Shown piece after piece: positions 1-64,000 of a DNA stretch of 64,000 bases (position 1 is the first letter of the stretch; the number at the start of each line of letters is the position of its first letter). Below the pieces are notes generated by a model. That model was not told the DNA's origin. It made no database searches and was given only the letters and a program-made list of their open reading frames with translations. Source of the stretch: an uncultured Bacteroidales bacterium (GTDB lineage: Bacteria; Bacteroidota; Bacteroidia; Bacteroidales; FEN-979); the NCBI GenBank assembly GCA_903926565.1, contig CAIYJU010000046.1, forward strand, positions 62,001 through 126,000, read 5' to 3'. The translations under genes were made by a program, and so were the position numbers.

Positions 1-179
1 CAGATATTCTGGCCATCCTTAACATCCTGCCCGGAGAAAAGCACGGTTCCTTCCGTGGTGACTACCTCTGACGGGATGGGGGGAGCCTGTTTGTAAATCT
101 CCCGTCCATAATATATCAGGACAGAGAAAGAAATCGTCATAACGGCGATAAAGCCGAACCATAGTTTTCGTGTTTGCAT
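1..179 (-). CDS. norB: Quinol-dependent nitric oxide reductase, N-terminal fragment
   Basis: Partial gene that starts at ATG 179 and runs off the left edge; 59 full codons are visible. The protein opens with MQTRKLWFGFIAV, then one transmembrane segment (about residues 7-24), then a periplasmic stretch with YYGREIYKQAPPIP and VLFSGQDVKDGQNIW. This arrangement is typical of the extended N-terminus of single-subunit quinol nitric oxide reductases (qNOR), which reduce NO to N2O in the cytoplasmic membrane using quinol electrons. The heme-copper core lies outside the window. It is downstream of the 4Fe-4S gene and the Rrf2 regulator on the same strand, which fits an NO-detoxification unit. Identification rests on the N-terminus only. 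Confidence 0.8.
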   Translation of the reverse strand, partial: MQTRKLWFGFIAVMTISFSVLIYYGREIYKQAPPIPSEVVTTEGTVLFSGQDVKDGQNI

Positions 180-205
180 ATCTTATTGGTTTAAAAATAA
201 ATAAT

Positions 206-297
206 TCAAAGTGCAAAAGGCAAAGTCAAATATCAAAAATTGAGGGAATCAGCAACTTCCGGGTTTTGCTTTTTTCATTTTGATTTTGCATTTTGAT
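206..297. repeat. Degenerate TGCAAA/TTTTGCA repeat with inverted halves
   Basis: The spacer between norB and the 4Fe-4S gene is built of imperfect repeats of words like AAAGTGCAAAAGGCAAAG on one side and TTTTGATTTTGCATTTTG on the other, so the two halves can fold back on each other. Similar words (AAAATGCAGAGTGCAAAGG) occur just after comF at about 22896-22937. No clear TAnnTTTG promoter was found for norB here, so norB may be transcribed from upstream. It could be a decayed repeat element; its function is unknown. Confidence 0.35.
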
Positions 298-304
298 TTG
301 GATA

Positions 305-1159
305 CTACGTCCAGTCCTCCTCAATAACTTCTCCCTGAAGGCTTACGATCGCCTGTTTGATCGGGATATTCCGGCCGGCATTGGCTCTTGCTGCCTCAGC
401 CATTTGAAGGAGACCTCCACAACATGGCACCTCCATCATCACCACGGTAAGAGAGTTGATCCTGGTGTCAACAATCATGGAAGAGAGCTTCTGAATGTAT
501 GATTCCTTGTTGCTGTCAAGCTTCGGACAGGCAATCGCGATTGATTTGCCTTTAAGGAAACGTTCATGGAAATTTCCCATGGCAAAGGCAGCACAATCGG
601 CGGCCAGCACGACATCAGCGTTTTTAAAATAGGATGCCTGGGGGTTTAACAGATGCAATTGAACCGGCCACTGGCGTAGTTCGGATGCGGGTGGAATTGG
701 TTGTAGAGACAGGGCATGCCCCGTCTCTACAACCGGTTCGATTCTGAAATCTTTGGCTGCCGATCCCGGGCATCCACATTCACCATGTGAATGATTTTCT
801 GATTTTTCTGGTGTCATCATGATGTTGTTTTCTTTTAAATAATTGATAGCCTGATTTAAAAATTCCGTTTCATTATGATCACGGAGATGATCAAGGTGGG
901 CCAGGATGGTATTTCTGCCTTTCGGAACCATGGCTTCCATCACTTTCCGCTCATCATAGGGTTCTGCTTCACGCTCAATGATCTCAATCGCACCCTCAGG
1001 GCAATGGCCGATACAGGCACCAAGACCATCGCAGAACAAATCGCTGATCAACCTGGCTTTTCCATCGATAAGCTGCATGGCCCCTTCATGACAATTGGGA
1101 ATGCAGATGCCACATCCGTTGCATTTTTCTTCGTCAATCTGAATAATTTTCCGTTTCAT
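305..1159 (-). CDS. 4Fe-4S ferredoxin-type protein, NO/redox operon
   Basis: A 284-residue cytoplasmic iron-sulfur protein. Two ferredoxin-like motifs sit at the N-terminus. The first is complete (C13, C16, C19, C23). The second has C43, C49 and C53 followed by Pro, but Leu46 occupies the place of the usual second cysteine. A linker carries HGECGCPGS (about 126-132). The C-terminal half is a separate domain with AADCAAFAMG, IACPKL and EVPCCGG, so further metal binding is possible. Proteins of this layout are common in anaerobes, but their exact reaction is not established to my knowledge. It lies between the Rrf2 regulator and norB on the same strand, suggesting a role in nitrosative stress or electron supply. 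Residues 142-153 are encoded by a palindromic element and probably form an insertion in the linker. Confidence 0.75.
   Translation of the reverse strand: MKRKIIQIDEEKCNGCGICIPNCHEGAMQLIDGKARLISDLFCDGLGACIGHCPEGAIEIIEREAEPYDERKVMEAMVPKGRNTILAHLDHLRDHNETEFLNQAINYLKENNIMMTPEKSENHSHGECGCPGSAAKDFRIEPVVETGHALSLQPIPPASELRQWPVQLHLLNPQASYFKNADVVLAADCAAFAMGNFHERFLKGKSIAIACPKLDSNKESYIQKLSSMIVDTRINSLTVVMMEVPCCGGLLQMAEAARANAGRNIPIKQAIVSLQGEVIEEDWT
699..734. repeat. GCATGC-centred palindrome inside the 4Fe-4S gene
   Basis: An almost perfect 36-nt palindrome whose arms read GGTTGTAGAGAC and GTCTCTACAACC around the centre GGGCATGCCC, with one mismatched pair. The inner 28 nt (703-730) match the palindrome at 20409-20436 apart from a few central and arm positions. 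It is read through in frame and encodes roughly VVETGHALSLQP in the linker of the iron-sulfur protein. It resembles a dispersed palindromic element that has settled inside a gene. Confidence 0.75.
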
Positions 1160-1186
1160 ATATTATAGGTGTATTTAGGTATCTAA

Positions 1187-1204
1187 TTGCCTGTTTACAG
1201 GCAA
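1187..1204. promoter_or_regulatory. Inverted repeat TTGCCTG-TTTA-CAGGCAA
   Basis: A perfect 7-bp inverted repeat with a 4-nt loop in the 51-bp gap between the Rrf2 gene and the 4Fe-4S gene. On the plus strand it is followed by a run of A, so on the gene strand the T run precedes the stem and it does not look like a normal terminator for the Rrf2 gene. It may be an operator for the Rrf2 protein or an RNA hairpin; which is undecided. Confidence 0.35.
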
Positions 1205-1210
1205 AAAAAA

Positions 1211-1609
1211 TCAGAGGTATGATTGTAATGTTTGTTCGTTCAGGAATTTTTTAAATTCCGTGGTCAGTTTATTTACTACAGTTCCCATCAGACATCGGTC
1301 AAATCCGCAAAGTTCATAAGAGAGCGGGCATTCGCCAACATCGAGATTCCCTTCAATAGACTGGTAGATATCAAGCAAACTGATGTTTTTGGGCTCCATC
1401 TTCATGGAAAACCCGCCGGAAGGGCCCCTGACTGACTTTAACATGTCGTTTTTCACAAGCCGTTGCAAAACTTTTGCAATGTGATTTTTGGAAAATCCTG
1501 TAATTTCGGCGATCTTTACCGCATTAATACCATTTCCGGAGCGGGCAATCAAAACCATGCTGTGAATTGCGATGGATGAGGCTTCAGAAAGGGCAAAAAT
1601 CTTGGACAT
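1211..1609 (-). CDS. Rrf2-family transcriptional regulator, NsrR-like
   Basis: A 132-residue winged-helix regulator. I start it at ATG 1609 (MSKIFALSEASSIAIHSM), where the family normally begins; an in-frame extension upstream would run into the promoter. The helix-turn-helix covers about residues 28-55 (AEITGFSKNHIAKVLQRL), followed by the wing RGPSGGFSM. Three cysteines lie in ECPLSYELCGFDRCLMG (spacing C-x6-C-x4-C), close to the Fe-S ligands of NsrR and IscR, so it probably carries an iron-sulfur cluster. With an NO reductase two genes downstream it is most likely an NO sensor controlling this unit. The exact subfamily (NsrR, RsrR or IscR type) cannot be settled by eye. Confidence 0.85.
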   Translation of the reverse strand: MSKIFALSEASSIAIHSMVLIARSGNGINAVKIAEITGFSKNHIAKVLQRLVKNDMLKSVRGPSGGFSMKMEPKNISLLDIYQSIEGNLDVGECPLSYELCGFDRCLMGTVVNKLTTEFKKFLNEQTLQSYL

Positions 1610-1633
1610 GATCAATTCAGGTATTTGAATACG

Positions 1634-1666
1634 CAAATGTAAATACAATTTTTATATCTTCAACAA
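1634..1666 (-). promoter_or_regulatory. Bacteroidota-type promoter for the Rrf2 regulator
   Basis: On the minus strand a TTG (-33 region) is separated by 19 nt from TACATTTG (1641-1634), which fits the TTTG-N19-21-TAnnTTTG consensus of the Bacteroidota primary sigma factor. It lies 25 nt before the chosen start at 1609, supporting that start over a longer form. Confidence 0.55.
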
Positions 1667-1681
1667 AAAAATAAAAAAAGA

Positions 1682-2932
1682 ATGAATTTTTTACAAATTG
1701 CTGGTATTCTGTATAATAATTGCCTTGAAAAATCAATTTCGACAAGTTTTTTTTATGCAAAACCAGCAAGACCTGTTTATTTAATAACGCTATTCCTGGT
1801 TTTTTCGCTCTCCGGGTGGCCGCAAACATATCCTATCGGACACCGCACCATCACCTTTACCGATTCATCCAGGGCAAACAGACCTGTTCCATCTGAACTC
1901 TACTACCCTGCCACATCAGCCGGGGAGGGTACCTCCCTTGCAGCCGGTTTGTTTCCGGTAATCGTTTTCGGTCATGGTTTCCAGATGGGATTTGATTCCT
2001 ACGCTTATTTTAAAAATGCGATGGTACCTGCCGGCTACCTTCTTGTATTTCCTAAAACTGAAACTTCCCTTTCTCCCAGCCATGAAGAATATGGTGCCGA
2101 TCTTGCCTTTCTTGTTTTACAGATGAAGACTGAAGGATTGAACCCGGCTTCCCCGTTTTTTACACATATTGACAGTACTGCAGCGATCATGGGTCATTCC
2201 ATGGGTGGTGGCGCCTCCTTTCTGGGCTGCAGAAACAACACGGTGCCATCGGTCATGGTTACCTGGGCAGCAGCTGAAACTTCCCCGTCTGCCATTTCAG
2301 CTGCACGGGATATCTCTATACCATCATTGGTTTTTGCTGCTGACAAGGACTGTGTGACACCACCTGTTTCAAATCAGATCCCGATGTATGATTCACTGGC
2401 CAGCGGATGCAAAGTTTTTATCAACATCAGGGGCGGCGGGCATTGTTACTTTGCCGATGCCAATTTTATCTGTTCCCTCGGGGAGTTAGGCTGTCCTGCA
2501 TTTACCATCACCAGGGAGCAGCAACACTCAACAACACTTGATTTCACCAGGCTGTTCCTGGATTTTTACCTGAAGAAAATCCCCGGTGCCTGGACCATTT
2601 TCAACGATTCCCTGAACAACTCACCACGCATCACTTTTCAAAAATCATGTACAACAACCTCCATTGCCCCTGGTGTGCAAAGAAAACCGTTCATTGTGTT
2701 CCCAAATCCATCCGGAGATTTTGCTTTTATTGAAGGCAACTGTTCCGGGAATGACCATGTATCTGTGAATGTCTTCCACGTATCCGGAAGGGCGGTAAAG
2801 AACTACATCCTCGAACCGGGAGAAAAACGATATCACCTGAAAATCGATATGAGTTCCTGGGCACAGGGTGTCTATCTCGCCGAAATTCGCAGTGCACAGG
2901 AAACACGGGTGGCTAAACTTGTAAAAAACTGA
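1682..2932 (+). CDS. Secreted alpha/beta hydrolase with T9SS sorting domain
   Basis: A 416-residue exported hydrolase. A hydrophobic signal segment (VYLITLFLVFSLSG) occurs unusually late, at about residues 33-46, so the true start may be later than ATG 1682, but no in-frame ATG is available nearer. The catalytic domain (about 50-300) has the nucleophile elbow GHSMGGG and an early oxyanion region VIVFGHGFQ, as in platelet-activating-factor acetylhydrolase and chlorophyllase-like enzymes, with a later GGGHCYFAD supplying a likely catalytic His. The last 80 residues (FIVFPNPSGDFAFIEG ... GVYLAEI) form a type A Por sorting domain, so the enzyme probably crosses the outer membrane through T9SS. 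The substrate is unknown. It is transcribed away from the Rrf2 gene. Confidence 0.75.
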   Translation: MNFLQIAGILYNNCLEKSISTSFFYAKPARPVYLITLFLVFSLSGWPQTYPIGHRTITFTDSSRANRPVPSELYYPATSAGEGTSLAAGLFPVIVFGHGFQMGFDSYAYFKNAMVPAGYLLVFPKTETSLSPSHEEYGADLAFLVLQMKTEGLNPASPFFTHIDSTAAIMGHSMGGGASFLGCRNNTVPSVMVTWAAAETSPSAISAARDISIPSLVFAADKDCVTPPVSNQIPMYDSLASGCKVFINIRGGGHCYFADANFICSLGELGCPAFTITREQQHSTTLDFTRLFLDFYLKKIPGAWTIFNDSLNNSPRITFQKSCTTTSIAPGVQRKPFIVFPNPSGDFAFIEGNCSGNDHVSVNVFHVSGRAVKNYILEPGEKRYHLKIDMSSWAQGVYLAEIRSAQETRVAKLVKN

Positions 2933-2947
2933 TCTGGCACAGCAATT

Positions 2948-3757
2948 ATGACAAAAGTTATCTCAAGCTTACAAAATCCGTTGATCAAAAATGTGCTCCT
3001 TCTTGGCGAAAAACCACGTGCCAGAAAAGAGCAGAACAGAATTGTGATCGAAGGCCATCGCGAAATCAGACTTGCCATCATGAGTGGATTCTCCATTTCA
3101 GATCTGCTTTTTGCCCCGGAACTGGTTTCTCCGGCCGACCTGAATTCACTGACACAGGAGGTCAGCCAGGCTTCACTGACAGAGGTATCACAAGATGTAT
3201 TCAACCGCATGGCATACAGAAAAGATGCCGGTGGTCTGATCGCCCTTGCCAAACCCAGAAGGCTACTATTCAGCGATCTGCAATTAAGGCGCAGGCCGCT
3301 CCTCCTCGTTCTGGAGAGCGTCGAAAAACCCGGAAATCTTGGCGCCCTGCTGCGTACGGCCGATGCTGCCAACCTCGATGCTGTGATCATCTGCGATCCG
3401 CAAACCGACATCTATAACCCAAATGCAATCCGGTCCAGCATCGGATGCATCTTTACCATGCCGGTGGTTACCGCCTCTTCCGAGGATGCCATAAGCTGGA
3501 TGCGTGCTGCCGGAATTAAAATATTCGGTACCGCACTCACGGCCAATCATCACTATCATAACACTGACTTCTGCCAGCCGGCGGCAATCATCATGGGCTC
3601 CGAGGCCAACGGACTAAGCAGCATCTGGCTTGAAGGATCTGATGACCTCATTAAAATCCCAATGATGGGAAAGATAGACTCCATGAATGTTTCAGCTTCC
3701 GCAGCCATCGTGATTTTTGAGGCGATGCGGCAGCGGGGGTTTTTGTCCCCGCCCTGA
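2948..3757 (+). CDS. TrmH/SpoU-family RNA 2'-O-methyltransferase
   Basis: A 269-residue SPOUT methyltransferase that probably methylates a ribose 2'-OH in rRNA or tRNA using SAM. The N-terminus (to about 95) is the substrate-binding domain with SLQNPLIKNVLLL and VIEGHREIRLAI. The catalytic half shows motif 1 ESVEKPGNLGALLRTADA, motif 2 IIMGSEANGL and motif 3 IPMMGKIDSMNVSASAA, with the conserved Asn, Glu and Ser-Asn-Ser residues in place. Length is normal for the family. It starts 15 bp after the hydrolase stop and ends at a strong hairpin. The modified position (for example RlmB-like G2251) cannot be inferred. Confidence 0.9.
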   Translation: MTKVISSLQNPLIKNVLLLGEKPRARKEQNRIVIEGHREIRLAIMSGFSISDLLFAPELVSPADLNSLTQEVSQASLTEVSQDVFNRMAYRKDAGGLIALAKPRRLLFSDLQLRRRPLLLVLESVEKPGNLGALLRTADAANLDAVIICDPQTDIYNPNAIRSSIGCIFTMPVVTASSEDAISWMRAAGIKIFGTALTANHHYHNTDFCQPAAIIMGSEANGLSSIWLEGSDDLIKIPMMGKIDSMNVSASAAIVIFEAMRQRGFLSPP

Positions 3758-3795
3758 ACGGCGGGGATGTAGCCCCACACTAAAGTGTGGGGCTA
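3746..3795. terminator. Two adjacent hairpins between convergent genes
   Basis: The first hairpin is TCCCCGCC-CTGAAC-GGCGGGGA (3746-3767), overlapping the methyltransferase stop. The second is TAGCCCCACAC-TAAA-GTGTGGGGCTA (3770-3795), a perfect 11-bp stem that overlaps the end of the convergent pseudouridine synthase gene. The position suits bidirectional termination, although T runs are short. The CCCTGAAC word resembles the REP-like repeats near 23 kb, so it may be a palindromic element used as a terminator. Confidence 0.6.
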
Positions 3796-4668
3796 TTTAT
3801 ATTTCTCGTCGTGGGGTTTCAGCTCAATGAAGCCTTTGGGCATTTTGCTTTTAAAATCGATGAGGTTGCCGGTTACGGGATGGCGGATGGAAAGGTAAAA
3901 TGCATGTAATCTGATCCGGCGTTCGAACTCAGAATCAGCTCCGTATCGCCTGTCGCCCACCACAGGGCACCCCATTTCCGAAAGATGAACACGGATCTGG
4001 TTCTTACGGCCGGTTTCAAGTTCAACTTCGAGCAGCGCATAGTCCGGCGTCCGGTCCATCACACGGTAATGGGTGATGCCAAGTTTGGCACCCTCTTCGA
4101 TTTTAACCGAATATACTTTCTGATCGCGTCCTTCCACGAGCCAGCTGCGGATGGTACCTTTATCCTCCTTGGGCTGTCCCTCCACCAGGGCATAATAAAG
4201 CTTCTTGGTGTCCATCCAATGGTTCTTGATCTCCTCCTGCAACTTTTCACTCTTGGCAAAAAGCAGGATCCCTGAAACTTCCCTGTCGAGCCGGTGAACA
4301 ACGAATATACGCTGCTTTCCCTTCGAATTTTCCTTTACGTAAGCCGCCATCTGCTGGTAAAAGGAGGTTCCTCCCAGCCCGCGGTCACCGATGGTAAGCA
4401 ACCCGGCTGGTTTTACAGCAACGAGGATGGCATCATCTTCAAACAATACCTGGTAGGGCGGTTTAACCTTGTTGATCTTCACAGCCTGCTTTACATATTC
4501 AACCGCATCGCCTACTTTCAGCATCGCAGCCGGGTTGGTAACCATCCTGCCATTTACACGGACATTTCCGTGAACGATCTTGTTCTTTGCCGTTGTTTTT
4601 GACGCTGACTGAAGCTCATCAAGCATGTACTCCAGCAACGACATCTCTTTTGTTAATTTTACTTTCAT
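3793..4668 (-). CDS. RluA-family pseudouridine synthase with S4 domain
   Basis: A 291-residue enzyme converting uridine to pseudouridine in rRNA or tRNA. I start it at ATG 4668 (MKVKLTKEMSLLEYM) rather than at an upstream TTG. The S4 RNA-binding domain covers about residues 1-70 (KIVHGNVRVNG), then the catalytic domain with HRLDREVSGILLFAK, whose Asp is the catalytic nucleophile, and the KNQIRVHLSEMGCPVVGD motif near the end. It is convergent with the methyltransferase gene, another RNA-modifying enzyme. Family membership is clear; the specific target (RluC, RluD or other) is not. Confidence 0.9.
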   Translation of the reverse strand: MKVKLTKEMSLLEYMLDELQSASKTTAKNKIVHGNVRVNGRMVTNPAAMLKVGDAVEYVKQAVKINKVKPPYQVLFEDDAILVAVKPAGLLTIGDRGLGGTSFYQQMAAYVKENSKGKQRIFVVHRLDREVSGILLFAKSEKLQEEIKNHWMDTKKLYYALVEGQPKEDKGTIRSWLVEGRDQKVYSVKIEEGAKLGITHYRVMDRTPDYALLEVELETGRKNQIRVHLSEMGCPVVGDRRYGADSEFERRIRLHAFYLSIRHPVTGNLIDFKSKMPKGFIELKPHDEKYK

Positions 4669-4771
4669 GACAAACAGGTGCAAATATTAGTTCCTTTGTT
4701 TTTCCCGCGACAAATTTACAACAACGGTTGCCGCAAAATGATTTTGTGTATCAGAATTCACTCCGGTGTTG

Positions 4772-5902
4772 TTATTGGCGACCGGTCACCTCTGAATACA
4801 AGTCAATCTGGTATTGCTTCCACTCAGTAAAATCGATGGTTTCAACACCTAATTTCTGAGATAGCCCGCCAATGATATATTCAGCCGCATTTTCTCCATA
4901 TCTTTTAATCATTTCATCTTTAAACGGATGATATCGTATATTCAGAAGTTCACTCCTTTTAATTTTATCAATCCCGGGTTCACGGTTGGCATCCTTTTGT
5001 TCTTTTGTCGGTGTCCAATCTATTGCACCATCAATCCCGTGAATGATTTCAAAAAAGTCATCTTTGTACCGGCCGGTTGCAAGTGCTTTCCTGGAAAATC
5101 CTTTGGAGAATGGTTTTTCAAGGAAGGCAGGCCTGTCCTTTAAGATGTCTTCAAGATGAGCATCGCTGACAATATGAAACGGAGGTACGTTCATGTTCCG
5201 GGCAATACTGTCGCGAACCATGAATAACTCAAGCAGTTTTGCCTGGTGATATCCGGAAAATATGCGAAGTTGTTTTTTCGAAAGTTTGGGGGTAAAATCC
5301 TTTGTTGTTGACAATTCGAGCGACAAATTTTCAGCCTGAACGAAACCTGACACATTTCTTTCTATTGCTTCACTTTCCAGGATCGATTTTAAGGAAAGAA
5401 GGTGAATTACATCATTGCTGGCATAGATAAGCTGCTCAAAGGCCAGGGGCCTTTTTATCCAGTCGGATGTTTGCATGGATTTGTCCAATTCGATTCCAAA
5501 TTCTGATTTCAATAATTTGGAAAATGATCTTTCGCTTCTGTCACAAAGGATTGCAGCAACCTGGACATCAAAAACATTTCTGAGATTACATCCGGTTCTC
5601 TTCAACAAATCAACATCTTCACGACCGGAATAGACAACTTTAACAATCCGTTCATTTTCAAAAACTGGCCACAGGGGTTTCAGGTCTTTAATCAGAACGG
5701 TATCTATCAGGAAACAAATTTCCCCGTCAAATATTTGTAAAAGCAGCAGCTTAAATCCATATCCTCTTTTGAATCTGTCAAATTCGGTATCAAAAGAAAA
5801 TTCCTTTACACCATTTAACCGTATTGACAATTCCTTCAATTTTTCAATCTTGTCAATAACCTGAATTGGTATTTGTCCGTTTTTTAATTTGTCGAAGTTC
5901 AT
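4772..5902 (-). CDS. RNase D-like 3'-5' exonuclease with HRDC domain
   Basis: A 376-residue protein starting at ATG 5902; a TTG start 24 nt upstream is possible. The exonuclease domain (about 1-190) shows the DEDDy ligands: FDTEFDR (Asp and Glu), YSGREDVDLL (Asp) and YASNDVIHL (Tyr and Asp). The C-terminal half has an HRDC helical domain (about 210-290, LSKKQLRIFSGYHQAKLLELF). RNase D trims 3' ends of tRNA and other stable RNAs. The length equals that of bacterial RNase D. It is divergent from the GH3 gene across 62 bp. Confidence 0.88.
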   Translation of the reverse strand: MNFDKLKNGQIPIQVIDKIEKLKELSIRLNGVKEFSFDTEFDRFKRGYGFKLLLLQIFDGEICFLIDTVLIKDLKPLWPVFENERIVKVVYSGREDVDLLKRTGCNLRNVFDVQVAAILCDRSERSFSKLLKSEFGIELDKSMQTSDWIKRPLAFEQLIYASNDVIHLLSLKSILESEAIERNVSGFVQAENLSLELSTTKDFTPKLSKKQLRIFSGYHQAKLLELFMVRDSIARNMNVPPFHIVSDAHLEDILKDRPAFLEKPFSKGFSRKALATGRYKDDFFEIIHGIDGAIDWTPTKEQKDANREPGIDKIKRSELLNIRYHPFKDEMIKRYGENAAEYIIGGLSQKLGVETIDFTEWKQYQIDLYSEVTGRQ

Positions 5903-5964
5903 CAATCGAAGGTAGACATTTTTCAATAACTTTACCTTTTCATTTTTTCAATTCATCAAACCAG

Positions 5965-7509
5965 ATGCCGCTTCTAGGGTCAATCATCAGGAAAGCCTAT
6001 GAATTACGCCAGTTTCCTATTGATATACGTGCTGCTGATCCGGTAAAGGAACAGGAAAAAGTCCTTAAAAAATTATTGGCTAAAGCACAGAATACTGCAT
6101 TTGGTGAATACTATGATTTCGGCATCATGGCCGACCATCCTGATTTTGTAACTCTTTTCAGGTCCAGGGTTCCCGTTCATGATTACAACGCCATGTTTAC
6201 AAACTGGTGGTACAGGAGCCTTCAGGGGGAACCTTATGTTACGTGGCCAGGCAAGGTAAAATATTTCGCCCTGACTTCAGGCACATCAGAAGCCTCATCC
6301 AAGCATATCCCCGTTACGCCGGATATGCTTCGTGCCATCCATCGTGCAGGTGTGCGCCAGCTGGTCACCACCACAAAATATGGCTTTCCGGATGAATTTT
6401 ACGAAAAAGAGATCCTGATGATCGGCGGAAGCACACACCTCCAGTACAACGGGACTTACTACCAGGGAGATCTCTCAGGAATTACCGCGAAAAACATCCC
6501 ATTCTGGTTCCAGCATTTTTACAAGCCCGGGAGGCTCATCTCACGGGAACAAGAATGGTCAGTCAAACTGAATGAGATCGTGCGGAGTGCCAAAAACTGG
6601 GATATCGGGATCGTTGTGGGAGTTCCCGCCTGGGTCCAGATCATGATGGAAAAAATCATTGCGCACCATAAGGTTCAATCCATTCATGACATCTGGCCAA
6701 ACCTTTCTGCCTATGTGCACAGCGGCGTATCTTTTGACCCTTATGTCAGGAGTTTTGAAAAACTCCTTGGCAGGCAGATCCTTTATAACGAATCGTATCT
6801 TGCTTCCGAAGGATACATCGCATACCAGCAGCCCGGAAATCTGAACTGCATGGAAATGATCCTCAACAACGGCATTTTCTATGAATTCATCCCGTATAAC
6901 AGTACAAATTTCGACGGGGAAGGAGATTTGAAACCCAATCCCGAAACACTAACCATCGCCCAGGTTGAGCCAGACAAAGAGTATGCCCTGCTGTTGTCAA
7001 CCTGTGCCGGGGCATGGAGATACCTGATTGGTGACACAATTAAATTTATTTCCACGAAAAGGAGTGAAATCGTGCTTACCGGCCGGACAAAACAATTTAT
7101 CAGTTTGTGCGGTGAACACGTTTCGCAGGACAACATCAACTGCGCCATCCGGTTGCTTCAGGACGAATACAATGTAAAGATCAGTGAATTCACAATCACC
7201 GGGATTTGTTATGGAAATCTTTTCGCCCACAAGTGGTACCTTGGAACAGACGATCCCCTCGATCCGGTATGTGCTGCAAACAAACTAGACGAATACCTAA
7301 AGGTGCTGAACGACGATTACCGTGTTGAGCGAATTGAAGCGATTAAAAATGTTTCGGCAGAAGTACTACCTTTGCATGTGTTTCACGACTGGATGAAGTT
7401 ACGCGGCAAGGAGGGGGGAGCGCATAAATTTCCCCGGGTGCTGAAAAACGGTCAGCGTGAACATTGGGAAACACACGTTAACACATTTAAACTCAGGTAC
7501 AATCCTTGA
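5965..7509 (+). CDS. GH3-family acyl-adenylating protein
   Basis: A 514-residue member of the GH3 (auxin-responsive promoter) family, starting at ATG 5965 (MPLLGSIIRKAYELRQF). Plant GH3 enzymes adenylate a carboxylic acid and join it to an amino acid; bacterial members are widespread in Bacteroidota but their substrates are largely unknown. Visible motifs include FALTSGTSEASSKHIPVT (the Thr/Ser-rich ATP-binding loop), YNESYLASEG and YLIGDTIKF, in the usual order of the ANL fold. The stop overlaps the start of a LysE-type exporter, so the two are likely co-translated, suggesting that the product is exported. Confidence 0.85.
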   Translation: MPLLGSIIRKAYELRQFPIDIRAADPVKEQEKVLKKLLAKAQNTAFGEYYDFGIMADHPDFVTLFRSRVPVHDYNAMFTNWWYRSLQGEPYVTWPGKVKYFALTSGTSEASSKHIPVTPDMLRAIHRAGVRQLVTTTKYGFPDEFYEKEILMIGGSTHLQYNGTYYQGDLSGITAKNIPFWFQHFYKPGRLISREQEWSVKLNEIVRSAKNWDIGIVVGVPAWVQIMMEKIIAHHKVQSIHDIWPNLSAYVHSGVSFDPYVRSFEKLLGRQILYNESYLASEGYIAYQQPGNLNCMEMILNNGIFYEFIPYNSTNFDGEGDLKPNPETLTIAQVEPDKEYALLLSTCAGAWRYLIGDTIKFISTKRSEIVLTGRTKQFISLCGEHVSQDNINCAIRLLQDEYNVKISEFTITGICYGNLFAHKWYLGTDDPLDPVCAANKLDEYLKVLNDDYRVERIEAIKNVSAEVLPLHVFHDWMKLRGKEGGAHKFPRVLKNGQREHWETHVNTFKLRYNP

Positions 7510-8177
7510 TCTCGGCGCTACATCCACTGTTTGAAGGCATCATTCTCGGACTGACGGTTGCCATATCCGTTGGCCCGGCGCTGTTTGCATTGCTCCAAAC
7601 CAGCATTAAACATGGGACAAAGGTCGGAATATTCCTTGCTGCCGGGATATTCGTGAGTGACCTCGCCCTGGTGGTGGGTTTTTATTTCGGAGCATCTGCG
7701 ATCGTAACAAATCCCAAATACCACCTGGTTCTGGGGATCATCGGAGGCGTTGTGATGTCGGTTTACGGCGCTTACACTTTTTTTAAGAAGGTTCCCATGA
7801 CGGAGCAGGTTGAGGCAATCAACGAGATCATCGTAAAGAAAAAAGGGCCATTCCCCTATTTTTTCAAGGGCTTTGTACTGAATTTTGCCAATCCGTTCCT
7901 CTGGGTTTTCTGGATCACGTCGATGCTGGCCATCAATGCCACTTACGGAGGGAATCAAAAATCGGTCGCCCTCTTTTTCATCGGAAGCCTTTCGGTGATT
8001 TTGATGACCGACATTCTTAAAGTTGTACTGGCCAACAAGATAAAAATCGCCGGTAATCCCCAGGTAAAACTCTGGATGAACAGGATTGTGGGCTTGCTGT
8101 TCATGATCATTGGTGCCTTCATCATCTCAGGTTCATTGCTGGAGTTCTTCAAGGGGATATCGCTGAAGGTCCCGTAA
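7506..8177 (+). CDS. LysE-family translocator
   Basis: A 223-residue membrane protein of the LysE/RhtB exporter family, with about six transmembrane helices. It begins at TTG 7506, overlapping the GH3 stop by four bases (TTGA). The N-terminal helix GIILGLTVAISVGPALFALLQ carries the conserved GPA signature of the family, which supports this early non-ATG start. A hydrophilic loop (about 95-120) separates the two halves, and NFANPFLWVFW follows. LysE proteins export amino acids and relatives. Translational coupling with GH3 suggests it exports an amino-acid conjugate or its precursor; this is inference. Confidence 0.85.
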   Translation: MISALHPLFEGIILGLTVAISVGPALFALLQTSIKHGTKVGIFLAAGIFVSDLALVVGFYFGASAIVTNPKYHLVLGIIGGVVMSVYGAYTFFKKVPMTEQVEAINEIIVKKKGPFPYFFKGFVLNFANPFLWVFWITSMLAINATYGGNQKSVALFFIGSLSVILMTDILKVVLANKIKIAGNPQVKLWMNRIVGLLFMIIGAFIISGSLLEFFKGISLKVP

Positions 8178-8189
8178 GAAATTTACGGT

Positions 8190-8906
8190 TTATATTGATT
8201 TTATCAGCTTTTCAAACTCATTTTTAAAGTTGGTTCCGATCGGGATAAGGCGGTCTTTGATTTTTACATGATTGCCTTCAATCAGGTCGATGCGCGACAA
8301 TGCAATGATGAAGGATTTATGGATGCGCGGAAATGCGGTGGAGGGCAACAGGGTTTCAATGTTTTTCAGCGACTGATAGCTGATGATCATTTTTTCGTTC
8401 GTATAGATTTTTACATAATCGCCGAGTGCTTCAATATATAGAATATCTTCGAGGTTGACCTTGTACGTTTTTTTACTTGATTTGATAAAAATGAAGGTGT
8501 CATCCTGTTTATCTGCCTCCTTATTCTCGAATTGCCGCTGATCCTTGCCCTTGAGAAGCTCTTCCGCCTTCTGAATTGCTTTGTAAAACCGTTCAAAAGA
8601 AAACGGTTTCATCAGGTAATCCACAACATCAAGTTCATAACCCTGGATGGCAAATTCTGCATAAGCAGTCGTAATGATCACCAAAGGAGGATTCTTGAGT
8701 GTTTTCAGAAAATCCATCCCGGTCAGCCTGGGCATGTTGATGTCTAAAAAGATCAGGTCCACATCCAGGTTGTGCAAAACATCAATTGCTTCAACAGCAC
8801 TGCTGCATTTCTGAACGATGTCGAGAAAGGGAATATCTTCGGCATACCTTTCGATGACACGCTGAGCCAAAGGTTCATCGTCAACAATCAAACATCTGAT
8901 ATTCAT
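8190..8906 (-). CDS. LytTR-type response regulator (pair 1)
   Basis: A 238-residue transcription regulator. The receiver domain (1-115) has acidic D9 and D10, phospho-acceptor D55 in FLDINMP, ITTAY and LMKPFSFERF. A charged linker follows (about 118-138), then a LytTR DNA-binding domain (about 145-238) with DILYIEALGDYVKIYT and RIHKSFIIALSRID. The start overlaps the stop of the kinase gene by four bases (ATGA), so the pair is translationally coupled. Its targets are unknown; the nearest candidates are the S46 peptidase and the exported proteins to the right. Confidence 0.92.
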   Translation of the reverse strand: MNIRCLIVDDEPLAQRVIERYAEDIPFLDIVQKCSSAVEAIDVLHNLDVDLIFLDINMPRLTGMDFLKTLKNPPLVIITTAYAEFAIQGYELDVVDYLMKPFSFERFYKAIQKAEELLKGKDQRQFENKEADKQDDTFIFIKSSKKTYKVNLEDILYIEALGDYVKIYTNEKMIISYQSLKNIETLLPSTAFPRIHKSFIIALSRIDLIEGNHVKIKDRLIPIGTNFKNEFEKLIKSI

Positions 8907-9958
8907 GTTGTATATATGGTTAGTTCAACGCGATAACTTGTAACAGACTCGCTGATGTCCAGTGTATGCTTTCCGGGATATAACAATTCGAGCCTCTTTT
9001 TAACATTCGACAATCCGAAGCCCCCGTCGGGGTGTTTTTTTCTGAAAGGGTCCGCCCTGTTTTCAATTGTAAATAAAACCCTGTCGGCATATTCCAGGTT
9101 GAACACAATGCTGATGTATGGGTTGTCATTTTTTTCCTTTGCCCCATGTTTAAAGGCATTTTCAATAAAAGCAAGGTATATCAGCGGGGCAATTTTCAGC
9201 TGAAGCTGGTCGCCTGTAATTTCGAACTGAACGTCGAGGCTGTCGTTTGACCGAAGCCGTTCGAGGTAAACATAGCTTTGAAGAAATTCCAGTTGCTTTC
9301 CCAGCGGTACGACATCATCCTTTGATTCATAAATAACATACCGCATCAGGTCGGAAAGCTTCAGGATCAGTTCAGGTGCCTTATCCGACTTGTCGAGGCT
9401 CAGGGCATAAAGGCTGTTCAGGGTGTTGAAAAAGAAATGTGGATTTACCTGGGCTTTGAGCGCCCTGAGTTCAGCCTCGATTTTCTGTTTTTCCACCTCC
9501 TTCATCCGAAGTTCCACATCCTGAAGCGCAATCGAATCCCGCATAAACTTCAGCAATGTTGAAACAATAAGAAACAGCAGTACAAGAATGAACTCGGCAA
9601 TAAATTCTGTTCTAAAGTTTACAGGTTGCTTGCCTCCTTCAAAAAAGAAGGTTACGTAGTAATTTAACAGGATGAACAGAAAAATATTGGCAATCTCTAA
9701 AACAAAAAATATCAGGAATTTACGTTTGTTGAAAAACACCGGGATCAGCCAGAGTAAGTTTATATAGACCGATATGGCAAGGAACCCGACGGTGATGAGA
9801 ATATTCATCGCCAGGCGGAGGTCTATATTGTAAAAGTTAAAATCACCACGGGTATAAATAAGAACCACGGTGAAGAGGATGATGCTGATCAGCCAGAACA
9901 ATCCCTGCTGTATTATATAGTGCTTCCTGTTCTTTTGGATAAGTTTGGTTAAGGCCAT
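8903..9958 (-). CDS. LytS/YpdA-type sensor histidine kinase (pair 1)
   Basis: A 351-residue membrane kinase starting at ATG 9958 (MALTKLIQKNRKHYII); the open frame extends further upstream but without kinase character. About four transmembrane helices occupy residues 18-145, with a coiled coil before the His_kinase domain. The phospho-acceptor is in LKAQVNPHFFFNTLNSLY, and the HATPase N box is APLIYLAFIENAFKHG, followed by GGFGLSNVKKRLELLYPG. There is no large periplasmic sensor domain, so it probably senses in the membrane. It is coupled to the LytTR regulator. The upstream spacer to 10220 (262 bp) shows no confident site. Confidence 0.9.
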   Translation of the reverse strand: MALTKLIQKNRKHYIIQQGLFWLISIILFTVVLIYTRGDFNFYNIDLRLAMNILITVGFLAISVYINLLWLIPVFFNKRKFLIFFVLEIANIFLFILLNYYVTFFFEGGKQPVNFRTEFIAEFILVLLFLIVSTLLKFMRDSIALQDVELRMKEVEKQKIEAELRALKAQVNPHFFFNTLNSLYALSLDKSDKAPELILKLSDLMRYVIYESKDDVVPLGKQLEFLQSYVYLERLRSNDSLDVQFEITGDQLQLKIAPLIYLAFIENAFKHGAKEKNDNPYISIVFNLEYADRVLFTIENRADPFRKKHPDGGFGLSNVKKRLELLYPGKHTLDISESVTSYRVELTIYTT

Positions 9959-10220
9959 GACAAGGATTTTTTTACAAAAGTGGTCATTGATTTCGGGATT
10001 GTCAACTTTTTTTGATGATTGTCTGGAAAAACCTGTTGAAAGTATGGGTTTTTCAGGGCATTTACCTGCCAAAAGAATCCGGTCATCGAGAAATTCCGCA
10101 GTTTATCAAAAATAATGATATCTTGCTTAAATTGTTGCTAATATTGCAATCCGTTTTTAATCAGCCACAAACCGCAGATAATTTCATCATTACAAAACCA
10201 AATTTTAACATTTAACGCTC

Positions 10221-12416
10221 ATGAAAACAGGTTTAAAAAATTTAAAATTCGCAATGATCGCGTTGGTTCTATTTTTCTCCGGCGGATCTTTCGGTTATGC
10301 CGAAAACCCGCCCGATGAAGGAATGTGGCTTCCCCTAATGCTCGAACGACTGAATTATGTTGACATGCAGAAAATGGGACTTCACCTTACTGCTGAAGAA
10401 CTTTACAGCATCAACCACAACAGTCTCAAGGATGCCATCGTGGGATTATCCAGCAATGGTGCATCGGGTGGCTTTTTCTGCACTGCCGAACTGGTGTCAT
10501 CCCAGGGATTGCTTTTTACAAACCACCATTGCGGTTATGGAGCCATTCAGAACCACAGCACCCCCGAACATGATTACCTGACCAATGGCTTCTGGGCAAA
10601 ATCGAATGGTGAAGAGTTGTCAAACGAGGCAATGTGTGCCTCGTTTCTTCAGCGGGTTGAAAATGTAACCGATTCGATCATCCCTTTTCTTTCAGATACC
10701 CTGAAAGAATCTGATCGCGCAAATAAAGTGAAGGAAATCTCAACCCGCATTAAAAAAAGAGCGGAACAGGATGGGAAATTTGAAGCTTCTGTCAAATCGT
10801 TTTACGGAGGCAGTGAGTATTACCTGTTTGTTTTCATCACATATAAAGACGTTCGCCTGGTGGGAGCACCCCCGTCATCGGTCGGGAAATTCGGCGGCGA
10901 TACCGATAACTGGATGTGGCCACGCCACACCGGAGACTTTTCAATTTTCCGCGTTTACACCGATGCGGATGGAAAACCTGCCAAGTACAATGAAAAAAAC
11001 GTACCACTTAAACCCGCATATCACCTGCCGATCAGCCTGAAAGGCATCAAGAAAAACGACTTTGCCATGGTATGGGGTTACCCCGGTTCAACATCCCGCT
11101 ATCTCACTTCATTTGGCATTGAATATAATCTCCAGGTCTTCTATCCTACCCTGGTCAAACTTTTCGGGAAAGAGCTGGAAGTGATGAAAGAGCGTATGGA
11201 CCAGGATAATGCCGTTAAAATTGCGTATGCTGCCAATTACGCAGGTATCGCCAATACCTGGAAGAATTTTATCGGCCAGGAACGGATGCTTGTCAGAAAT
11301 AAAGTAGAAGATAAGAAAAAAGTGATCGAACAGGATTTTACTGCCTGGTACAGCAAAGATCCTGCATTGCAGAAAAAATACGGCAAGGTGATCGAAAACC
11401 TGCAAAAGAATTATGCAGACCTGAAGAAAATAGCCATCCCGTTCTTTTATGCCAACCTCGCCGGTTCCGGCCTTGATGTCGTGCAAATGGCCGGTCAGTT
11501 TGGCGGGCTGAAGAGCGCTCTTGAAAAGAAGAACAAAGGCGCTCTAAAAGAGGCCCAGGCGGGATTAACGGAAACCATCAGGGAGCATTTCAAGGAGTAT
11601 GACATGGCCATTGCAAGGAAAACTCTCGCTGAAATGCTAAGAATGTACGCCACTGATGTTGCAAAGTCAGAACAGCCGGCCATCTTTACCCTTATCGAAA
11701 AGGAATATAACAACGACTTTACTGCCTTTGCCAATGCTGTTTATGAAACTTCCGTTTTTGCAACCCCTGAAGGTGCAAATAAATTCGCTGAAAAACCCAG
11801 TCTTAAAGTCTTTAAAAAAGACCTTGGGTGGCAACTTTCTGAATCAATGGAAGAGGCAATGGGTAAATATGCAGCCGCTTACGGCACTGCAAGAGGCAAT
11901 ATTGGTGTGGCCAACCGCCAGTTCATTGCCGGCATCCGCGAGATGAACCCGAAACTTGTCAGGTATCCGGATGCCAACTCCACCATGCGCATGTCTTATG
12001 GCAGCGTGCTTGATTACTATCCTGCTGATGCCGTTCATTACGATTATGTAACCACCCTGAAAGGCGTCATGCAAAAGGAAGACCCTTCCAATGATGAATT
12101 TATCGTCGAAAAGAAGCTGAAAGAGCTGTTCCAGGCAAAAGATTATGGTCAGTATGGTGAAAACGGTGAAATGGTTGTCTGCTTTCTTACAACCAATGAT
12201 ATTACCGGAGGGAACTCAGGCAGCCCTGTTATCAATGGCGACGGTCAGCTGATCGGCCTTGCCTTCGACGGCAACTGGGAAGCCATGAGCGGCGACATCA
12301 TGTTTGAACCCGACATGCAGCGCACCATCAATGTAGATGTACGCTATGTCTTGTTCATCATCGACAAGTATGCAGGAGCTACCAACCTGATCAATGAGCT
12401 TACACTTATAAAATAA
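10221..12416 (+). CDS. S46-family dipeptidyl-peptidase, DPP7-like
   Basis: A 731-residue periplasmic serine peptidase that removes dipeptides from peptide N-termini, used by asaccharolytic Bacteroidota to feed on protein. It has a signal peptide (about 1-27, ending FGYA). The catalytic triad is visible: His in LFTNHHCGYGAIQ, Asp in GGDTDNWMWPRHTGDF and Ser in ITGGNSGSPV. After the Ser, GLAFDGNWEAMSGD has Gly where DPP11 enzymes have an Arg that selects acidic residues, so a DPP7-type preference for hydrophobic or aliphatic P1 is expected. Length matches the family. It ends at a strong terminator and stands alone. Confidence 0.93.
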   Translation: MKTGLKNLKFAMIALVLFFSGGSFGYAENPPDEGMWLPLMLERLNYVDMQKMGLHLTAEELYSINHNSLKDAIVGLSSNGASGGFFCTAELVSSQGLLFTNHHCGYGAIQNHSTPEHDYLTNGFWAKSNGEELSNEAMCASFLQRVENVTDSIIPFLSDTLKESDRANKVKEISTRIKKRAEQDGKFEASVKSFYGGSEYYLFVFITYKDVRLVGAPPSSVGKFGGDTDNWMWPRHTGDFSIFRVYTDADGKPAKYNEKNVPLKPAYHLPISLKGIKKNDFAMVWGYPGSTSRYLTSFGIEYNLQVFYPTLVKLFGKELEVMKERMDQDNAVKIAYAANYAGIANTWKNFIGQERMLVRNKVEDKKKVIEQDFTAWYSKDPALQKKYGKVIENLQKNYADLKKIAIPFFYANLAGSGLDVVQMAGQFGGLKSALEKKNKGALKEAQAGLTETIREHFKEYDMAIARKTLAEMLRMYATDVAKSEQPAIFTLIEKEYNNDFTAFANAVYETSVFATPEGANKFAEKPSLKVFKKDLGWQLSESMEEAMGKYAAAYGTARGNIGVANRQFIAGIREMNPKLVRYPDANSTMRMSYGSVLDYYPADAVHYDYVTTLKGVMQKEDPSNDEFIVEKKLKELFQAKDYGQYGENGEMVVCFLTTNDITGGNSGSPVINGDGQLIGLAFDGNWEAMSGDIMFEPDMQRTINVDVRYVLFIIDKYAGATNLINELTLIK

Positions 12417-12435
12417 AACTCCTTTCATAATCTGA

Positions 12436-12474
12436 AAGAGGCTGTTTCGACTCAAACGAAACAGCCTCTTTTTT
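12436..12474 (+). terminator. Rho-independent terminator after the S46 peptidase
   Basis: A perfect 14-bp stem, AAGAGGCTGTTTCG paired with CGAAACAGCCTCTT, around a 7-nt loop, running into six T. It lies 20 bp after the peptidase stop. The stem is symmetric, so it may also act on the convergent minus-strand gene that ends at 12513. Confidence 0.9.
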
Positions 12475-12512
12475 ATGCCTTCACGAACTCCATATGGTTG
12501 ATTATCCTGTTC

Positions 12513-13793
12513 TTATAATTTTTGCCTGTACAACATTTTATTATCAGGATCGCCCGGTACATTGTACAGGTAATAGATAAAATCGTTGTAAACCCTGATC
12601 TTTTCCGGAAAGTAGTGAAACAGGGCCTGCCGTTTATTCAGGATCCCTGAATTCAGATCAATTTCGTACAGGCCATATTGACCATTTGATACAAACGTGG
12701 TAAAGACCTTGCCCGACATTTCATCCACCACGATATCATTCGTCCATCGCCCGTTCCTCACATCCCCGGTTTTCAAGGCAAGTTTGTATGAGAAATTGCC
12801 GGTAAGATCATAGAACTCTATCTGCCGGTCGGGCGTGTTAAATATACAGATATAATCCCCGATTCTGTACAACGCTGACTTAACAGGCCGGTAAAGGATT
12901 TTATGGACATAATTCCAGGTGACAAAATCACTCCGGGAGTCAGGCGGTAGGTGCTGCCCAAGCAGGTAAGCATCCCCCTCATTCCGCCTCAGCATTTTCG
13001 CCTTACGCTCATCCCTTACCAGGGAAATCGGGTTTTTCATCAGGGTATTTTTGTTAATTCCAAAGTACTCCACCCCTTGTCCGAGATCTGTGACCTTCTG
13101 AAAATATAAAACAGCATCCGAGGAGGCAACGCAATTTTTCAGGACATCATCAAATTTCCGAAGGTTCACTCCATAAATCAACTGCAGCTGATCCTTCCGG
13201 CGAAACACCTGGAATCCCGAATCATGACTCAGCACATGCAGAACCCCCAGGCAGTCTTTGAACAACCGGTCGGGTTTGAAATTTAGTGGCTGCGACGTTG
13301 CCACCGTATCTCCATAAATGCTCTTGCAGATTAATTCCGCTTTTGAAAGATACTGCCTGTAAATCAACAGGTAAACGATGTTGCTGTCAATTTCATAGTC
13401 AAGTACCGCGTAGTGGTCGTCCTTGAAAAATGCCTCATTTACATTGGCTTTTATTTCAACTTCCGCCAGGTCACTCACTGCAGGTGACAAATAGATGGTA
13501 AGAGAAAAAGAAGTTGCATCGAGTAAAATGTGCTTCGGAACATAGCCGACATGACTAACTGTAAGGTTGGCGGGGATGGAATCGGTAAAAAAAGAGAACT
13601 CCCCGGCCTTCCCGGTAACCGTACCCGTTTTTGATCCCGGGATCGACAGGTTTACATTGGCAAGCGGCTTTTTGCTGACCTGATCAATGATCTTGCCATA
13701 AAAAAATATATAATTCTTCTGGGCCATGAGGTTGATTCCTGCAGTGAAGACCAGAATCAGCAAAACCAAAAGTATCCTGAAAAAGTTATTCAT
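12513..13793 (-). CDS. Exported carboxypeptidase-regulatory-like domain protein
   Basis: A 426-residue exported protein starting at ATG 13793 (MNNFFRILLVLLILVFTAG). After the signal peptide comes a carboxypeptidase regulatory-like beta-sandwich (about residues 25-105: FYGKIIDQVSKKPLANVNL and VTGKAGEFSFF), as often seen at the N-terminus of Bacteroidota outer-membrane proteins. The rest (about 110-426) is unrecognised. Repeated Tyr/Ile-rich beta segments such as NIVYLLIYRQ, GDYICIFN and FTTFVSNGQYGLYEIDL suggest a beta-propeller-like fold. No TonB plug or barrel is present. Function unknown. Confidence 0.7.
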   Translation of the reverse strand: MNNFFRILLVLLILVFTAGINLMAQKNYIFFYGKIIDQVSKKPLANVNLSIPGSKTGTVTGKAGEFSFFTDSIPANLTVSHVGYVPKHILLDATSFSLTIYLSPAVSDLAEVEIKANVNEAFFKDDHYAVLDYEIDSNIVYLLIYRQYLSKAELICKSIYGDTVATSQPLNFKPDRLFKDCLGVLHVLSHDSGFQVFRRKDQLQLIYGVNLRKFDDVLKNCVASSDAVLYFQKVTDLGQGVEYFGINKNTLMKNPISLVRDERKAKMLRRNEGDAYLLGQHLPPDSRSDFVTWNYVHKILYRPVKSALYRIGDYICIFNTPDRQIEFYDLTGNFSYKLALKTGDVRNGRWTNDIVVDEMSGKVFTTFVSNGQYGLYEIDLNSGILNKRQALFHYFPEKIRVYNDFIYYLYNVPGDPDNKMLYRQKL

Positions 13794-13810
13794 ATATGTC
13801 TGTCGACATA

Positions 13811-13818
13811 CAAATATA
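13811..13818 (-). promoter_or_regulatory. -7 box TATATTTG of the minus-strand gene
   Basis: TATATTTG on the minus strand fits TAnnTTTG. A T-rich GTTTTT element lies 19 nt further upstream (13842-13838) in place of the -33 box. It is 18 bp ahead of ATG 13793, so the leader would be very short. Confidence 0.4.
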
Positions 13819-13859
13819 GCTAAAAATGGCCGGAGGTAAAAACAGATTATGATTTCTGT

Positions 13860-13867
13860 TATTTTTG
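13860..13867 (+). promoter_or_regulatory. -7 box TATTTTTG of the T9SS protein gene
   Basis: TATTTTTG fits TAnnTTTG and lies 59 bp before ATG 13927. No good TTTG is seen at the -33 position, so the match is only partial. Confidence 0.35.
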
Positions 13868-13926
13868 CATCTATCAAGTAATTCCATTATTCAAAAAAAT
13901 AATCTACCTTCAAATACGTCTATAAT

Positions 13927-14817
13927 ATGAGATATCTATATTGCATCATGGTTCTGGTTATTTCCTCAACCATCACCACAGCCCAGATTCCAAACAACGG
14001 GTTTGAAACATGGACCACTGTCGGAAATTACTCGATGCCGGATCAATGGGACAACCTCAACCCCTCTACCGCTGCGGCCGGCATCTTTACCTGCATCAAA
14101 GGAACACCCGGATCACCGGGGAATTCCTATCTTAAACTTGTATCAAAAACGGTAACCGGGATGGGGGTTGTTCCGGGTATCGCAACATGCGGGGTCCTGG
14201 ACCAGGTAACCCACCTCCCTGTATCGGGCTTTTCCTTCACCCAGCGACCCCAAAATTTTACAGGTAAGTGGCAATATATGGTATATGGTGCTGGCGCTGG
14301 TTACATTGACATCATCCTCACCAGGTGGGATATTCCTTCAAATACAAGAATAACCGTTGCCTCCACCCATAAGGTTCTACCCGGGATGGTTATGAGCTGG
14401 GCAAATTTTTCCATTCCGCTGACATACGTTGATGGTCAGTTTCCCGACACGTGCATGATCTTTCTTTCTGCCAGCGGTTCTGCTCCAAACAACCAGGATT
14501 TCCTTTATCTGGATAATCTGCAGTTCGTGGGAACTGTCACAGGGACTGGTTCAGCTCTTTCTGCAGCATCCAACCTGACTGTTTTTCCCAATCCGGCGCA
14601 TGGTTCATTTTCAGCAAAGTTTATTTCCCCCGGGGCAGAGGTGCTGACCCTTCAACTATTTAACGAACAAGGATTGCTTGTCCGGCAGCAAAAAATCGAG
14701 ACAAAATCCGGTGAAAACGAGTTTGTGTTTGATGTAAAATCATTGCCGGCAGGTATCTATTTCCTGAAACAGGATACAGGTTCATTCAAATTCACCTCCA
14801 GGGTAATAGTTTACTGA
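13927..14817 (+). CDS. Secreted protein with T9SS type A sorting domain
   Basis: A 296-residue exported protein. It has a signal peptide (1-19, ending TTAQ), a middle domain beginning PNNGFETWTTVG and running to about residue 200, and a C-terminal sorting domain (about 215-296: LTVFPNPAHGSFSAKF, LQLFNEQGLLVRQQ, SLPAGIYFLK). The NGFETW opening is shared by many Bacteroidota surface proteins whose beta-sandwich domain may bind carbohydrate or other surfaces; I cannot name a function. Secretion by T9SS and surface attachment are expected. It lies just upstream of the second two-component pair. Confidence 0.75.
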   Translation: MRYLYCIMVLVISSTITTAQIPNNGFETWTTVGNYSMPDQWDNLNPSTAAAGIFTCIKGTPGSPGNSYLKLVSKTVTGMGVVPGIATCGVLDQVTHLPVSGFSFTQRPQNFTGKWQYMVYGAGAGYIDIILTRWDIPSNTRITVASTHKVLPGMVMSWANFSIPLTYVDGQFPDTCMIFLSASGSAPNNQDFLYLDNLQFVGTVTGTGSALSAASNLTVFPNPAHGSFSAKFISPGAEVLTLQLFNEQGLLVRQQKIETKSGENEFVFDVKSLPAGIYFLKQDTGSFKFTSRVIVY

Positions 14818-14884
14818 TCAATGGTTTTTTTCTTCTTTGGGAATTGTTGTTCTGGATCCCTCCGGGACATTCAGAAGTCATCGT

Positions 14885-14892
14885 TATATTTG
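14885..14892 (+). promoter_or_regulatory. -7 box TATATTTG of the second two-component pair
   Basis: TATATTTG fits TAnnTTTG, in the 174-bp spacer before the kinase gene at 14992. The leader would be about 95 nt. A clear -33 TTTG is missing at the right distance. Confidence 0.35.
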
Positions 14893-14991
14893 AGGATGCT
14901 GCCGAACAAACCGGGCATCCTGTCGATTTGTTGCATAAAACAGCTCCAACTAGCTGATTTATCACTATTTTCGTGAGGTGATTTCCGTACA

Positions 14992-16017
14992 ATGAAGCTC
15001 AAATATAAAATTCTGATACACCTGGCATTCTGGGTTTACATGTTCAACCAGATCCTGCTTTCCATTGCGATGATGTCGGGAAAAGGCTATGATCCGTTTG
15101 AAGAGATCACCATCTACCCGGTTACCAGCCTGATTACATTTTACAGTTTCTATTTCACCTACGGGCTTTTTTTTACCCGGAAAAACAAACTCCTTCCGGT
15201 GATTTTGCTGGTTGCGGTCATCGGCCTTCTTATCCCGTTACGGGTAGGACTGGAGTACGTTTTCTGGAAATATATCGGATACATCCACCTGAAGCCTTCT
15301 GTCCCGCTTATCATCAACAGCAGCTGGTGGTTCAACTCTCTCCGGCTGGTGACCATCTACGGTATTTATGCGCTGCTCATCCAACTGGCCATCGGATGGT
15401 TTGATACCCAGAAGCTTAAGACTGAACTGCTGCTTGAAAAACAATCCGGGGAGCTGGCATTGCTTCGGTCGCAGATTAATCCTCATTTTTTATTCAACAC
15501 CCTGAACAACATCTATTCGCTGGTTTACAAGAAGTCGGACGATGCCCCTGAAGCGGTGATGAAAATGTCGTCGATCATGCGGTACATGCTTTACGATGCA
15601 ACCACCGACAATGTGCTCCTTGAAAAGGAGATCGAATACCTCAAAAGTTTTATTGAGCTCGAAAAACTCCGGATCAAGCACAAAGACTTCGTGGAGTTGC
15701 ACATTAATGGCCCTGTTGAAGGGAGAACCATCGCCCCCATGCTGCTCATTCCCTTCGTTGAAAATGCATTCAAACATGGCAGCAGAAGTGTGCCCGGCCC
15801 GGGAATCAAAATTGTGTTATCCATCGAACCCCGGAAAATCCTGTTTGACGTAACCAACCATGTACGAAAAAATGCAACCGTCACCAAAGACCAAGTTGGC
15901 GGCATCGGGCTGACGAATATCCGGCGGAGGCTTAACCTTCTGTACCCCGGCAACCATCAACTCGAAATCAGTGCAGGTGAAGACCTTTATCAAATTCATT
16001 TAATCCTATCGACATGA
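14992..16017 (+). CDS. LytS/YpdA-type sensor histidine kinase (pair 2)
   Basis: A 341-residue membrane kinase with four predicted transmembrane helices in the first 135 residues and a short coiled coil. The phospho-acceptor lies in LRSQINPHFLFNTLNNIYSL, and the ATPase N box is APMLLIPFVENAFKHGSR, followed by GGIGLTNIRRRLNLLYPG. It has the same architecture as the kinase at 8903-9958 but is on the opposite strand, with a different membrane region. Its stop overlaps the start of its response regulator by four bases. Confidence 0.92.
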   Translation: MKLKYKILIHLAFWVYMFNQILLSIAMMSGKGYDPFEEITIYPVTSLITFYSFYFTYGLFFTRKNKLLPVILLVAVIGLLIPLRVGLEYVFWKYIGYIHLKPSVPLIINSSWWFNSLRLVTIYGIYALLIQLAIGWFDTQKLKTELLLEKQSGELALLRSQINPHFLFNTLNNIYSLVYKKSDDAPEAVMKMSSIMRYMLYDATTDNVLLEKEIEYLKSFIELEKLRIKHKDFVELHINGPVEGRTIAPMLLIPFVENAFKHGSRSVPGPGIKIVLSIEPRKILFDVTNHVRKNATVTKDQVGGIGLTNIRRRLNLLYPGNHQLEISAGEDLYQIHLILST

Positions 16018-16742
16018 CAATCAATTGCATCGCGATTGATGATGAGCCACTGGCGCTCGATATCATCAAAGATTACTGTTCAAAAGTTGCTTTTTTGAAC
16101 CTCCTTAAAATCTTCGACAACGCCATCGAATCCATTGAATATATCCGTTCGAACAAAGTTGATTTAATTTTCCTTGACATTCAGATGGAAGAACTCAACG
16201 GGATCCAGCTGCTGAACGCCCTGAAGCATCGTCCATTCGTGATTTTCACAACTGCCTATGAACGCTATGCCATCCAGGGCTTTGAATTGGATGTGGTGGA
16301 TTATATGCTGAAACCGATCTCTTTTGAACGGTTTATCAAAGGAGTGAACAAGGTGTGCGAACGGATGCAGCTTGATACAGGATCAGGCAAGTCTGAAAAT
16401 GGCAAATCAAGGGCCACGGAACCCCCATTTTTCTTTGTAAAAACCGAAACACGGATGGAGCGTATCGAAAACCATGATGTTTTATATGTTGAGGGCATGG
16501 GTGACTACTGGCGCATCGTGACAAAAACCCGGAGGATCATGACCCTCATGAATGCCCGGAAACTGGAAGAGGTGCTCCATGAACCCCAGTTCTGCCGCGT
16601 ACATAAATCCTTTTTTATTGCCCTGGATAAAATCGAATCGATCGAACGGAACAGGATAAAGATTGGAGACCAGTATATTCCTGTCAGCGAAACCTACCAC
16701 AAAGCCTTTTTTGACCTGATAGAACGAAAGAAACTGGCCTGA
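16014..16742 (+). CDS. LytTR-type response regulator (pair 2)
   Basis: A 242-residue regulator. The receiver has D9, D10 and phospho-acceptor D55 (FLDIQM), FTTAYERYAIQGFELDVVDY and MLKPISFERF. The LytTR domain starts at about residue 143 (HDVLYVEGMGDYWRIVT, RVHKSFFIALDKIESIERN). It is clearly paralogous to the regulator at 8190-8906: the AIQGFELDVVDY stretch is almost the same in both. Translationally coupled to its kinase. Confidence 0.92.
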   Translation: MTINCIAIDDEPLALDIIKDYCSKVAFLNLLKIFDNAIESIEYIRSNKVDLIFLDIQMEELNGIQLLNALKHRPFVIFTTAYERYAIQGFELDVVDYMLKPISFERFIKGVNKVCERMQLDTGSGKSENGKSRATEPPFFFVKTETRMERIENHDVLYVEGMGDYWRIVTKTRRIMTLMNARKLEEVLHEPQFCRVHKSFFIALDKIESIERNRIKIGDQYIPVSETYHKAFFDLIERKKLA

Positions 16743-16747
16743 GGCCT

Positions 16748-18199
16748 CTACTGAACAGCTTTCAATAATTCATTCAGTGTATTAGGCAAGGCAATGATCT
16801 CCCTTGTTTTTGAATCGAGTAAAACCATGACCGGGGTGGCCAGTACGAAGTAATCGCTGGCAACTTTACTGCGAACACCCTCTGTTGTATGGAGATGTTT
16901 CCATCCGGCAAGCACCCTGATCTTTTTATCCCATAAGGCAACCTCCGATTCTGTTTCATCAAGACTTACGGCTACAACTGAGATATTCTCCTTTGTTTCC
17001 GGTTGCTGCTGCCACGGGTACAATGCATCAACTGTTTCAACACAGTGGCTGCAACCTGCCGACCAGAAAATCAGCAAAGTATACCTTGATTGGGTTGTGA
17101 ATTTACTTAATTCGAACATATTACCCTCCAAATCTTTCAGTGAGATATCCGGCGCTTTGATTCCGGGAACCAGTGTTTCCATGCCCTTCAGCCTGCGTTC
17201 GATCTCCTGTCTTTTTGAAGTAAGACAGTTTGGATCATTGGTATAGGGTTCGAGTATTTTCATCCCGGCAGTAATGCCGTTTGACTCATATCCCCGGAAG
17301 AAATAGTCCACCATCCAGCCATAAACCAGCGGATGTCCCAGTTTGGCCTTCTCAATAGCTGTTTTCCCGGCCAGCGGAAACAATGAATCCCTCAAAGCGG
17401 TGGTGGTCGAAAGCTGGCCATAAAGGTTCACATACCCGTCCATCCATTTATTCAGTTCGGCAGTTTTTATCACCAGGGGATCTTTAAAATCCATGCCGTC
17501 AAAGTAATGGTCAATCAGGCTGTGGATCCTGTCTGTTTCGTTGCCTTTCAAAGATATCTGGGGGATATACTGAAAATGATAGAGATTGCTCACAAAGAGT
17601 GCTTTATCCTTTTCTGACATGGTGGAAAGCCACTGGTTGTAGGATTGCCGCCGCTGTTCATACTCTTTGATGCCCTGCTGGTAGAACTTTGACCCGGTAT
17701 CATCATAGTTCATTAAAAAATTCTGCAGCAATCCTATTTTTTCTTTTTGCTTCCCGTTTTCTTTAGAGAATTGCACAAAAGTTGCATTTTCCAGTTCCCC
17801 GGTTTGAAAACGGGTGCTGTCGCCGTTGTTGCAATATTTCGGACTTACCCAAAGTTCAAGATCCTGCTGGTAGGCAAAAATATTCTTCTCCGAAGGATAT
17901 GGCGTACTTGATTCATTCTCCTTGTAATCGAACCGGATAACGAACTCTCCAGGCAGTTTGTCTTTGGGGATGGTGATTTTTGTTGTTTCGCCATCTTTGA
18001 TCCCAGGCACCTCCACAATGGGCTTGAATGTTTTGGAAATCGTCAGCGCCAGGATGCTGATTTTGCTCTCGTAAACACCACGGAGGTGGAGGGTGAGGGT
18101 GACATCATGCGTTTGGGCAGACAGATTAAATGAAAATAACAGTCCAAAAAAAACGGCCACACTCATTAAAATTCCTGTGTTTCTGATAATCCTGTTCAT
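16748..18199 (-). CDS. Exported thioredoxin-like (TlpA-type) protein
   Basis: A 483-residue exported protein. After the signal peptide (1-28, ending LSAQ) come a beta-rich N-terminal domain (to about 125), a helical middle (about 130-325) and a C-terminal thioredoxin fold (about 335-483: GIKAPDISLKDLEGNMFEL, then FWSAGCSHCVETVDALYP). The CSHC pair is a redox-active CxxC, and the later cis-Pro lies in ATPVMVLLD. The layout resembles the large Bacteroidota family of TlpA/DUF5106-type periplasmic proteins, which are thought to act on disulfides of envelope proteins. Its partner is unknown. It faces the response regulator gene tail to tail with 5 bp between. Confidence 0.8.
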   Translation of the reverse strand: MNRIIRNTGILMSVAVFFGLLFSFNLSAQTHDVTLTLHLRGVYESKISILALTISKTFKPIVEVPGIKDGETTKITIPKDKLPGEFVIRFDYKENESSTPYPSEKNIFAYQQDLELWVSPKYCNNGDSTRFQTGELENATFVQFSKENGKQKEKIGLLQNFLMNYDDTGSKFYQQGIKEYEQRRQSYNQWLSTMSEKDKALFVSNLYHFQYIPQISLKGNETDRIHSLIDHYFDGMDFKDPLVIKTAELNKWMDGYVNLYGQLSTTTALRDSLFPLAGKTAIEKAKLGHPLVYGWMVDYFFRGYESNGITAGMKILEPYTNDPNCLTSKRQEIERRLKGMETLVPGIKAPDISLKDLEGNMFELSKFTTQSRYTLLIFWSAGCSHCVETVDALYPWQQQPETKENISVVAVSLDETESEVALWDKKIRVLAGWKHLHTTEGVRSKVASDYFVLATPVMVLLDSKTREIIALPNTLNELLKAVQ

Positions 18200-18214
18200 A
18201 ATTGTTGCTCGTTG

Positions 18215-20371
18215 TTAATTAATCCAGTCATAATCCATCTGTTTCCTTGCCAGATCGATCCGCTTTACACGGATCTTGATTTTATCCCCAAGTTTAAACC
18301 TGTTGCCATGCCGCTGCCCGATGATCTGGTAATTCTCTTCATCAAGATAGTAGTAATCGTCCTCAAGATCACGCAGGCGGATCATTCCTTCACATTTTGT
18401 ACCGATAATTTCCGCAAAGATACCCCATTTGCTCACGCCGGAAATCATCGCATCAAACTGCTGGCCTACCTTATCGAGCATGTATTCGGCCTGCTTGTAT
18501 TTCACCGACATCCGTTCGGCATCCACCGCGCGGCGTTCCATCTCCGATGCATGTTCACACATCGGCTCGTACACATCTTTTGAAACCGACGGGGCGTTGT
18601 TCATATAATCAAACAGCAACCGGTGAACCATCAGGTCGGGATAGCGTCGGATTGGCGAAGTGAAATGGGAGTAAAACGGAAATGCGAGCCCGTAATGGCC
18701 GATGTTGTTCGTTGAATAATAGGCCTTTGACATGGTTCTGATGGCGATGGTTTCGATCATCGTCTCTGTTCCGGTTCCTTTGATGTCGCTGAATAACTTG
18801 TTAAACGAATCCGCCAGCGATTTCTTTGAACTGAGCTTTAGCTTATACCCAAGCCGCTCCACAAACTGCGTAAAATTTTCAAGCTTTTCCTGGTTCGGTG
18901 TGTCATGAACCCGGTAAACAAATGTTTTCACTGTTTGATTTTCACGCTTTTTCCCGATGAATTCAGCCACTTTGCGATTGGCCAGCAGCATGAAGTCCTC
19001 GATCAGTTTGTTGGCATCTTTCATCTCCCTGATGTAAATGCTCAGGGGTCTCCCTAAATCATCCAGTTTGAACCGTACTTCCTGGGTTTCAAAATTAAAT
19101 GAGCCTTTCTGGAAACGTTCCGCTCTCAGTTTTAATGCGACTTTGTTGAATATGGCCACCTCTGAAGCATACTCCCCGGTTCCCGACTCAATAATCGCCT
19201 GAACCTCCTCGTAGGCAAACCGCCGGTTCGAATTGATCACAGTTTTACCAAACCACTCCGAGTAGATTTTGGCATTTTCATCCATCTCAAATACGGCCGA
19301 AAAACACAACCGGTCAACCCCCTGTTTCAGGGAACATAACCCGTTGGATAGCCGCTCGGGAAGCATCGGGATGGTTCGCCCGACCATGTAAACCGATGTG
19401 CCGCGTTCAACAGCCTCCTCCTCTATTGCCGATCCCGGTTTTACATAATATGAAACATCTGCAATATGAACCCCGATCTCCCAATGTCCATTTTCCAGTG
19501 ATCTCAGGGAAATCGCATCGTCAAAATCCTTGGCATCCTCCGGATCGATGGTGATGGTGAAAACCGGCCGGAAATCCCTGCGTTTGGAAATTTCCGCCTC
19601 CGGAATGGAATCCGGAATGGACGCCGCCTCTTTCTCCGCTTTGGGTGAAAAGGACAATGGAAAGTCAATTTCAGCCAAAATCGATTGCATCTCCACCCTG
19701 TTATCGCCGGGTTTCCCAAGAACCTCCTTCACCTCGCCAAACGGGTTGGCACTCTGTGCCGGCCATTCTGTAATGACAACCACCACCTTCTGCCCATTCT
19801 TTGCACCGTTCAATTTTGTATTGGGAATGAAAATATCTACCGGCATCGTCGCATTGTCGGGCCGGAGAAAGGCAAAATTCTTTGAGGTCTCAATGGTGCC
19901 TACAAATTGCTTTTTATTTCGCCTGATGATCTCCGATATCTCCCCCTCGAGCTTGTGCCCTTTACGCCTGGGGAAAATGAACACCTTGACCTTGTCCCCA
20001 TGCAGGGCATGATTGGTATTTGTGGCGGCGATGAAAACATCCTCCGATTTGTCTTCCGGGATCACATAGGCCTTGCCCGTCTGTTTCATGTCAACAGTCC
20101 CTGTCAGCGTGGTGATCACCTCCTTTGCGTACCGGGGACTCTCCATGTTGATCTGGTATTTCCCCCGCTTGCTCATGGCCAGCTCCTGGCTCTTGAACAG
20201 TTGTCCGATGATCAGGCTGATCAGGTCTTTACTTGCCCTGTCCTTGATGCCAAGCCTGCCTGCCACCTGCTTGTAGTTGAAACTGCTGTATGGATTGTTC
20301 TGAAATACGTCCAGCACCGATTTCACAAAGGTGTTCTTCTCACTGCCGCTCAGGCTTTTTTTCTTTGCCAT
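18215..20371 (-). CDS. rnr: Ribonuclease R
   Basis: A 718-residue 3'-5' exoribonuclease that degrades structured RNA in the cytoplasm. An N-terminal helix-turn-helix-like domain (about 10-80, NPYSSFNYKQVAGRLGI) is followed by cold-shock domains, the RNB catalytic domain with the Asp cluster in TIDPEDAKDFDDAISL (about 270-286) and PERLSNGLCSLKQGVDRL, and a C-terminal S1 domain (about 635-718, GVSKWGIFAEIIGTKCEGMI). The family is unambiguous and length is normal. It is separated from the upstream ABC gene by 61 bp that contain the 28-nt palindrome. Confidence 0.95.
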   Translation of the reverse strand: MAKKKSLSGSEKNTFVKSVLDVFQNNPYSSFNYKQVAGRLGIKDRASKDLISLIIGQLFKSQELAMSKRGKYQINMESPRYAKEVITTLTGTVDMKQTGKAYVIPEDKSEDVFIAATNTNHALHGDKVKVFIFPRRKGHKLEGEISEIIRRNKKQFVGTIETSKNFAFLRPDNATMPVDIFIPNTKLNGAKNGQKVVVVITEWPAQSANPFGEVKEVLGKPGDNRVEMQSILAEIDFPLSFSPKAEKEAASIPDSIPEAEISKRRDFRPVFTITIDPEDAKDFDDAISLRSLENGHWEIGVHIADVSYYVKPGSAIEEEAVERGTSVYMVGRTIPMLPERLSNGLCSLKQGVDRLCFSAVFEMDENAKIYSEWFGKTVINSNRRFAYEEVQAIIESGTGEYASEVAIFNKVALKLRAERFQKGSFNFETQEVRFKLDDLGRPLSIYIREMKDANKLIEDFMLLANRKVAEFIGKKRENQTVKTFVYRVHDTPNQEKLENFTQFVERLGYKLKLSSKKSLADSFNKLFSDIKGTGTETMIETIAIRTMSKAYYSTNNIGHYGLAFPFYSHFTSPIRRYPDLMVHRLLFDYMNNAPSVSKDVYEPMCEHASEMERRAVDAERMSVKYKQAEYMLDKVGQQFDAMISGVSKWGIFAEIIGTKCEGMIRLRDLEDDYYYLDEENYQIIGQRHGNRFKLGDKIKIRVKRIDLARKQMDYDWIN

Positions 20372-20408
20372 AATTTCTTCCTTTTATTGCATTTATGCAA
20401 ATTGGTTT

Positions 20409-20436
20409 GTGGAGACGCGGCATGCTGCGTCTCTAC
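20409..20436. repeat. GCATGC-centred 28-nt palindrome across an ABC gene stop
   Basis: Arms GTGGAGACGCGG and CTGCGTCTCTAC meet at CATG; two arm pairs are imperfect. It belongs to the same family as the palindrome at 703-730: both share GAGAC at the left, GGCATGC in the middle and GTCTCTAC at the right. The TAG stop codon of the ABC gene (20435-20433) lies inside its left arm as read on the minus strand, so insertion of the element may have set the end of that protein. Confidence 0.7.
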
Positions 20437-22112
20437 GCACCGGGTATCGCTGCCAGCAACGCCTTCGTATATTCCGACTGCGGATTGGCATAAACCGAAT
20501 CGGCCTCGCCCATCTCCTCTATTTTTCCGTTTCTCATTACAATCAGCCTGTCCGACATATATTTAACCACCGACAAATCGTGTGAAATGAAAATGTACGT
20601 AAGGCCAAAGTCCTTTTTCAGGTCGTTTAACAGGTTCAGCACCTGCGCCTGGATGGACACATCAAGTGCCGAAACCGACTCGTCGCAGATGATCAGCCGC
20701 GGTTCAACAGCCAGGGCCCGTGCAATGCAGATCCGTTGCCGCTGGCCACCCGAAAACTCATGGGGATAACGGTAGTAGTGCTCCGGCTTCAACCCGACTT
20801 TTTGAAGAAGTTCCATCACCCGGGCCTTTCTGGCTGATTCATTGCCATGAAGGCCATGTACTTTCATCGGTTCAAGAATGGCCGGACCAATGGCAATCCT
20901 GGGATTGAGGGACGAGTATGGATCCTGGAATACGATCTGGAGCTCTTTGCGCAATTTCTTTAAGTTGGATGATGTAAGCTTTGTGATATCTTCGTCCCGG
21001 TATAGAATTCTTCCTGCCGTGGCAGGGATGAGTTCCAGCACAACCCTGGCCAGTGTAGTTTTCCCGCTCCCCGATTCACCCACAACACCCAGTGTTTCAC
21101 CCTGGTAAACCATGAAACTGGCGTTTTCCAGGGCAGTAAACGACCCGAATTGCCTGCCAACCTTTTCTACTTTAAGAATCGGTTCACGGGAATAGATTCG
21201 TTCATGTTCGCTCTTTCGCTGCTGTGGTGAAATAATTCCACCCGATTCGATCCGCTCATCCAGCATGTATTTTTCAATTGTAGGAAGGCGGTTCAGCCGC
21301 ACATCAAGGGGTGGCCGGCATGCGAGCAATCCGCGGGTGTATGGATGCTGAGGCTTTTGAAAGATGTCGGCCACACTGCCTTCCTCCACGATTTTACCTT
21401 TATTCATCACCAGCACCCTGTCGGCAAAGCCGGCAACAATGCCCAGGTCGTGGGTGATAAACAGGATGCTCATCTTTCTGGTAACCTGGAGGTTCTTCAT
21501 CAGGTCGAGTATGGTTTTCTGAACCGTCACATCGAGTGCTGTAGTGGGTTCGTCGGCAATCAGCACAGCCGGATTGCATGAGATCGCCATGGCGATCATC
21601 ACCCGTTGCTTCTGCCCGCCCGAAAGCTGATGAGGCCACGAGTCGAATACCTCTTCCGGCCTGGGAAGTTTTACTTCCCTGAAAAGATCAAGCACCTTTT
21701 CCCTTGCCTGCTTTTTACTGTACCCCAGGTGAACCCTGAGGCTCTCCATGACCTGGTTGCCACAGGTGAAAACGGGGTTTAGGGAGGTCATCGGCTCCTG
21801 GAAAACCATCGAAATGGAACGACCCCTGATCTTTTGCATCTCCCGCTCACCAATGCACGCAAGGTCAACAGGTTCGTTTTCTTCTTTCCTGAAGAGGATC
21901 TTTCCTCCTGAAATCCTCCCGGGCGGTGAGGGAATCAACCTCAAAACAGCCAGGGCACTCACTGTTTTGCCCGACCCTGACTCGCCTACTACGGCAAGCG
22001 TTTCCGACTCATTCAGGGTGAATGAAATGTGGTCAACAACAATCAGCTCTCCGGATCCGGAGGTAAAACCAACCGCTAAGTCCTGTATATCAAGTAATGG
22101 GACAGGTTTCAT
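20433..22112 (-). CDS. Double ATP-binding ABC protein, peptide-type (DppD-DppF fusion)
   Basis: A 559-residue protein with two complete ATPase domains, as in YejF and GsiA. Each half has a Walker A (VGESGSGKT, about residues 37-45 and about 337), a signature (LSGGQKQR and FSGGQRQR) and a Walker B followed by the switch region (VLIADEPTTALDVT and LIICDESVSALDVS). Such proteins power import of oligopeptides, microcins or nickel with separate permease and binding-protein genes. None of these partners is encoded nearby, so it may work with distant permeases. The C-terminus ends in the palindrome at 20409-20436. Confidence 0.9.
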   Translation of the reverse strand: MKPVPLLDIQDLAVGFTSGSGELIVVDHISFTLNESETLAVVGESGSGKTVSALAVLRLIPSPPGRISGGKILFRKEENEPVDLACIGEREMQKIRGRSISMVFQEPMTSLNPVFTCGNQVMESLRVHLGYSKKQAREKVLDLFREVKLPRPEEVFDSWPHQLSGGQKQRVMIAMAISCNPAVLIADEPTTALDVTVQKTILDLMKNLQVTRKMSILFITHDLGIVAGFADRVLVMNKGKIVEEGSVADIFQKPQHPYTRGLLACRPPLDVRLNRLPTIEKYMLDERIESGGIISPQQRKSEHERIYSREPILKVEKVGRQFGSFTALENASFMVYQGETLGVVGESGSGKTTLARVVLELIPATAGRILYRDEDITKLTSSNLKKLRKELQIVFQDPYSSLNPRIAIGPAILEPMKVHGLHGNESARKARVMELLQKVGLKPEHYYRYPHEFSGGQRQRICIARALAVEPRLIICDESVSALDVSIQAQVLNLLNDLKKDFGLTYIFISHDLSVVKYMSDRLIVMRNGKIEEMGEADSVYANPQSEYTKALLAAIPGA

Positions 22113-22203
22113 TCCAGGGTCAAATTTTAATCAAACCTACAAGTTTTTTTTCAATTTCTTACCACCTTTCCCTTTCTTTCCAGATTAAGCAAAAACAATT
22201 ACC

Positions 22204-22893
22204 ATGATCTATCTCAGTGACTTCATTTCCCTTATCTTTCCCAGGATCTGTGCCGGATGCGGCAACAGTCTCTGGAAACATGAGGAGGCAATCTGCCACT
22301 TCTGTGAATACCATCTGCCAAAAACAAATTTCCATGCTGATCCTGAAAATCCGGTTGCACGGCTTTTCCACGGCAGGGTAGGGCTTGAATCAGCAGCTGC
22401 CTTTCTCAGTTTTAACAGGGGAAGCAAGGTGCAGCACCTGGTTCATCAGCTGAAGTATAAAGGAAGAAAAGATATCGGAATTTACCTGGGGGAGCAATAT
22501 GGGCATTTGCTGAAAAATACGCCTCCATTCAACTCGGCTGATGCAATCATCCCGGTTCCTCTTCACAAGAAAAAATACATGAAGCGGGGTTATAACCAAA
22601 GTGAACAATTTGCAATCGGGTTGGCAAAAGCGATGAACATTCCTGTAAGCCGTCACCTGCTCACCCGGACCCAGGCCACAGAAACACAAACCCGAAAGTC
22701 TCGTTTCAGCCGGTATCAGAATGTAAAGGAGATCTTTACGGTGAACTCACCGCAAGACTGGAAATCAGGACATTTGCTGCTTGTCGACGATGTGATCACC
22801 ACCGGGGCAACCCTTGAGTCGTGCTGCCAGGCGTTGAACAGTATCCCGGAAGTCAAGATCAGCGTTGCATGTATAGCGGCTGCTGTGATCTGA
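22204..22893 (+). CDS. ComF-family phosphoribosyltransferase-like protein
   Basis: A 229-residue protein. An N-terminal zinc-finger-like region has ICAGCGNSL and ICHFCEYHL (four Cys), followed by the PRT domain with IIPVPLHKKKYMKRGYNQSE (about 119-138) and the PRPP-binding loop LLVDDVITTGATLESC (about 195-210). In naturally transformable bacteria ComF helps process incoming single-stranded DNA together with PriA. Length is typical. Divergent from the ABC gene across 91 bp. Confidence 0.9.
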   Translation: MIYLSDFISLIFPRICAGCGNSLWKHEEAICHFCEYHLPKTNFHADPENPVARLFHGRVGLESAAAFLSFNRGSKVQHLVHQLKYKGRKDIGIYLGEQYGHLLKNTPPFNSADAIIPVPLHKKKYMKRGYNQSEQFAIGLAKAMNIPVSRHLLTRTQATETQTRKSRFSRYQNVKEIFTVNSPQDWKSGHLLLVDDVITTGATLESCCQALNSIPEVKISVACIAAAVI

Positions 22894-23036
22894 AAAATGT
22901 CAAAATGCAGAGTGCAAAGGCAAAATGCAAAGTTGGGGGCTGGTTAGGCCTTTGGAGCTGGTTTTCAGGATTTTGTTTTTGTTGTTATAACTGATTTTGC
23001 AATGATGTTTGCCGGTTTTTTTACAGTGGTGTACAA

Positions 23037-23049
23037 GCCCTGAAAGGGC
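23037..23049 (+). repeat. REP-like palindrome copy 1
   Basis: GCCCTGAAAGGGC (5-bp arms, 3-nt loop) followed by GGAATCTG. Shares GCCCTGAAAGGGCGNAAT with the three other copies. Confidence 0.7.
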
Positions 23050-23072
23050 GGAATCTGTCAACACAGGGCAAA

Positions 23073-23114
23073 GCCCTGTGTCAGGGGAATGCCCTGTGTC
23101 AGGGGAATGCCCTG
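23073..23114 (+). repeat. 18-bp tandem repeat, two and a half copies
   Basis: Two exact copies of GCCCTGTGTCAGGGGAAT (23073-23090 and 23091-23108) followed by a partial third copy, GCCCTGT. Each unit can itself fold (CCCTG with CAGGG). It sits between the two left REP-like copies and probably arose from the same kind of element. Confidence 0.75.
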
Positions 23115-23137
23115 TATGATATGTAACCTCGCACAGA

Positions 23138-23150
23138 GCCCTGAAAGGGC
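23138..23150 (+). repeat. REP-like palindrome copy 2
   Basis: GCCCTGAAAGGGC followed by GCAATCCC, 7 bp outside the transposase stop codon. Faces copy 3 in inverted orientation across the transposase gene. Confidence 0.7.
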
Positions 23151-23157
23151 GCAATCC

Positions 23158-23610
23158 CTAATCCCACACATAGCGTTCATCATATTCAACATTATACTTC
23201 TTAAGAAAACCCCTGTATTCCTGCTGAAATGTCTTTTTCCTGTGATGCTGCAGCTGATTATCAATGTAAGCCATTACAATACTCACTTCAGCAGGATTTA
23301 CCGAGAATGCACCATACCCATCCTGCCAGTAAAAGTTTTTCAGCGAGCAGTCTTTTGTCTTCATCCATTTCGATGAATGAGACTTCAACTCTTCCAAAAG
23401 TTTCATGAGTGGTATCTTTTTTGAAAGCATGCAAAGAATATGCACATGGTCGGAATCGCCACCGGTTTTTATTACTTGCGAGTCCAGGTTATTACAAATT
23501 CCACCTAAATAGCTGTATAGTTCCAGATTGTAAGGAGGATGAATGACCTGCGCCCGATGTTTGGTACTAAAAACGATGTGGATGTAGTTTTTTACCAGTG
23601 ATTGTCCCAT
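23158..23610 (-). CDS. REP-associated tyrosine transposase (IS200/IS605 TnpA-like)
   Basis: A 150-residue Y1 transposase of the HUH superfamily. It begins MGQSLVKNYIHIVFSTKHR; the HUH metal motif is HVHIL (about residues 56-60) and the likely nucleophile is the Tyr in MAYIDNQLQHHRKKTF (about 115). Such enzymes cut and join single-stranded DNA next to hairpins. Length and motifs match IS200-type TnpA. The flanking palindromes and absence of tnpB favour the RAYT group. Both ends of the gene are intact, with no frameshift. Confidence 0.88.
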   Translation of the reverse strand: MGQSLVKNYIHIVFSTKHRAQVIHPPYNLELYSYLGGICNNLDSQVIKTGGDSDHVHILCMLSKKIPLMKLLEELKSHSSKWMKTKDCSLKNFYWQDGYGAFSVNPAEVSIVMAYIDNQLQHHRKKTFQQEYRGFLKKYNVEYDERYVWD

Positions 23611-23624
23611 ATTATCCTGATTAC

Positions 23625-23637
23625 GCCCTTTCAGGGC
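23625..23637 (-). repeat. REP-like palindrome copy 3 (inverted)
   Basis: GCCCTTTCAGGGC on the plus strand; read on the minus strand it is GCCCTGAAAGGGC followed by GTAATCAG. It lies 15 bp upstream of the transposase start and is inverted relative to copy 2. Confidence 0.7.
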
Positions 23638-23657
23638 TGATTAACACATTATTTATC

Positions 23658-23676
23658 CGACGGGCAATGCCCGTCG
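23658..23676. repeat. Hairpin CGACGGGC-AAT-GCCCGTCG
   Basis: A perfect 8-bp inverted repeat with a 3-nt loop, between REP-like copies 3 and 4. Confidence 0.6.
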
Positions 23677-23687
23677 TTGACATATTA

Positions 23688-23702
23688 AGCCCCTTCGGGG
23701 CT
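23688..23702. repeat. Hairpin AGCCCC-TTC-GGGGCT
   Basis: A perfect 6-bp inverted repeat followed by GAACCGAA. Words of this type commonly accompany REP-like arrays in Bacteroidota genomes. Confidence 0.55.
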
Positions 23703-23729
23703 GAACCGAAAAGTATCCTGTCGCCGTGT

Positions 23730-23742
23730 GCCCTGAAAGGGC
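23730..23742 (+). repeat. REP-like palindrome copy 4
   Basis: GCCCTGAAAGGGC followed by GGAATAG, 21 bp from the end of the lamin-tail gene, for which it may act as a transcription stop. Confidence 0.7.
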
Positions 23743-23763
23743 GGAATAGAGCTGATACATTTC

Positions 23764-26373
23764 TTAGAGCTTCCCTCCCAGAACAACCGTCCTTTTATTT
23801 TTTTTCACAGTTCCATCCGGCCGAGTCAATTCAACAAGGAGGATGTAAAACCCAATCGGAGCCTTTGTCCGGGTAGCAGTCATCCCATCCCAGACAAAGA
23901 TACTTTCATTACCCATCAATACATTGTTTGCCGGTTGCGCTACCTGCCTTCCCTTTTTATCGTAGACGAAAATGCTCACTGCATAATCAGGTTCGTTTTC
24001 CTGTATGGTAATAACCAATAGATCATCCCTTCCGTCATTATCAGGTGAAAAAACAGCCGGAAGAATACGTATTTCCATATCTGATACTCCGGCCGGGCTC
24101 CAATGTGAGTTCTGATATCCGGGAGTTGCAAATCCAACAGTTTCGGCTGCAGAATGCCAGTTATTCTGATACTCCGATGGCAGGTCAGGACTGGTTCTTT
24201 CAAGCGACACCCCTTCAGCTGTGGCAAGTAGAGGATAATGCATGCCAGGGTTGTACCGAACTTCATCTATGATCTCCAGGTTGTCCTTCCTGGCAATGAT
24301 GACCGCGCCGGAATCATCGCTGAATACCGGAAAGCCATTCATGGACTCAACTGATTGAGGAAAAAGCGGCCGGTACCGGTCACAGATATCATCCGGGCTG
24401 GAAGTCAGGGCAATATAATCACCAGGAAAAAAGAGATAACCCCTCTCAGTCAGCGGAACCGCATTTTCCTGGAACCCTGCAACTGTATCCTGTTTTGCCA
24501 TGACCATCGTTTTCAGATCGATAACCTTTTCGGACCTGTTGTACAATTCAACAAACCGGGACCCGCCTGTTGCAGGATTTGATAAGATTTCGTTGATCAC
24601 CACATCGCGGCCGGTAACATCCTCCGGAACGGCAAACCGAAGCAAAGGCATTGAATCACACCGGTTTCCTGCACAATCTTTCATGTCCCCTGCTATTCTC
24701 AATGTGTAATGTGTTCCGGCCTTAAAAGTTTGGTCGAACACCAACTTTACCAGGTTGAAACCCGGAGGTTCCGGAACGACCCTGACGGGGTGGAGCACCC
24801 CGTCAGGGTCGTTGACCCCCCAGCCCGCCGGTGAAAGCAGGCTGATACTGTCCATCTGTTCCGAAAATGTCACTTCCAAAACAGCAGAATCAGAAATAAA
24901 AGCCCTGATGGCTGCCGGTGAAACTTCATCAGGATTGGCCCTGCTTATCGAATTTGGCCTCCCCGGGGTGCCTCCTGATGCATCTTTGGAGGCGCCCCAG
25001 TTTTCAGCACAACCGCATGGATTCGACGAATCGGTCATCTCCAGCGACCACCCTCCCTCCTCTTTGAATGAACCCCGGTACCAATCCGGACTATAGGAAA
25101 CTGAATGAATGACATGACGGCGCGAGTCTTCCAGCACAAGCGTGGTCCCTTCGTTTGATAAAGAGGACGAAGAGGTAAACAACACGGCACATTTCCCGAA
25201 ATTCTGAAAAGCAGAGTCCTTCACAATTATCAGATATCCCTTTGGGGGAATGATCAGGGAGGGAAATATCTTAGTATAACTCCCATATTTGAATCTCCAG
25301 TCCCTGAGGTTTATCGGACAGGCAGTCCGGTTGTATAACTCCACAAATTCGCCGTCCGGCAGTTCTACAGGTGGATCCGGATCAGCCATGATCTCATGAA
25401 TCAGGATGTCATAGTGCTCAGGCCGGTAATAACACACCCGGACAATCGTATCAGGTAAACTGTTCCCGGTTAAATCCCGGATATTGCTTATTTGTATAGA
25501 ATCCCAGCCTCCCTGTGCGATGGAATCATGAAGAAATACCGAAACGATAGCAGGGCTCTGATGATCCTGCAATACCGAGTCAGGCGGCTTCCCCTGGCCC
25601 TGAAGTATGTAATTTCCCGGATTCTCGGCATCCGGTTTCTGAACCGGTTCTGAAAAAGTGATCTGTAAACATGCTGGTGTCACCGTTTCGACTTCCGTGA
25701 TCTGCGGGGGTTCAGTATCAGTGATAACAGGTCCTGCATAGAAATTATCGAAATAGAATTTGGCAGCATTGCTGGAGGTATAACGGCATAAGACCCCAAA
25801 CCATCTTGTGGCTGTGAATGAATCATCAAAAAATTTCCCATCAGAAAAATAGTTGAATCCTCCTGTTGTATCAATCAACGCTTCCCAGTGACCGGAATCA
25901 TCGGAAGTGATTTTAAACCGGAGTGTATTGATGGAATGAACCGTTTTACAGGAGGTAAACCTGAATATTGTTTTAACCACACCTCCCGTTTGTTTCAGGA
26001 TAAACACAGAGTCGTCTCCTCCACCTGCTTGCAGGTAATAGCTGTTTTCGATCAGGCGTAGTTCGGAAGTATCGGCAGCCAGGTATATTCTTGCATGGTT
26101 ATTGGACGATGTATTGAATGAAAGTTTCACCCAGAAACTCCATTCCGTGTTTTTTATGGAGGAGTGCCGGGTAAATAATACCGATGTGTCGGATCCGGTT
26201 GAATTCAAATGCAACTGACCGGTGGAATTTACATCAAATTGTCCCGTATCTCCAACCCATTCAGGATTATCCGTGAAATTTCCATCCGAAAAATCATCCT
26301 TCACCTGTCCCATGACAATGGTGGAAATGCAAACAATGCAAATAATGCAGGAAGAAATTGTTTTCATAATCAT
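23764..26373 (-). CDS. Large lamin-tail-domain surface protein with T9SS/CHU C-terminus
   Basis: An 869-residue secreted protein with a signal peptide (about 1-22, ending IVMGQ). The first 215 residues form a lectin-like beta-sandwich; Ig-like Big/SbsA-type segments (TPACLQITFSEPVQKP and SAVLEVTFSEQMD) alternate with two lamin-tail domains (ILIHEIMADPDPPVELPDGEFVELYNR at about 330, and VVINEILSNPATGGSRFVELYNR at about 593). The last 100 residues (LPAVFSPDNDGRDDLL ... GFYILLVEL) match gliding-motility-associated (CHU) C-terminal domains that direct T9SS secretion. It is probably surface-bound and adhesive; the exact function is unknown. Residues near 521-533 are encoded by a 39-bp palindrome. 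Confidence 0.8.
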   Translation of the reverse strand: MIMKTISSCIICIVCISTIVMGQVKDDFSDGNFTDNPEWVGDTGQFDVNSTGQLHLNSTGSDTSVLFTRHSSIKNTEWSFWVKLSFNTSSNNHARIYLAADTSELRLIENSYYLQAGGGDDSVFILKQTGGVVKTIFRFTSCKTVHSINTLRFKITSDDSGHWEALIDTTGGFNYFSDGKFFDDSFTATRWFGVLCRYTSSNAAKFYFDNFYAGPVITDTEPPQITEVETVTPACLQITFSEPVQKPDAENPGNYILQGQGKPPDSVLQDHQSPAIVSVFLHDSIAQGGWDSIQISNIRDLTGNSLPDTIVRVCYYRPEHYDILIHEIMADPDPPVELPDGEFVELYNRTACPINLRDWRFKYGSYTKIFPSLIIPPKGYLIIVKDSAFQNFGKCAVLFTSSSSLSNEGTTLVLEDSRRHVIHSVSYSPDWYRGSFKEEGGWSLEMTDSSNPCGCAENWGASKDASGGTPGRPNSISRANPDEVSPAAIRAFISDSAVLEVTFSEQMDSISLLSPAGWGVNDPDGVLHPVRVVPEPPGFNLVKLVFDQTFKAGTHYTLRIAGDMKDCAGNRCDSMPLLRFAVPEDVTGRDVVINEILSNPATGGSRFVELYNRSEKVIDLKTMVMAKQDTVAGFQENAVPLTERGYLFFPGDYIALTSSPDDICDRYRPLFPQSVESMNGFPVFSDDSGAVIIARKDNLEIIDEVRYNPGMHYPLLATAEGVSLERTSPDLPSEYQNNWHSAAETVGFATPGYQNSHWSPAGVSDMEIRILPAVFSPDNDGRDDLLVITIQENEPDYAVSIFVYDKKGRQVAQPANNVLMGNESIFVWDGMTATRTKAPIGFYILLVELTRPDGTVKKNKRTVVLGGKL
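24775..24813. repeat. Perfect 39-bp palindrome inside the lamin-tail gene
   Basis: Arms AACGACCCTGACGGGGTG and CACCCCGTCAGGGTCGTT (18 bp each, no mismatch) around the 3-nt loop GAG. It is read in frame as part of VNDPDGVLHPVRVV, in the loop after an SbsA-like domain. A stem this long and perfect is not expected from ordinary coding constraint; it resembles a palindromic element inserted in frame. Confidence 0.8.
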
Positions 26374-26446
26374 CCGTTTTCCCGCTTAATCGGAAAATTT
26401 CTGAAAGGTGACGCTCTTGTTCAAAAAATCCATCCCCCCGTCCGCC

Positions 26447-26479
26447 TTTATGCCTGTCCGCACTTTTTATTTATCTTTG
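26447..26479 (+). promoter_or_regulatory. Promoter for aspartate-semialdehyde dehydrogenase
   Basis: TATCTTTG (26472-26479) fits the -7 box, with TTTA 21 nt upstream as a weak -33 element. ATG 26494 follows 14 bp later, giving a very short leader. Confidence 0.45.
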
Positions 26480-26493
26480 CCAAAAACCTTCTT

Positions 26494-27510
26494 ATGAAAC
26501 TGGCAATTGTCGGCGCCACCGGGCTTGTCGGCCGGGAAATCCTCAAAGTTCTTGATGAGCATAAATTCTATCCCGACGCTCTTATCCCGGTTGCTTCTCC
26601 AAAATCGGCAGGTCTTCCGGTCACCTTCAATCATCAGGAATTTTTTATTCAGTCACACGAACAGGCCATCGCCGCCAGACCAGACATTGCAATTTTCTCG
26701 GCCGGTGCAACAGTATCGAGAGCATGGGCTCCGCTCTACGCTGCTGCGGGTATCACAGTGATTGACAACTCTTCGGCATGGCGCATGGATCCCGAAATTC
26801 CGTTGATTGTCCCGGAAATCAATGCCTCCATCCTGACCAGATACCATAAAATTATTGCCAACCCGAATTGTTCGACCATCCAGCTGGTTCTGGCTCTTGC
26901 ACCCCTTCATGCAAAATATGGAATTCAACGGATCGTGGCATCCACCTATCAATCAGTAACAGGAACCGGGGCAAAAGCTGTCAGGCAACTTGAAAACGAA
27001 AGAAAAGGAATTGTCGGAGAGATGGCTTATCCTTACCCGATCGATCTGAACCTGTTTCCTCACGGAGGGGATTTCCTCGAAAACGGATATACCTCCGAAG
27101 AGATGAAGCTGGTGAATGAAACCCATAAAATTCTTGACGATTATTCCATCCGGATTACTGCGACAATTGTCAGGGTACCTGTAATGGGCGGACATTCAGA
27201 AGCCATAAACCTGGAATTTCTTCACGATTTTGACCTTGATGATGTGGTAAAGTTGCTGCAGGAGACCCCGGGTATTATCGTTCGCGACGATGTCAAAAAT
27301 AACATTTATCCCATGCCTCTTGAAGCCTTAGGCCGGGACGAAGTATTTGTCGGGCGGATCAGGCGGGATGAGTCACAGCCCAATTCACTGAATCTGTTCA
27401 TTGTGGCAGATAATCTGAGAAAAGGAGCCGCCACCAATACCGTTCAGATTGCGGAGTATCTCATGGCAAACCACCTCGCTGAGGTTGACATATCTCAATT
27501 GACACGTTGA
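26494..27510 (+). CDS. asd: Aspartate-semialdehyde dehydrogenase
   Basis: A 338-residue cytoplasmic enzyme reducing aspartyl phosphate to aspartate semialdehyde, the branch point for lysine, diaminopimelate, methionine and threonine. It starts at ATG 26494 (MKLAIVGATGLVGREIL) although the frame is open further upstream; the NADP-binding GATGLVG loop at residues 7-13 fixes the start. The catalytic Cys is C126 in ANPNCSTIQL. Other family motifs are YQSVTGTGAKA and RVPVMGGHSEAI. It stands alone between the lamin-tail gene and the Crp/Fnr gene. Confidence 0.95.
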   Translation: MKLAIVGATGLVGREILKVLDEHKFYPDALIPVASPKSAGLPVTFNHQEFFIQSHEQAIAARPDIAIFSAGATVSRAWAPLYAAAGITVIDNSSAWRMDPEIPLIVPEINASILTRYHKIIANPNCSTIQLVLALAPLHAKYGIQRIVASTYQSVTGTGAKAVRQLENERKGIVGEMAYPYPIDLNLFPHGGDFLENGYTSEEMKLVNETHKILDDYSIRITATIVRVPVMGGHSEAINLEFLHDFDLDDVVKLLQETPGIIVRDDVKNNIYPMPLEALGRDEVFVGRIRRDESQPNSLNLFIVADNLRKGAATNTVQIAEYLMANHLAEVDISQLTR

Positions 27511-27527
27511 TTAATAAAACCAAATAA

Positions 27528-27558
27528 TTTGTTTTATATCAATTTAGTGCTATCTTTG
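27528..27558 (+). promoter_or_regulatory. Promoter of the Crp/Fnr regulator
   Basis: TTTG (27528-27531), exactly 19 nt, then TATCTTTG (27551-27558): a full match to the Bacteroidota consensus, 41 bp before ATG 27599. Confidence 0.7.
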
Positions 27559-27565
27559 TCTGCTT

Positions 27566-27581
27566 ATCTGAAATATCAGAT
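27566..27581. promoter_or_regulatory. Candidate autoregulatory palindrome ATCTGA-AATA-TCAGAT
   Basis: A perfect 6-bp inverted repeat with a 4-nt spacer at the expected transcription start of the Crp/Fnr gene. It contains TGA-N4-TCA, related to but tighter than the TGA-N6-TCA sites upstream of the cytochrome genes. It could be a repressing autoregulatory site. Confidence 0.4.
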
Positions 27582-27598
27582 TCTAGCTGCAATTCAAG

Positions 27599-28294
27599 AT
27601 GGTAAATAAATTACATGGTTCCTCCAACTGCGCCGACTGCAATTGCAAATCTTCCATATTTAAAAATTTATCCCCGCTTGAAGTTGAACTGATCAATGGC
27701 AATCGTTTCCAGGTCAGCTATAAAGCCGGAGAAATTATCTTTAAACAGGGAACCCCCTCTCCTTATTTTGTTTGTGTTACCTCCGGACTCGCTAAAATTT
27801 ACATCGAAGGTTATGGTAAGAATTTGATCCTGGCCCTGATTAAGCCGGTTGATTACATCTTCGGACCAGGCATTTATGTTGACAACCGACACTATTACTC
27901 GGCGGCCGCTGTGGAAGATTGTACTGCCTGCCTGGTTGATGTCACCGTATTTAAAAAGCTAATCCGCGAAAATCCCGATTTTGCCGAAGAATTCATTAAA
28001 CGTGTCTCCCTCCAGTCTATTTTCAATTTCGATCAGGTCATCAGCCTCACCCAAAAACAGATGCATGGTCGAATCGCTGATGTTATCTTCTATCTCTCCG
28101 ATAAAATATACTGCCAGAATCCTTTTGAAATGACCATCTCCCGTCAGGATCTTGCCGACCTTTCCGGCATGTCGAAGGAGAGTGCAATCCGGATTCTGAA
28201 AGAGTTTAAAGAGGAAGGAATCCTTACCACTTCAGGGAACAGCATGGAGGTCCTCAACACCAAACAGCTTCGCCAGATCAGCGAAACCGGCTGA
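27599..28294 (+). CDS. Crp/Fnr-family transcriptional regulator
   Basis: A 231-residue regulator. The N-terminal CADCNC (C11, C14, C16) and a later ECT-like VEDCTACLVD could supply Fe-S ligands as in Fnr, but the spacing differs from E. coli Fnr and is common in Bacteroidota members of unknown ligand. The cyclic-nucleotide-binding fold covers about residues 20-145 (FQVSYKAGEIIFKQGTPSP, GKNLILALIKPVDYIFGP). The winged helix-turn-helix is at about 178-215 (TISRQDLADLSGMSKESAIR). It lies 254 bp upstream of the first multiheme gene, whose promoter carries Fnr-like palindromes, so it probably controls the electron-transfer cluster in response to oxygen, NO or redox state. Confidence 0.88.
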   Translation: MVNKLHGSSNCADCNCKSSIFKNLSPLEVELINGNRFQVSYKAGEIIFKQGTPSPYFVCVTSGLAKIYIEGYGKNLILALIKPVDYIFGPGIYVDNRHYYSAAAVEDCTACLVDVTVFKKLIRENPDFAEEFIKRVSLQSIFNFDQVISLTQKQMHGRIADVIFYLSDKIYCQNPFEMTISRQDLADLSGMSKESAIRILKEFKEEGILTTSGNSMEVLNTKQLRQISETG

Positions 28295-28385
28295 TAATAA
28301 AATCACAGTAATCCCGCCCCGGCAGCTTTTTTTCTCTATTAAGTTCAGATTTCATTATTCTTTTCATAGAAAATGTGGCCACAAC

Positions 28386-28418
28386 TGACATATATCACCC
28401 ATTCATTGATATATGTCA
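28386..28418. promoter_or_regulatory. Twin Fnr-like operators upstream of cytochrome 1
   Basis: TGACATATATCA (28386-28397) and TGATATATGTCA (28407-28418) are reverse complements of each other, with centres 21 bp (two helical turns) apart; the full arms are 15 bp (28383-28397 and 28407-28421). Each has the TGA-N6-TCA shape of Crp/Fnr-family sites. The near one is centred about 69 bp before the end of the -7 box, a usual class I activation distance. The same arrangement recurs at 30020-30052. Confidence 0.7.
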
Positions 28419-28473
28419 GTTATTCTATTAACAAATGTCATTGTCTAATTATCAACACGCTGCATAATCTTCC

Positions 28474-28481
28474 TAATTTTG
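28474..28481 (+). promoter_or_regulatory. -7 box TAATTTTG of cytochrome gene 1
   Basis: TAATTTTG fits TAnnTTTG, 67 bp before ATG 28549. No TTTG is found at -33, which fits a promoter that needs an activator. Confidence 0.55.
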
Positions 28482-28494
28482 CTCCATGTAACAC

Positions 28495-28548
28495 TTTGCA
28501 CAAGTTGTCTGCTGCATAACTTTATTTATTAACAAAAACTGTAAGAGT
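28495..28548 (+). promoter_or_regulatory. Conserved leader of cytochrome gene 1
   Basis: The stretch from TTTGCACAAGTTGTCTGCTG to the start codon is nearly identical to the leader of the second cytochrome gene (30128-30182), including TTATTTATTAACAAAAACT just before the start. Either it reflects recent duplication or it has a post-transcriptional role. No strong hairpin or known riboswitch was recognised. Confidence 0.55.
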
Positions 28549-29847
28549 ATGAAAAATTTTAAATCATTGTTTTTTGCTGCCGGATTGATGATCGCAGCTG
28601 CTTGTTTAACCTTTACCTCCTGCACCAAGGAAGGTCCGCAGGGCCCGGCAGGTGTTGACGGAATTAATGGTGTAAACGGAGTGAACGGAACCAATGGGAA
28701 AGACGCAAATGGCTCCTGCCTGGTTTGCCACACCATTGCCAATTTCGACCAAAAAATTGCTGAATACCACTTTTCTAAGCATTACACAGGAAACACAAGC
28801 TCCAGATTCACTAAATTCTGTGCAAGTTGCCACACCAGTGAAGGATTTAAACAAATCCTGGGAAGCGGAAAGTACGTTGTAGCCAACGATATGCCAGCTG
28901 CCAACAGGATTAATTGCACTACCTGCCATGCACACAGTGGATTTGATTTCACAGCCGACACGGTTTCTCAGATTCTGACTGCCATTAGCCCTGTCTATTT
29001 GAATTACAACAAAAATCTGACAGCCACCGATTTTGGCGCCCTCAACAATTTGTGCGTCAATTGCCACCAGATTCGTGGAGCTACGGCGCTGGTTTATTCA
29101 GATACAACCCTCACTCCTGACGTGATCAACAAATCTTTTGACCAGCTCCCTTACTTCCCGTTTACAAACAGCAGCGACCTCGATACGGTTCAATATCGCG
29201 TTGGCAGAAGTTTCTCGGTTCATGATGGAAACCAGTCAAACCTTTTTGCCGGTATCAACGCGTATGAGTATAAAGGGAAAACATATACCAAGACCTGGAA
29301 ACACTCTGCATTTGCCTGTACCCAATGCCACATGAATGAATACAATGCAGCCGATTCAACAGGCGGACATACCCTGAGAGTGAATGAAGAAGCTTGTAAA
29401 ACATGCCACGGTTCTGATAAACTTACGCCAATTCAAAATTTAATCAAAGGCAAATTAACCGATCTTGCTGAGCTCCTTACCACCAAAAAAATCTTCAAGA
29501 AAACCGTGAATGGAACCACAGGCGCTATTTCATACAGTGCATTGCCAACCCATGACTTCAATGGAAAACTCTATCCTACCACCCAAACTGCAGGTGATAA
29601 GTTTGCCACCAGCTCAAGCAATAACACTGTAAGTCCGACTACCGGCCTGGTGATCTACGGGAACATGCTTAAATATGGAACTGATGCTGACTATGCTATC
29701 AGAATGGGCCGCCCGTGGAAATGGGGTGAATTAGGTGCAGCTTATAATTATGCCTATATTAACAGTGAATTATCATTAGGCCTTCACAACCCTAATTACG
29801 CATTGCAGGTTTTAAATAATTCGATTGACTGGCTCAACGCGAACTAA
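28549..29847 (+). CDS. Hexaheme c-type cytochrome lipoprotein with collagen-like stalk
   Basis: A 432-residue lipoprotein. The signal peptide ends at the lipobox LTFTSC (lipidated C25). Residues 29-54 are collagen-like G-x-y triplets (GPQGPAGVDGINGVNGVNG), a flexible stalk. Six CxxCH heme sites follow: CLVCH, CASCH, CTTCH, CVNCH, CTQCH and CKTCH. The last 130 residues have no heme site. It probably stands on the outer membrane and passes electrons between periplasmic or barrel partners and an external acceptor. It starts with the same MKN signal as the next gene and shares its promoter design. The heme domain family is not one I can name. Confidence 0.85.
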   Translation: MKNFKSLFFAAGLMIAAACLTFTSCTKEGPQGPAGVDGINGVNGVNGTNGKDANGSCLVCHTIANFDQKIAEYHFSKHYTGNTSSRFTKFCASCHTSEGFKQILGSGKYVVANDMPAANRINCTTCHAHSGFDFTADTVSQILTAISPVYLNYNKNLTATDFGALNNLCVNCHQIRGATALVYSDTTLTPDVINKSFDQLPYFPFTNSSDLDTVQYRVGRSFSVHDGNQSNLFAGINAYEYKGKTYTKTWKHSAFACTQCHMNEYNAADSTGGHTLRVNEEACKTCHGSDKLTPIQNLIKGKLTDLAELLTTKKIFKKTVNGTTGAISYSALPTHDFNGKLYPTTQTAGDKFATSSSNNTVSPTTGLVIYGNMLKYGTDADYAIRMGRPWKWGELGAAYNYAYINSELSLGLHNPNYALQVLNNSIDWLNAN

Positions 29848-29865
29848 ACGATTTGCATTTTTCAA

Positions 29866-29900
29866 AAGAGGGCGTCCCAAAATGGACGCCCTCTTTTTTA
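29866..29900 (+). terminator. Terminator after cytochrome gene 1
   Basis: A 12-bp stem, AAGAGGGCGTCC paired with GGACGCCCTCTT, around a 6-nt loop, followed by a T run. It separates the two cytochrome genes, so each is transcribed from its own promoter. Confidence 0.9.
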
Positions 29901-30019
29901 TTCCATAATGACCATACGTTCAGCTGATAATTAAATCACAATACGTTCCTTTTTTTGACACTTTTTTTGTTTTTCCTGCTAAAACCACCCTCCTGCAGCT
30001 TCTTCCATTTTACTATAAT

Positions 30020-30052
30020 TGATATATGTCAACCAACCATTGACATATATCA
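30020..30052. promoter_or_regulatory. Twin Fnr-like operators upstream of cytochrome 2
   Basis: TGATATATGTCA (30020-30031) and TGACATATATCA (30041-30052), centres 21 bp apart. These are the same two 12-mers as at 28386-28418 but in swapped order. The near site is about 70 bp before the end of the -7 box. The 335-bp gap 29848-30182 thus holds a terminator, this operator pair, a -7 box and a conserved leader. Confidence 0.7.
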
Positions 30053-30108
30053 GTTAATATATTAACAAATCTCACCTGTTTATTAACAACCTGTCTTATA
30101 ATCTTCAA

Positions 30109-30116
30109 TACATTTG
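30109..30116 (+). promoter_or_regulatory. -7 box TACATTTG of cytochrome gene 2
   Basis: TACATTTG fits TAnnTTTG, 66 bp before ATG 30183. As in cytochrome gene 1, there is no good -33 TTTG, and a TTAACA-rich stretch lies between operator and -7 box in both. Confidence 0.6.
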
Positions 30117-30127
30117 TTCCGGAACAA

Positions 30128-30182
30128 TTTGCACAAGTTGTCTGCTGCACAAACTTATTTATTAACAAAAACTCTGAAGAGT
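30128..30182 (+). promoter_or_regulatory. Conserved leader of cytochrome gene 2
   Basis: Begins TTTGCACAAGTTGTCTGCTG and ends AACAAAAACTCTGAAGAGT, nearly the same as 28495-28548. The conservation continues into the first codons (ATGAAAAATTT), so it covers the whole leader and the signal-peptide start. Confidence 0.55.
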
Positions 30183-31568
30183 ATGAAAAATTTGAAAAAA
30201 CTAGTTTTTACTGCCGGATTGATGATCGTGGCAGTATGTTTAACACTGACCTCCTGTAATAAGGAAGGCCCCCAGGGTGCTACCGGTGCTACCGGTGCCA
30301 CTGGCGCAACAGGAGCTACCGGTCCTGCCGGTAAAGATGGAACAAACGGCAAGGATGCCACCAACTCCTGCAAGGAATGCCATGCAAAAGCTGTTGTTGA
30401 TGCCGTTGCTACCGAATTCGAGATGTCAAAGCACAATTGGGGTGGTGCTGCATTTGAAGAAGCCGGAAACACATCATGCGGTCCCTGCCATGAGCAGAAA
30501 GCTTACATCTATGTATGTCAGAACAACGTTTCTGCAGCCTTCCAGTTCACCGGCGGCAAGTGGGTAAATCAATATGCAAGCAATGCAGCCAATGCAATTG
30601 GCGAAATCAGCTGCTATACCTGCCACAGCAGTCTGCACACAACGTATGAAAAAACCGACCTGGTTCTGACCAACACGGCAGCTGTACCCATGACCATGTG
30701 GGGCGGTGCCAAAACGATCAACCTGACCCAGGGTGGTGGAACAAGCAATTTATGCGTAAAATGCCATCAGCCACGTCCGTTGGTTTGCGGTAACGATCCT
30801 GCAGGCCGTTTACTGAACTATGACTCAGTGAAGAATTTCCCGACAGCAATGATGTATGACAGTGCTGCAGGTGTAAAAAACACCATGTTGAAGCCATCTT
30901 ACAGAATGCACGTTCACTACGGTGCAGTTGGCGCTGTTTATGCAGGCCAGGGTGGTATTGAATACCCGGGAAGCGTATCGTATGCCAATTCACCACACAC
31001 TACCCTTGCTACCTGTCAGGATTGCCATATGGCAGGTCCGATGACCGGAATCGCAGGCGGTCACTCTTTCAACGTGAGAAACGCCAAAGAAAGCGCTCTG
31101 AGTTCAAGCACTACATGGAATTTCAATGGTTGTAATACCACCGGTTGCCACGCTGCAAGTCCAATCGATGCATCTTCAGCCAAATGGCAGGCAACCAGAA
31201 CCGAAATCAAAGGATTGCTGAATGCACTGGCTACGAAAATCAATGCCTGCGGAGGCGGACATGACATTCTGCATGCCGATGCCAGCGCTGCAAATCTCTG
31301 GGCTGGTATAACAACCGGCAACTATGATGGCTACCTTGATATCTATAGCTCCTCAACCAATCCTCTCGGATACTGGAGAGATCCATATAGCACAAGTGCA
31401 GCCAACATGGCCAAACCAAAATTCCCGAAATTACTGATGGTTCAGACGGGTGCCCTTATCAACTTCCAGTTCTGCTTAAGAGAGTACAGTTTAGGTATTC
31501 ACAATACCGTATATGTAAGAGCTCTTCTGACGAACACGATGGAAGCGATGACTGCTGCCGGTTTATAA
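30183..31568 (+). CDS. Multiheme c-type cytochrome lipoprotein with collagen-like stalk
   Basis: A 461-residue lipoprotein starting at ATG 30183 (MKNLKKLVFTAGLM), where the paralogue also starts; the frame is open further upstream but into the promoter. Lipobox LTLTSC (C25), then a collagen-like stalk of about ten triplets with five GAT repeats (residues 29-60). Heme sites are CKECH, CGPCH, CYTCH, CVKCH and CQDCH, plus an atypical CNTTGCH (C-x4-CH), giving six likely hemes. The heme domain aligns poorly with the first cytochrome apart from signal and stalk, so the two share an N-terminal module but differ in the electron-transfer part. Outer-surface location is inferred. Confidence 0.85.
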   Translation: MKNLKKLVFTAGLMIVAVCLTLTSCNKEGPQGATGATGATGATGATGPAGKDGTNGKDATNSCKECHAKAVVDAVATEFEMSKHNWGGAAFEEAGNTSCGPCHEQKAYIYVCQNNVSAAFQFTGGKWVNQYASNAANAIGEISCYTCHSSLHTTYEKTDLVLTNTAAVPMTMWGGAKTINLTQGGGTSNLCVKCHQPRPLVCGNDPAGRLLNYDSVKNFPTAMMYDSAAGVKNTMLKPSYRMHVHYGAVGAVYAGQGGIEYPGSVSYANSPHTTLATCQDCHMAGPMTGIAGGHSFNVRNAKESALSSSTTWNFNGCNTTGCHAASPIDASSAKWQATRTEIKGLLNALATKINACGGGHDILHADASAANLWAGITTGNYDGYLDIYSSSTNPLGYWRDPYSTSAANMAKPKFPKLLMVQTGALINFQFCLREYSLGIHNTVYVRALLTNTMEAMTAAGL

Positions 31569-31580
31569 TATATCATGAAT

Positions 31581-31616
31581 AAAAAAAAGGCTTCAGCAAC
31601 CCTGAAGCCTTTTTTT
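31581..31616 (+). terminator. Terminator after cytochrome gene 2
   Basis: AAGGCTTCAG paired with CTGAAGCCTT around a 5-nt loop, preceded by an A run and followed by seven T, so it could work on both strands. Confidence 0.9.
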
Positions 31617-31697
31617 ACAAAAAGAAAATTAAACTTGCGTATCTGAAAGAATATTTTTCCATATAATACAATTCGTTCAATCCCAAAAAAACCAATT

Positions 31698-32105
31698 ATG
31701 CAAAGCAATAAGTTGAAAAAATTGATTGCGATCTTTTTCGTGCTTTTTATCTTTTCATCCTGTACAAAGGATCTCATTGTACCGGATCCTCCCGCCCCTC
31801 CTCCTCCTCCTCCTCCTCCCGGTGAAAATCAAATCAGCTATAAGGCAGAAATTCAGTCCATATGGGATGCCAAGTGTAATACCTGCCATGGTAACGGTGG
31901 AACTCCACCCGTTCTGACCGCATCAAAATCCTGGCAGAACATGATGGCAATGCCCGGTATGATCGACACCGTGAATCCTGGAAGCAGTATCATTTATCTG
32001 GAAGTATTGCCACCCAATGGCGGCATGGTTCAGATGGGGCAAACAACCAAGGCAAATGCCGATTCAATTTACAAATGGATCAGGCAGGGCGCGAAAAATA
32101 ACTAA
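31698..32105 (+). CDS. Monoheme cytochrome c lipoprotein with proline-rich stalk
   Basis: A 135-residue lipoprotein: lipobox FIFSSC (C22), a proline stalk (about 29-42, with eight consecutive Pro), and one CNTCH heme site in IQSIWDAKCNTCHGNGG. The heme domain resembles the small c-type domains of planctomycete-type cytochromes, in which the heme motif follows AEIQSIWDAKC. A distal Met may be one of those in MVQMGQTT. It is in the same stretch as the barrel protein (30 bp gap) and probably relays electrons at the outer membrane. No clear promoter is seen. Confidence 0.85.
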   Translation: MQSNKLKKLIAIFFVLFIFSSCTKDLIVPDPPAPPPPPPPPGENQISYKAEIQSIWDAKCNTCHGNGGTPPVLTASKSWQNMMAMPGMIDTVNPGSSIIYLEVLPPNGGMVQMGQTTKANADSIYKWIRQGAKNN

Positions 32106-32135
32106 TCGATTTATTCACACTAATAATTATTCGAA

Positions 32136-33221
32136 ATGCATACATATACAATGGGCAAAATAAAACGAATATTACTGGGTTTTATGTTCCTGATAATAGG
32201 TGCAGGTATGGCCATGGCCCAGGATTCAATTCCTGAACAACCCGCAGAAAAACCACTTGCAAAAGCTGCGTTTGAAAGCAACTATTTCATCGCCGAACAA
32301 ACTGTCGTCCTTCCGCCGGCCAGAACCCTCGAATTCATTCTCATGCACGATTTTGGCACGATCCAGAACCACTGGAAAGACCTTTACGGCATCTGGGGTT
32401 CCTCCAATATCCGCTTCGGATTGAACTACACCATTACCAAAGATCTTCAGGTTGGGTTTGGAACCACCAGGAAAAAACTGCTTCAGGATTTCAGTTTGAA
32501 GTATATTCTTGCCCGTCAGCGTAAGGATGGTTTTCCTGTTTCAATTACGTTCTATGGCAATGTTGCCCTCGACTGCAGAAACAAATCTGCCCTGGGAAAC
32601 AATAAACTGGCTTCTGATCTCGATTATAACGCCCTTGTTACCGATAGTACTTTTAGAAGTAATATCCAAAATCAAATCATTCAAAATGACACGAATGAGG
32701 GGCTGAATTACATCACCTATAACCAGGCAACCGGCCTGGCAGGAAACAACACGACTGACCTCAGTTCGTTGTTTGACCAAACTTTTAAAGCCTCCTATCG
32801 TTTCTCTTATTATGCAGAATTCATGTTCGCACGCAGGTTCTGCAAGATGTTTTCTGCCCAGTTTGCCGTCTCCTGGTTACATTACAACCTCGTCGACGAC
32901 GTTGAAATGTCCAACAATCATGTGAGCAGCAGCATGAAAAACAACAACATCACCATTTCCGGCATCGGCAGGATTAAGGTTAGTCCGCAAACATCTGTCA
33001 TGCTCAGTTATTCTCAGCCTATCGCTACCTACACAAATACTGCTCCCTGGCCAAATTTTGGCGCAGGTGTGGAAATATCCACCAGCACCCACGCTTTCCA
33101 GATTTTCCTGACCTCCGCAACAGGCTTGCTGCCACAGGAAAATTCAATGTATAATTACAATAATCCCTATAAAGGATATATCGTTCTTGGCTTTAATATT
33201 ACCCGGCTGTGGACCTTTTAA
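32136..33221 (+). CDS. DUF5777-type outer-membrane beta-barrel protein
   Basis: A 361-residue protein; ATG 32151 (MGKIKRILLGFMF) is an equally good start and gives a tidier signal peptide, cleaved after AMAQ. The mature part is made of alternating amphipathic beta strands (SNIRFGLNYTITKDLQVGFG, YYAEFMFARRFCKMFSAQF) and ends with an aromatic residue (LWTF), as outer-membrane barrels do. I recognise it as similar to DUF5777-type proteins of Bacteroidota, which are found near cytochromes. In this cluster it could act as the barrel of a cytochrome-porin conduit, but no experimental function is known to me. Confidence 0.7.
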   Translation: MHTYTMGKIKRILLGFMFLIIGAGMAMAQDSIPEQPAEKPLAKAAFESNYFIAEQTVVLPPARTLEFILMHDFGTIQNHWKDLYGIWGSSNIRFGLNYTITKDLQVGFGTTRKKLLQDFSLKYILARQRKDGFPVSITFYGNVALDCRNKSALGNNKLASDLDYNALVTDSTFRSNIQNQIIQNDTNEGLNYITYNQATGLAGNNTTDLSSLFDQTFKASYRFSYYAEFMFARRFCKMFSAQFAVSWLHYNLVDDVEMSNNHVSSSMKNNNITISGIGRIKVSPQTSVMLSYSQPIATYTNTAPWPNFGAGVEISTSTHAFQIFLTSATGLLPQENSMYNYNNPYKGYIVLGFNITRLWTF

Positions 33222-33264
33222 TTCACAGCCAACTCATAGTGTCTAACAATTAATAATAACAAAA

Positions 33265-33678
33265 ATGAAAACAACACAAAAAATCGCAACAATCATGGTA
33301 GCTGCAGTCATTGCTGTAGTTTTCCTCTTTGGCAATGCAGTTCACGCCCAGGCTAAAGCTAAACCATGGCCGGTGCCTGACAAAGACAAAGCAATGAAAG
33401 CTTCTGCAAAAGCAGACCTTGCAACAGGCAAGGAACTCTGGGCAAAACATTGCAAATCATGTCACGGGAGTAAAGGTTTGGGCGATGGCCCAAAGGCTGC
33501 ATCTTTGAAAACCCATCCTGGCGACTTCTCATCTGCTGCTTTCCAGGCTTCTACCGATGGCGAACTTTTCTATCGTACCGACAAAGGTCGCGATGAAATG
33601 CCCGCTTATGAAAAGAAAATTCCTGATGCCAACGATCGTTGGGCATTGGTTGCGTACATGCGTTCAATGAAAAAGTAA
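33265..33678 (+). CDS. Periplasmic class I cytochrome c
   Basis: A 137-residue exported protein with a signal peptide (about 1-28, ending VHAQ). One heme site in LWAKHCKSCHGSKGLGDGP (CKSCH) and a C-terminal MPAYEKKIPDANDRWALVAYMRSM that supplies the distal Met and the closing helix, the standard small cytochrome c fold. It is the likely soluble shuttle between the membrane complex encoded next and the outer-membrane cytochromes. It follows the barrel gene by 43 bp. Confidence 0.92.
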   Translation: MKTTQKIATIMVAAVIAVVFLFGNAVHAQAKAKPWPVPDKDKAMKASAKADLATGKELWAKHCKSCHGSKGLGDGPKAASLKTHPGDFSSAAFQASTDGELFYRTDKGRDEMPAYEKKIPDANDRWALVAYMRSMKK

Positions 33679-33704
33679 GTGCATGTTGATGCTGATATGA
33701 TTAA

Positions 33705-33745
33705 AAATGGGTGTTACAGGGCCTCCCTGTTAACACCCATTTCTT
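33705..33745. terminator. Long hairpin between the two halves of the cytochrome cluster
   Basis: AAATGGGTGTTACAGGG pairs with CCCTGTTAACACCCATTT with a single bulged T, around CCT. A short pyrimidine-rich tail (TTCTTTTA) follows. It splits the cluster into an outer-membrane part and an inner-membrane part and may terminate or attenuate transcription. Confidence 0.7.
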
Positions 33746-33779
33746 TTACACCTCGTTAACTCCCTACAATATAACTACT

Positions 33780-34799
33780 ATGAATTACAAAGCAAATATC
33801 CGGCCTGCATGGGTCGTACTGGTATTGCTGATGCTTTTTACACTTGCATTCGCCCTGGTAAAAACTTCTGATGACACCCCTGCTGCAAAGATTCAGCCCG
33901 AAACGGAAAAACCTTTAAAAGTTGATCTCACAAAGTTCAAAAACGCACAGGAAAACGAAACCTGCCTCAAATGTCACGGGCAATCAAAATATACGTACGA
34001 AAACCCTGAATCGAAAAAAACGGTCACCAAGCGGATGTATTCCGAACTGGTCATGAACCGGGATGTTTTCTACGTTTCAAATCATCGCGAATTTAAATGT
34101 ACCGATTGCCACTCCGAAGATTATGCGACCTTTCCCCATGCCGGAAACCTGCGTATGGAGACAAAAGCCAATTGCATCGACTGCCATGGCGGAGATGAAA
34201 AATATGCCAAATTCAAATTTGAACAGATTGAAGCGGAATTTCAGGCCAGCGTGCACTCTGAAAAACACAGTGAAGATTTTACCTGCTGGATGTGCCACGA
34301 TGCCCACACCTATAAAATCAATGCCCGGACCAACGAAGTCCTTAAAGAAACAATCGTGTACGACAATATGATCTGCCTGAATTGTCATGGTGATTTTAAA
34401 AACTACCAGTTGCTTACGACCAAACTGAAGCCAAACCTGTTAAAAAAACATGAATGGCTTCCCAATCAGGCATCTCATTTCACCCATGTTCGATGCATTG
34501 AATGTCATGCGAAAAATGAAGATACGCTCGTTGTTGCCCATCATGTGGTGTCAAAAAGCCAGGCTGTCAGAAAATGTGAGTCATGCCATTCAAAAAACTC
34601 TATTCTCTATGCCTCCCTCTACAAATACCAGGTAAGTGAAAAAATTCAAAAAGAAGGAGTTCTCAAAGGTCTTTTGACCGGAGAAGCCACCTCCATCGGC
34701 CCGGATAAAAGCAACACCCTGAACATCATTAGCCTGATTATTTTTGGACTAACAATTCTGGTTATCATGATCCATGCGGCGTTACGCATAAAAAAATAA
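33780..34799 (+). CDS. Membrane-anchored heptaheme c-type cytochrome
   Basis: A 339-residue protein starting at ATG 33780 (MNYKANIRPAWVVLVLL); the frame is open further upstream but into the hairpin. An N-terminal membrane anchor (about 10-27) and a C-terminal one (about 315-335, IISLIIFGLTILVIMIHAAL) bracket a periplasmic domain with seven CxxCH sites: CLKCH, CTDCH, CIDCH, CWMCH, CLNCH, CIECH and CESCH. It probably receives electrons from the b-type, Fe-S and NrfD subunits encoded next and passes them to periplasmic cytochrome. It begins a tightly packed run of five genes. Confidence 0.88.
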   Translation: MNYKANIRPAWVVLVLLMLFTLAFALVKTSDDTPAAKIQPETEKPLKVDLTKFKNAQENETCLKCHGQSKYTYENPESKKTVTKRMYSELVMNRDVFYVSNHREFKCTDCHSEDYATFPHAGNLRMETKANCIDCHGGDEKYAKFKFEQIEAEFQASVHSEKHSEDFTCWMCHDAHTYKINARTNEVLKETIVYDNMICLNCHGDFKNYQLLTTKLKPNLLKKHEWLPNQASHFTHVRCIECHAKNEDTLVVAHHVVSKSQAVRKCESCHSKNSILYASLYKYQVSEKIQKEGVLKGLLTGEATSIGPDKSNTLNIISLIIFGLTILVIMIHAALRIKK

Positions 34800-34808
34800 A
34801 ACGAAACT

Positions 34809-35435
34809 ATGAACCACAAAACTACCGAACGACTCTACCTGTACCCTGTCTGGATCAGGCTCTGGCACATGACAAATGCCCTGCTCTGCCTCATATTGAT
34901 TGTAACCGGTTTAAGCATACAGTTTTCAAACCCGGGAACCATGGTTAAATTTAATGCTGCCGTATATGTGCATAACGTTTCAGGTATTATCCTGACAATC
35001 AGCTACTGTGTGTTTTTTATCGGCAATCTTTTTACCCCAAACGGAGCGTATTACGTTATTCCCGTAAAAGGTTTCTTTTTACGGCTTAAAAACCAATTCA
35101 TCTATTATACCATAGGCATTTTCCGTAAAGACGAAGCTCCCTATCCGGTTAATGAAGAGAGTAAGTTCAACCCATTACAGCAGGTTACCTATGTTGTCCT
35201 GATGTACGGGCTTGTTCCTTTTGTAATCCTTTCAGGCTGGGGCCTGCTCTATCCTGAAGTTACCGTTAACAGTTTTGTTGGTTACAGCGGACTTGACCTT
35301 ACGGATATGTTCCATATTACCGCAGGCTTTGGCATCAGCATCATCATGTGTGTACATGTCTATTTTTGCACCATCGGTAAAAACCCGACCAGCAACTTTA
35401 AAAGCATGATCAATGGTTATCATGAATCTCACTAA
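34809..35435 (+). CDS. Cytochrome b561/PhsC-type membrane subunit
   Basis: A 208-residue integral membrane protein with about four long helices. RLYLYPVWIRLWHMTNALLC at the start and later MFHITAGFGISIIMCVHVYF contain the His residues expected to bind two b hemes, as in the cytochrome b subunits of thiosulfate reductase and Ni-Fe hydrogenase. A further His lies in AAVYVHNVSG. It starts 9 bp after the heptaheme gene and probably forms a di-heme quinol site in the same complex. Confidence 0.85.
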   Translation: MNHKTTERLYLYPVWIRLWHMTNALLCLILIVTGLSIQFSNPGTMVKFNAAVYVHNVSGIILTISYCVFFIGNLFTPNGAYYVIPVKGFFLRLKNQFIYYTIGIFRKDEAPYPVNEESKFNPLQQVTYVVLMYGLVPFVILSGWGLLYPEVTVNSFVGYSGLDLTDMFHITAGFGISIIMCVHVYFCTIGKNPTSNFKSMINGYHESH

Positions 35436-35446
35436 AATTTATCAGC

Positions 35447-36409
35447 GTGGAAGAAGAATTGAATAAAAATCAGAAAAACTCACGTCGCCAATTCCTTAAA
35501 AAAGGAATTATTGCCGGCGCCGGGGTCGCCATTGGCGCTGGCCTCATGACGGCATATGTTGACTCCTCAGCAGCTGAAACCGGCGAAAAGGTTAAAGTTC
35601 TTACCACAGATGGTGAGATCATGGAAGTTGACCGGGGGTTGCTTAAACTTCCGCGTGTTTCACGTGAAGAATCCCACGAAGGAATTCCGGGCAGGAAATT
35701 CGTGATGGTCATCGACCTTGGCAAGTGCAAAAACGCACGGAAATGCGTGGAGGCATGCCAGAAAGGTCACCACCTTCCGCAAAGCCAGGAATTCATGAAG
35801 GTGTACCTCCTTCAGGATTCTGAGAAAACCTCGCCCTACTGGTTTCCGAAACCCTGCTTCCATTGCGACAATCCTTTATGCGTTAGCGTTTGTCCGGTCG
35901 GGGCTACCTATAAACGCAGCGACGGAATTGTGTTGATCGACAATGAACGCTGCATCGGATGTAAGTTCTGTATGACGGGCTGCCCTTATTCAACCCGTGT
36001 TTTTGCATGGAAACACTATCCTGAATTTGACCAGGATAAAGAACCATACTCTCCCGAGGCCAGCAGCCCCGGCAAAGAGGGCACCGTTTCAAAATGCGAT
36101 TTCTGTCCCGACCTGATCAGGGTGGGCAAAATTCCTTATTGCGCCTCCGCTTGTCCCATGGGCGTAATCTATTTTGGCGATGTTGATGAGGATACGGTAA
36201 CCAACGGCACCGAAACGTACCAGTTCAGCAAACTCATTCACGACAGAGCCGGTTACCGCTACCTTGAAACACTCGGAACCCGCCCATGTGTTTACTACCT
36301 GCCTCCTGTTGACCGCCAGTTTGAGGTTGAAAGAGGATTCGGAGAGCTGGAGGAATCAGTGAAAGAAAGATACAAAGACACACCATACAGTATTAAAAAC
36401 AAACCGTAA
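35447..36409 (+). CDS. Tat-exported four-cluster iron-sulfur subunit
   Basis: A 320-residue protein of the DmsB/NrfC/PsrB type. I start it at GTG 35447 because the twin-arginine signal (NSRRQFLKKG, about 11-20) follows directly. Cluster regions: C94 with Ala97 replacing the usual second Cys, then C100 and C104; CFHCDNPLCVSVCP; CIGCKFCMTGCP; and CDFCPDLIRVGKIPYCASACP. Three sets are complete, and the first has only three Cys in place. It passes electrons along the periplasmic face of the NrfD protein encoded 2 bp downstream. No molybdopterin catalytic subunit is nearby. Confidence 0.9.
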   Translation: MEEELNKNQKNSRRQFLKKGIIAGAGVAIGAGLMTAYVDSSAAETGEKVKVLTTDGEIMEVDRGLLKLPRVSREESHEGIPGRKFVMVIDLGKCKNARKCVEACQKGHHLPQSQEFMKVYLLQDSEKTSPYWFPKPCFHCDNPLCVSVCPVGATYKRSDGIVLIDNERCIGCKFCMTGCPYSTRVFAWKHYPEFDQDKEPYSPEASSPGKEGTVSKCDFCPDLIRVGKIPYCASACPMGVIYFGDVDEDTVTNGTETYQFSKLIHDRAGYRYLETLGTRPCVYYLPPVDRQFEVERGFGELEESVKERYKDTPYSIKNKP

Positions 36410-36411
36410 CC

Positions 36412-37725
36412 ATGGAACTACAACAAAAAGATCCATTAAGGGAGTTTGCACCACAACTTGAACGGACTTCCATTCTGGGATATGCCTGGATCGTTTTCTT
36501 ACTCGGAGTGATCGGATTGGGCTTCTATGCCTTTCTTTCACAGGTATGGTATGGCCATGAGGTCACCGGCATGCGCGACAATGTGGTTTGGGGGGTATAT
36601 ATTGTGAATTTCATCTTCTTCATGGGAATAAGCTATGCCGGTGCTCTTATCTCTGGCACTTTGCACCTTTTTAAAACTGCATGGCGTAAACCAATCATCC
36701 GGATGGCTGAGTTCATCACAATTATCGCCCTGTTGATCGGCCCCTGTTTCATCCTGCTTTGCATCGGCCGGCTCGATAAGTTGCACTACCTCGTACTGTT
36801 CGGGAGAATCCAATCCCCAATCACCTGGGACGTAATCGCCATTACCACGGATATTTTTGGTTGCTTTATCTTCCTGTATCTATCCTTGTTACGCGACCTT
36901 GCCACCCTCAGGGATGATGAGTTGCTTCAGCTCCCAAACTGGAGAAAGAAACTGTACAAGGTGCTCGCATTGGGTTATACCGGGTTGCCCGAACAGCAAC
37001 AGCGGTTAAACAGGGCAACCGACATCATGGCCGCCATGGTCATTGCCATCGCCATCATCGTGTATTCGGTATTGGCCTGGATTTTCAGCGTTACCCTGCA
37101 ACCCGGCTGGCACAGTACCATCTTCGGACCGTACTTTGTGATCGCAGCCGTCTATTCGGGAAGTGCCGTACTGATTTTATGCATGTGGGCTTTCAGAAAA
37201 GTATATCATCTTGAAGCCTATATTACTAAAAAGCACTTCGTTGCAGTTGGCGTAATCATGCTTGTTCTTGCTGCATTTTTTGGCTATTTTACCTTCAGCG
37301 ATTATCTCACGAAATGGTATGGCTCCGAAAAAAATGATGAATTGCTGATCCAGCTGCTCTTTAAGAAGTTTTACTGGCCTTTCATCATTTCCAACTATAT
37401 CGGGGTGCTTTTACCACTGCTGGTGGTTGGTATCGCCAGGTTCAGAACGATCAGAAACATCACGCTAACGGCTGTTGTTGTGGTTATTGCCTTATGGCTT
37501 AACCGTTATATTATCGTTGTTCCCACCCTCGAATCGCCTTACCTGCCGATCCAGGATTCACGCCCTGAGTGGTTTAGCTATTCGGCTACCTGGGTTGAAT
37601 GGAGCCTTACAGCTGCGGGTGTTGCAATATTTTGCCTCCTGTTTACCGTGGCTTCAAAGTTTATTACCATCGTCCCTGTAACCGGGTTAAGCGGAGAAGA
37701 GAAGAAAGAAGATGTTTTAGTTTAA
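36412..37725 (+). CDS. NrfD/PsrC-family quinone-interacting membrane subunit
   Basis: A 437-residue membrane protein with about ten transmembrane helices. It belongs to the longer branch of the NrfD family, as in ActC/ActF of alternative complex III and similar quinone-linked complexes. Recognisable parts are YIVNFIFFMGISYAGALISG in the early helices and RPEWFSYSATWVEWSLTAAG near the end. It exchanges electrons with quinone and with the Fe-S subunit encoded just upstream (2-bp gap). It forms the membrane base of the proposed electron conduit. Confidence 0.9.
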   Translation: MELQQKDPLREFAPQLERTSILGYAWIVFLLGVIGLGFYAFLSQVWYGHEVTGMRDNVVWGVYIVNFIFFMGISYAGALISGTLHLFKTAWRKPIIRMAEFITIIALLIGPCFILLCIGRLDKLHYLVLFGRIQSPITWDVIAITTDIFGCFIFLYLSLLRDLATLRDDELLQLPNWRKKLYKVLALGYTGLPEQQQRLNRATDIMAAMVIAIAIIVYSVLAWIFSVTLQPGWHSTIFGPYFVIAAVYSGSAVLILCMWAFRKVYHLEAYITKKHFVAVGVIMLVLAAFFGYFTFSDYLTKWYGSEKNDELLIQLLFKKFYWPFIISNYIGVLLPLLVVGIARFRTIRNITLTAVVVVIALWLNRYIIVVPTLESPYLPIQDSRPEWFSYSATWVEWSLTAAGVAIFCLLFTVASKFITIVPVTGLSGEEKKEDVLV

Positions 37726-37755
37726 TTATTCACCGGAACAACTCACTCAAACATT

Positions 37756-38655
37756 ATGAAAAGAGTTTTTGGATATTTCGTTTTATGGTACTTCTTGTTT
37801 TCCTTCGCGATTCAGCCTCTGAATTTATATGCGGAAGAAAAAACTGATTCCACCGCCACGCCGGTAGAATCCCGGATGGCATTGAACTACCTCTGCACTG
37901 CTGATTCAACCATGCTGACTGCCACACTGAGTATAAAAAAAGGTGAAGTTTCACTGGCATTGGAGCATGCAATGGTAGAATTTTCTGTCGTAAACGGAGA
38001 GACCAGCATGGTTTTAGGCAAGGCCAAAACCGACCAGGAAGGAATTGCTGTTCTAAAGGTGCCGATTGCCGGATTAACCGGCGACAAAGAGGGACTGGTT
38101 GCCTATTCTGCTAAATTTACCGCCACTGGCAACTACCCGGCAGCAGAGGCTTCTTTCAGCGCGAAACCGGCTAAAATACGCCTGTTCTTCAGTATTGAGG
38201 ACTCCCTCCACATATTGAAAGTGACCGCTACGCAGAAAAATGAAAAAGGGGAAGAGGTTGCCATCCCGAAAGAAACAGTGTTCATCTATATACCAAGGCT
38301 CTTCAGCCTCCTGAAAATAGGAGAAATAGCCCTTGATGAAAATGGAACAGGAACCCTGGAATTTCCAAAGGAAATTGTCGGGGATACCCTTGGTAACCTT
38401 GTTGTGATCGCCAAAATAGAAGAACATGATATTTTTGGCTTTGCCCAGGGTCAAAACCTGATCAACTGGGGTGTTCACAAGCAATATTACAAGGCCGAAG
38501 TGCCCTCCCGTGAGCTCTGGACGCCGATCGCCCCGATGTGGATGATCATCACCCTTCTCGTCATGCTGGCCGGCGTATGGGCACATTACATGTATGCAGT
38601 GTATGAACTGGTCATGATCAAACGTCTCAGTAAAAAAGACAAACCACTCTTTTAG
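37756..38655 (+). CDS. Exported, C-terminally membrane-anchored protein of unknown function
   Basis: A 299-residue protein with a signal peptide (about 1-26, ending NLYAE), one or two Ig-like beta domains (about 40-230; ALEHAMVEFSVVNGETSMV and GTGTLEFPKEIVGD), and a single C-terminal transmembrane helix (about 258-278, MWMIITLLVMLAGVWAHYMY) with a basic cytoplasmic tail. It has no heme or Fe-S motif. As the last gene of the run, 30 bp after nrfD, it may be a structural or assembly subunit of the complex. I do not recognise the family. Confidence 0.6.
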   Translation: MKRVFGYFVLWYFLFSFAIQPLNLYAEEKTDSTATPVESRMALNYLCTADSTMLTATLSIKKGEVSLALEHAMVEFSVVNGETSMVLGKAKTDQEGIAVLKVPIAGLTGDKEGLVAYSAKFTATGNYPAAEASFSAKPAKIRLFFSIEDSLHILKVTATQKNEKGEEVAIPKETVFIYIPRLFSLLKIGEIALDENGTGTLEFPKEIVGDTLGNLVVIAKIEEHDIFGFAQGQNLINWGVHKQYYKAEVPSRELWTPIAPMWMIITLLVMLAGVWAHYMYAVYELVMIKRLSKKDKPLF

Positions 38656-38674
38656 TTTGGATTTGTTTTATGGG

Positions 38675-38682
38675 TAGCTTTG
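38675..38682 (+). promoter_or_regulatory. -7 box TAGCTTTG of the riboflavin kinase gene
   Basis: TAGCTTTG fits TAnnTTTG and TTTT lies 21 nt upstream. It ends 4 bp before ATG 38687, so transcription would begin about at that ATG. This favours the later ATG 38729 as the true start or a leaderless message. Confidence 0.4.
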
Positions 38683-38686
38683 CTTC

Positions 38687-39184
38687 ATGATACATGGCAT
38701 TGACTCCCCTGATGTTCTGGATGCCCTGATGAAAGGCGAAATCCGCAAAGTCAACTCATTGTTGGGATCGTTTTATTGTGTCCGGGCCAGGGTTATTCAC
38801 GGAAATCATCTCGGCAGAACGCTCGGCTATCCTACAGCGAACCTCGAATTATCGGAAAACAATCCTTTTTTACTCGCAAATGGCGTTTACGCGGTAACCG
38901 TTGAATTTGACAATTTGTTCCACCAGGGCATGGCAAACGCCGGAACCCGGCCTACCATTTCTGGTAAGACACTTTCTGTGGAAGTAAATATATTCGATTA
39001 TTCCGGAGATCTCTACGGGAAAACCCTGGCTGTTTCTTTTATCGACCGCATCCGGGATGAAAAGAAATTTGATGGCCTCGACCACCTCGTGCAACAACTC
39101 CATCAGGATAAAACAGAAGCCCGCAGATTACTTTCCAACCGGAACCAACCTGATGCCGACACCGATAACCCCCTCTGCATTTAA
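38687..39184 (+). CDS. Stand-alone riboflavin kinase domain (truncated RibF-like)
   Basis: A 165-residue protein matching only the C-terminal riboflavin kinase half of bifunctional RibF. Its first 28 residues (DSPDVLDALMKGEIRKVNSLLG) resemble the last part of the FAD synthetase half; the kinase signature GRTLGYPTANLEL and NGVYAV follow. ATG 38687 is used; ATG 38729 (MKGEIRKVN) is a good alternative in view of the promoter position. It could make FMN without adenylation, or be a remnant of ribF. Its 3' end overlaps the convergent gldH gene by 57 bp. It follows the electron-transfer cluster but has its own promoter. Confidence 0.75.
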   Translation: MIHGIDSPDVLDALMKGEIRKVNSLLGSFYCVRARVIHGNHLGRTLGYPTANLELSENNPFLLANGVYAVTVEFDNLFHQGMANAGTRPTISGKTLSVEVNIFDYSGDLYGKTLAVSFIDRIRDEKKFDGLDHLVQQLHQDKTEARRLLSNRNQPDADTDNPLCI

Positions 39185-39628
39185 CCTTGGCATCAGGTTT
39201 TCTATTTCTATTTTTAATAATCCGGGCTTGGCGAAACTGATCTCCTTTTTTAACAAAACCGACCCCTGGCAAGAATCCTGGTTACATTCAATACTAAATT
39301 CGCCGGATTTCCCTTTTACCTCCATCTTATATTCATTGATGCGCTCCTCACCTGCCGGTGTATTCATAATCATGTTAAAATCAAGTGTTTCATATTGATA
39401 TCCCGGCTCGAATCGCGCGAAAAGAGTTATATCATATATACTGGCCTTTTCAACGGGAATTTCGAAACTTAGCAAATTGAACCTTGCCCAGGTTTTATCC
39501 GGAAAAGGATGATATAACTCCCTGCTCTCCCTTTTTCCACATCCTGAAACCAAAAATGCCATCATGATGAAAAAAACAGCCGGAAAAACCAATGTTCTGC
39601 TTCGCCGCTTTTTAAATTTGCTCCACAT
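39128..39628 (-). CDS. gldH: GldH-type gliding motility lipoprotein
   Basis: A 166-residue lipoprotein starting at ATG 39628 (MWSKFKKRRSRTLVFPAV). The lipobox is FLVSGC. The mature part (ELYHPFPDKTWARFNLLSFEIPV, then ITLFARFEPGYQYETL) fits the GldH family of short outer-membrane lipoproteins linked to gliding and T9SS function in Bacteroidota. Its start overlaps the end of the kinase gene by 17 bp, so the two are probably co-transcribed. Presence of gldH alone does not prove gliding, since many non-gliding Bacteroidota carry it. Confidence 0.75.
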   Translation of the reverse strand: MWSKFKKRRSRTLVFPAVFFIMMAFLVSGCGKRESRELYHPFPDKTWARFNLLSFEIPVEKASIYDITLFARFEPGYQYETLDFNMIMNTPAGEERINEYKMEVKGKSGEFSIECNQDSCQGSVLLKKEISFAKPGLLKIEIENLMPRLNAEGVIGVGIRLVPVGK

Positions 39629-42600
39629 TTGCAGGAAATTTGATGATAAAGTTTGTTCCTTTGTTGACCTCTGAAATAAATGTGATCCCTCCATTCATCC
39701 CTTCTACAATCCCTTTTACAATTGCCAGCCCCAATCCCATTCCGCTTGTTTTTGTTGTAAAATCAGGCTGGAATATATTCTTGCTCCTGTCTGCGGATAT
39801 TCCGCAACCGTTATCAGAAACGGTCACAATTATTTCCGTGCCTTCCCGGACAATCCCAACACGAACCTCTCCCTGTTCAGGATGACTGATTGCCTGAACT
39901 GCATTGTTCACCAGGTTTGTAAACGCCCTGATAAGCTGAGATCTGTCGCCCAGAATGACTGGTTCTGCAACATTTGTCTGGAATTCATACTGAATTAAAT
40001 TCGTATCACGATACATTGAAAGCACAAATCGGATAATTTCCTCCAGGTTAATACGCTCCAATACAACCGTTGGCATTTTGGCAAAAGCAGAAAAATCGGA
40101 AGCAATAACAGACAGGGCATCAATTTGTTCCACCATTGTTTTAGTATAACGAGAAAGCCGCTGATCCCAATCTGGCGCTTTCTCATTCCACGATTTCTCA
40201 AGGTATTGGGTACTGAGTTTCATCGGAGTGAGCGGATTTTTAATCTCATGTGCCACCTGCCGGGCCATTTCCCTCCAGGCACTTTCACGCTCCGATTTTG
40301 CAAGCATCTCTGCACTCTTGCTTAAAACATCTATCATCCGGTTGTATTCCGATACCAATTGTCCGATCTCATCATGTTGTTTCCAGGAAATTTTTTCATT
40401 CACTGCCCCCAGCCGAAGTTGAGATATTTTGCCGCCAAGCATGGCCAATGGGGCAGTTATATAATTAGATATCAGTGCTGTAACCAATATCCCAAACAAT
40501 ATTATCAGGATATAGATGTTCAGAAAGGTAACGAGAAAAGAAGATATTTCCTTTCTGGATTCATCCTGTTTTGCAAAATATGGCAGATTTACGAAGCCGA
40601 GTAATTGATCGCGCTCATTATAAAATGGAAGATATGCAGAACTGAACTGCATGCTTCCTATCTTCTCGTTGTGGATAAATATGGAGTTTTTTTCTACGAT
40701 CAGTTTTTGGTAACCACTTGCATTCATTCGCCCGGACAACAGTCCCTCCTCAAATATCTGAGGCCGGCTTGAGGATATCAGCATCCCCTTTTTATCATAC
40801 ACATTGATATCCGTAAAAAAAACATTGGACAACTTTACCAGGAAATCTTCAAATTCTCCGGCCGGCACCTCCCGCATGTCCTGCAATACACTGTATTTAT
40901 GCTGAACTTCAACCACAATGGAAGAGGCTCTTTCACGCAAATTATCAACATTCTTCTTCGAATTGATTGAAATAATGTTGATTACCTGAACAATGCCGAT
41001 GGAAATCATTGTCACAAGCAGCAGCCCAACCAGTGCAAAATGAAGCCGGTTCCTCAAACTTGCCAGAAGGGTGTTGAGGTTTTTGGGAAAATTAACCATT
41101 CCGGTTGCGATCAGTGTCAAAAAGGAAAACAGCACGAACAAGTATGAAAACGGTGTTACAAAAGAGAGGAAATTTTCAGCTTTTTTGCTGATCAACAGGG
41201 TATCTTTACTGTTAATCCGGTATTGATAATGAATGGTCTTATCCTCGGTAAAACTGGGCATTCCGGCAGAAAGCTTCTCATACTGGCCCAGCTCATTCTT
41301 GTATCCATTGGTGCCCATTGCACGAATCAGGCGTCCGTATTGATATAATCCATACGAATAATCTGAAAGATTGGGAAGGTCAAGCCGTGTTTTATCCATG
41401 AGCAAGCCAGGATACCCGGGATCAGGATCCGCATTCTTCAGGTTAAATTCGATAAAAATAGTCCGGGGGCCGGATAAATCTGCTACTGTACTCCTTCCGG
41501 AAATGGTGGCCAGGTAATACTCTTTGCCTATTCCATAATCCAAAAAAGAGAGACCTGGCAGAATTGTCGCCTTACCAAAATTGTCAATGATTCCCCGAAA
41601 ATATGAATTGCAGTTAACCAGGTATCCCTGAGGTTGAATACGTAACTCTTTTCCCGGATCACAAAATGTAATCTGAACCTGGTATTTTCGCCAGTAATCC
41701 TTGAAATAATGTAATTTTACGTAGGCATCCAGGCTGTCCTGACTGATTCTGGCTCCTTCCGCCGGCGGATTTATCCATTGATTTACAATTGAATCAGCAA
41801 TTAGCCGGCGTTCTGCCTGTTCATAAAGCACCTCTGTTACCGGGTTGCGCTGTGTCACTAATTTTCCCGCCAGCAGGCTTAATTTTTCAGTTTCTTTTGT
41901 GCTATTTGACCTGTTTAGTATAAATGTCGTAAAACCTGCGAAAAAAACCAGCAGGAAAAGTATGTTTAACACCGGAAACCGTGAGTTTGTTTGAATGCTA
42001 AAAAACAAGTAAGCAAAAAGGTAAATCACAAAAAAAATGTGTGTAGTTAAACTAAAATCCATGCCGGTCATATTAGTAAACAGAATCGAAATTCCGCTGG
42101 CTGCAACCAGTGACAATATAAACAAATACCACTGTTTTTGATCATGGAAAACGGCATTCAATAACTTGCCGGAAATCATCCAGAATGAACTTAACAGCGG
42201 AATAATGATCAACAGGCCGTAGCCACTTTGTTTTGTTAAAGCCGAAATGTTTTGAAAATTCAAAGCGACAGAAGAGTTGATTACCAGTCCGGCCACAAGG
42301 TATCCAATGAATTGGAAAAAAAGAATGAGGATTGCCAGGATGAGCGTTATCAATATAACATGCTGAGGTTGGTTGGCTCTGTTAAAATACAGTGTAATAG
42401 AACTCCTTCTGTAAATTACCGTTGAAATCATCATCAAAACCAGGGCATTCAGCATAAAATCGCCCAGAGAAGGCAAAAAAGCCGAGGAGGAATACCAGGC
42501 CGGGCCGAATAGTTCTGAACCGTAAATTTCCTCAGGAAATCCACTGTAATTCTGAATAAGCCTCAGGCATACGACCGCGAAACAATAAGAAATAACAAGC

Positions 42601-43337
42601 AGATTGGGTCGGCTTTTAAACCATGAAATGCTAATAAGCAGCTGTAAAATGAAATGGAGCAAACATAAAGCCCCATGGAGAAACAGTAGGAAAATCAGTG
42701 CGGAAAGGGAATCCCTTGCCGGATGGTACTTGTCAAAATTTAAACTAAACAGAAAGGTTTTGTTGGCGGAATAGACCGGATAGGTACTCATTTTCCGTTC
42801 CATTGAAACTGATGCCGGAGTTGTAAAGCCTGATCCAAAATGATCGTTGACATACTCATTCTGAAAAGGGAATTCATTTTTTATCAGGAAACTTCCGACA
42901 AACAGAAATGATCCATTTTTGACACAATGGAAACCATACCATCCGTTTTTGAGCTGGTAAATGAAATCAGAACCGGGATGTTCTGTGCTAAAACGATCCG
43001 GAAGAATTGCGCTGTTGTCGTTCCAATAAACCAGGGAGTCGTTTCTATAGACATAAATGAAAAAATCATCTTTCTCATCCGTTACACCCCCTGGCGCTTT
43101 TTTCAGGGTACGCTCCTTTTTAAGGATTGTATCAAACCCGGAGATAAAAATCCCGGTGTTGATTTTCAATTGCGATTCCGCTCCTCTTAAATCCTGCTGA
43201 AATTTCCGGCAAATTTCCTGAGGGTTATTGCGGGAGGCAAAATATTGCCTGACGGCGAATACTGAAAGAAAAAGCAGTATCGCCATGAAAAGTGAGGGAA
43301 ATTTCCCAAAAATGAAGCTTTTCTGTTGAAATTTCAC
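39612..43337 (-). CDS. Very large membrane sensor histidine kinase (NtrY-like)
   Basis: A 1241-residue kinase. An N-terminal helix and a first periplasmic domain (about 30-210) are followed by a block of about eight transmembrane helices (about 215-490), a second extracytoplasmic domain (about 495-750), another helix, a third sensor region (about 790-950), a helix, a HAMP domain (about 965-1020, ITAPLAMLGGKISQLRLG), HisKA with the phospho-His in AHEIKNPLTPMKLSTQYLEKSW (about 1040), and HATPase (NLVNNAVQAI, GMGLGLAIVKGIV). NtrY-like kinases share the membrane and HAMP order but are shorter. No response regulator gene is adjacent. It is joined to gldH by a 17-bp overlap. Confidence 0.85.
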   Translation of the reverse strand: MKFQQKSFIFGKFPSLFMAILLFLSVFAVRQYFASRNNPQEICRKFQQDLRGAESQLKINTGIFISGFDTILKKERTLKKAPGGVTDEKDDFFIYVYRNDSLVYWNDNSAILPDRFSTEHPGSDFIYQLKNGWYGFHCVKNGSFLFVGSFLIKNEFPFQNEYVNDHFGSGFTTPASVSMERKMSTYPVYSANKTFLFSLNFDKYHPARDSLSALIFLLFLHGALCLLHFILQLLISISWFKSRPNLLVISYCFAVVCLRLIQNYSGFPEEIYGSELFGPAWYSSSAFLPSLGDFMLNALVLMMISTVIYRRSSITLYFNRANQPQHVILITLILAILILFFQFIGYLVAGLVINSSVALNFQNISALTKQSGYGLLIIIPLLSSFWMISGKLLNAVFHDQKQWYLFILSLVAASGISILFTNMTGMDFSLTTHIFFVIYLFAYLFFSIQTNSRFPVLNILFLLVFFAGFTTFILNRSNSTKETEKLSLLAGKLVTQRNPVTEVLYEQAERRLIADSIVNQWINPPAEGARISQDSLDAYVKLHYFKDYWRKYQVQITFCDPGKELRIQPQGYLVNCNSYFRGIIDNFGKATILPGLSFLDYGIGKEYYLATISGRSTVADLSGPRTIFIEFNLKNADPDPGYPGLLMDKTRLDLPNLSDYSYGLYQYGRLIRAMGTNGYKNELGQYEKLSAGMPSFTEDKTIHYQYRINSKDTLLISKKAENFLSFVTPFSYLFVLFSFLTLIATGMVNFPKNLNTLLASLRNRLHFALVGLLLVTMISIGIVQVINIISINSKKNVDNLRERASSIVVEVQHKYSVLQDMREVPAGEFEDFLVKLSNVFFTDINVYDKKGMLISSSRPQIFEEGLLSGRMNASGYQKLIVEKNSIFIHNEKIGSMQFSSAYLPFYNERDQLLGFVNLPYFAKQDESRKEISSFLVTFLNIYILIILFGILVTALISNYITAPLAMLGGKISQLRLGAVNEKISWKQHDEIGQLVSEYNRMIDVLSKSAEMLAKSERESAWREMARQVAHEIKNPLTPMKLSTQYLEKSWNEKAPDWDQRLSRYTKTMVEQIDALSVIASDFSAFAKMPTVVLERINLEEIIRFVLSMYRDTNLIQYEFQTNVAEPVILGDRSQLIRAFTNLVNNAVQAISHPEQGEVRVGIVREGTEIIVTVSDNGCGISADRSKNIFQPDFTTKTSGMGLGLAIVKGIVEGMNGGITFISEVNKGTNFIIKFPANVEQI

Positions 43338-43455
43338 TAAGTTTCAGATTTACAACATAATGCAGCAAGGCCCTCAGGGCGCGTATAAACCCCTTTCAAG
43401 CCCCGGTTGATGGTTTTCCTTAAAACACCTGTTGGATTCAATACAGGGGCTAAAA

Positions 43456-44349
43456 TTAAGCCTTTTTCATTGAAAGAACGAAAATCTGACTTGAATGTCC
43501 CCGATCCGGTTTTCCTGCCATGAAATTCGACAAGAAACCAGCGGCAAACGATTTCAGGTACCTGTTGCGCCCGCTTTGGTATTTTTCACTCAGCATTGAA
43601 ACATAATACGCATCAAGTTTTTGTGGTATCGTTTTCAGAATTTCAAATCCATGTTTTGTCACCAGTTTCTTCATGGTATCTTTATCAAAATGATAAAGGT
43701 GCCTGGGAACGTCATAAGCTGCCCAGAATTTACCATATTTTCGGGCATCCCATGAAGTACTGTTCGGGACTGCAACAATAAAAACTCCATCAGGATTCAG
43801 CAAACCCTTAATCACTTCAAGCGTTGCGTTCAAGTCATGAACATGTTCAAGTACATGCCACATGGTAATGCAGTTCATCGATCCTTTAGCCGCTTCAAGG
43901 TCATTCAAATCAGATACTACAGGAATATGATTCACCCGGCGGGCAAAGTCACCGGCTTTGGAATTAGGCTCAACACCCGCAACTTCAAAATTCTTTGTCG
44001 TGCAATAATTCAGAAATTCTCCTGTACCACATCCGATATCAAGAATTTTTCCCTTACCGGCAAAGGCATTTACAATGTTGTATTTGTTCCTGATTGAAAC
44101 CCGTCTTGCAATGGTATAAATCCGGCTGATAAAACCCGCCTTTTGAGAATCATGCGAAATGTATTCATCCGACTGGTAATATCTGTCAATGGATGCCTTA
44201 TCCGGTCTCGGATTGACAAATTTGAACCCGCAGGCGTTGCAGTGTTGAATCAGAAAGTCCTCTTTGGTCAAAAAATAATCTCTTACCTCCAGAAAAAGTG
44301 AAAATTTTTCTGCTTCACAAACAGGACATTTTAGAATTTTTTCTGTCAT
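43456..44349 (-). CDS. SAM-dependent methyltransferase with zinc-ribbon N-terminus
   Basis: A 297-residue class I methyltransferase. The N-terminus (CPVCEAEKFSLFLEVRDYF and HCNACGFKFVNPRP, Cys pairs about 8-40) is a zinc ribbon; the Rossmann core starts at about 97 with ILDIGCGTGEFLNYCTTKN. Further motifs are MWHVLEHVHDLNATLEVI and PNSTSWDARKYGKFWAAYDVPRHLYHF. Proteins of this layout often methylate sugars in cell-surface polysaccharide or lipid pathways, but the substrate is unknown. Lies next to a parS-like site and mnmG. Confidence 0.85.
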   Translation of the reverse strand: MTEKILKCPVCEAEKFSLFLEVRDYFLTKEDFLIQHCNACGFKFVNPRPDKASIDRYYQSDEYISHDSQKAGFISRIYTIARRVSIRNKYNIVNAFAGKGKILDIGCGTGEFLNYCTTKNFEVAGVEPNSKAGDFARRVNHIPVVSDLNDLEAAKGSMNCITMWHVLEHVHDLNATLEVIKGLLNPDGVFIVAVPNSTSWDARKYGKFWAAYDVPRHLYHFDKDTMKKLVTKHGFEILKTIPQKLDAYYVSMLSEKYQSGRNRYLKSFAAGFLSNFMAGKPDRGHSSQIFVLSMKKA

Positions 44350-44358
44350 TTTTTCGTA

Positions 44359-44374
44359 TGTTTCACGTGGAACG
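44359..44374. promoter_or_regulatory. parS-like site 1 (TGTTTCACGTGGAACG)
   Basis: Matches the ParB-binding parS consensus at 15 of 16 positions when compared with TGTTTCACGTGGAACA. It lies in the 46-bp gap between the methyltransferase and mnmG. A second, perfect palindromic site lies on the other side of mnmG. Confidence 0.75.
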
Positions 44375-44395
44375 CACTTAAACTTTTAAGGTTTG

Positions 44396-46264
44396 TTACC
44401 TCCCAAGGGAGATCATCAGAACAGAGATATCTGCAGGTGAAACACCACTGATCCGGGAGGCCTGACCAAGTGTGCGGGGCTTCACCTTATGCAATTTCTC
44501 CCTTGCTTCATGCGACAATGAAATCAATTTTGAATAATCGAAATCACCTGCGAGCGGGAAGTTTTCAAGGTTTGCAAGTTTATCAACCAGTTCCTGTTCT
44601 TTACCGATATAACTCTCGTATTTGATCTTTATCTCTGTTTCTTCAATGACATCATTCATCAATAAACCATTTAGTTCCGCGTAGTCCTGTATTTCGGTTA
44701 CATGGTCAATCATCTCCTTTAAAAACAGTTGTGGTCTCAATAAAATGGCACCCGCTTTTTGCTTTTGAACGATTGGATTTGTCTCTTTTTGAGTCAGCAG
44801 GTCATTAATCATGGCTGGTTGTAAGCTGAATCCATTGAGAAAATCCCTTAAAGTATCTATTTTTTTGTACTTCTCCTCTACTTTCCTCAGCCGTTCCTTT
44901 GAAGCAAGACCCGCATCATACGACAATTTTGTCAGCCGCTGATCTGCATTGTCCTGTCTGAGCAGGATCCGGTATTCTGCCCGAGAAGTAAACATTCTGT
45001 AAGGCTCTTCTGTTCCCTTTGTGATCAGGTCGTCGATCAAAACGCCAATATAGGCATCCGAGCGCTTCAGAATAAACTCCTTTTCCTTTCTGATCTTCAA
45101 ATGGGCGTTCATGCCGGCCATCAGGCCCTGTGCTGCAGCCTCTTCATAGCCGGTTGTGCCATTGATCTGACCGGCAAAATAGAGGTTCTCAATCAACCTT
45201 GTCTCCAGTGAAAAATTCAATTGATCCGGCGGAAAATAATCATATTCGATGGCATATCCCGGCCTGAAGAACTTTGCCTTTTCAAAACCACTGACCATTC
45301 TCAGCGCCTTGAATTGCACATCTTCCGGAAGTGATGAGGAGAATCCGTTAACATAATATTCAACAGTATCCCAACCCTCCGGTTCGATAAATAACTGGTG
45401 CCTTTCTTTCGTAGAAAACCGATCGATTTTATCTTCGATTGACGGACAATACCGCGGGCCTTTTCCCTGGATTCTTCCGGAAAACATCGGCGATTTATCA
45501 AAACCTGTTCTAAGAATATCGTGTACCCGGGGACTGGTATAGGTCAGCCAGCAACTCCGTTGCTTTTTAAGACCTGGGGTATCCGTATAAGAAAACTTTC
45601 CCGGGATTACATCTCCCGGCTGCTCCTCCATTTTTTTAAAATCCAGGGATCTCCCATCCACCCTCACCGGTGTTCCGGTTTTCATTCTGCTTGAAATAAA
45701 ACCGAAATCAACCAGTTTTTCTGTAAGGTTTTTTGACGACCCATCCCCCATTCTTCCTCCGGAAAAATTCTTTTCTCCGATATGAATGAGGCCATTTAAA
45801 AATGTTCCGTTGGCAAGAATCAGCGCCTTGCATTTTATTTCAATGCCCAACCCCGTTTTAACGCCTTCAATTTTACCCTTCCTGACCATGATGTCGATCA
45901 CCGAATCCTGCCAGAAATCCACATTCCTGGTTTGTTCCAGTAAACTTCGCCATTCAACCGAAAAAAGCACCCTGTCATTTTGTGCCCTGGGGCTCCACAT
46001 GGCAGGTCCTTTTGACCGGTTAAGCATCCTGAACTGGATCATTGTTCTGTCGGTTACAATACCTGAGTAACCCCCCAATGCATCTATTTCACGAACAATC
46101 TGGCCTTTCGCAATTCCGCCCATTGACGGATTGCACGACATCTGGGCCATGTTCAGCATGTTCATGGTGATAAGCAGCACCTTTGATCCCATGTTGGCGG
46201 CAGCTGCTGCTGCTTCACAACCTGCATGCCCTGCGCCAACAACTATTATATCATACTTCTGCAT
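44396..46264 (-). CDS. mnmG: tRNA uridine 5-carboxymethylaminomethyl modification enzyme MnmG
   Basis: A 622-residue FAD-dependent enzyme (GidA) that, with MnmE, forms cmnm5U at the wobble position of several tRNAs. The FAD-binding motif is at residues 5-20 (IIVVGAGHAGCEAAAAAANM), followed by MSCNPSMGGIAKGQIVREID and GTTGYEEAAAQGL, all diagnostic of the family. The C-terminal helical domain (PRTLGQASRISGVSPADI) contacts MnmE. Length is normal. It is bounded by two parS-like sites, as in many bacteria where gidA is beside the chromosome origin. Confidence 0.97.
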   Translation of the reverse strand: MQKYDIIVVGAGHAGCEAAAAAANMGSKVLLITMNMLNMAQMSCNPSMGGIAKGQIVREIDALGGYSGIVTDRTMIQFRMLNRSKGPAMWSPRAQNDRVLFSVEWRSLLEQTRNVDFWQDSVIDIMVRKGKIEGVKTGLGIEIKCKALILANGTFLNGLIHIGEKNFSGGRMGDGSSKNLTEKLVDFGFISSRMKTGTPVRVDGRSLDFKKMEEQPGDVIPGKFSYTDTPGLKKQRSCWLTYTSPRVHDILRTGFDKSPMFSGRIQGKGPRYCPSIEDKIDRFSTKERHQLFIEPEGWDTVEYYVNGFSSSLPEDVQFKALRMVSGFEKAKFFRPGYAIEYDYFPPDQLNFSLETRLIENLYFAGQINGTTGYEEAAAQGLMAGMNAHLKIRKEKEFILKRSDAYIGVLIDDLITKGTEEPYRMFTSRAEYRILLRQDNADQRLTKLSYDAGLASKERLRKVEEKYKKIDTLRDFLNGFSLQPAMINDLLTQKETNPIVQKQKAGAILLRPQLFLKEMIDHVTEIQDYAELNGLLMNDVIEETEIKIKYESYIGKEQELVDKLANLENFPLAGDFDYSKLISLSHEAREKLHKVKPRTLGQASRISGVSPADISVLMISLGR

Positions 46265-46277
46265 CCTCTTCGTTCAT

Positions 46278-46293
46278 TGTTTCACGTGAAACA
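46278..46293. promoter_or_regulatory. parS-like site 2 (TGTTTCACGTGAAACA)
   Basis: A perfect 16-bp palindrome identical to the canonical bacterial parS consensus, 14 bp upstream of the mnmG start. ParB binding here would load SMC and mark an origin-proximal region. It is inside the probable leader of mnmG. Confidence 0.85.
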
Positions 46294-46397
46294 TAATTGA
46301 TGTTTCATTTTCATTCCGTAGTTCACATCTCCAATCCTCTCCAAAAAGAACATCCTGGCAGCTGCCGGGTGTCAATTTATCATTGAACCTCAACCTG

Positions 46398-46405
46398 CAA
46401 AAGTA
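46398..46405 (-). promoter_or_regulatory. -7 box TACTTTTG, probable mnmG promoter
   Basis: TACTTTTG on the minus strand fits TAnnTTTG. It would give a leader of about 125 nt that includes parS. A clear -33 element is not seen. Confidence 0.4.
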
Positions 46406-46434
46406 CACAAATAAAGAATGGTATCGTTCTTCAG

Positions 46435-46887
46435 TTACACCGATTTGGCAGGATGTTCCATCAGTGACAGGAAATTGAGATAGAAATTCTCTCTCTCCCT
46501 CATCTCACTTTTTTCCTGTTTTGTAGCATCATTATAACCAATTAGATGCAAAACTCCATGGATCATCACACGGTGCAACTCTTTTGAAATTCCTTCCCTG
46601 AAAATAGCTGCATTCTCTTTGACTCTTTGTAAACTAATAAAGATGTCGCCACATAAAGAATCGCTTTCCTCGTCGAGGGAAAAGGTAAGGATATCTGTTA
46701 ATGTTTTGTGCTTTAAATACTTGTAGTTCAATTCAGACAATAAGGCATCATCACACAGGATGAAATTGATATCTCCGGCGGTTTTACCTTCCTGCTCAAT
46801 TGTCTTTGATATCCAATTCCGGAGAACTCCTTTGTTTCGGACTACATAAGGGATATTTTCGGTGAAAAAGTTAATTTCACATTTCAT
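46435..46887 (-). CDS. ybeY: Endoribonuclease YbeY
   Basis: A 150-residue metal-dependent RNase that matures the 3' end of 16S rRNA and helps ribosome quality control. The core motif is HGVLHLIGYNDATKQEKSEMRERE (about 116-139). The standard motif has a third His after GYD, but here the sequence is GYND; several Bacteroidota members show this, so a different third ligand is likely. The N-terminal half has NFILCDDALLSELNYKYL and TDILTFSLDEES, also diagnostic. The start overlaps the next gene by four bases. Confidence 0.9.
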   Translation of the reverse strand: MKCEINFFTENIPYVVRNKGVLRNWISKTIEQEGKTAGDINFILCDDALLSELNYKYLKHKTLTDILTFSLDEESDSLCGDIFISLQRVKENAAIFREGISKELHRVMIHGVLHLIGYNDATKQEKSEMRERENFYLNFLSLMEHPAKSV

Positions 46888-47369
46888 TTCCGGTGAATCA
46901 GGATGTTCTTTTTATTCCAGTATTCTTTTAATTGGTTGATCCGCTGAAGGGATTTTTCGTAGTTCATGCTTGAAACATAAAAAACAAGGACAATGCTCTT
47001 CGCATTAAGTGATATGGTGATTTCATCCGTCAATGCACGGATGATGAATATATCTCTCGACAGTTTGTGTTTTCTGATTTCACGGTCAAGAACGTCTTCC
47101 TGGTCGGGTAAGATTCCATTGTTGTCGCCAAGCTTTATTTTAAAAACCAACCCTTTTGGATTGCGGTCAAAACTGACAACAATTCTTCCCTCCCCTGCCT
47201 GTTCATTCAGGGAAAATAAAATTCCGGCAGCCTCGGTTGTTGCCAGCAGTACATTTCCGAAATACTCGTTGTTGATATTGTAGAAATCGCAAATTTCCTC
47301 AACAAACCTTTCCAGTTTGGAGATTTCCATTTTGCCGGTAATGATCAGTTCCCTAAAATCCCGTTCCAT
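46884..47369 (-). CDS. RsbW-like HATPase-fold protein
   Basis: A 161-residue protein with the fold of anti-sigma serine kinases. An N-box-like helix lies at about 40-50 (NVLLATTEAAGILFSLNEQ), then beta strands IVVSFDRNPKGLVFKIKL. The G boxes are weak: where an active kinase has DxGxG there is LGDNNGILPDQ, so ATP binding is uncertain. It lies one base away from DUF4175 and overlaps ybeY, an order seen in many Bacteroidota. Function is unknown; a role in sigma or envelope signalling is possible. Confidence 0.6.
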   Translation of the reverse strand: MERDFRELIITGKMEISKLERFVEEICDFYNINNEYFGNVLLATTEAAGILFSLNEQAGEGRIVVSFDRNPKGLVFKIKLGDNNGILPDQEDVLDREIRKHKLSRDIFIIRALTDEITISLNAKSIVLVFYVSSMNYEKSLQRINQLKEYWNKKNILIHRK

Positions 47370-47370
47370 A

Positions 47371-50300
47371 CTAATTTTCTATTTTAACAATATAACTGTT
47401 AACTTTGTTTTTATAGAACGAATTTATCCCGGGTAATACCAACTGAATGTTATCCTGACTCGCTCTCTTTTTTGTGTTATACTGATAATTTAGTCCAGGG
47501 TTACTATTTTGTTGCGTTTTCGCTTCTGTTGACTCTCTTTTTTCTTCCTGATCCCTCATTTGCTCCGCTTTCTCTGACTCAAGGAGCCTGGTCACAATAC
47601 TTTGCTGCCTTCTGATGGTTTCCTGTGTAATACGTTTGTTGATCAGATCCTTTTCGATCTGCTCCATATCCCTGGCGGCCTCATTCAGGGAGCCCTGATC
47701 CTTTACGCCTTTGGTACCCATTTCATCCTGGTACTTCTGCATTTCACTCCTCAAAGCCTCCTGCTGGGCTGCAAGCCGGGCTACTTCTTTACTCATGCCG
47801 CCCTGCCCCTGCATGGTTCCTTTTCCATCCTTTTTACCACCTTCCATCCCCGCTTTCAACTTCTCCAGTTGCTTGCCAATGCTTTCCTGCAGTTCCTTCA
47901 TGCTTTTGGCAGATGGTTTTCCTTTTCCTTTGCCCCCTGGTTTCGAACAAGATTTACTGCCCGCTTTTGAACTCATGCTTGACGACATTTTCTGGTTCAT
48001 TTTCTCGAGCGATTCATTGAGCAGCAAAGCCAGGTTGTTGATGGCAGTCATCGCAAATTGCTGCTTTGCCACCGCAATATTTATGTTTTTGGTGTCCATT
48101 GCCTCAAGGGCCATGCCGATGTTCTGGTTAATTGCCGCAATCTCTTTAGAGATCACTGGTTTTATCATGATCTGTCTCTTTGCGATGGCATTTAATGAAT
48201 CCTCCACCACTTTCATCTTTCCGCTGAACTCCTTTTGCCGGTTAACCATTTCCGCGTACCTGGGGTCATTACGTGCAATCTGCCGGGTACTGGCAATCAT
48301 CTCCTCCTGGTCAAATGATAGCCTGACAAGGTTTTCAAGAATCATTCTGACATTGGCAGCGTCTTCCTCCAGCTGTTCATTTTCACTCTCTTCCTGCGAC
48401 TCCTCCATCTGCTTGGCGAGCTCCTTCATCTGTTTTGCGGCTTTCTTCTGCGAGTCGGAAGCCTTTTTGGACTTCTTCTCCTTGAGGCTCTTTGAACTCT
48501 CTGCCATGCTCTTGCTTATACTATCCTGTTTATCCTTCGTATTGCCAAGTTCTGCAGGTGTCTCAAGCTTTTTACCTTCCTTCTCAAGTTCGTCGATCTT
48601 TTTGTTGATGCTGTCACTCTTCTGCGCTATTTCATTCTGTTTCCCGATCTGCTTTTCGGTGTTTTCAGGCTGCTTTTCAGTTTCTTCGGCTAATTTCTCC
48701 TGGTTTTCGGCATTTTTTCGCAACTCGTTGATGGTGGTTTCAAGTTTTCTGTCAAATTCAATCTGTTTCATCAACGCCAGATTTCTGTCAAGTTGTGTCT
48801 CCAGGTCTTTATTGGTCGTCTTCATCTTCTCAAGCAACTGCCCCAGTTTTTCCTTATCAATCTGATTCATAAGGTCTTTCATCTCCTGGATCATCTTTTT
48901 CATCTCCTCCGTAAGCATCTGATCCATCATCTCATTCAATTGCTTCTGCTTTTCGACAATCCGTTCACTTGTTTGAAGATATTTTTCTTCTGCGGCTATA
49001 TTTTCACTATTCCTCTTTTTGATCTGTTCAACTTTATCCTCAATGGCCTGATTTGCCTTGATCAGATCTTCGATTTTCTTCTTCTCCTGCCACGAAATCG
49101 ATGTTTGATCCACAAGCTTCTTGCTGAGATCTTCCATGGTTTTCTTAATTGCCTTTGCATCTAACAGACTTTTTTCAAGGTCCTGGTTGATCTGCTGCTC
49201 ATTCGTTTCAGCTTTATGGGCTATTTCATCGAGCGTTGGCGTGGATATGGTCTTTACTTCCGATTTAGTTGATTTAGGGCCATGAATGCCATCATTATCC
49301 CATACTTCAAAAAAGTATTGTATGCTCTGGCCGGCAACCGGCAACAGGTTCAGCAGGTCAACCGCATAATAGAAAACCTGGTTGTTGACTGATTTCTCTA
49401 TCGGTATCTGCTCTGCTTTCATACTCCGCGCAGCAGTATCGCCTTTTGAGAATACAGAATAGTTGAAGGTTAACTTTGTCAGGCCGTAATCATCCTTGAT
49501 GGTTCCTTTAAAAAAAATGTTGGTTGCAAGCGCTGAATCGACAGATTCTGTTACAAATATGGATGGAAACCCATCTCCGATCACATTGATCCGGTAGTTC
49601 AGTGAATCGGCCAGGTAGGTGTTGGCATTTCCGGGTGTGATGGAATAGGAGGTTGAGCTGACTATTTTCCTGGAATGGGTGAAAACATTTTTGTTTTCCT
49701 TTGAAAGTGTAACCAACTCGTTATCATACCTGATTTTGACTGACGTTACATCTTTGGTATAAAAATTCCATGTAACTGTTGAACCTTCAGGCACCACAAA
49801 ATCACCCTGGTTCTCAACCTTTTCGGTCGGTTTATTAATATAGGCAGGAAAATTAACGAGAACCTCAAAATTAAGAATGGTCGGTTTCGGGAAAACCTTC
49901 AGTTCATACTCCTCCGATTTGAACTCACCGGCAACCAGTCTGAACGAAATGCTTGCCTGCACTGATTTAAACATGTAGGAAAAGAGAAAAGCCTTGTTGC
50001 GCGTCATTTTGAAAACTCCCTCTTTGGTTTTAACATAAACTTCTGATGGAATTTCGGTTCCGGTAACCTGGACCTGCAGTTCAAAATCACTTTGCTGAAT
50101 GGCCGTAAGGTTCCTGTTCTGAACAGTTAAAATGAATGGAAGTGGGTTGACAAACGTTTGATTAAACTGAATGATGCGCCTGGTGGGATCTGAAATCGTA
50201 TTGGGTGAGACAACCGCAAGCAGCACCAGGATGGCAACAGGTACAAGCGCATATCGAAGGTATCGCAGGTTTTTCCTGAAATCAACAACCACATTGAACC

Positions 50301-50724
50301 GGAAAACCTTCAAAGCATTGGTTTTCTGTTCAATACTTGCAGAAAGAAGAGATGAACTCTCCCCCGGTTCCTGCTGCCTTATTAATTGCAGGGTATTGAG
50401 TAGTTTATCCTGAATCTCAGAAAAATGAGTGCCGATAATCAGGGCAGCCTGGTCATGCGAAATAATCTTTCCGATTTTTATCAGTTGCAGGATCGGGATA
50501 AAAACCAGCCTGATCATCAGAAAAAGGGTGACGCCCAGGAAAGTAAAAAACAGGATCATTCTCACAGCCTGGCTGAAATGAAAGAAATATTCCAGCGATA
50601 TAAAAATCAGATAAAATCCTGTCAGAAGGGTCAGGGACCACAATGCCCCTCTCATCAGCCGGTTTTTATAATACTTCCGGATGAACTGATCAAGCTTGTT
50701 CAGGAGAACCTGGTTGTGTGCCAT
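47371..50724 (-). CDS. DUF4175-type membrane coiled-coil protein
   Basis: A 1117-residue protein. Two transmembrane helices (about 24-70) and a third (about 155-172) precede an extracytoplasmic beta-rich region (about 180-510, Ig-like). The remaining 600 residues are a long charged coiled coil (KKTMEDLSKKLVDQTSISWQ and MTEEMKKMIQEMKDLMNQID) ending in a Gly/Ser/Lys-rich patch and a Gln/Arg-rich tail. This architecture is that of DUF4175 proteins conserved in Bacteroidota. The low-complexity coil also creates a long antisense open frame that is not a gene. Function unknown, presumably envelope-associated. Confidence 0.8.
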   Translation of the reverse strand: MAHNQVLLNKLDQFIRKYYKNRLMRGALWSLTLLTGFYLIFISLEYFFHFSQAVRMILFFTFLGVTLFLMIRLVFIPILQLIKIGKIISHDQAALIIGTHFSEIQDKLLNTLQLIRQQEPGESSSLLSASIEQKTNALKVFRFNVVVDFRKNLRYLRYALVPVAILVLLAVVSPNTISDPTRRIIQFNQTFVNPLPFILTVQNRNLTAIQQSDFELQVQVTGTEIPSEVYVKTKEGVFKMTRNKAFLFSYMFKSVQASISFRLVAGEFKSEEYELKVFPKPTILNFEVLVNFPAYINKPTEKVENQGDFVVPEGSTVTWNFYTKDVTSVKIRYDNELVTLSKENKNVFTHSRKIVSSTSYSITPGNANTYLADSLNYRINVIGDGFPSIFVTESVDSALATNIFFKGTIKDDYGLTKLTFNYSVFSKGDTAARSMKAEQIPIEKSVNNQVFYYAVDLLNLLPVAGQSIQYFFEVWDNDGIHGPKSTKSEVKTISTPTLDEIAHKAETNEQQINQDLEKSLLDAKAIKKTMEDLSKKLVDQTSISWQEKKKIEDLIKANQAIEDKVEQIKKRNSENIAAEEKYLQTSERIVEKQKQLNEMMDQMLTEEMKKMIQEMKDLMNQIDKEKLGQLLEKMKTTNKDLETQLDRNLALMKQIEFDRKLETTINELRKNAENQEKLAEETEKQPENTEKQIGKQNEIAQKSDSINKKIDELEKEGKKLETPAELGNTKDKQDSISKSMAESSKSLKEKKSKKASDSQKKAAKQMKELAKQMEESQEESENEQLEEDAANVRMILENLVRLSFDQEEMIASTRQIARNDPRYAEMVNRQKEFSGKMKVVEDSLNAIAKRQIMIKPVISKEIAAINQNIGMALEAMDTKNINIAVAKQQFAMTAINNLALLLNESLEKMNQKMSSSMSSKAGSKSCSKPGGKGKGKPSAKSMKELQESIGKQLEKLKAGMEGGKKDGKGTMQGQGGMSKEVARLAAQQEALRSEMQKYQDEMGTKGVKDQGSLNEAARDMEQIEKDLINKRITQETIRRQQSIVTRLLESEKAEQMRDQEEKRESTEAKTQQNSNPGLNYQYNTKKRASQDNIQLVLPGINSFYKNKVNSYIVKIEN

Positions 50725-50789
50725 TGTTATTTAAAATTGTTCTTGTTTAAATATTCTAACGGATCCCGGAAAAAAATAGTATCCTATTG

Positions 50790-50797
50790 CAAAAGTA
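50790..50797 (-). promoter_or_regulatory. -7 box TACTTTTG of the DUF4175-ybeY operon
   Basis: TACTTTTG on the minus strand, 65 bp upstream of ATG 50724, fits TAnnTTTG. It would drive DUF4175, the HATPase gene and ybeY, which are almost contiguous. Confidence 0.45.
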
Positions 50798-50840
50798 CGA
50801 ATATTCGCAGCCATTGAATTTCATAATCCTCAGAATAGCT

Positions 50841-50848
50841 TATTTTTG
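50841..50848 (+). promoter_or_regulatory. -7 box TATTTTTG of gltX
   Basis: TATTTTTG fits TAnnTTTG and lies 23 bp before ATG 50872. A -33 TTTG at standard spacing is not present. Confidence 0.45.
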
Positions 50849-50871
50849 CTGTTTGCTAATTGACTACGCAC

Positions 50872-52407
50872 ATGAAAGATCAGCATATCCGGGTACGATT
50901 TGCCCCCAGCCCCACCGGTCCGCTCCACATTGGCGGAGTAAGAACTGCTTTATATAACTTCCTCTTTGCCAGAAAACTTGGCGGAACGATGATTCTCCGG
51001 ATTGAAGATACCGACCAGACCCGGTTTGTTCCGGGAGCCGAAGCGTATATTGTGAATTCCCTCGCCTGGTGTGGCCTTGATTTTGATGAAAGTCCCGAAA
51101 AAGGAGGCCCCCATGCCCCCTACCGCCAATCGGAACGCTCTGATATTTACCGGGATTATATCAGCCGGCTCATTGAAAACGGGCATGCATATTATGCTTT
51201 CGACACGGAAACGGAACTGAATGCACTGCGTGACCAGGCAAAAGCAAACGGAGGACGTACTTTCCAGTATGATCAGCAAACAAGAAAAACACTGCAAAAC
51301 TCGCTGACGCTGCCTGAACCTGAATGGAGAAAATTGATGGAATCCGGGGCGCCTTATGTTGTTCGCATCAAAATTCCTGAAAATGAACAGGTGGTGGTTC
51401 ATGACCTGATCCGGGGCGAAGTTGTTGTAAACACAGCAAACCTTGACGACAAGGTGTTGTTCAAATCCGACGGACTTCCCACCTACCACCTTGCCAATGT
51501 TGTTGACGATTACCTGATGAAGATCACGCATGTGATCCGTGGTGAAGAGTGGTTGCCTTCCGCCCCGCTGCATGTACTTTTATACCGGTTTTTCGGCTGG
51601 GAGGATATCATGCCGAAATTCGCCCACCTTCCGCTGATATTGAAGCCGGATGGAAACGGAAAATTAAGCAAGCGTGATGGCGACCGGCTGGGATTTCCGG
51701 TATTTCCGACAGAATGGAAAGACCCAAAAACAGAAGAGATCTATTCCGGATACCGTGAATCAGGGTATTTGCCTGAGGCGGTTATCAACATCCTTGCACA
51801 CCTTGGATGGAACCCGGGCACTGAGCAGGAGTTGTTCACGATGGCCGAATTAATACAGCAGTTCTCGCTGGAACGGGTGGGGAAACATGGCTCCAAATTT
51901 GATCCGGAGAAGGCAAAATGGTTCAATCATCAGTATATGCAGCGGAAATCAGAGGATGAGCTTGCCTTGCTCCTGAAGCCGTATTTAATGCAACACGGGG
52001 TCACTCCATCTGAAGATTTCTTAACCAAGGTGATCAGGGTTGTGAGAGAACGTGCGGTTCTCGTCCCTGATCTGTGGAACACCTCCTGGTTCTTCTTTAT
52101 GCGGCCGGAGCAGTATGATCAGCAGGTATACCAAAAGATATGGCAACCCGGCACCACAGGCTGGATCAGCAACTTTGCAAAAGAAGTTGAAAAGATGGAT
52201 GTTTTCAACAAGGATACCTTACATGCCCTTGTGCAGGAGTTTACCACCAGCGCCGGAGTAAAGATGGGTCAGCTTATGAACCCCCTCCGTTTGCTCATGG
52301 TTGGTTCGAACCAGGGGCCGGGTATGATGGACCTGGCCGATGTTTTGGGTAAAGAAGAGTTTCTTGAGCGGATTGAAACCGGAATTGAGAAACTGAACAG
52401 ATTATAA
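50872..52407 (+). CDS. gltX: Glutamyl-tRNA synthetase
   Basis: A 511-residue class I aminoacyl-tRNA synthetase that charges tRNA-Glu. I start at ATG 50872 (MKDQHIRVRFAPSPTGPLHI) rather than an upstream TTG. The HIGH-type motif is PTGPLHIGG (about 13-21), the KMSKS-type motif is GKLSKRDGDR (about 262-271), and LRIEDTDQTR is the conserved loop after the first motif. The C-terminal anticodon-binding part is complete. A bacterial-type enzyme, with a separate glnS present 2 kb away. Convergent with the SulP gene. Confidence 0.97.
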   Translation: MKDQHIRVRFAPSPTGPLHIGGVRTALYNFLFARKLGGTMILRIEDTDQTRFVPGAEAYIVNSLAWCGLDFDESPEKGGPHAPYRQSERSDIYRDYISRLIENGHAYYAFDTETELNALRDQAKANGGRTFQYDQQTRKTLQNSLTLPEPEWRKLMESGAPYVVRIKIPENEQVVVHDLIRGEVVVNTANLDDKVLFKSDGLPTYHLANVVDDYLMKITHVIRGEEWLPSAPLHVLLYRFFGWEDIMPKFAHLPLILKPDGNGKLSKRDGDRLGFPVFPTEWKDPKTEEIYSGYRESGYLPEAVINILAHLGWNPGTEQELFTMAELIQQFSLERVGKHGSKFDPEKAKWFNHQYMQRKSEDELALLLKPYLMQHGVTPSEDFLTKVIRVVRERAVLVPDLWNTSWFFFMRPEQYDQQVYQKIWQPGTTGWISNFAKEVEKMDVFNKDTLHALVQEFTTSAGVKMGQLMNPLRLLMVGSNQGPGMMDLADVLGKEEFLERIETGIEKLNRL

Positions 52408-52444
52408 CACCCGGAATATAAATGCAGACAAAACCGGAGCCGGA

Positions 52445-54124
52445 TCAGGTTTGAAGCTCAAGAACAGCCTCCTCCAGGCCGGGGACAAGGAAGCCCTTTT
52501 CTTCAGCCCTCGCTCCCCAGTCGAGGATGAGTTTTTCTTTCGCGCCGGCTCTCAGGTTTGCAATGACAAGTCTTATCCCACGATCGGCAAGTCCGCTTTT
52601 CAATTGGCCTAATGTGTCGCATCCCGAGAGGTCAAGGTCAAGAACCAAAGAGGCATCAAAAATAAATCCATGCAGTTCACCTGCCTGCGATCTGATCAGT
52701 TCATCCGTCCTGCTATGAAATAAACTGCAATTGGCAAAGAACAACGGACCTGAAAACCGGTAAATGATCACCCCGGCGACAGGTTTTGCCTTGGGGTTGC
52801 CGTTCAAGTCGCGAAAGTCCCCCTGGTTCACCCGTCCGAGCACGGCATCTCCCGGGAAGGCTAATGATTTCAGTACCATGACAAGGGAAAAGAAAACACC
52901 AATTGCAATGCCTTCAATAATCCCGATGCCGACAATTCCGGCCATTGTCAGCAGGGCAATTATAAATCCGGCCTTGCGAAAGCGCCACATCCGCTTGAAT
53001 TCATTAAAATCGCACAAGTTCCATGCTGCTGCGATGAGAATGCCAGCTAAAGCAGTATACGGGAAGGAATATAACAAGCCTGTCATAAAGAGCATCACAC
53101 AGGCCACAATGATTGCCGCAACAACCGAAGTCAGCTGGGTGCGTCCACCGGCAGCTTCTGCAGTTGCCGTGCGGGATCCGCTGGCGCTTACAAGAAGACT
53201 TTGTGTAAAACCTGCTGCAAGATTTCCGATACCGAGAGCCATCAGTTCCTGGTTCGGATCAATCCTGTAATTATTCCGTGCTGCAAACCCCCTTGAAATT
53301 ACAATTGTATCGGAGAATGCAAGAAAGGCTGCAGCAAAGGCAATGGGGATAAGCGCTTGAAAATCCTGAAAGCTAATTACCGGTACCCTGAAGCCGGGCA
53401 GCCCGACGGGTATATTCCCGAGAACAGCAACCCCGGAGCGGTCAAGGTGCAGGAAATAGACAACAAGGATGGCAAACACCATGGAAACGATCTGACCGGG
53501 AATATTTGACAACCGCCTGTGAAATGAAAGGATAATTACCAGGCAGGATGTTCCCAGTATCAATGTGGTTGCATTTGTGTCCGGCAGATGTCTGCAAACA
53601 GATATAAACTGGTCAGCCACAGTGTCGCCACCTCCCCTGATGCCCAGGAATTTTGGCAACTGGCTTACTGCAATCACGATGGCCAGCCCGTGCATAAAGC
53701 CGATGTTAACAGGCCTGGCGAGTAAATCAGCAAGGAACCCCAGGCGAAACAGGGAGCCAGAAATGCACAGCACACCAATTAACAATCCGAGAACACCTGC
53801 CAGGGCGGCCAGCCTGACGGCATCGCCTCCTGCAAGGGGCACCACGCTAATGGCAATCAGCGCAGCCATGGCAGAACTCGTTCCGATGATCACCTGCCGT
53901 GAACTCCCAAAGAGTGCATATGCGATCAGTGGAAGCATCCCGGAATAAAGCCCGGCCATAGGCAAGCCTGCCATGTCGCCAAAAGCCAGTCCTACGGGAA
54001 CCATCACAAGCCCCAGCGTGATTCCTGCAGCGAGGTCTTTTGATAACCAGGAAACCTTATATGTCCTCATCACCCTTAATCCGGGCACCAGGCTTTCCAT
54101 ACGCGGGTAGATAGAATTTTTCAT
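52445..54124 (-). CDS. SulP-family inorganic anion transporter with STAS domain
   Basis: A 559-residue membrane transporter starting at ATG 54124 (MKNSIYPRMESLVPG); a GTG 27 nt upstream is less likely. About 12-14 transmembrane helices, beginning with DLAAGITLGLVMVPVGLAFGDMAGLP, the family signature. A C-terminal STAS domain covers about 440-559 (VIIYRFSGPLFFANCSLFHSR, DLDLSGCDTLGQLK). SulP proteins carry sulfate, bicarbonate or other anions by symport or exchange. No cysteine-biosynthesis or carbonic anhydrase gene lies nearby to indicate the substrate. Confidence 0.9.
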   Translation of the reverse strand: MKNSIYPRMESLVPGLRVMRTYKVSWLSKDLAAGITLGLVMVPVGLAFGDMAGLPMAGLYSGMLPLIAYALFGSSRQVIIGTSSAMAALIAISVVPLAGGDAVRLAALAGVLGLLIGVLCISGSLFRLGFLADLLARPVNIGFMHGLAIVIAVSQLPKFLGIRGGGDTVADQFISVCRHLPDTNATTLILGTSCLVIILSFHRRLSNIPGQIVSMVFAILVVYFLHLDRSGVAVLGNIPVGLPGFRVPVISFQDFQALIPIAFAAAFLAFSDTIVISRGFAARNNYRIDPNQELMALGIGNLAAGFTQSLLVSASGSRTATAEAAGGRTQLTSVVAAIIVACVMLFMTGLLYSFPYTALAGILIAAAWNLCDFNEFKRMWRFRKAGFIIALLTMAGIVGIGIIEGIAIGVFFSLVMVLKSLAFPGDAVLGRVNQGDFRDLNGNPKAKPVAGVIIYRFSGPLFFANCSLFHSRTDELIRSQAGELHGFIFDASLVLDLDLSGCDTLGQLKSGLADRGIRLVIANLRAGAKEKLILDWGARAEEKGFLVPGLEEAVLELQT

Positions 54125-54151
54125 CTTGTTGATTTCGTGTGTGACAAGCAC

Positions 54152-54182
54152 AAAAAAGGCCGTAAATCATTGATTCACAGCC
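54152..54182 (-). terminator. Terminator after tRNA-Gln
   Basis: On the minus strand GGCTGTGAAT pairs with ATTTACGGCC (two G-U pairs) around a 5-nt loop, followed by six T. It is 18 bp after the tRNA 3' end and upstream of the SulP gene. Confidence 0.65.
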
Positions 54183-54200
54183 TGATTTGATTTTGATAAG

Positions 54201-54273
54201 TTGTCCGACTAGGGGTCGAACCTAGACTCTAATGATCCAGAATCATTTGTGTTGCCAGTTACACCATCGGACA
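54201..54273 (-). tRNA. tRNA-Gln (CTG anticodon)
   Basis: A 73-nt cloverleaf on the minus strand. Acceptor TGTCCGA pairs fully with TCGGACA, followed by A as discriminator. The anticodon arm AATGA-TTCTGGA-TCATT gives anticodon CTG. The T arm contains GGTTCGACCC. No CCA is encoded. It lies 43 bp downstream of glnS on the same strand, yet has its own promoter-like sequence, and a terminator follows. Confidence 0.95.
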
Positions 54274-54282
54274 ATCTGCGTG

Positions 54283-54314
54283 CAACATTAATACATTTTT
54301 TGCAAACGCGTCAA
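54283..54314 (-). promoter_or_regulatory. Promoter candidate for tRNA-Gln
   Basis: On the minus strand a TTG (54314-54312), 21 nt, then TAATGTTG (54290-54283), one mismatch from TAnnTTTG. The expected start of transcription is a few bases before the tRNA 5' end at 54273. Confidence 0.45.
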
Positions 54315-54316
54315 CT

Positions 54317-56020
54317 TTATTTAACTTTTTCAACCTTTGCCCATGAATCTTTTAACGGGACCACGCGGTTAAAGACAAGGTTTTCAGAAGTTGAATCATG
54401 ATCTACCGAAAAATAACCGGTCCGTTCAAACTGGAATTTATCCAGAATACCTGCAGATCCAACTGCAGGTTCGATAAATCCGGTGATGGTTTTCAGGGAA
54501 TCAGGATTCAGATAATCTTTATAGGTCCTACCCTCTTCAAGGTCGTCGGGGTTCTCTTTGGTAAAGAGCCGGTCGTATAGCCTGATTTCAGCCTTAACAG
54601 CCTGTTTTTCAGATACCCAGTGGAGGGTTCCCTTCACTTTACGGTTGCTTTCGGGCATCCCGCTCTTCGTGAGCGGGTCGTAGGTGCAGTGAATCTCCGT
54701 GATTTCACCCGTTTCCGGGTCTTTTACGACACTTTCGCACCGGATGATGTATGCAGCCTTCAATCTCACCTCACGGCCGGGAGCGAGGCGGAAAAACTTG
54801 TTTGGCGGATCCTCCATGAAATCTTCCCGTTCAATCAGGAGGTTTTTGGAAAATGGCATTCTCCGCTTTCCCTTCGATTCATCTTCGGGGTTGCTGACAG
54901 ATTCCATCTCCTCTACCAGGTCATCGGGATAGTTATCGATGATCACCCTGACAGGGTTGAGCACAGCCATCAGCCGGTTGGCGCGTTTGTTCAGGTCTTC
55001 GCGGATGCAGAATTCAAGCAGGCTGACATCAATTACGTTGTCGCGCTTTGCCACCCCGATGGTCTCTGCAAAATTGCGAATCGACTCAGGTGTAAAGCCA
55101 CGGCGGCGCAACCCGCAAATTGTCGGCATCCGGGGGTCGTCCCAGCCTTTCACGTTGCCATCGCGAACAAGTTCAAGCAATTTTCGCTTACTCATTACCG
55201 TGTAGGTAACATTAAGCCGTGCAAATTCAATTTGGCGCGGGGCGTAGATGCCGATTTCACGGATAAACCATTCGTATAAAGGCCGGTGAACCTCGAACTC
55301 GAGGGTACAGATTGAATGGGTGATCTTTTCAATGGAATCGGACTGGCCATGGGCAAAGTCATACATCGGGTAGATGCACCACTGGCTGCCGGTGCGATGA
55401 TGATGGGCATGGAGGATGCGGTAAAGTACCGGGTCGCGCATGTGCATGTTGGGAGAGCCCATGTCGATCCTGGCCCTCAGGACCCGGGTGCCATCGGGAA
55501 ACTCCCCGGCGCGCATGCGGGCAAACAAATCGAGGTTTTCTTCGACCGACCGGCTGCGGAAAGGACTCTCCTTCCCTGCCCTGGTTGGCGTACCCCTGGT
55601 TTCGCTGATCTCTTCAGCGGTCATGTCGCAAACATAGGCACTTCCTTTGCGGATAAGTATAACGGCATACTCATAAAGCTGCTCAAAATAATCTGAGGCA
55701 AAGAACAGGCGGTCTTCCCAGTCAAAACCAAGCCATTTAACATCTTCCATGATGGAATCGACATATTCGACATCCTCTTTCACCGGGTTTGTATCGTCGA
55801 AACGCAGGTTGGTTTTTCCGTGGTACTTTTTTCCGAGGCCGAAATTCAGGCAGATCGACTTGGCATGCCCGATGTGGAGATAACCATTGGGCTCAGGAGG
55901 AAAACGGGTGTGAACACGGCTTTCATTGACTCCGTTCCGGATATCTTCTTCAATGATCTCTTCAATGAAATTAAGTGACCGGGTTGGTTTTTCTTCTTCA
56001 GGCTTTGCTATATCTTGCAT
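54317..56020 (-). CDS. glnS: Glutaminyl-tRNA synthetase
   Basis: A 567-residue class I synthetase that charges tRNA-Gln directly. It has the HIGH-type motif in [20 protein letters not shown] (about 42-61), [16 protein letters not shown], and the KMSKS-type motif in [11 protein letters not shown]. The rest is the beta-barrel anticodon-binding domain ([20 protein letters not shown]). Length is that of E. coli GlnRS. Its substrate tRNA-Gln is encoded immediately downstream, and folB diverges upstream. Having GlnRS means Gln-tRNA need not come from the amidotransferase route. Confidence 0.97.
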
Positions 56021-56080
56021 AATTTCTGGTTATCGATTGTAATTTGGCATGTTAAGGGCAACTATAAACAATATTACCCG

Positions 56081-56088
56081 CAAAATTA
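56081..56088 (-). promoter_or_regulatory. -7 box TAATTTTG of glnS
   Basis: TAATTTTG on the minus strand, 60 bp upstream of the glnS start, fits TAnnTTTG. A -33 element is not obvious. Confidence 0.4.
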
Positions 56089-56156
56089 CTACAATTTAAA
56101 AAACTTATGCCGATTCGCAGGAATTTGATAATTTCACCGTTTGAAATAATCAGGTT

Positions 56157-56513
56157 ATGGGTACAATTCTTCTTGAAGGAATGGAGTTCTTTGCTTTCCA
56201 TGGCTGTTTTAAGGAAGAACAGATCATTGGTACAAAATTCATTGTTGATCTATGTGTGGATGTTGACACGACGGTGGCCGAAGGTTCCGACCATCTCCAC
56301 GACACCCTTGATTATGTAAGGCTATACCAGGTTGTAAAGAAGGAGATGGAACAGAAGTCTCATTTACTGGAACATCTCGCGGGACGCATCACAGAGGTTG
56401 TCTGCACAGAATTTCCAACCATCACATGCATCGATTTGAAAATTGCCAAGCTAAACCCGCCGATGGGAGGCAAGATGAAGCAGGTTAGCTTTAAAACCCA
56501 ATGGAAGAAATGA
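56157..56513 (+). CDS. folB: Dihydroneopterin aldolase
   Basis: A 118-residue enzyme of folate synthesis that cleaves dihydroneopterin to hydroxymethyldihydropterin and glycolaldehyde. Start at ATG 56157 (MGTILLEGMEFFAFHGCFKEE). FHGCFKEEQ carries the conserved active-site loop; LDYVRLYQVV and the C-terminal KIAKLNPPMGG contain the other conserved residues, including the likely catalytic Lys. Length is standard. It diverges from glnS and precedes tRNA-Cys by 51 bp. Confidence 0.93.
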   Translation: MGTILLEGMEFFAFHGCFKEEQIIGTKFIVDLCVDVDTTVAEGSDHLHDTLDYVRLYQVVKKEMEQKSHLLEHLAGRITEVVCTEFPTITCIDLKIAKLNPPMGGKMKQVSFKTQWKK

Positions 56514-56540
56514 TTTGGTAGGAATTTCAAAAATATTTGT

Positions 56541-56548
56541 AATTTTGC
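56541..56548 (+). promoter_or_regulatory. -7 box TAATTTTG of tRNA-Cys
   Basis: TAATTTTG lies 16 bp ahead of the tRNA 5' end and fits TAnnTTTG. A TTTG (56514-56517) sits 23 nt upstream, slightly farther than usual. Confidence 0.5.
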
Positions 56549-56564
56549 ACTCCCTTTAACTCTG

Positions 56565-56635
56565 GTTTCGTGGCCGAGTGGCTAGGCAGCGGTCTGCAAA
56601 ACCGTCCACAGCGGTTCGACTCCGCTCGAAACCTC
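56565..56635 (+). tRNA. tRNA-Cys (GCA anticodon)
   Basis: A 71-nt cloverleaf. Acceptor GGTTTCG pairs with CGAAACC, followed by T, the discriminator base expected for tRNA-Cys. The anticodon arm GCGGT-CTGCAAA-ACCGT has a 7-nt loop with anticodon GCA. The T arm has GGTTCGACTCC. CCA is not encoded. Confidence 0.96.
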
Positions 56636-56638
56636 ACC

Positions 56639-56667
56639 AACCCGTTTCTTTCTGAAACGGGTTTTTT
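56639..56667 (+). terminator. Terminator shared by tRNA-Cys and mreD
   Basis: AACCCGTTTC pairs with GAAACGGGTT around TTTCT, followed by a T run. The end overlaps the mreD stop codon on the other strand, where an A run precedes the stem, so it likely terminates both directions. Confidence 0.88.
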
Positions 56668-57181
56668 ATTTTCCCCGGGGATAGAGCAGATATTCGCTGA
56701 TAAGCATCAGAAACAGGGTGAAGGCACTGCTTAAAAGCATACGCACGAAGGTTGCCATGAATTCACTGAACCGGAATATCTCCAGGTAAAAAAAGGTAAA
56801 ATGGTGAATGAGGGTCAGGATGATCGCATAGTAGAGGAACCACTTTAATCCCTGGTTTTTAAGCGAAGGAGTGTCTCCCAGCAGCGATTCCGGCCCTGAA
56901 GAGATCGCGGTTATCACAAATGGCCTGGCAAAGGCCATCATCACGCATGCGGCAGCATTCAGCCCGATGGTATTTGTAAATATATCAACGCTCAATCCCA
57001 GGATAAATGAGGTAATGAGCAACATCCATTTTGGTGTATCAAATGGCAATAACAGGATAAAATAGATATAAAAATAGGGATTGATATACCCGCTCAGGTT
57101 GATGTGATTCAGGATCAGCACCTGAAAAAAGATCAGAAAGAAAAACCGGATGATGTTGAAAAATACGGTTCTGGAGGTCAT
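56666..57181 (-). CDS. mreD: Rod shape-determining protein MreD
   Basis: A 171-residue membrane protein with about five helices (FFLIFFQVLILNHINLSGYINPYFY at the start). Sequence conservation of MreD is low, but the position directly after mreC with a one-base overlap, the size and the helix pattern make the assignment firm. It acts with MreB and MreC in the elongasome. The usual next genes in Bacteroidota, mrdA (PBP2) and rodA, are not here; a convergent tRNA follows. Confidence 0.9.
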   Translation of the reverse strand: MTSRTVFFNIIRFFFLIFFQVLILNHINLSGYINPYFYIYFILLLPFDTPKWMLLITSFILGLSVDIFTNTIGLNAAACVMMAFARPFVITAISSGPESLLGDTPSLKNQGLKWFLYYAIILTLIHHFTFFYLEIFRFSEFMATFVRMLLSSAFTLFLMLISEYLLYPRGK

Positions 57182-58011
57182 TACTGGGATTTAAAGGATT
57201 CTTTTAGCTCTTCTTTTTCTTTTCGCATCATGTCCACGACTACTTCAATATATCCAAGGCTGTTAAAATCTGTTGAAAACAGAATCTCCCCATTGTTAAA
57301 GTTCTCATCCTGTGCATTTTTAAAACCTGAGATGGTGCCGATCATCAACCCTTCCGGGAAAATATCCGAATTACCGCTGGTAATGATCGTATCGCCTTTA
57401 ACCATGACAATATGCTTCGGGATCTCTTTGACCTGGCCTTTGCGGTAACTTCCCCCGTTCCACTCCACGTTCACAAGCTGGTTGTTTTTCTTAAACTTTC
57501 CGGATATGCGGCTGTCTTTGTTCAGCATCGACATGATCCAGCTGAAATGTGCGGAAACACTCACAACCTGGCCAACAATTTTATTCCCGATAATGACCCC
57601 CATGTGGTTTTCAATGCCATGCATGGAGCCCTTGTTGATCATCAGGAAGTTGTTCCTTTTGTTGGTGGAGTTACTTATGACCTTGGCGCTGATATATTTG
57701 TATTCGAGGTGTACGATCGAGTCTTTTTTGTAGAAGACATTGACATCGGTGGTATAAAACGCCTCGGGTATCCGGGAATGGAGTTTGGCCATCTCTTCAA
57801 TCAGCACCCTGTTTGTTTTTCTCAGGGAGAAATACTCGGAAATTCCGCTGAACATGCTGTTGACAGATCCGGAAACTGCATTGGAAACAGAATAGAGTGA
57901 ACTTCCCTGGAATTCATTGTAGTTAAAAAGCAGAATCAGCGAAAAGGTCTCCAAAAGCAGGAAAAGAAAATAGAAATAGTGCTCCCGGAAAAATAAAAAA
58001 AGATTCCGCAT
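57181..58011 (-). CDS. mreC: Rod shape-determining protein MreC
   Basis: A 276-residue protein with one N-terminal transmembrane helix (about 8-28), a coiled coil (about 55-80) and the periplasmic beta-barrel MreC core (about 100-255: NFLMINKGSMHGIENHMGVI, GQVVSVSAHFSWIMSMLNKDS). It links MreB filaments to peptidoglycan synthases. Its stop shares one base with the mreD start. The order mreB-mreC-mreD is conserved. Confidence 0.93.
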   Translation of the reverse strand: MRNLFLFFREHYFYFLFLLLETFSLILLFNYNEFQGSSLYSVSNAVSGSVNSMFSGISEYFSLRKTNRVLIEEMAKLHSRIPEAFYTTDVNVFYKKDSIVHLEYKYISAKVISNSTNKRNNFLMINKGSMHGIENHMGVIIGNKIVGQVVSVSAHFSWIMSMLNKDSRISGKFKKNNQLVNVEWNGGSYRKGQVKEIPKHIVMVKGDTIITSGNSDIFPEGLMIGTISGFKNAQDENFNNGEILFSTDFNSLGYIEVVVDMMRKEKEELKESFKSQ

Positions 58012-58019
58012 GGTGCCTC

Positions 58020-59033
58020 TTACTTGATGAGGAACGTGAATTTATCGAAATTCTTCAGTGCGATGCCTGTTCCCCGTGCAACTGCGCGCAGGGGGTCTTC
58101 GGCAACATGTACTTTCAATTTTGTTTTCAGGTGAATACGCTTGTCAAGTCCGCGAAGCAGGGCACCTCCCCCTGTCAGATATATCCCGGTTTCGAAAATA
58201 TCGGAGGCGAGTTCCGGCGGGGTCATTTCCAGTGCATTCAACACGGCTGCCTCAATCTTAGCCACTGATTTGTCAAGGCAATGTGCGATTTCGGTATAAT
58301 TAACAATCACCTCCTTGGGAATACCGGTCAGCAGGTCACGTCCGTGTACTGCGTAATCGGGCGGCGGGTTGTCAATATCGGCGATGGCCGCTCCTACTTC
58401 GATCTTGATGCGTTCGGCCGTTCGTTCACCAACGTTGATATTATGCTGCTTGCGCATGTATTCTTCGATGTCGGCGTTGAATTCATCACCGGCGATGCGG
58501 ATAGACTTGTTGTTCACAATACCCCCCAGGGCAATCACCGCAATCTCACTGGTACCACCGCCAATGTCGATCACCATGTTGCCGATCGGCTCAAGCACGT
58601 CTATTCCGATACCAATGGCAGCAGCCATGGGCTCATGAATCAGGCGTACTTCCTTTGCACCGGCCTGTTCTGCTGAGTCTTTAACAGCACGTTCTTCAAC
58701 TTCGGTGATACCTGATGGGATGCAAATAACCATCTTCAGGGCCGGGGGGAACCAGGATTTACGCAGATCTATCATCTTGATCATTGCCCGGATCATGTGT
58801 TCAGCTGCCTGAAAATCGGCGATGACCCCTCCCCTTAGCGGGCGGATGGTCTTGATGTTTTCATGTGTTTTGCCATGCATCATCTGGGCTCTTTTTCCCA
58901 CTGCAATGATCTTGCCCGAACTCCGTTCAATCGCAACGATCGATGGCTCGTCAACAACTACTTTGTCATTGTATATGATGATGGTATTGGCTGTACCTAA
59001 ATCGATGGCTATTTCTTTTGTGAACAATCCCAT
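58020..59033 (-). CDS. mreB: Rod shape-determining protein MreB
   Basis: A 337-residue bacterial actin. The N-terminus MGLFTKEIAIDLGTANTIIIY has the phosphate-1 loop; DIGGGTSEIAVI is phosphate 2, and GIYLTGGGALLRGLDKRIH is the adenosine motif. It polymerises under the inner membrane and guides lateral wall synthesis. Full length. It follows purH by 11 bp, so the four genes purH-mreB-mreC-mreD probably form one operon, a common Bacteroidota arrangement. Confidence 0.97.
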   Translation of the reverse strand: MGLFTKEIAIDLGTANTIIIYNDKVVVDEPSIVAIERSSGKIIAVGKRAQMMHGKTHENIKTIRPLRGGVIADFQAAEHMIRAMIKMIDLRKSWFPPALKMVICIPSGITEVEERAVKDSAEQAGAKEVRLIHEPMAAAIGIGIDVLEPIGNMVIDIGGGTSEIAVIALGGIVNNKSIRIAGDEFNADIEEYMRKQHNINVGERTAERIKIEVGAAIADIDNPPPDYAVHGRDLLTGIPKEVIVNYTEIAHCLDKSVAKIEAAVLNALEMTPPELASDIFETGIYLTGGGALLRGLDKRIHLKTKLKVHVAEDPLRAVARGTGIALKNFDKFTFLIK

Positions 59034-59044
59034 GGTCTCAAAAT

Positions 59045-60574
59045 TTAATGTTTAAAATGTCGTATCCCGGTAAAAACCATGGACATATTGTGCTCGTTGC
59101 AGTAATTCACCGAGTCAATATCCCGGATGGAACCACCTGGTTGTATAACCGCTTTAATCCCTGCTTCATGCGCTATTTCAACGCAATCAGCAAAAGGAAA
59201 AAACGCATCCGATGCCATTACTGACCCGGATGTGTCGAATCCGAAAGCACCGGCTTTATTGATTGCCTGGCGCAATGCATCCACACGTGAAGTCTGCCCC
59301 ATCCCGCAACCGATCAGCTGGTTGTTTTTAATCAGGACGATCGTGTTCGATTTCAGGTGTTTTACTATCCTGTTGGCAAAAACCAACGCCCCGATTTCCT
59401 GCGGCGATGGCCTCAACTTTGTAACGTATTGAAAATCTGTTTCTTGCTCCGATGATAAATCCTTTTCCTGTTCAAGGACTCCATTCAGGATGGACTTAAA
59501 CTGGTGTTGTGAGAACTCAAACGAATTTTTTTGCAAAATTATTCTATTTTTCTTTGACTTTAAGAGAATAAGTGCATCATTTTCATACCCATCAGCAATT
59601 AATATTTCGAAGAACAGCTTATTGAGTTCTTCCGCGGTATCCAAATCCAGTATTCCATTGGCAATGATAATCCCGCCGAAGGCTGAAACCGGATCACAGG
59701 CGAGTGCATCAAGATAGGCTTCTTTCTGTGAAGAACGGCTGGCAACGCCACAGGGATTGGTATGTTTAATGATCGCAACGGCCGGCCGGCCGGTAAACTC
59801 CCCGATCAGGCTGATCGCAGCGTCAACATCCACCAGGTTGTTGTAGGATAGTTCTTTTCCGTGCAGTTTTGAAAAAACAGCTTCAAGATTCCCGTAAAAA
59901 GTTCCTTTTTGATGTGGATTTTCTCCATAACGCATTGGTACCGAAGTAAGGATACTTGTTTTGAATGAAGGAATAAGCTCTTTCCGGTTAAAATAATTGA
60001 AAATCTCACTGTCGTAATGCGATGAAATGTTGAATGCGCGGGCAGCAAACTGCCGGCGGTTGCTGAGGCTGGTTGTTCCATTGTTCGTGGCCAGGATATC
60101 AAGGAACGGCTCATAAGAATCTGCAGACGGAACGATTGCTACATGGGCATAATTTTTTGCTGCAGCCCGAATCAGTGAAATACCGCCGATGTCAATCTTT
60201 TCAATGATTTCCTCCTCATTGTTTGTTGTTGCAACCGTTTTTTCAAAGGGGTAAAGATCAACAACCACAAGGTCAACAGAAGGGATCTCATATTTTTCAA
60301 CATCATCAGCATCAGAAAGCTGATTGCGGCGCCAGAGAATACCGCCAAAGATTTTGGGATGGAGCGTTTTTACGCGGCCACCGAGTATTGACGGATACGA
60401 CGTGATCGATTCTATTGAAACAGCCTGTATGCCTTTGCTCAGCAGAAAATCATATGTGCCGCCTGTTGAGATGATCTGTATGTTATATGACACGAGTTTG
60501 CGTGCAAAATCCTCTATTCCTTCTTTGGAATAAACAGAAATCAGGGCGGATTTTATCTTTATCTGATCAATCAT
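59045..60574 (-). CDS. purH: Bifunctional AICAR transformylase/IMP cyclohydrolase
   Basis: A 509-residue enzyme for the last two steps of IMP synthesis. The N-terminal cyclohydrolase (about 1-195) shows ALISVYSKEGIEDFARKL, ISTGGTYDFL and GRVKTLHPKIFGGIL. The transformylase domain has MRYGENPHQKGTFYG, IIKHTNPCGVASR and a C-terminal ASDAFFPFADCVEIAHEAGI and VIQPGGSIRD. All conserved blocks are present. First gene of the mre operon. Confidence 0.97.
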   Translation of the reverse strand: MIDQIKIKSALISVYSKEGIEDFARKLVSYNIQIISTGGTYDFLLSKGIQAVSIESITSYPSILGGRVKTLHPKIFGGILWRRNQLSDADDVEKYEIPSVDLVVVDLYPFEKTVATTNNEEEIIEKIDIGGISLIRAAAKNYAHVAIVPSADSYEPFLDILATNNGTTSLSNRRQFAARAFNISSHYDSEIFNYFNRKELIPSFKTSILTSVPMRYGENPHQKGTFYGNLEAVFSKLHGKELSYNNLVDVDAAISLIGEFTGRPAVAIIKHTNPCGVASRSSQKEAYLDALACDPVSAFGGIIIANGILDLDTAEELNKLFFEILIADGYENDALILLKSKKNRIILQKNSFEFSQHQFKSILNGVLEQEKDLSSEQETDFQYVTKLRPSPQEIGALVFANRIVKHLKSNTIVLIKNNQLIGCGMGQTSRVDALRQAINKAGAFGFDTSGSVMASDAFFPFADCVEIAHEAGIKAVIQPGGSIRDIDSVNYCNEHNMSMVFTGIRHFKH

Positions 60575-60753
60575 AACATTAAAATTTGTAACAATACCTG
60601 AAAGGGTGCGTCTAACATCGGTTTACGGGAACCTTTGCAATGTTACCAAAAATTACCGGAACAGACAATGGATTTGCGATAATCGCAAATCGCAAATCGT
60701 CTAATCGTAAATATGTATACCTTTACTGTTCTTAACTGGAAACCGCTATATCC

Positions 60754-61998
60754 ATGATATTGATCTTACGATTGATACGCGAAAGCTATCTTTTTGCATT
60801 TCAGGCAATTATTGTCAATAAAGTTCGAACGATTCTTTCCCTGCTCGGAATTACCATCGGGATTTTCTGTGTTATTTCGGTTTTTACGGTTTTTGATTCC
60901 ATGGAAAATGCGATCCGGAAAAGCATCGCCTCCCTGGGCAGCAATGTTCTTTATGTTCAGAAATGGCCGTGGGCTATGGGCGGAGATTATCCGTGGTGGA
61001 AATACTGGCAACGTCCTGAGACTTCCCTTGATGACATGCGTGAAATCGAAAAAAGGAGCACCCTTGCCGAATCGGTTGCCTTTATGGTGCAGGTTAACAA
61101 AACCGTGAAATACCAGAACAATTATATTGAGAACATCGGGGTGATGGGTGTTTCGCAGGATTTTGATAAAGTCTGGAAATTTGAACTGGGCACGGGGCGG
61201 TATTTTTCGATGACCGAATCGGCCAGCGGTAAAAACATCGCCATCATCGGGGCTGACATAGCAACCGATCTTTTCCGGGAGGGTGATCCCATTGGCCGTA
61301 AAATAAAGATATTCGGAAGGAATATTGAGGTAGTAGGGGTTATCACGAAGGAGGGCGAGGACTTTTTCGGCAACTCAAACGACAAGGTGGTTTATCTGCC
61401 GGTTAATTTTTTCAAAACCCTTGTTGATCTGAAGGAGATGGATGCGACCATTGTGGTAAAGGCAAGGCCCATGGTGTCAAATGATGAATTGCGTGATGAG
61501 CTGACCGGGCTCATGCGTTCGATCAGGAAGCAAAAGCCTTCGGCTGAAGATAATTTCGCCATCAATGAAACCGATATTATTTCCAAGGGGTTCGAAAGCC
61601 TGTTTGGCGTGATTGCCATGGTTGGCTGGATCATCGGAGGATTTTCCCTGCTGGTAGGGGGGTTCGGTATTGCCAACATCATGTTTGTCTCGGTGAAGGA
61701 GCGAACCAACATCATCGGGATTCAGAAGGCGCTTGGCGCCAAAAACTACTTTATCATGCTTCAATTCCTTTTTGAAGCAATTTTCCTATCCCTGATCGGA
61801 GGTGTGTTTGGCTTGCTGATCATCCTGATACTGACATTGATGGTATCCTATTTCACTGAATTCAACCTGATACTCACACAGGGGAATATCATCCTGGGCA
61901 TCGGAGTTTCAGCAATTATCGGGCTTGTTTCAGGTATTCTGCCTGCCTACACAGCTTCCAAACTCGATCCGGTAGAGGCCATGCGCACGGGAACGTAG
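60754..61998 (+). CDS. MacB-type ABC transporter permease
   Basis: A 414-residue membrane protein. It has one N-terminal helix (about 23-45, RTILSLLGITIGIFCVISVF), a large periplasmic MacB core domain (about 60-270, with LGSNVLYVQKWPWAMGGD and NIAIIGADIATDLF), then three FtsX-type helices (about 285-400: GWIIGGFSLLVGGFGIANIM, the conserved KERTNIIGIQKALGA loop, and LVSGILPAYTASKLDPVEAM). Such permeases mostly drive mechanotransmission or efflux with a separate ATPase; none is encoded here. The 179-bp upstream gap contains only short ATCGCAAATCG-type repeats and no confident site. Confidence 0.9.
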   Translation: MILILRLIRESYLFAFQAIIVNKVRTILSLLGITIGIFCVISVFTVFDSMENAIRKSIASLGSNVLYVQKWPWAMGGDYPWWKYWQRPETSLDDMREIEKRSTLAESVAFMVQVNKTVKYQNNYIENIGVMGVSQDFDKVWKFELGTGRYFSMTESASGKNIAIIGADIATDLFREGDPIGRKIKIFGRNIEVVGVITKEGEDFFGNSNDKVVYLPVNFFKTLVDLKEMDATIVVKARPMVSNDELRDELTGLMRSIRKQKPSAEDNFAINETDIISKGFESLFGVIAMVGWIIGGFSLLVGGFGIANIMFVSVKERTNIIGIQKALGAKNYFIMLQFLFEAIFLSLIGGVFGLLIILILTLMVSYFTEFNLILTQGNIILGIGVSAIIGLVSGILPAYTASKLDPVEAMRTGT

Positions 61999-61999
61999 G

Positions 62000-62503
62000 T
62001 TAGAACGGCCAGAACTGATTGTCGTTCCAGATCTTTTCTTTCAGCTCATTATCCATATCACTGAGAATTCTAAGATGCCCGCCTTCCCATTCGGCAAGCC
62101 AGCTGTAAAGGGCTTTTTCGTTGGGATCATTGGATGTTTCAGCCTGTTTTGAATAGACCTCCACTGCTTTCTTCTCAAAATCGATGGCTGCTGAAATGGC
62201 TGCGGCTTCAAATCCTGCTGAAGAAATTTTGGTCTTCATCTCTTCGGTGAGGATGAGGGTGGCAAAGCCTTCATTGGCCAGGTCGGGCAAATCAACTTTC
62301 AAAAATGTTTGGTTCTTTTCATACCCGATATACTGCTCTGACAGGAACTTAACATGCTTGGTTTCCTCATCCGCCATGGTCAGAAAAATATGTTTAATCT
62401 CCGGATCGGGTGTTTGTTCTGCAACTTTTGCATAAAATGCATGACCTCTTTTTTCCATAAGAATGGCCATTTTAAGAATTTCGAGTGCTTTGGATGTTTC
62501 CAT
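62000..62503 (-). CDS. Ferritin-like diiron (rubrerythrin-type) protein
   Basis: A 167-residue protein starting at ATG 62503 (METSKALEILKMAIL). It has four helices with diiron ligands in two pairs: EKRGHAFY and DEETKHVKFL in the first half, and DFEKKAVEVY and EWEGGHLRIL in the second. It is rubrerythrin-like but lacks the C-terminal rubredoxin domain. Members usually protect anaerobes against peroxide or store iron. It ends one base after the permease stop on the opposite strand. Confidence 0.88.
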   Translation of the reverse strand: METSKALEILKMAILMEKRGHAFYAKVAEQTPDPEIKHIFLTMADEETKHVKFLSEQYIGYEKNQTFLKVDLPDLANEGFATLILTEEMKTKISSAGFEAAAISAAIDFEKKAVEVYSKQAETSNDPNEKALYSWLAEWEGGHLRILSDMDNELKEKIWNDNQFWPF

Positions 62504-62600
62504 GATGTGTGGGATTTGAGGGTTCAAACTTACGAAGATTTACCACAATAGGCACATAGAAAACAATAGAAAATCACAATAGACAGAAATTTTCAGGGTT

Positions 62601-64000
62601 TTATTGCTTTCCGAGGAGCTGCATGGCTTCATGAACTGTTTTCACCGGAAGATAGCATGTTTTACCGTGGCAAACGCTGATGAGCGTTTTTCCATTGCCA
62701 TCATGATTTCGGTCGGTCCCTGAAGGTTCTTCAGGACGGGTGCCTGAAAATAGTACATGAGGTAAATAGCAGGTCGAAAACTCCTGCAACCGCAATGATG
62801 CTTCATCTCCATAGATGTTCACCACAGCCGGACCGGCATTAAAAACAGCAAGCAGGGATGCCCAATTGGCGAAAAAAGCAGGATTTCGTTTGATTTGCGG
62901 CACCATTGTTTTTACCATTTTTTCTGCGCGCTGCAAATATTCCTCCTTGTTCAGCAGGTGTCCCAATACAAAGAGGTTCCTGGCCATCTGCGAATTTGAG
63001 GAAGGGATGACATTATCGGAAAGTTCAACCGATTCCTGGATGAGGCCTGGTTCTTCCCCGGAAGTTAACCTGAAAAACAGCCGGTCCTCTGCATTAAAAT
63101 GTGTCAGAACCTCCCCGGTTAATGATTCGGCTGACGTCAACCAGGCTTCATCAAGTGTTGCCTGGTGAATGTCGAGGAAAGATTTGATCAGAAAGCAGTA
63201 GTCGTCGAGAAACCCGGAGATTGCGAAATATCCTCCCTTTGAGTTTCGCCAGAGTTTTCCATTGTGTGCAGCAAGTTGAGCCTGGTAAAAACCGGCAGCA
63301 GTGATGGCTTTTTTCAGCCAGAGGGGTTTGTTAAGCGCTTTGGCAGCCTCGACAAGTGCGCTGATCATGAGTGCATTCCAGCAAGTCAGGATTTTATCAT
63401 CCGTGGCGGGCCGCAACCTGTTGGAGCGAACGGTTAACAGCTGATTTTTGTAAACCTCAACAAATGCAGATAGTTGATCGTCGGTCAGGCCATGTTTTTC
63501 TGCAAAAACCGTATCTGCCGATGATTTTCGCAGAATATTCAGATTTGCCTCCCAGTTTCCGCGCTCTTCACAGGAATAATATTCGAAGAGCAAACCGGAA
63601 TTGTCACCGAGATACTTGCGGATCTCCCCGCAGGTCCAGGCATAAAATGCACCCTCTGCTCCGCCGCTGTCGGCATCGATCGAGGCATAGAAAAGTCCGT
63701 GGGGACTTGTCAGTTCACGGTCAATAAATTCAACAGACTCTTCAACAACCTTCTTCCATGCATATTTTTTTTTAACTGCATAGGCCCTGGAATAGAGGGA
63801 GATCAGCTGGGCATTGTCATACAACATTTTCTCAAAATGCGGCACTTCCCAGCGTGCATCCACCGAGTAACGGCTGAATCCGCCTCCCAGCTGGTCGTAA
63901 ATCCCTCCCATTGCCATTTTATCAAGGGAAAGCTCCAGATGGTTCAGTGCCATCGTGTTTTGCCGGGAAACACCATGTTCAAGGAGAAAAGCCATATTTA
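62601..64000 (-). CDS. YyaL/DUF255-type protein, C-terminal part
   Basis: The gene runs off the right edge; 466 codons are visible and the reading frame is open to 64000. Motifs GGIYDQLGGGFSRYSVDARW, EVPHFEKMLYDNAQL and FYASIDADSGGAEGAFYAWT are diagnostic of the (alpha/alpha)6-barrel part of YyaL/SPATA20-like proteins, which have an N-terminal thioredoxin-like domain (outside the window). The role is uncertain; a protein-folding or sugar-epimerase-like activity has been suggested for the family. The C-terminus here is normal (HGKTCYLPVKTVHEAMQLL). Confidence 0.92.
   Translation of the reverse strand, partial: NMAFLLEHGVSRQNTMALNHLELSLDKMAMGGIYDQLGGGFSRYSVDARWEVPHFEKMLYDNAQLISLYSRAYAVKKKYAWKKVVEESVEFIDRELTSPHGLFYASIDADSGGAEGAFYAWTCGEIRKYLGDNSGLLFEYYSCEERGNWEANLNILRKSSADTVFAEKHGLTDDQLSAFVEVYKNQLLTVRSNRLRPATDDKILTCWNALMISALVEAAKALNKPLWLKKAITAAGFYQAQLAAHNGKLWRNSKGGYFAISGFLDDYCFLIKSFLDIHQATLDEAWLTSAESLTGEVLTHFNAEDRLFFRLTSGEEPGLIQESVELSDNVIPSSNSQMARNLFVLGHLLNKEEYLQRAEKMVKTMVPQIKRNPAFFANWASLLAVFNAGPAVVNIYGDEASLRLQEFSTCYLPHVLFSGTRPEEPSGTDRNHDGNGKTLISVCHGKTCYLPVKTVHEAMQLLGKQ

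Follow-up and report, generated by a model that had tools for sequence, protein, structure and literature searches.

How a bacterium of the Bacteroidales might carry electrons from its quinone pool to the cell surface is the question raised by ten plus-strand genes (28549-38655) that lie downstream of a Crp/Fnr gene in the window, i.e., the whole 64,000-nucleotide stretch of DNA analysed here. The first-pass annotation had described ten consecutive plus-strand genes after such a regulator, and Pfam and NCBIfam searches with an ORF check recovered every ORF at that place and on that strand (Table 1). At the level of sequence, the analysis established which genes the block contains, how they are ordered and conserved, their fold families and fusions, and the operator sites; the block is best read as a new variant of outward electron conduit.

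Table 1. Features of the ten-gene block and of its regulatory region (positions in the window).
Feature	Position	Strand	Description
Crp/Fnr-family regulator	27599..28294	+	PF00027 and PF13545
Tandem palindromic operator pair 5' of LipA	28386..28418	.	TGACATATATCA at 28386 and TGATATATGTCA at 28407, 21 bp apart
LipA	28549..29847	+	lipoprotein with collagen-like GXY stalk; hexaheme, NrfA/OcwA superfamily; 6 CXXCH
Second tandem operator pair, 5' of LipB	30020..30052	.	palindromic sites
LipB	30186..31568	+	second collagen-stalked hexaheme lipoprotein; 5 CXXCH and 1 CX4CH
LipC	31698..32105	+	proline-rich monoheme cytochrome c lipoprotein; barrel partner
DUF5777 outer-membrane beta-barrel	32136..33221	+	PF19089 E 1e-60; 12 strands in model
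CytC1, periplasmic monoheme cytochrome c	33265..33678	+	PF13442 E 8e-13
Hepta, membrane-anchored heptaheme cytochrome c	33783..34799	+	7 CXXCH, PF14537 E 4e-13; ATG start
CytB, b561/HydC-type cytochrome b	34809..35435	+	PF01292 E 8e-23
FeS, periplasmic Fe-S protein, Tat-like start	35447..36409	+	ActB C-terminal / DsrO-like
NrfD, ActC-like quinol-oxidising membrane subunit	36412..37725	+	PF03916 E 3e-30; 6f0k_C E 2e-64
Ig_TM, Ig-like/TM protein	37756..38655	+	Pfam matches weak

The block encodes 20 CXXCH motifs and one conserved CX4CH; the previously estimated total of about 21 heme sites (6+6+1+1+7) is reached only when the CX4CH of LipB, invariant among 16 aligned sequences, is included, and CXXCH motifs alone give 20. 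The start of LipB is set at an ATG inside a listed TTG ORF. ORF assignment within the span of the block yielded no recognised catalytic reductase gene, which agrees with the earlier view that a terminal oxidoreductase is missing. An unassigned ORF of more than 150 aa inside the span is absent from 65 of 75 blocks that combine the barrel with NrfD, and the ten others hold 4-heme proteins (L126, L128, L129), a NapC-type protein (L131), an EB_dh protein (L162) or unannotated ORFs (L129, L133, L141, L152, L156, L159). A hidden catalytic reductase was rejected, as none was recognised across the 75 blocks.

The proposal that the ten genes co-occur as a block was followed through relatives: at family level, wherever the contig permits, asd and a RibF-like gene enclose these genes in an unchanged order, which excludes chance. 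The core block is also present in cultivated Lutibacter agarilyticus, L. flavus, L. oceani, L. litoralis and Yeosuana marina, all harmless marine bacteria; in L. agarilyticus, it adjoins the heme-supply genes hemN, hemE, hemL, hemB and hemC.

The Crp/Fnr gene occupies the same position in most family-level relatives and likely encodes the regulator of the block, on which it would probably act by binding the tandem TGAYATATRTCA operators. The pair on the LipA side contains 0 mismatches. Perfect sites number seven in the whole 4.69-Mb assembly, four of them in the block, and the backward control pattern gives 0 sites. The three sites outside the block comprise two within ORFs and one about 90 bp 5' of a 601-aa ORF; given this distribution, a wider regulon was rejected.

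The inner half of the block is well supported by profile matches and gene fusions as quinol-oxidising machinery, and its initial description as Cbc-type and alternative complex III-like is borne out. The NrfD profile matches ActC of alternative complex III (PDB 6f0k/6btm/6lod; 6f0k_C at E 2.4e-64), and FeS, a protein of 320 aa with a weak Tat profile (E 0.055), matches an NrfC/PsrB-type chain (2vpw) and ActB in PDB profile searches. Ig_TM is a probable subunit of the NrfD complex: a paralogous system in the same genome carries NrfD and Ig_TM as a single 742-aa protein (L061), and open frames of more than 700 aa for this paralogue occur in 21 of 61 genomes. Hepta ends in a TM-like C-terminal segment and matches PDB sequences weakly (best E 0.0013); in L113 and L133, it is fused in frame to CytB (528 and 526 aa). 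A multiheme c domain and a b domain in one chain is the layout of CbcL (PMC9129911, in excerpt). Elsewhere in the same genome, at G000:C59, a NapC/NirT-type protein with 6 CXXCH is encoded. Long ImcH-like matches occur in 23 of 28 block genomes vs 9 of 33 others, as raw counts that ignore relatedness (one protein in the tally is split into two ORFs and one is of 345 aa; short matches are excluded), and an ImcH-like protein was rejected as a fixed component.

The outer half centres on the barrel, whose sole Pfam match is DUF5777 at 205.5 bits against a curated cut-off of 23.1, and whose profile found no PDB match by sequence. Its AlphaFold2 model (mean pLDDT 80) has 12 strands, a number to which a few could strictly be added, as residues 156-164 and 180-215 fall below pLDDT 50. 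A barrel of 12 strands is too narrow for a multiheme cytochrome, and thus no continuous heme wire is visible through the outer membrane. The earlier assignment as an outer-membrane barrel stands. That this barrel works like the described porins which hold a multiheme cytochrome is not supported, given the strand number and the occurrence of DUF5777 in 110 of 296 sampled genomes, as against 22 of 296 for NrfD at E 1e-60. The barrel also contains two invariant histidines, H71 and H319. A heme held by them within the barrel was judged unlikely, because residue alternation along strand 1, used here in place of coordinates, turns H71 to the lipid side.

LipC appears from gene neighbourhoods to be the constant partner of the DUF5777 barrel. 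A LipC-type ORF lies at most 1.5 kb from 78 of 83 barrels in the stretches examined, and within the genus (12 loci) LipC and the barrel swap alleles jointly, with NrfD steady at 85-95% identity. The two proteins also covary (partial r 0.46 over 51 loci; 0/500 permutations), vs -0.07 for LipC-CytC1. However, 0/500 permutations were likewise obtained for CytC1-barrel (r 0.34), Ig_TM-CytC1 (0.28) and Ig_TM-barrel (0.14), so this control is not selective, and linkage may account for part of the covariation since LipC and the barrel adjoin. In three of 146 genomes (G090, G376, G409), which belong to another class, a cytochrome related to LipC is fused to DUF5777, with the cytochrome N-terminal and the barrel C-terminal, i.e., in the Cyc2 order. 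Heme-free LipC, considered for some relatives, was rejected because the motifs there are CX1CH, CX3CH or CX4CH.

LipA and LipB had been called surface-type cytochromes, a label in keeping with the best PDB relative of their 34-sequence profile, the cell-surface reductase OcwA (6I5B, E 1.8e-13); the match covers the C-terminal heme pair and the helix bundle, and 6qvm is matched as well. The single LipA sequence gave no PDB match at E 0.01; LipA was modelled with low confidence (pLDDT 66), and the Foldseek matches of the model are weak (best E 0.06, to NrfA). A lipobox and a stalk are present, and a surface location is putative. In six of ten other loci examined, LipA-family genes stand last, or nearly so, in a multiheme or barrel-like cluster. 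An obligatory role of the stalked hexahemes is not supported: the family is found in only 51 of 75 barrel and NrfD stretches, and no ORF of the family occurs within the DNA covered for the other 24, of which 11 have at least 4 kb on each side. Some other stretches encode an EB_dh (heme-b type) lipoprotein instead. Judged by this distribution, the hexahemes look like a replaceable terminal part.

We propose that the block is somewhat more probably an outward electron conduit than anything else. Two inner-membrane modules would oxidise menaquinol: FeS, NrfD and Ig_TM as an ActBC-like complex, and CytB with Hepta as a CbcL-like pair. Each would pass electrons to the soluble monoheme CytC1, which would reduce LipC, presumably seated at the barrel mouth. 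LipC and the 12-strand barrel would act as one outer-membrane unit, like a split Cyc2, from which electrons would cross to the collagen-stalked LipA and LipB, the putative surface terminals facing an external acceptor, e.g., Fe(III) or humic matter.

A possible but rather doubtful alternative is that LipC-DUF5777 forms a pore with the cytochrome at its periplasmic mouth, and that Fe, a flavin, a quinone-like molecule or another small redox species in solution is reduced or oxidised inside it, LipA and LipB adding capacity or serving insoluble partners. The Foldseek relatives of the barrel (4rl8, FadL, FapF, OmpG, NanC), which are small-molecule or secretion channels, speak for it, as does the absence of LipA/B from some blocks. 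Many genomes moreover hold DUF5777-LipC outside any NrfD block, often beside YceI (Pfam-confirmed at three loci, judged by eye at others), and respiration is therefore not necessarily its basic role; YceI is a lipocalin-like family that binds isoprenoids. Cyc2 has been explained in the same way, dissolved Fe2+ having to enter the pore of its 16-strand, single-heme protein (PMC8406198, in excerpt). However, a pore leaves unexplained why hexaheme or EB_dh lipoproteins are encoded right before LipC. That the hexahemes are themselves catalytic NrfA-family reductases of nitrite, hydroxylamine or sulfur compounds, at the end of an ordinary respiratory chain reaching the outer membrane, seems very unlikely to us. 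Their profile does match NrfA and octaheme nitrite reductases, LipA matches Cytochrom_C552 at E 6.5e-6, and slow nitrite reduction is reported for OcwA itself (PMC6703420, in excerpt). However, the aligned heme sites of LipA/B contain no CXXCK motif, and six conserved non-motif His in LipA, and likewise in LipB, are candidate distal ligands for six hemes, leaving no obvious open heme site; almost every full-length member, moreover, has a collagen stalk behind its lipid cysteine.

It is unlikely that the system runs inward and supplies the quinone pool or oxidases with electrons taken from Fe(II), a partner cell or a reduced mineral. NrfD, CbcL and Cyc2 types are reversible in principle, the same genome encodes a bd oxidase, and an NrfD paralogue adjoins COX1. 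However, menaquinol-type modules are of low potential, and the surroundings of a related block indicate quinone reduction by organics: directly upstream of LipC-barrel, L128 encodes an EtfA-type protein and two HdrC/TfrB-type Fe-S proteins, whose matches lie under the curated cut-offs, and an acyl-CoA dehydrogenase above its cut-off. Similarly sized, similarly ordered, unannotated ORFs precede LipC-barrel in L129, L132 and L135, with an extra ORF before LipC in L132 and L135. Little credence is given to an assimilatory role, i.e., surface reduction of ferric complexes for iron uptake or redox homeostasis, which would suit the HmuY-like T9SS proteins after the block in L137 and L060, the TonB receptor confirmed in L137, and the loci that retain the core and lack hexahemes (L156-L159, L161). 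For such a purpose, as many as 21 hemes and a pair of quinol-oxidising modules would be costly, and many carriers are, judging by record titles, lake MAGs (12 LacPavin and 4 Loclat among 80 carrier records).

If the outward conduit is the correct reading, Bacteroidota of anoxic lakes and the sea would own a widespread, largely unrecognised electron route to the outer membrane, DUF5777 would acquire a function, and the means by which a single heme and a barrel of 12 strands link periplasm with surface would become a testable physical question. More tentatively, DUF5777 with a LipC-type cytochrome, as one protein or two, may represent, across the phylum, a second kind of cytochrome-barrel electron port that differs from Cyc2 and, at 12 strands, is smaller than those described. 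It would be served on the inside by interchangeable NrfD, CbcL-like or ImcH-like quinol dehydrogenases and on the outside by interchangeable heme lipoproteins, which are collagen-stalked NrfA-type hexahemes in certain lineages and EB_dh lipoproteins elsewhere. No description of the ten-gene block was recognised in abstracts on DUF5777, Bacteroidota EET, multiheme cytochromes or Cyc2-like proteins. The first-pass view of the system as undescribed in Bacteroidota nevertheless holds only in part: unspecified novel porin-cytochrome clusters have been noted in lake Bacteroidetes (PMC6344600, in excerpt), and five CbcL homologues and one ImcH homologue in Bacteroidota (PMC6295460, in excerpt).

Like MtrCAB, OmbB-OmaB-OmcB and ExtABCD, the block co-encodes a quinol dehydrogenase, a periplasmic cytochrome, an outer-membrane barrel and multiheme lipoproteins. 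However, its sole soluble cytochrome is monoheme, so a periplasmic multiheme cytochrome to thread the barrel is lacking, and the modelled 12 strands compare with 26 in the MtrB type (PMC8406198, in excerpt) and 18 in ExtB (PMC6148476, in excerpt), barrels wide enough for a multiheme cytochrome. An MtrB-type conduit was rejected on this strand number and because the genome contains no MtrB_PioB (PF11854) match. What would be new, if the model holds, is an unusually small barrel with a one-heme cytochrome in place of the large barrels of metal-breathing bacteria. LipA and LipB share the NrfA-superfamily heme core with OcwA and differ in having six hemes, a collagen stalk and a lipid anchor; two open heme sites are reported for OcwA (PMC6703420, in excerpt), vs none expected in LipA/B.

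With alternative complex III (ActABCDEF), the block shares an ActC-type NrfD and an FeS protein akin to the Fe-S part of ActB, but it has neither the ActA pentaheme nor the MopB-like domain of ActB, and carries the Ig_TM subunit instead. The likeness to Geobacter CbcL and CbcBA is one of layout, a multiheme c joined to a HydC/FdnI-type diheme b, although with 7 vs 9 c-hemes and normally as two adjacent genes, fused in two relatives; the separate NapC/NirT-type protein of the same genome recalls ImcH. Unlike Cyc2, from which it is set apart by architecture rather than by direct sequence comparison, the window encodes cytochrome and barrel as two genes, and the barrel has 12 strands rather than the 16 of a phosphate-porin-like fold. 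However, both pair a one-heme cytochrome with an outer-membrane barrel, a pairing that also occurs in nature as single-chain DUF5777 fusions.

The ten genes form a real, conserved, multi-part electron-transfer block, each of them being found in an ORF reading of the window at the position assigned to it in the first-pass annotation. Pfam and NCBIfam assign a Crp/Fnr regulator, two collagen-stalked multiheme lipoproteins (LipA and LipB), one monoheme lipoprotein (LipC), a DUF5777 barrel, a small cytochrome c (CytC1), a heptaheme cytochrome (Hepta), a b561-type cytochrome (CytB), an Fe-S protein with a Tat-like start (FeS) and NrfD; matches are weak for the last gene (Ig_TM), which has an Ig-like look and a C-terminal TM segment. 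The annotated total of 21 heme sites is a fair count, comprising 20 CXXCH motifs and one CX4CH motif, since the latter, in LipB, is invariant across 16 aligned sequences.

Locations of features in the window and in other contigs of the same genome (G000)
Feature	Location	Strand	Remark
ORF of 150 aa	23158-23610	minus	IS200/REP-type transposase-like by eye
Crp/Fnr regulator gene	27599-28294		
Ten-gene block	28549-38655	plus	LipA to Ig_TM
DUF5777 barrel	32136-33221	plus	H71 and H319 conserved without exception in the 72 aligned DUF5777 barrels, inside and outside the block
Second system (L061)	G000:C35, about 6700-12042		Crp/Fnr, FeS, NrfD-Ig_TM fusion, CytC1, membrane protein with weak likeness to DUF2339; without heptaheme or barrel
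Third FeS-NrfD pair (L062)	G000:C135, 5420-16402		immediately 5' of SCO1, COX1 and other oxidase-type genes

NrfD searches matched 41 of 61 genomes, with a block-type orthologue (E 1e-188 or better) in 28, the source genome included. The co-occurrence that the annotation had asked to be checked was borne out in the 27 relatives whose flanks were fetched (L034-L060), where the same order, LipA/B-LipC-barrel-CytC1-Hepta-CytB-FeS-NrfD-Ig_TM, is repeated, flanked by asd and a RibF-like gene, wherever the contig permits (the stretches of L036, L041, L042, L058 and L059 end at contig ends), with LipA, LipB or both in each relative whose stretch covers the 5' part. The exception is L060, from another family of the same order, which is without LipA/B in its stretch and has CytC1 after Ig_TM. 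Among 92 stretches (the best 80 of 210 relatives, the window, locus L063 and ten further loci), the barrel lies within 8 kb of NrfD in 75. These 75 contain at least 75 FeS, 73 Ig_TM, 71 CytC1, 71 LipC, 57 Hepta, 56 CytB, 51 LipA/B and 47 regulator genes, all lower bounds, many stretches being incomplete; Hepta and CytB are absent from the stretches of Lutibacter, Yeosuana and other Flavobacteriaceae. The best 80 of the 210 relatives include 12 LacPavin and four Loclat MAGs by title, names that we take to be those of lakes, and five isolates, i.e., four Lutibacter species and Yeosuana marina. Across 296 genomes of the phylum (completeness at least 90%), the barrel profile (E 1e-20) matched 110 and NrfD (E 1e-60) 22, the two lying within 10 kb in seven; the LipA profile (E 1e-3) matched 87, many of them by collagen only, and full-length matches (at least 300 positions, E 1e-60 or better, frame below 500 aa) occur in 12.

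LipA and LipB each have a tandem pair of palindromes, TGAYATATRTCA, at a spacing of 21 bp on their 5' side; a further site, with one mismatch, is 5' of the Crp gene. The mononucleotide-shuffled window held 0.5 sites on average (maximum 2), and four of the seven perfect sites in the whole genome are in the block, the backward control giving 0. The scan of relatives covered L074-L111 only among the fetched loci; 31 of these 38 stretches carry at least one site with no more than one mismatch, located away from the 5' side of the block in L087, L106 and L109, and six of the seven stretches without a site begin within or just before the block, L079 being the exception.

Oxidation of quinol by the block at the inner membrane is highly probable. 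The Cbc-type and alternative complex III-like character ascribed earlier to the inner part is upheld by the NrfD alignment, which retrieves ActC of alternative complex III (6f0k, E 2.4e-64; also 6btm, 6lod and 8k9e), and by single Hepta-CytB proteins in L113 and L133 (528 and 526 aa), which match the layout described for CbcL, a nine-heme c domain with a six-helix diheme b domain (PMC9129911). FeS best matches an NrfC/PsrB-type chain (2vpw), with a further match to the Fe-S part of ActB. For Ig_TM, membership of the NrfD complex is very likely, because it is fused to NrfD (742 aa) in a paralogous system of the source genome and 21 of 61 genomes have an open frame longer than 700 aa for this paralogue. 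That second system would, from its gene content, be a minimal quinol:cytochrome c oxidoreductase, and the fold family may also feed an aa3-type oxidase, given the position of the third FeS-NrfD pair. The source genome additionally encodes a bd oxidase and, at G000:C59, a NapC/NirT-type cytochrome with six CXXCH motifs, which resembles ImcH in layout; a cytochrome of this type adjoins the block in several relatives.

The barrel is tied to LipC. For 78 of the 83 barrels in the fetched stretches, a LipC-family ORF can be found no more than 1.5 kb away; four of the other five are at stretch ends, and that of L063 has LipC just past the limit. The phylum sample supplied nine more barrel loci, three of them chosen for long frames and none for LipC: L187 is a fusion and the other eight have a LipC-family ORF nearby, the barrel of L192 being overlain by a longer reverse-strand ORF in the ORF list; many contain a YceI-type ORF (three by Pfam, others by eye). 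A small DUF5777 and LipC-type cytochrome locus, often with YceI, occurs outside the block in many Bacteroidota (L063, L188-L195). Within the genus (12 loci), two LipC/barrel allele pairs switch jointly as NrfD stays constant at 85-95% identity. In the 51 loci, out of 81, where the full set of eight genes is present, LipC and barrel distances gave a partial correlation of 0.46, reached by 0/500 permutations (LipC-CytC1, -0.07); this test is not selective, since CytC1-barrel (0.34), Ig_TM-CytC1 (0.28) and Ig_TM-barrel (0.14) also gave 0/500, and the LipC-barrel value may partly stem from linkage of neighbours. The strongest evidence for the tie is a natural fusion of an N-terminal cytochrome (CX4CH) with a C-terminal DUF5777 domain, found in 3 of 146 genomes searched (G090, G376 and G409; loci L187, L197 and L198), all of another class of the phylum; the latter two fusions are 53-55% identical to that of G090, and the cytochrome part has a weak Pfam match (E 0.16). 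We lean slightly towards LipC-DUF5777 being an outer-membrane electron port. An unusual heme motif, CXCH (C-T-C-H), is seen in the LipC relatives of L083 and L085-L088, and some other relatives have CX3CH or CX4CH.

LipA and LipB are members of the NrfA superfamily. A LipA-type profile (34 sequences) best matched 6I5B (E 1.8e-13), followed by NrfA, 6qvm and octaheme nitrite reductases; 6I5B is OcwA, described as a terminal reductase of the cell surface (PMC6703420). The single LipA sequence had no PDB match at E 0.01, and its weak model (pLDDT 66) gave NrfA as the best Foldseek hit (E 0.06). Non-motif histidines are invariant at 78, 225, 274 and 413 and nearly so at 129 and 252 in LipA, and invariant at 83, 151, 244, 271, 293 and 439 in LipB, giving one candidate ligand per heme, as would be expected of bis-His electron carriers. 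Nearly all full-length members carry a GXY stalk of 3-13 triplets after the lipid cysteine, that of L052 having almost none. A surface location of LipA and LipB is moderately likely. The family has no other members in the source genome. LipA is a module joined to two different envelope systems, because it is also placed in multiheme clusters, at or near the end in 6 of 10 LipA-family loci fetched elsewhere in the phylum (L167-L171, L175). These six contain proteins with 12-14 and 6-8 hemes, mostly one with four, plus a 423-458-aa protein of barrel-like appearance (no Pfam match in two tested); Rieske-type, cytochrome-b-type and 11-heme ORFs occur in L167, L168 and L175 (Pfam-confirmed in L168). 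In L158, L160, L161, L162 and L165, an EB_dh (PF09459) lipoprotein lies just 5' of LipC, L160 and L165 being without NrfD in the stretch and L162 carrying LipA besides; L159 has a 262-aa ORF at this position, and neither LipA nor EB_dh was recognised in the stretches of L156 and L157, whose upstream ORFs lay outside the Pfam test.

Outward electron flow is quite likely. Immediately 5' of LipC-barrel in L128, on the same strand, are an EtfA-type protein, two HdrC/TfrB-type Fe-S proteins and an acyl-CoA dehydrogenase, the last alone passing its curated cut-off; ORFs similar in size and order occur in L129, L132 and L135, with one extra before LipC in L132 and L135. This arrangement suggests, circumstantially, that the block would serve as the exit for electrons which acyl-CoA oxidation had passed to menaquinone.

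The barrel model has 12 strands (mean pLDDT 80, low confidence internally around 156-215), and Foldseek retrieved outer-membrane channels, led by 4rl8 (E 2e-6, TM 0.50 by target) and followed by FadL, FapF, OmpG, NanC (TM 0.68 by target) and general porins. In contrast, 26 strands are given for the MtrAB type and 16 for Cyc2 (PMC8406198), and 18 for ExtB (PMC6148476). Since a 12-strand barrel, as modelled, leaves no room for a multiheme cytochrome, the block cannot work in the manner of MtrAB. Cyc2 shares the cytochrome-then-barrel order of the DUF5777 fusions; its authors describe the heme as a periplasmic plug, such that dissolved iron has to enter the pore (PMC8406198), and this limit would apply to LipC-barrel too. 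Belonging in full to no known conduit, the block yet works like an EET conduit.
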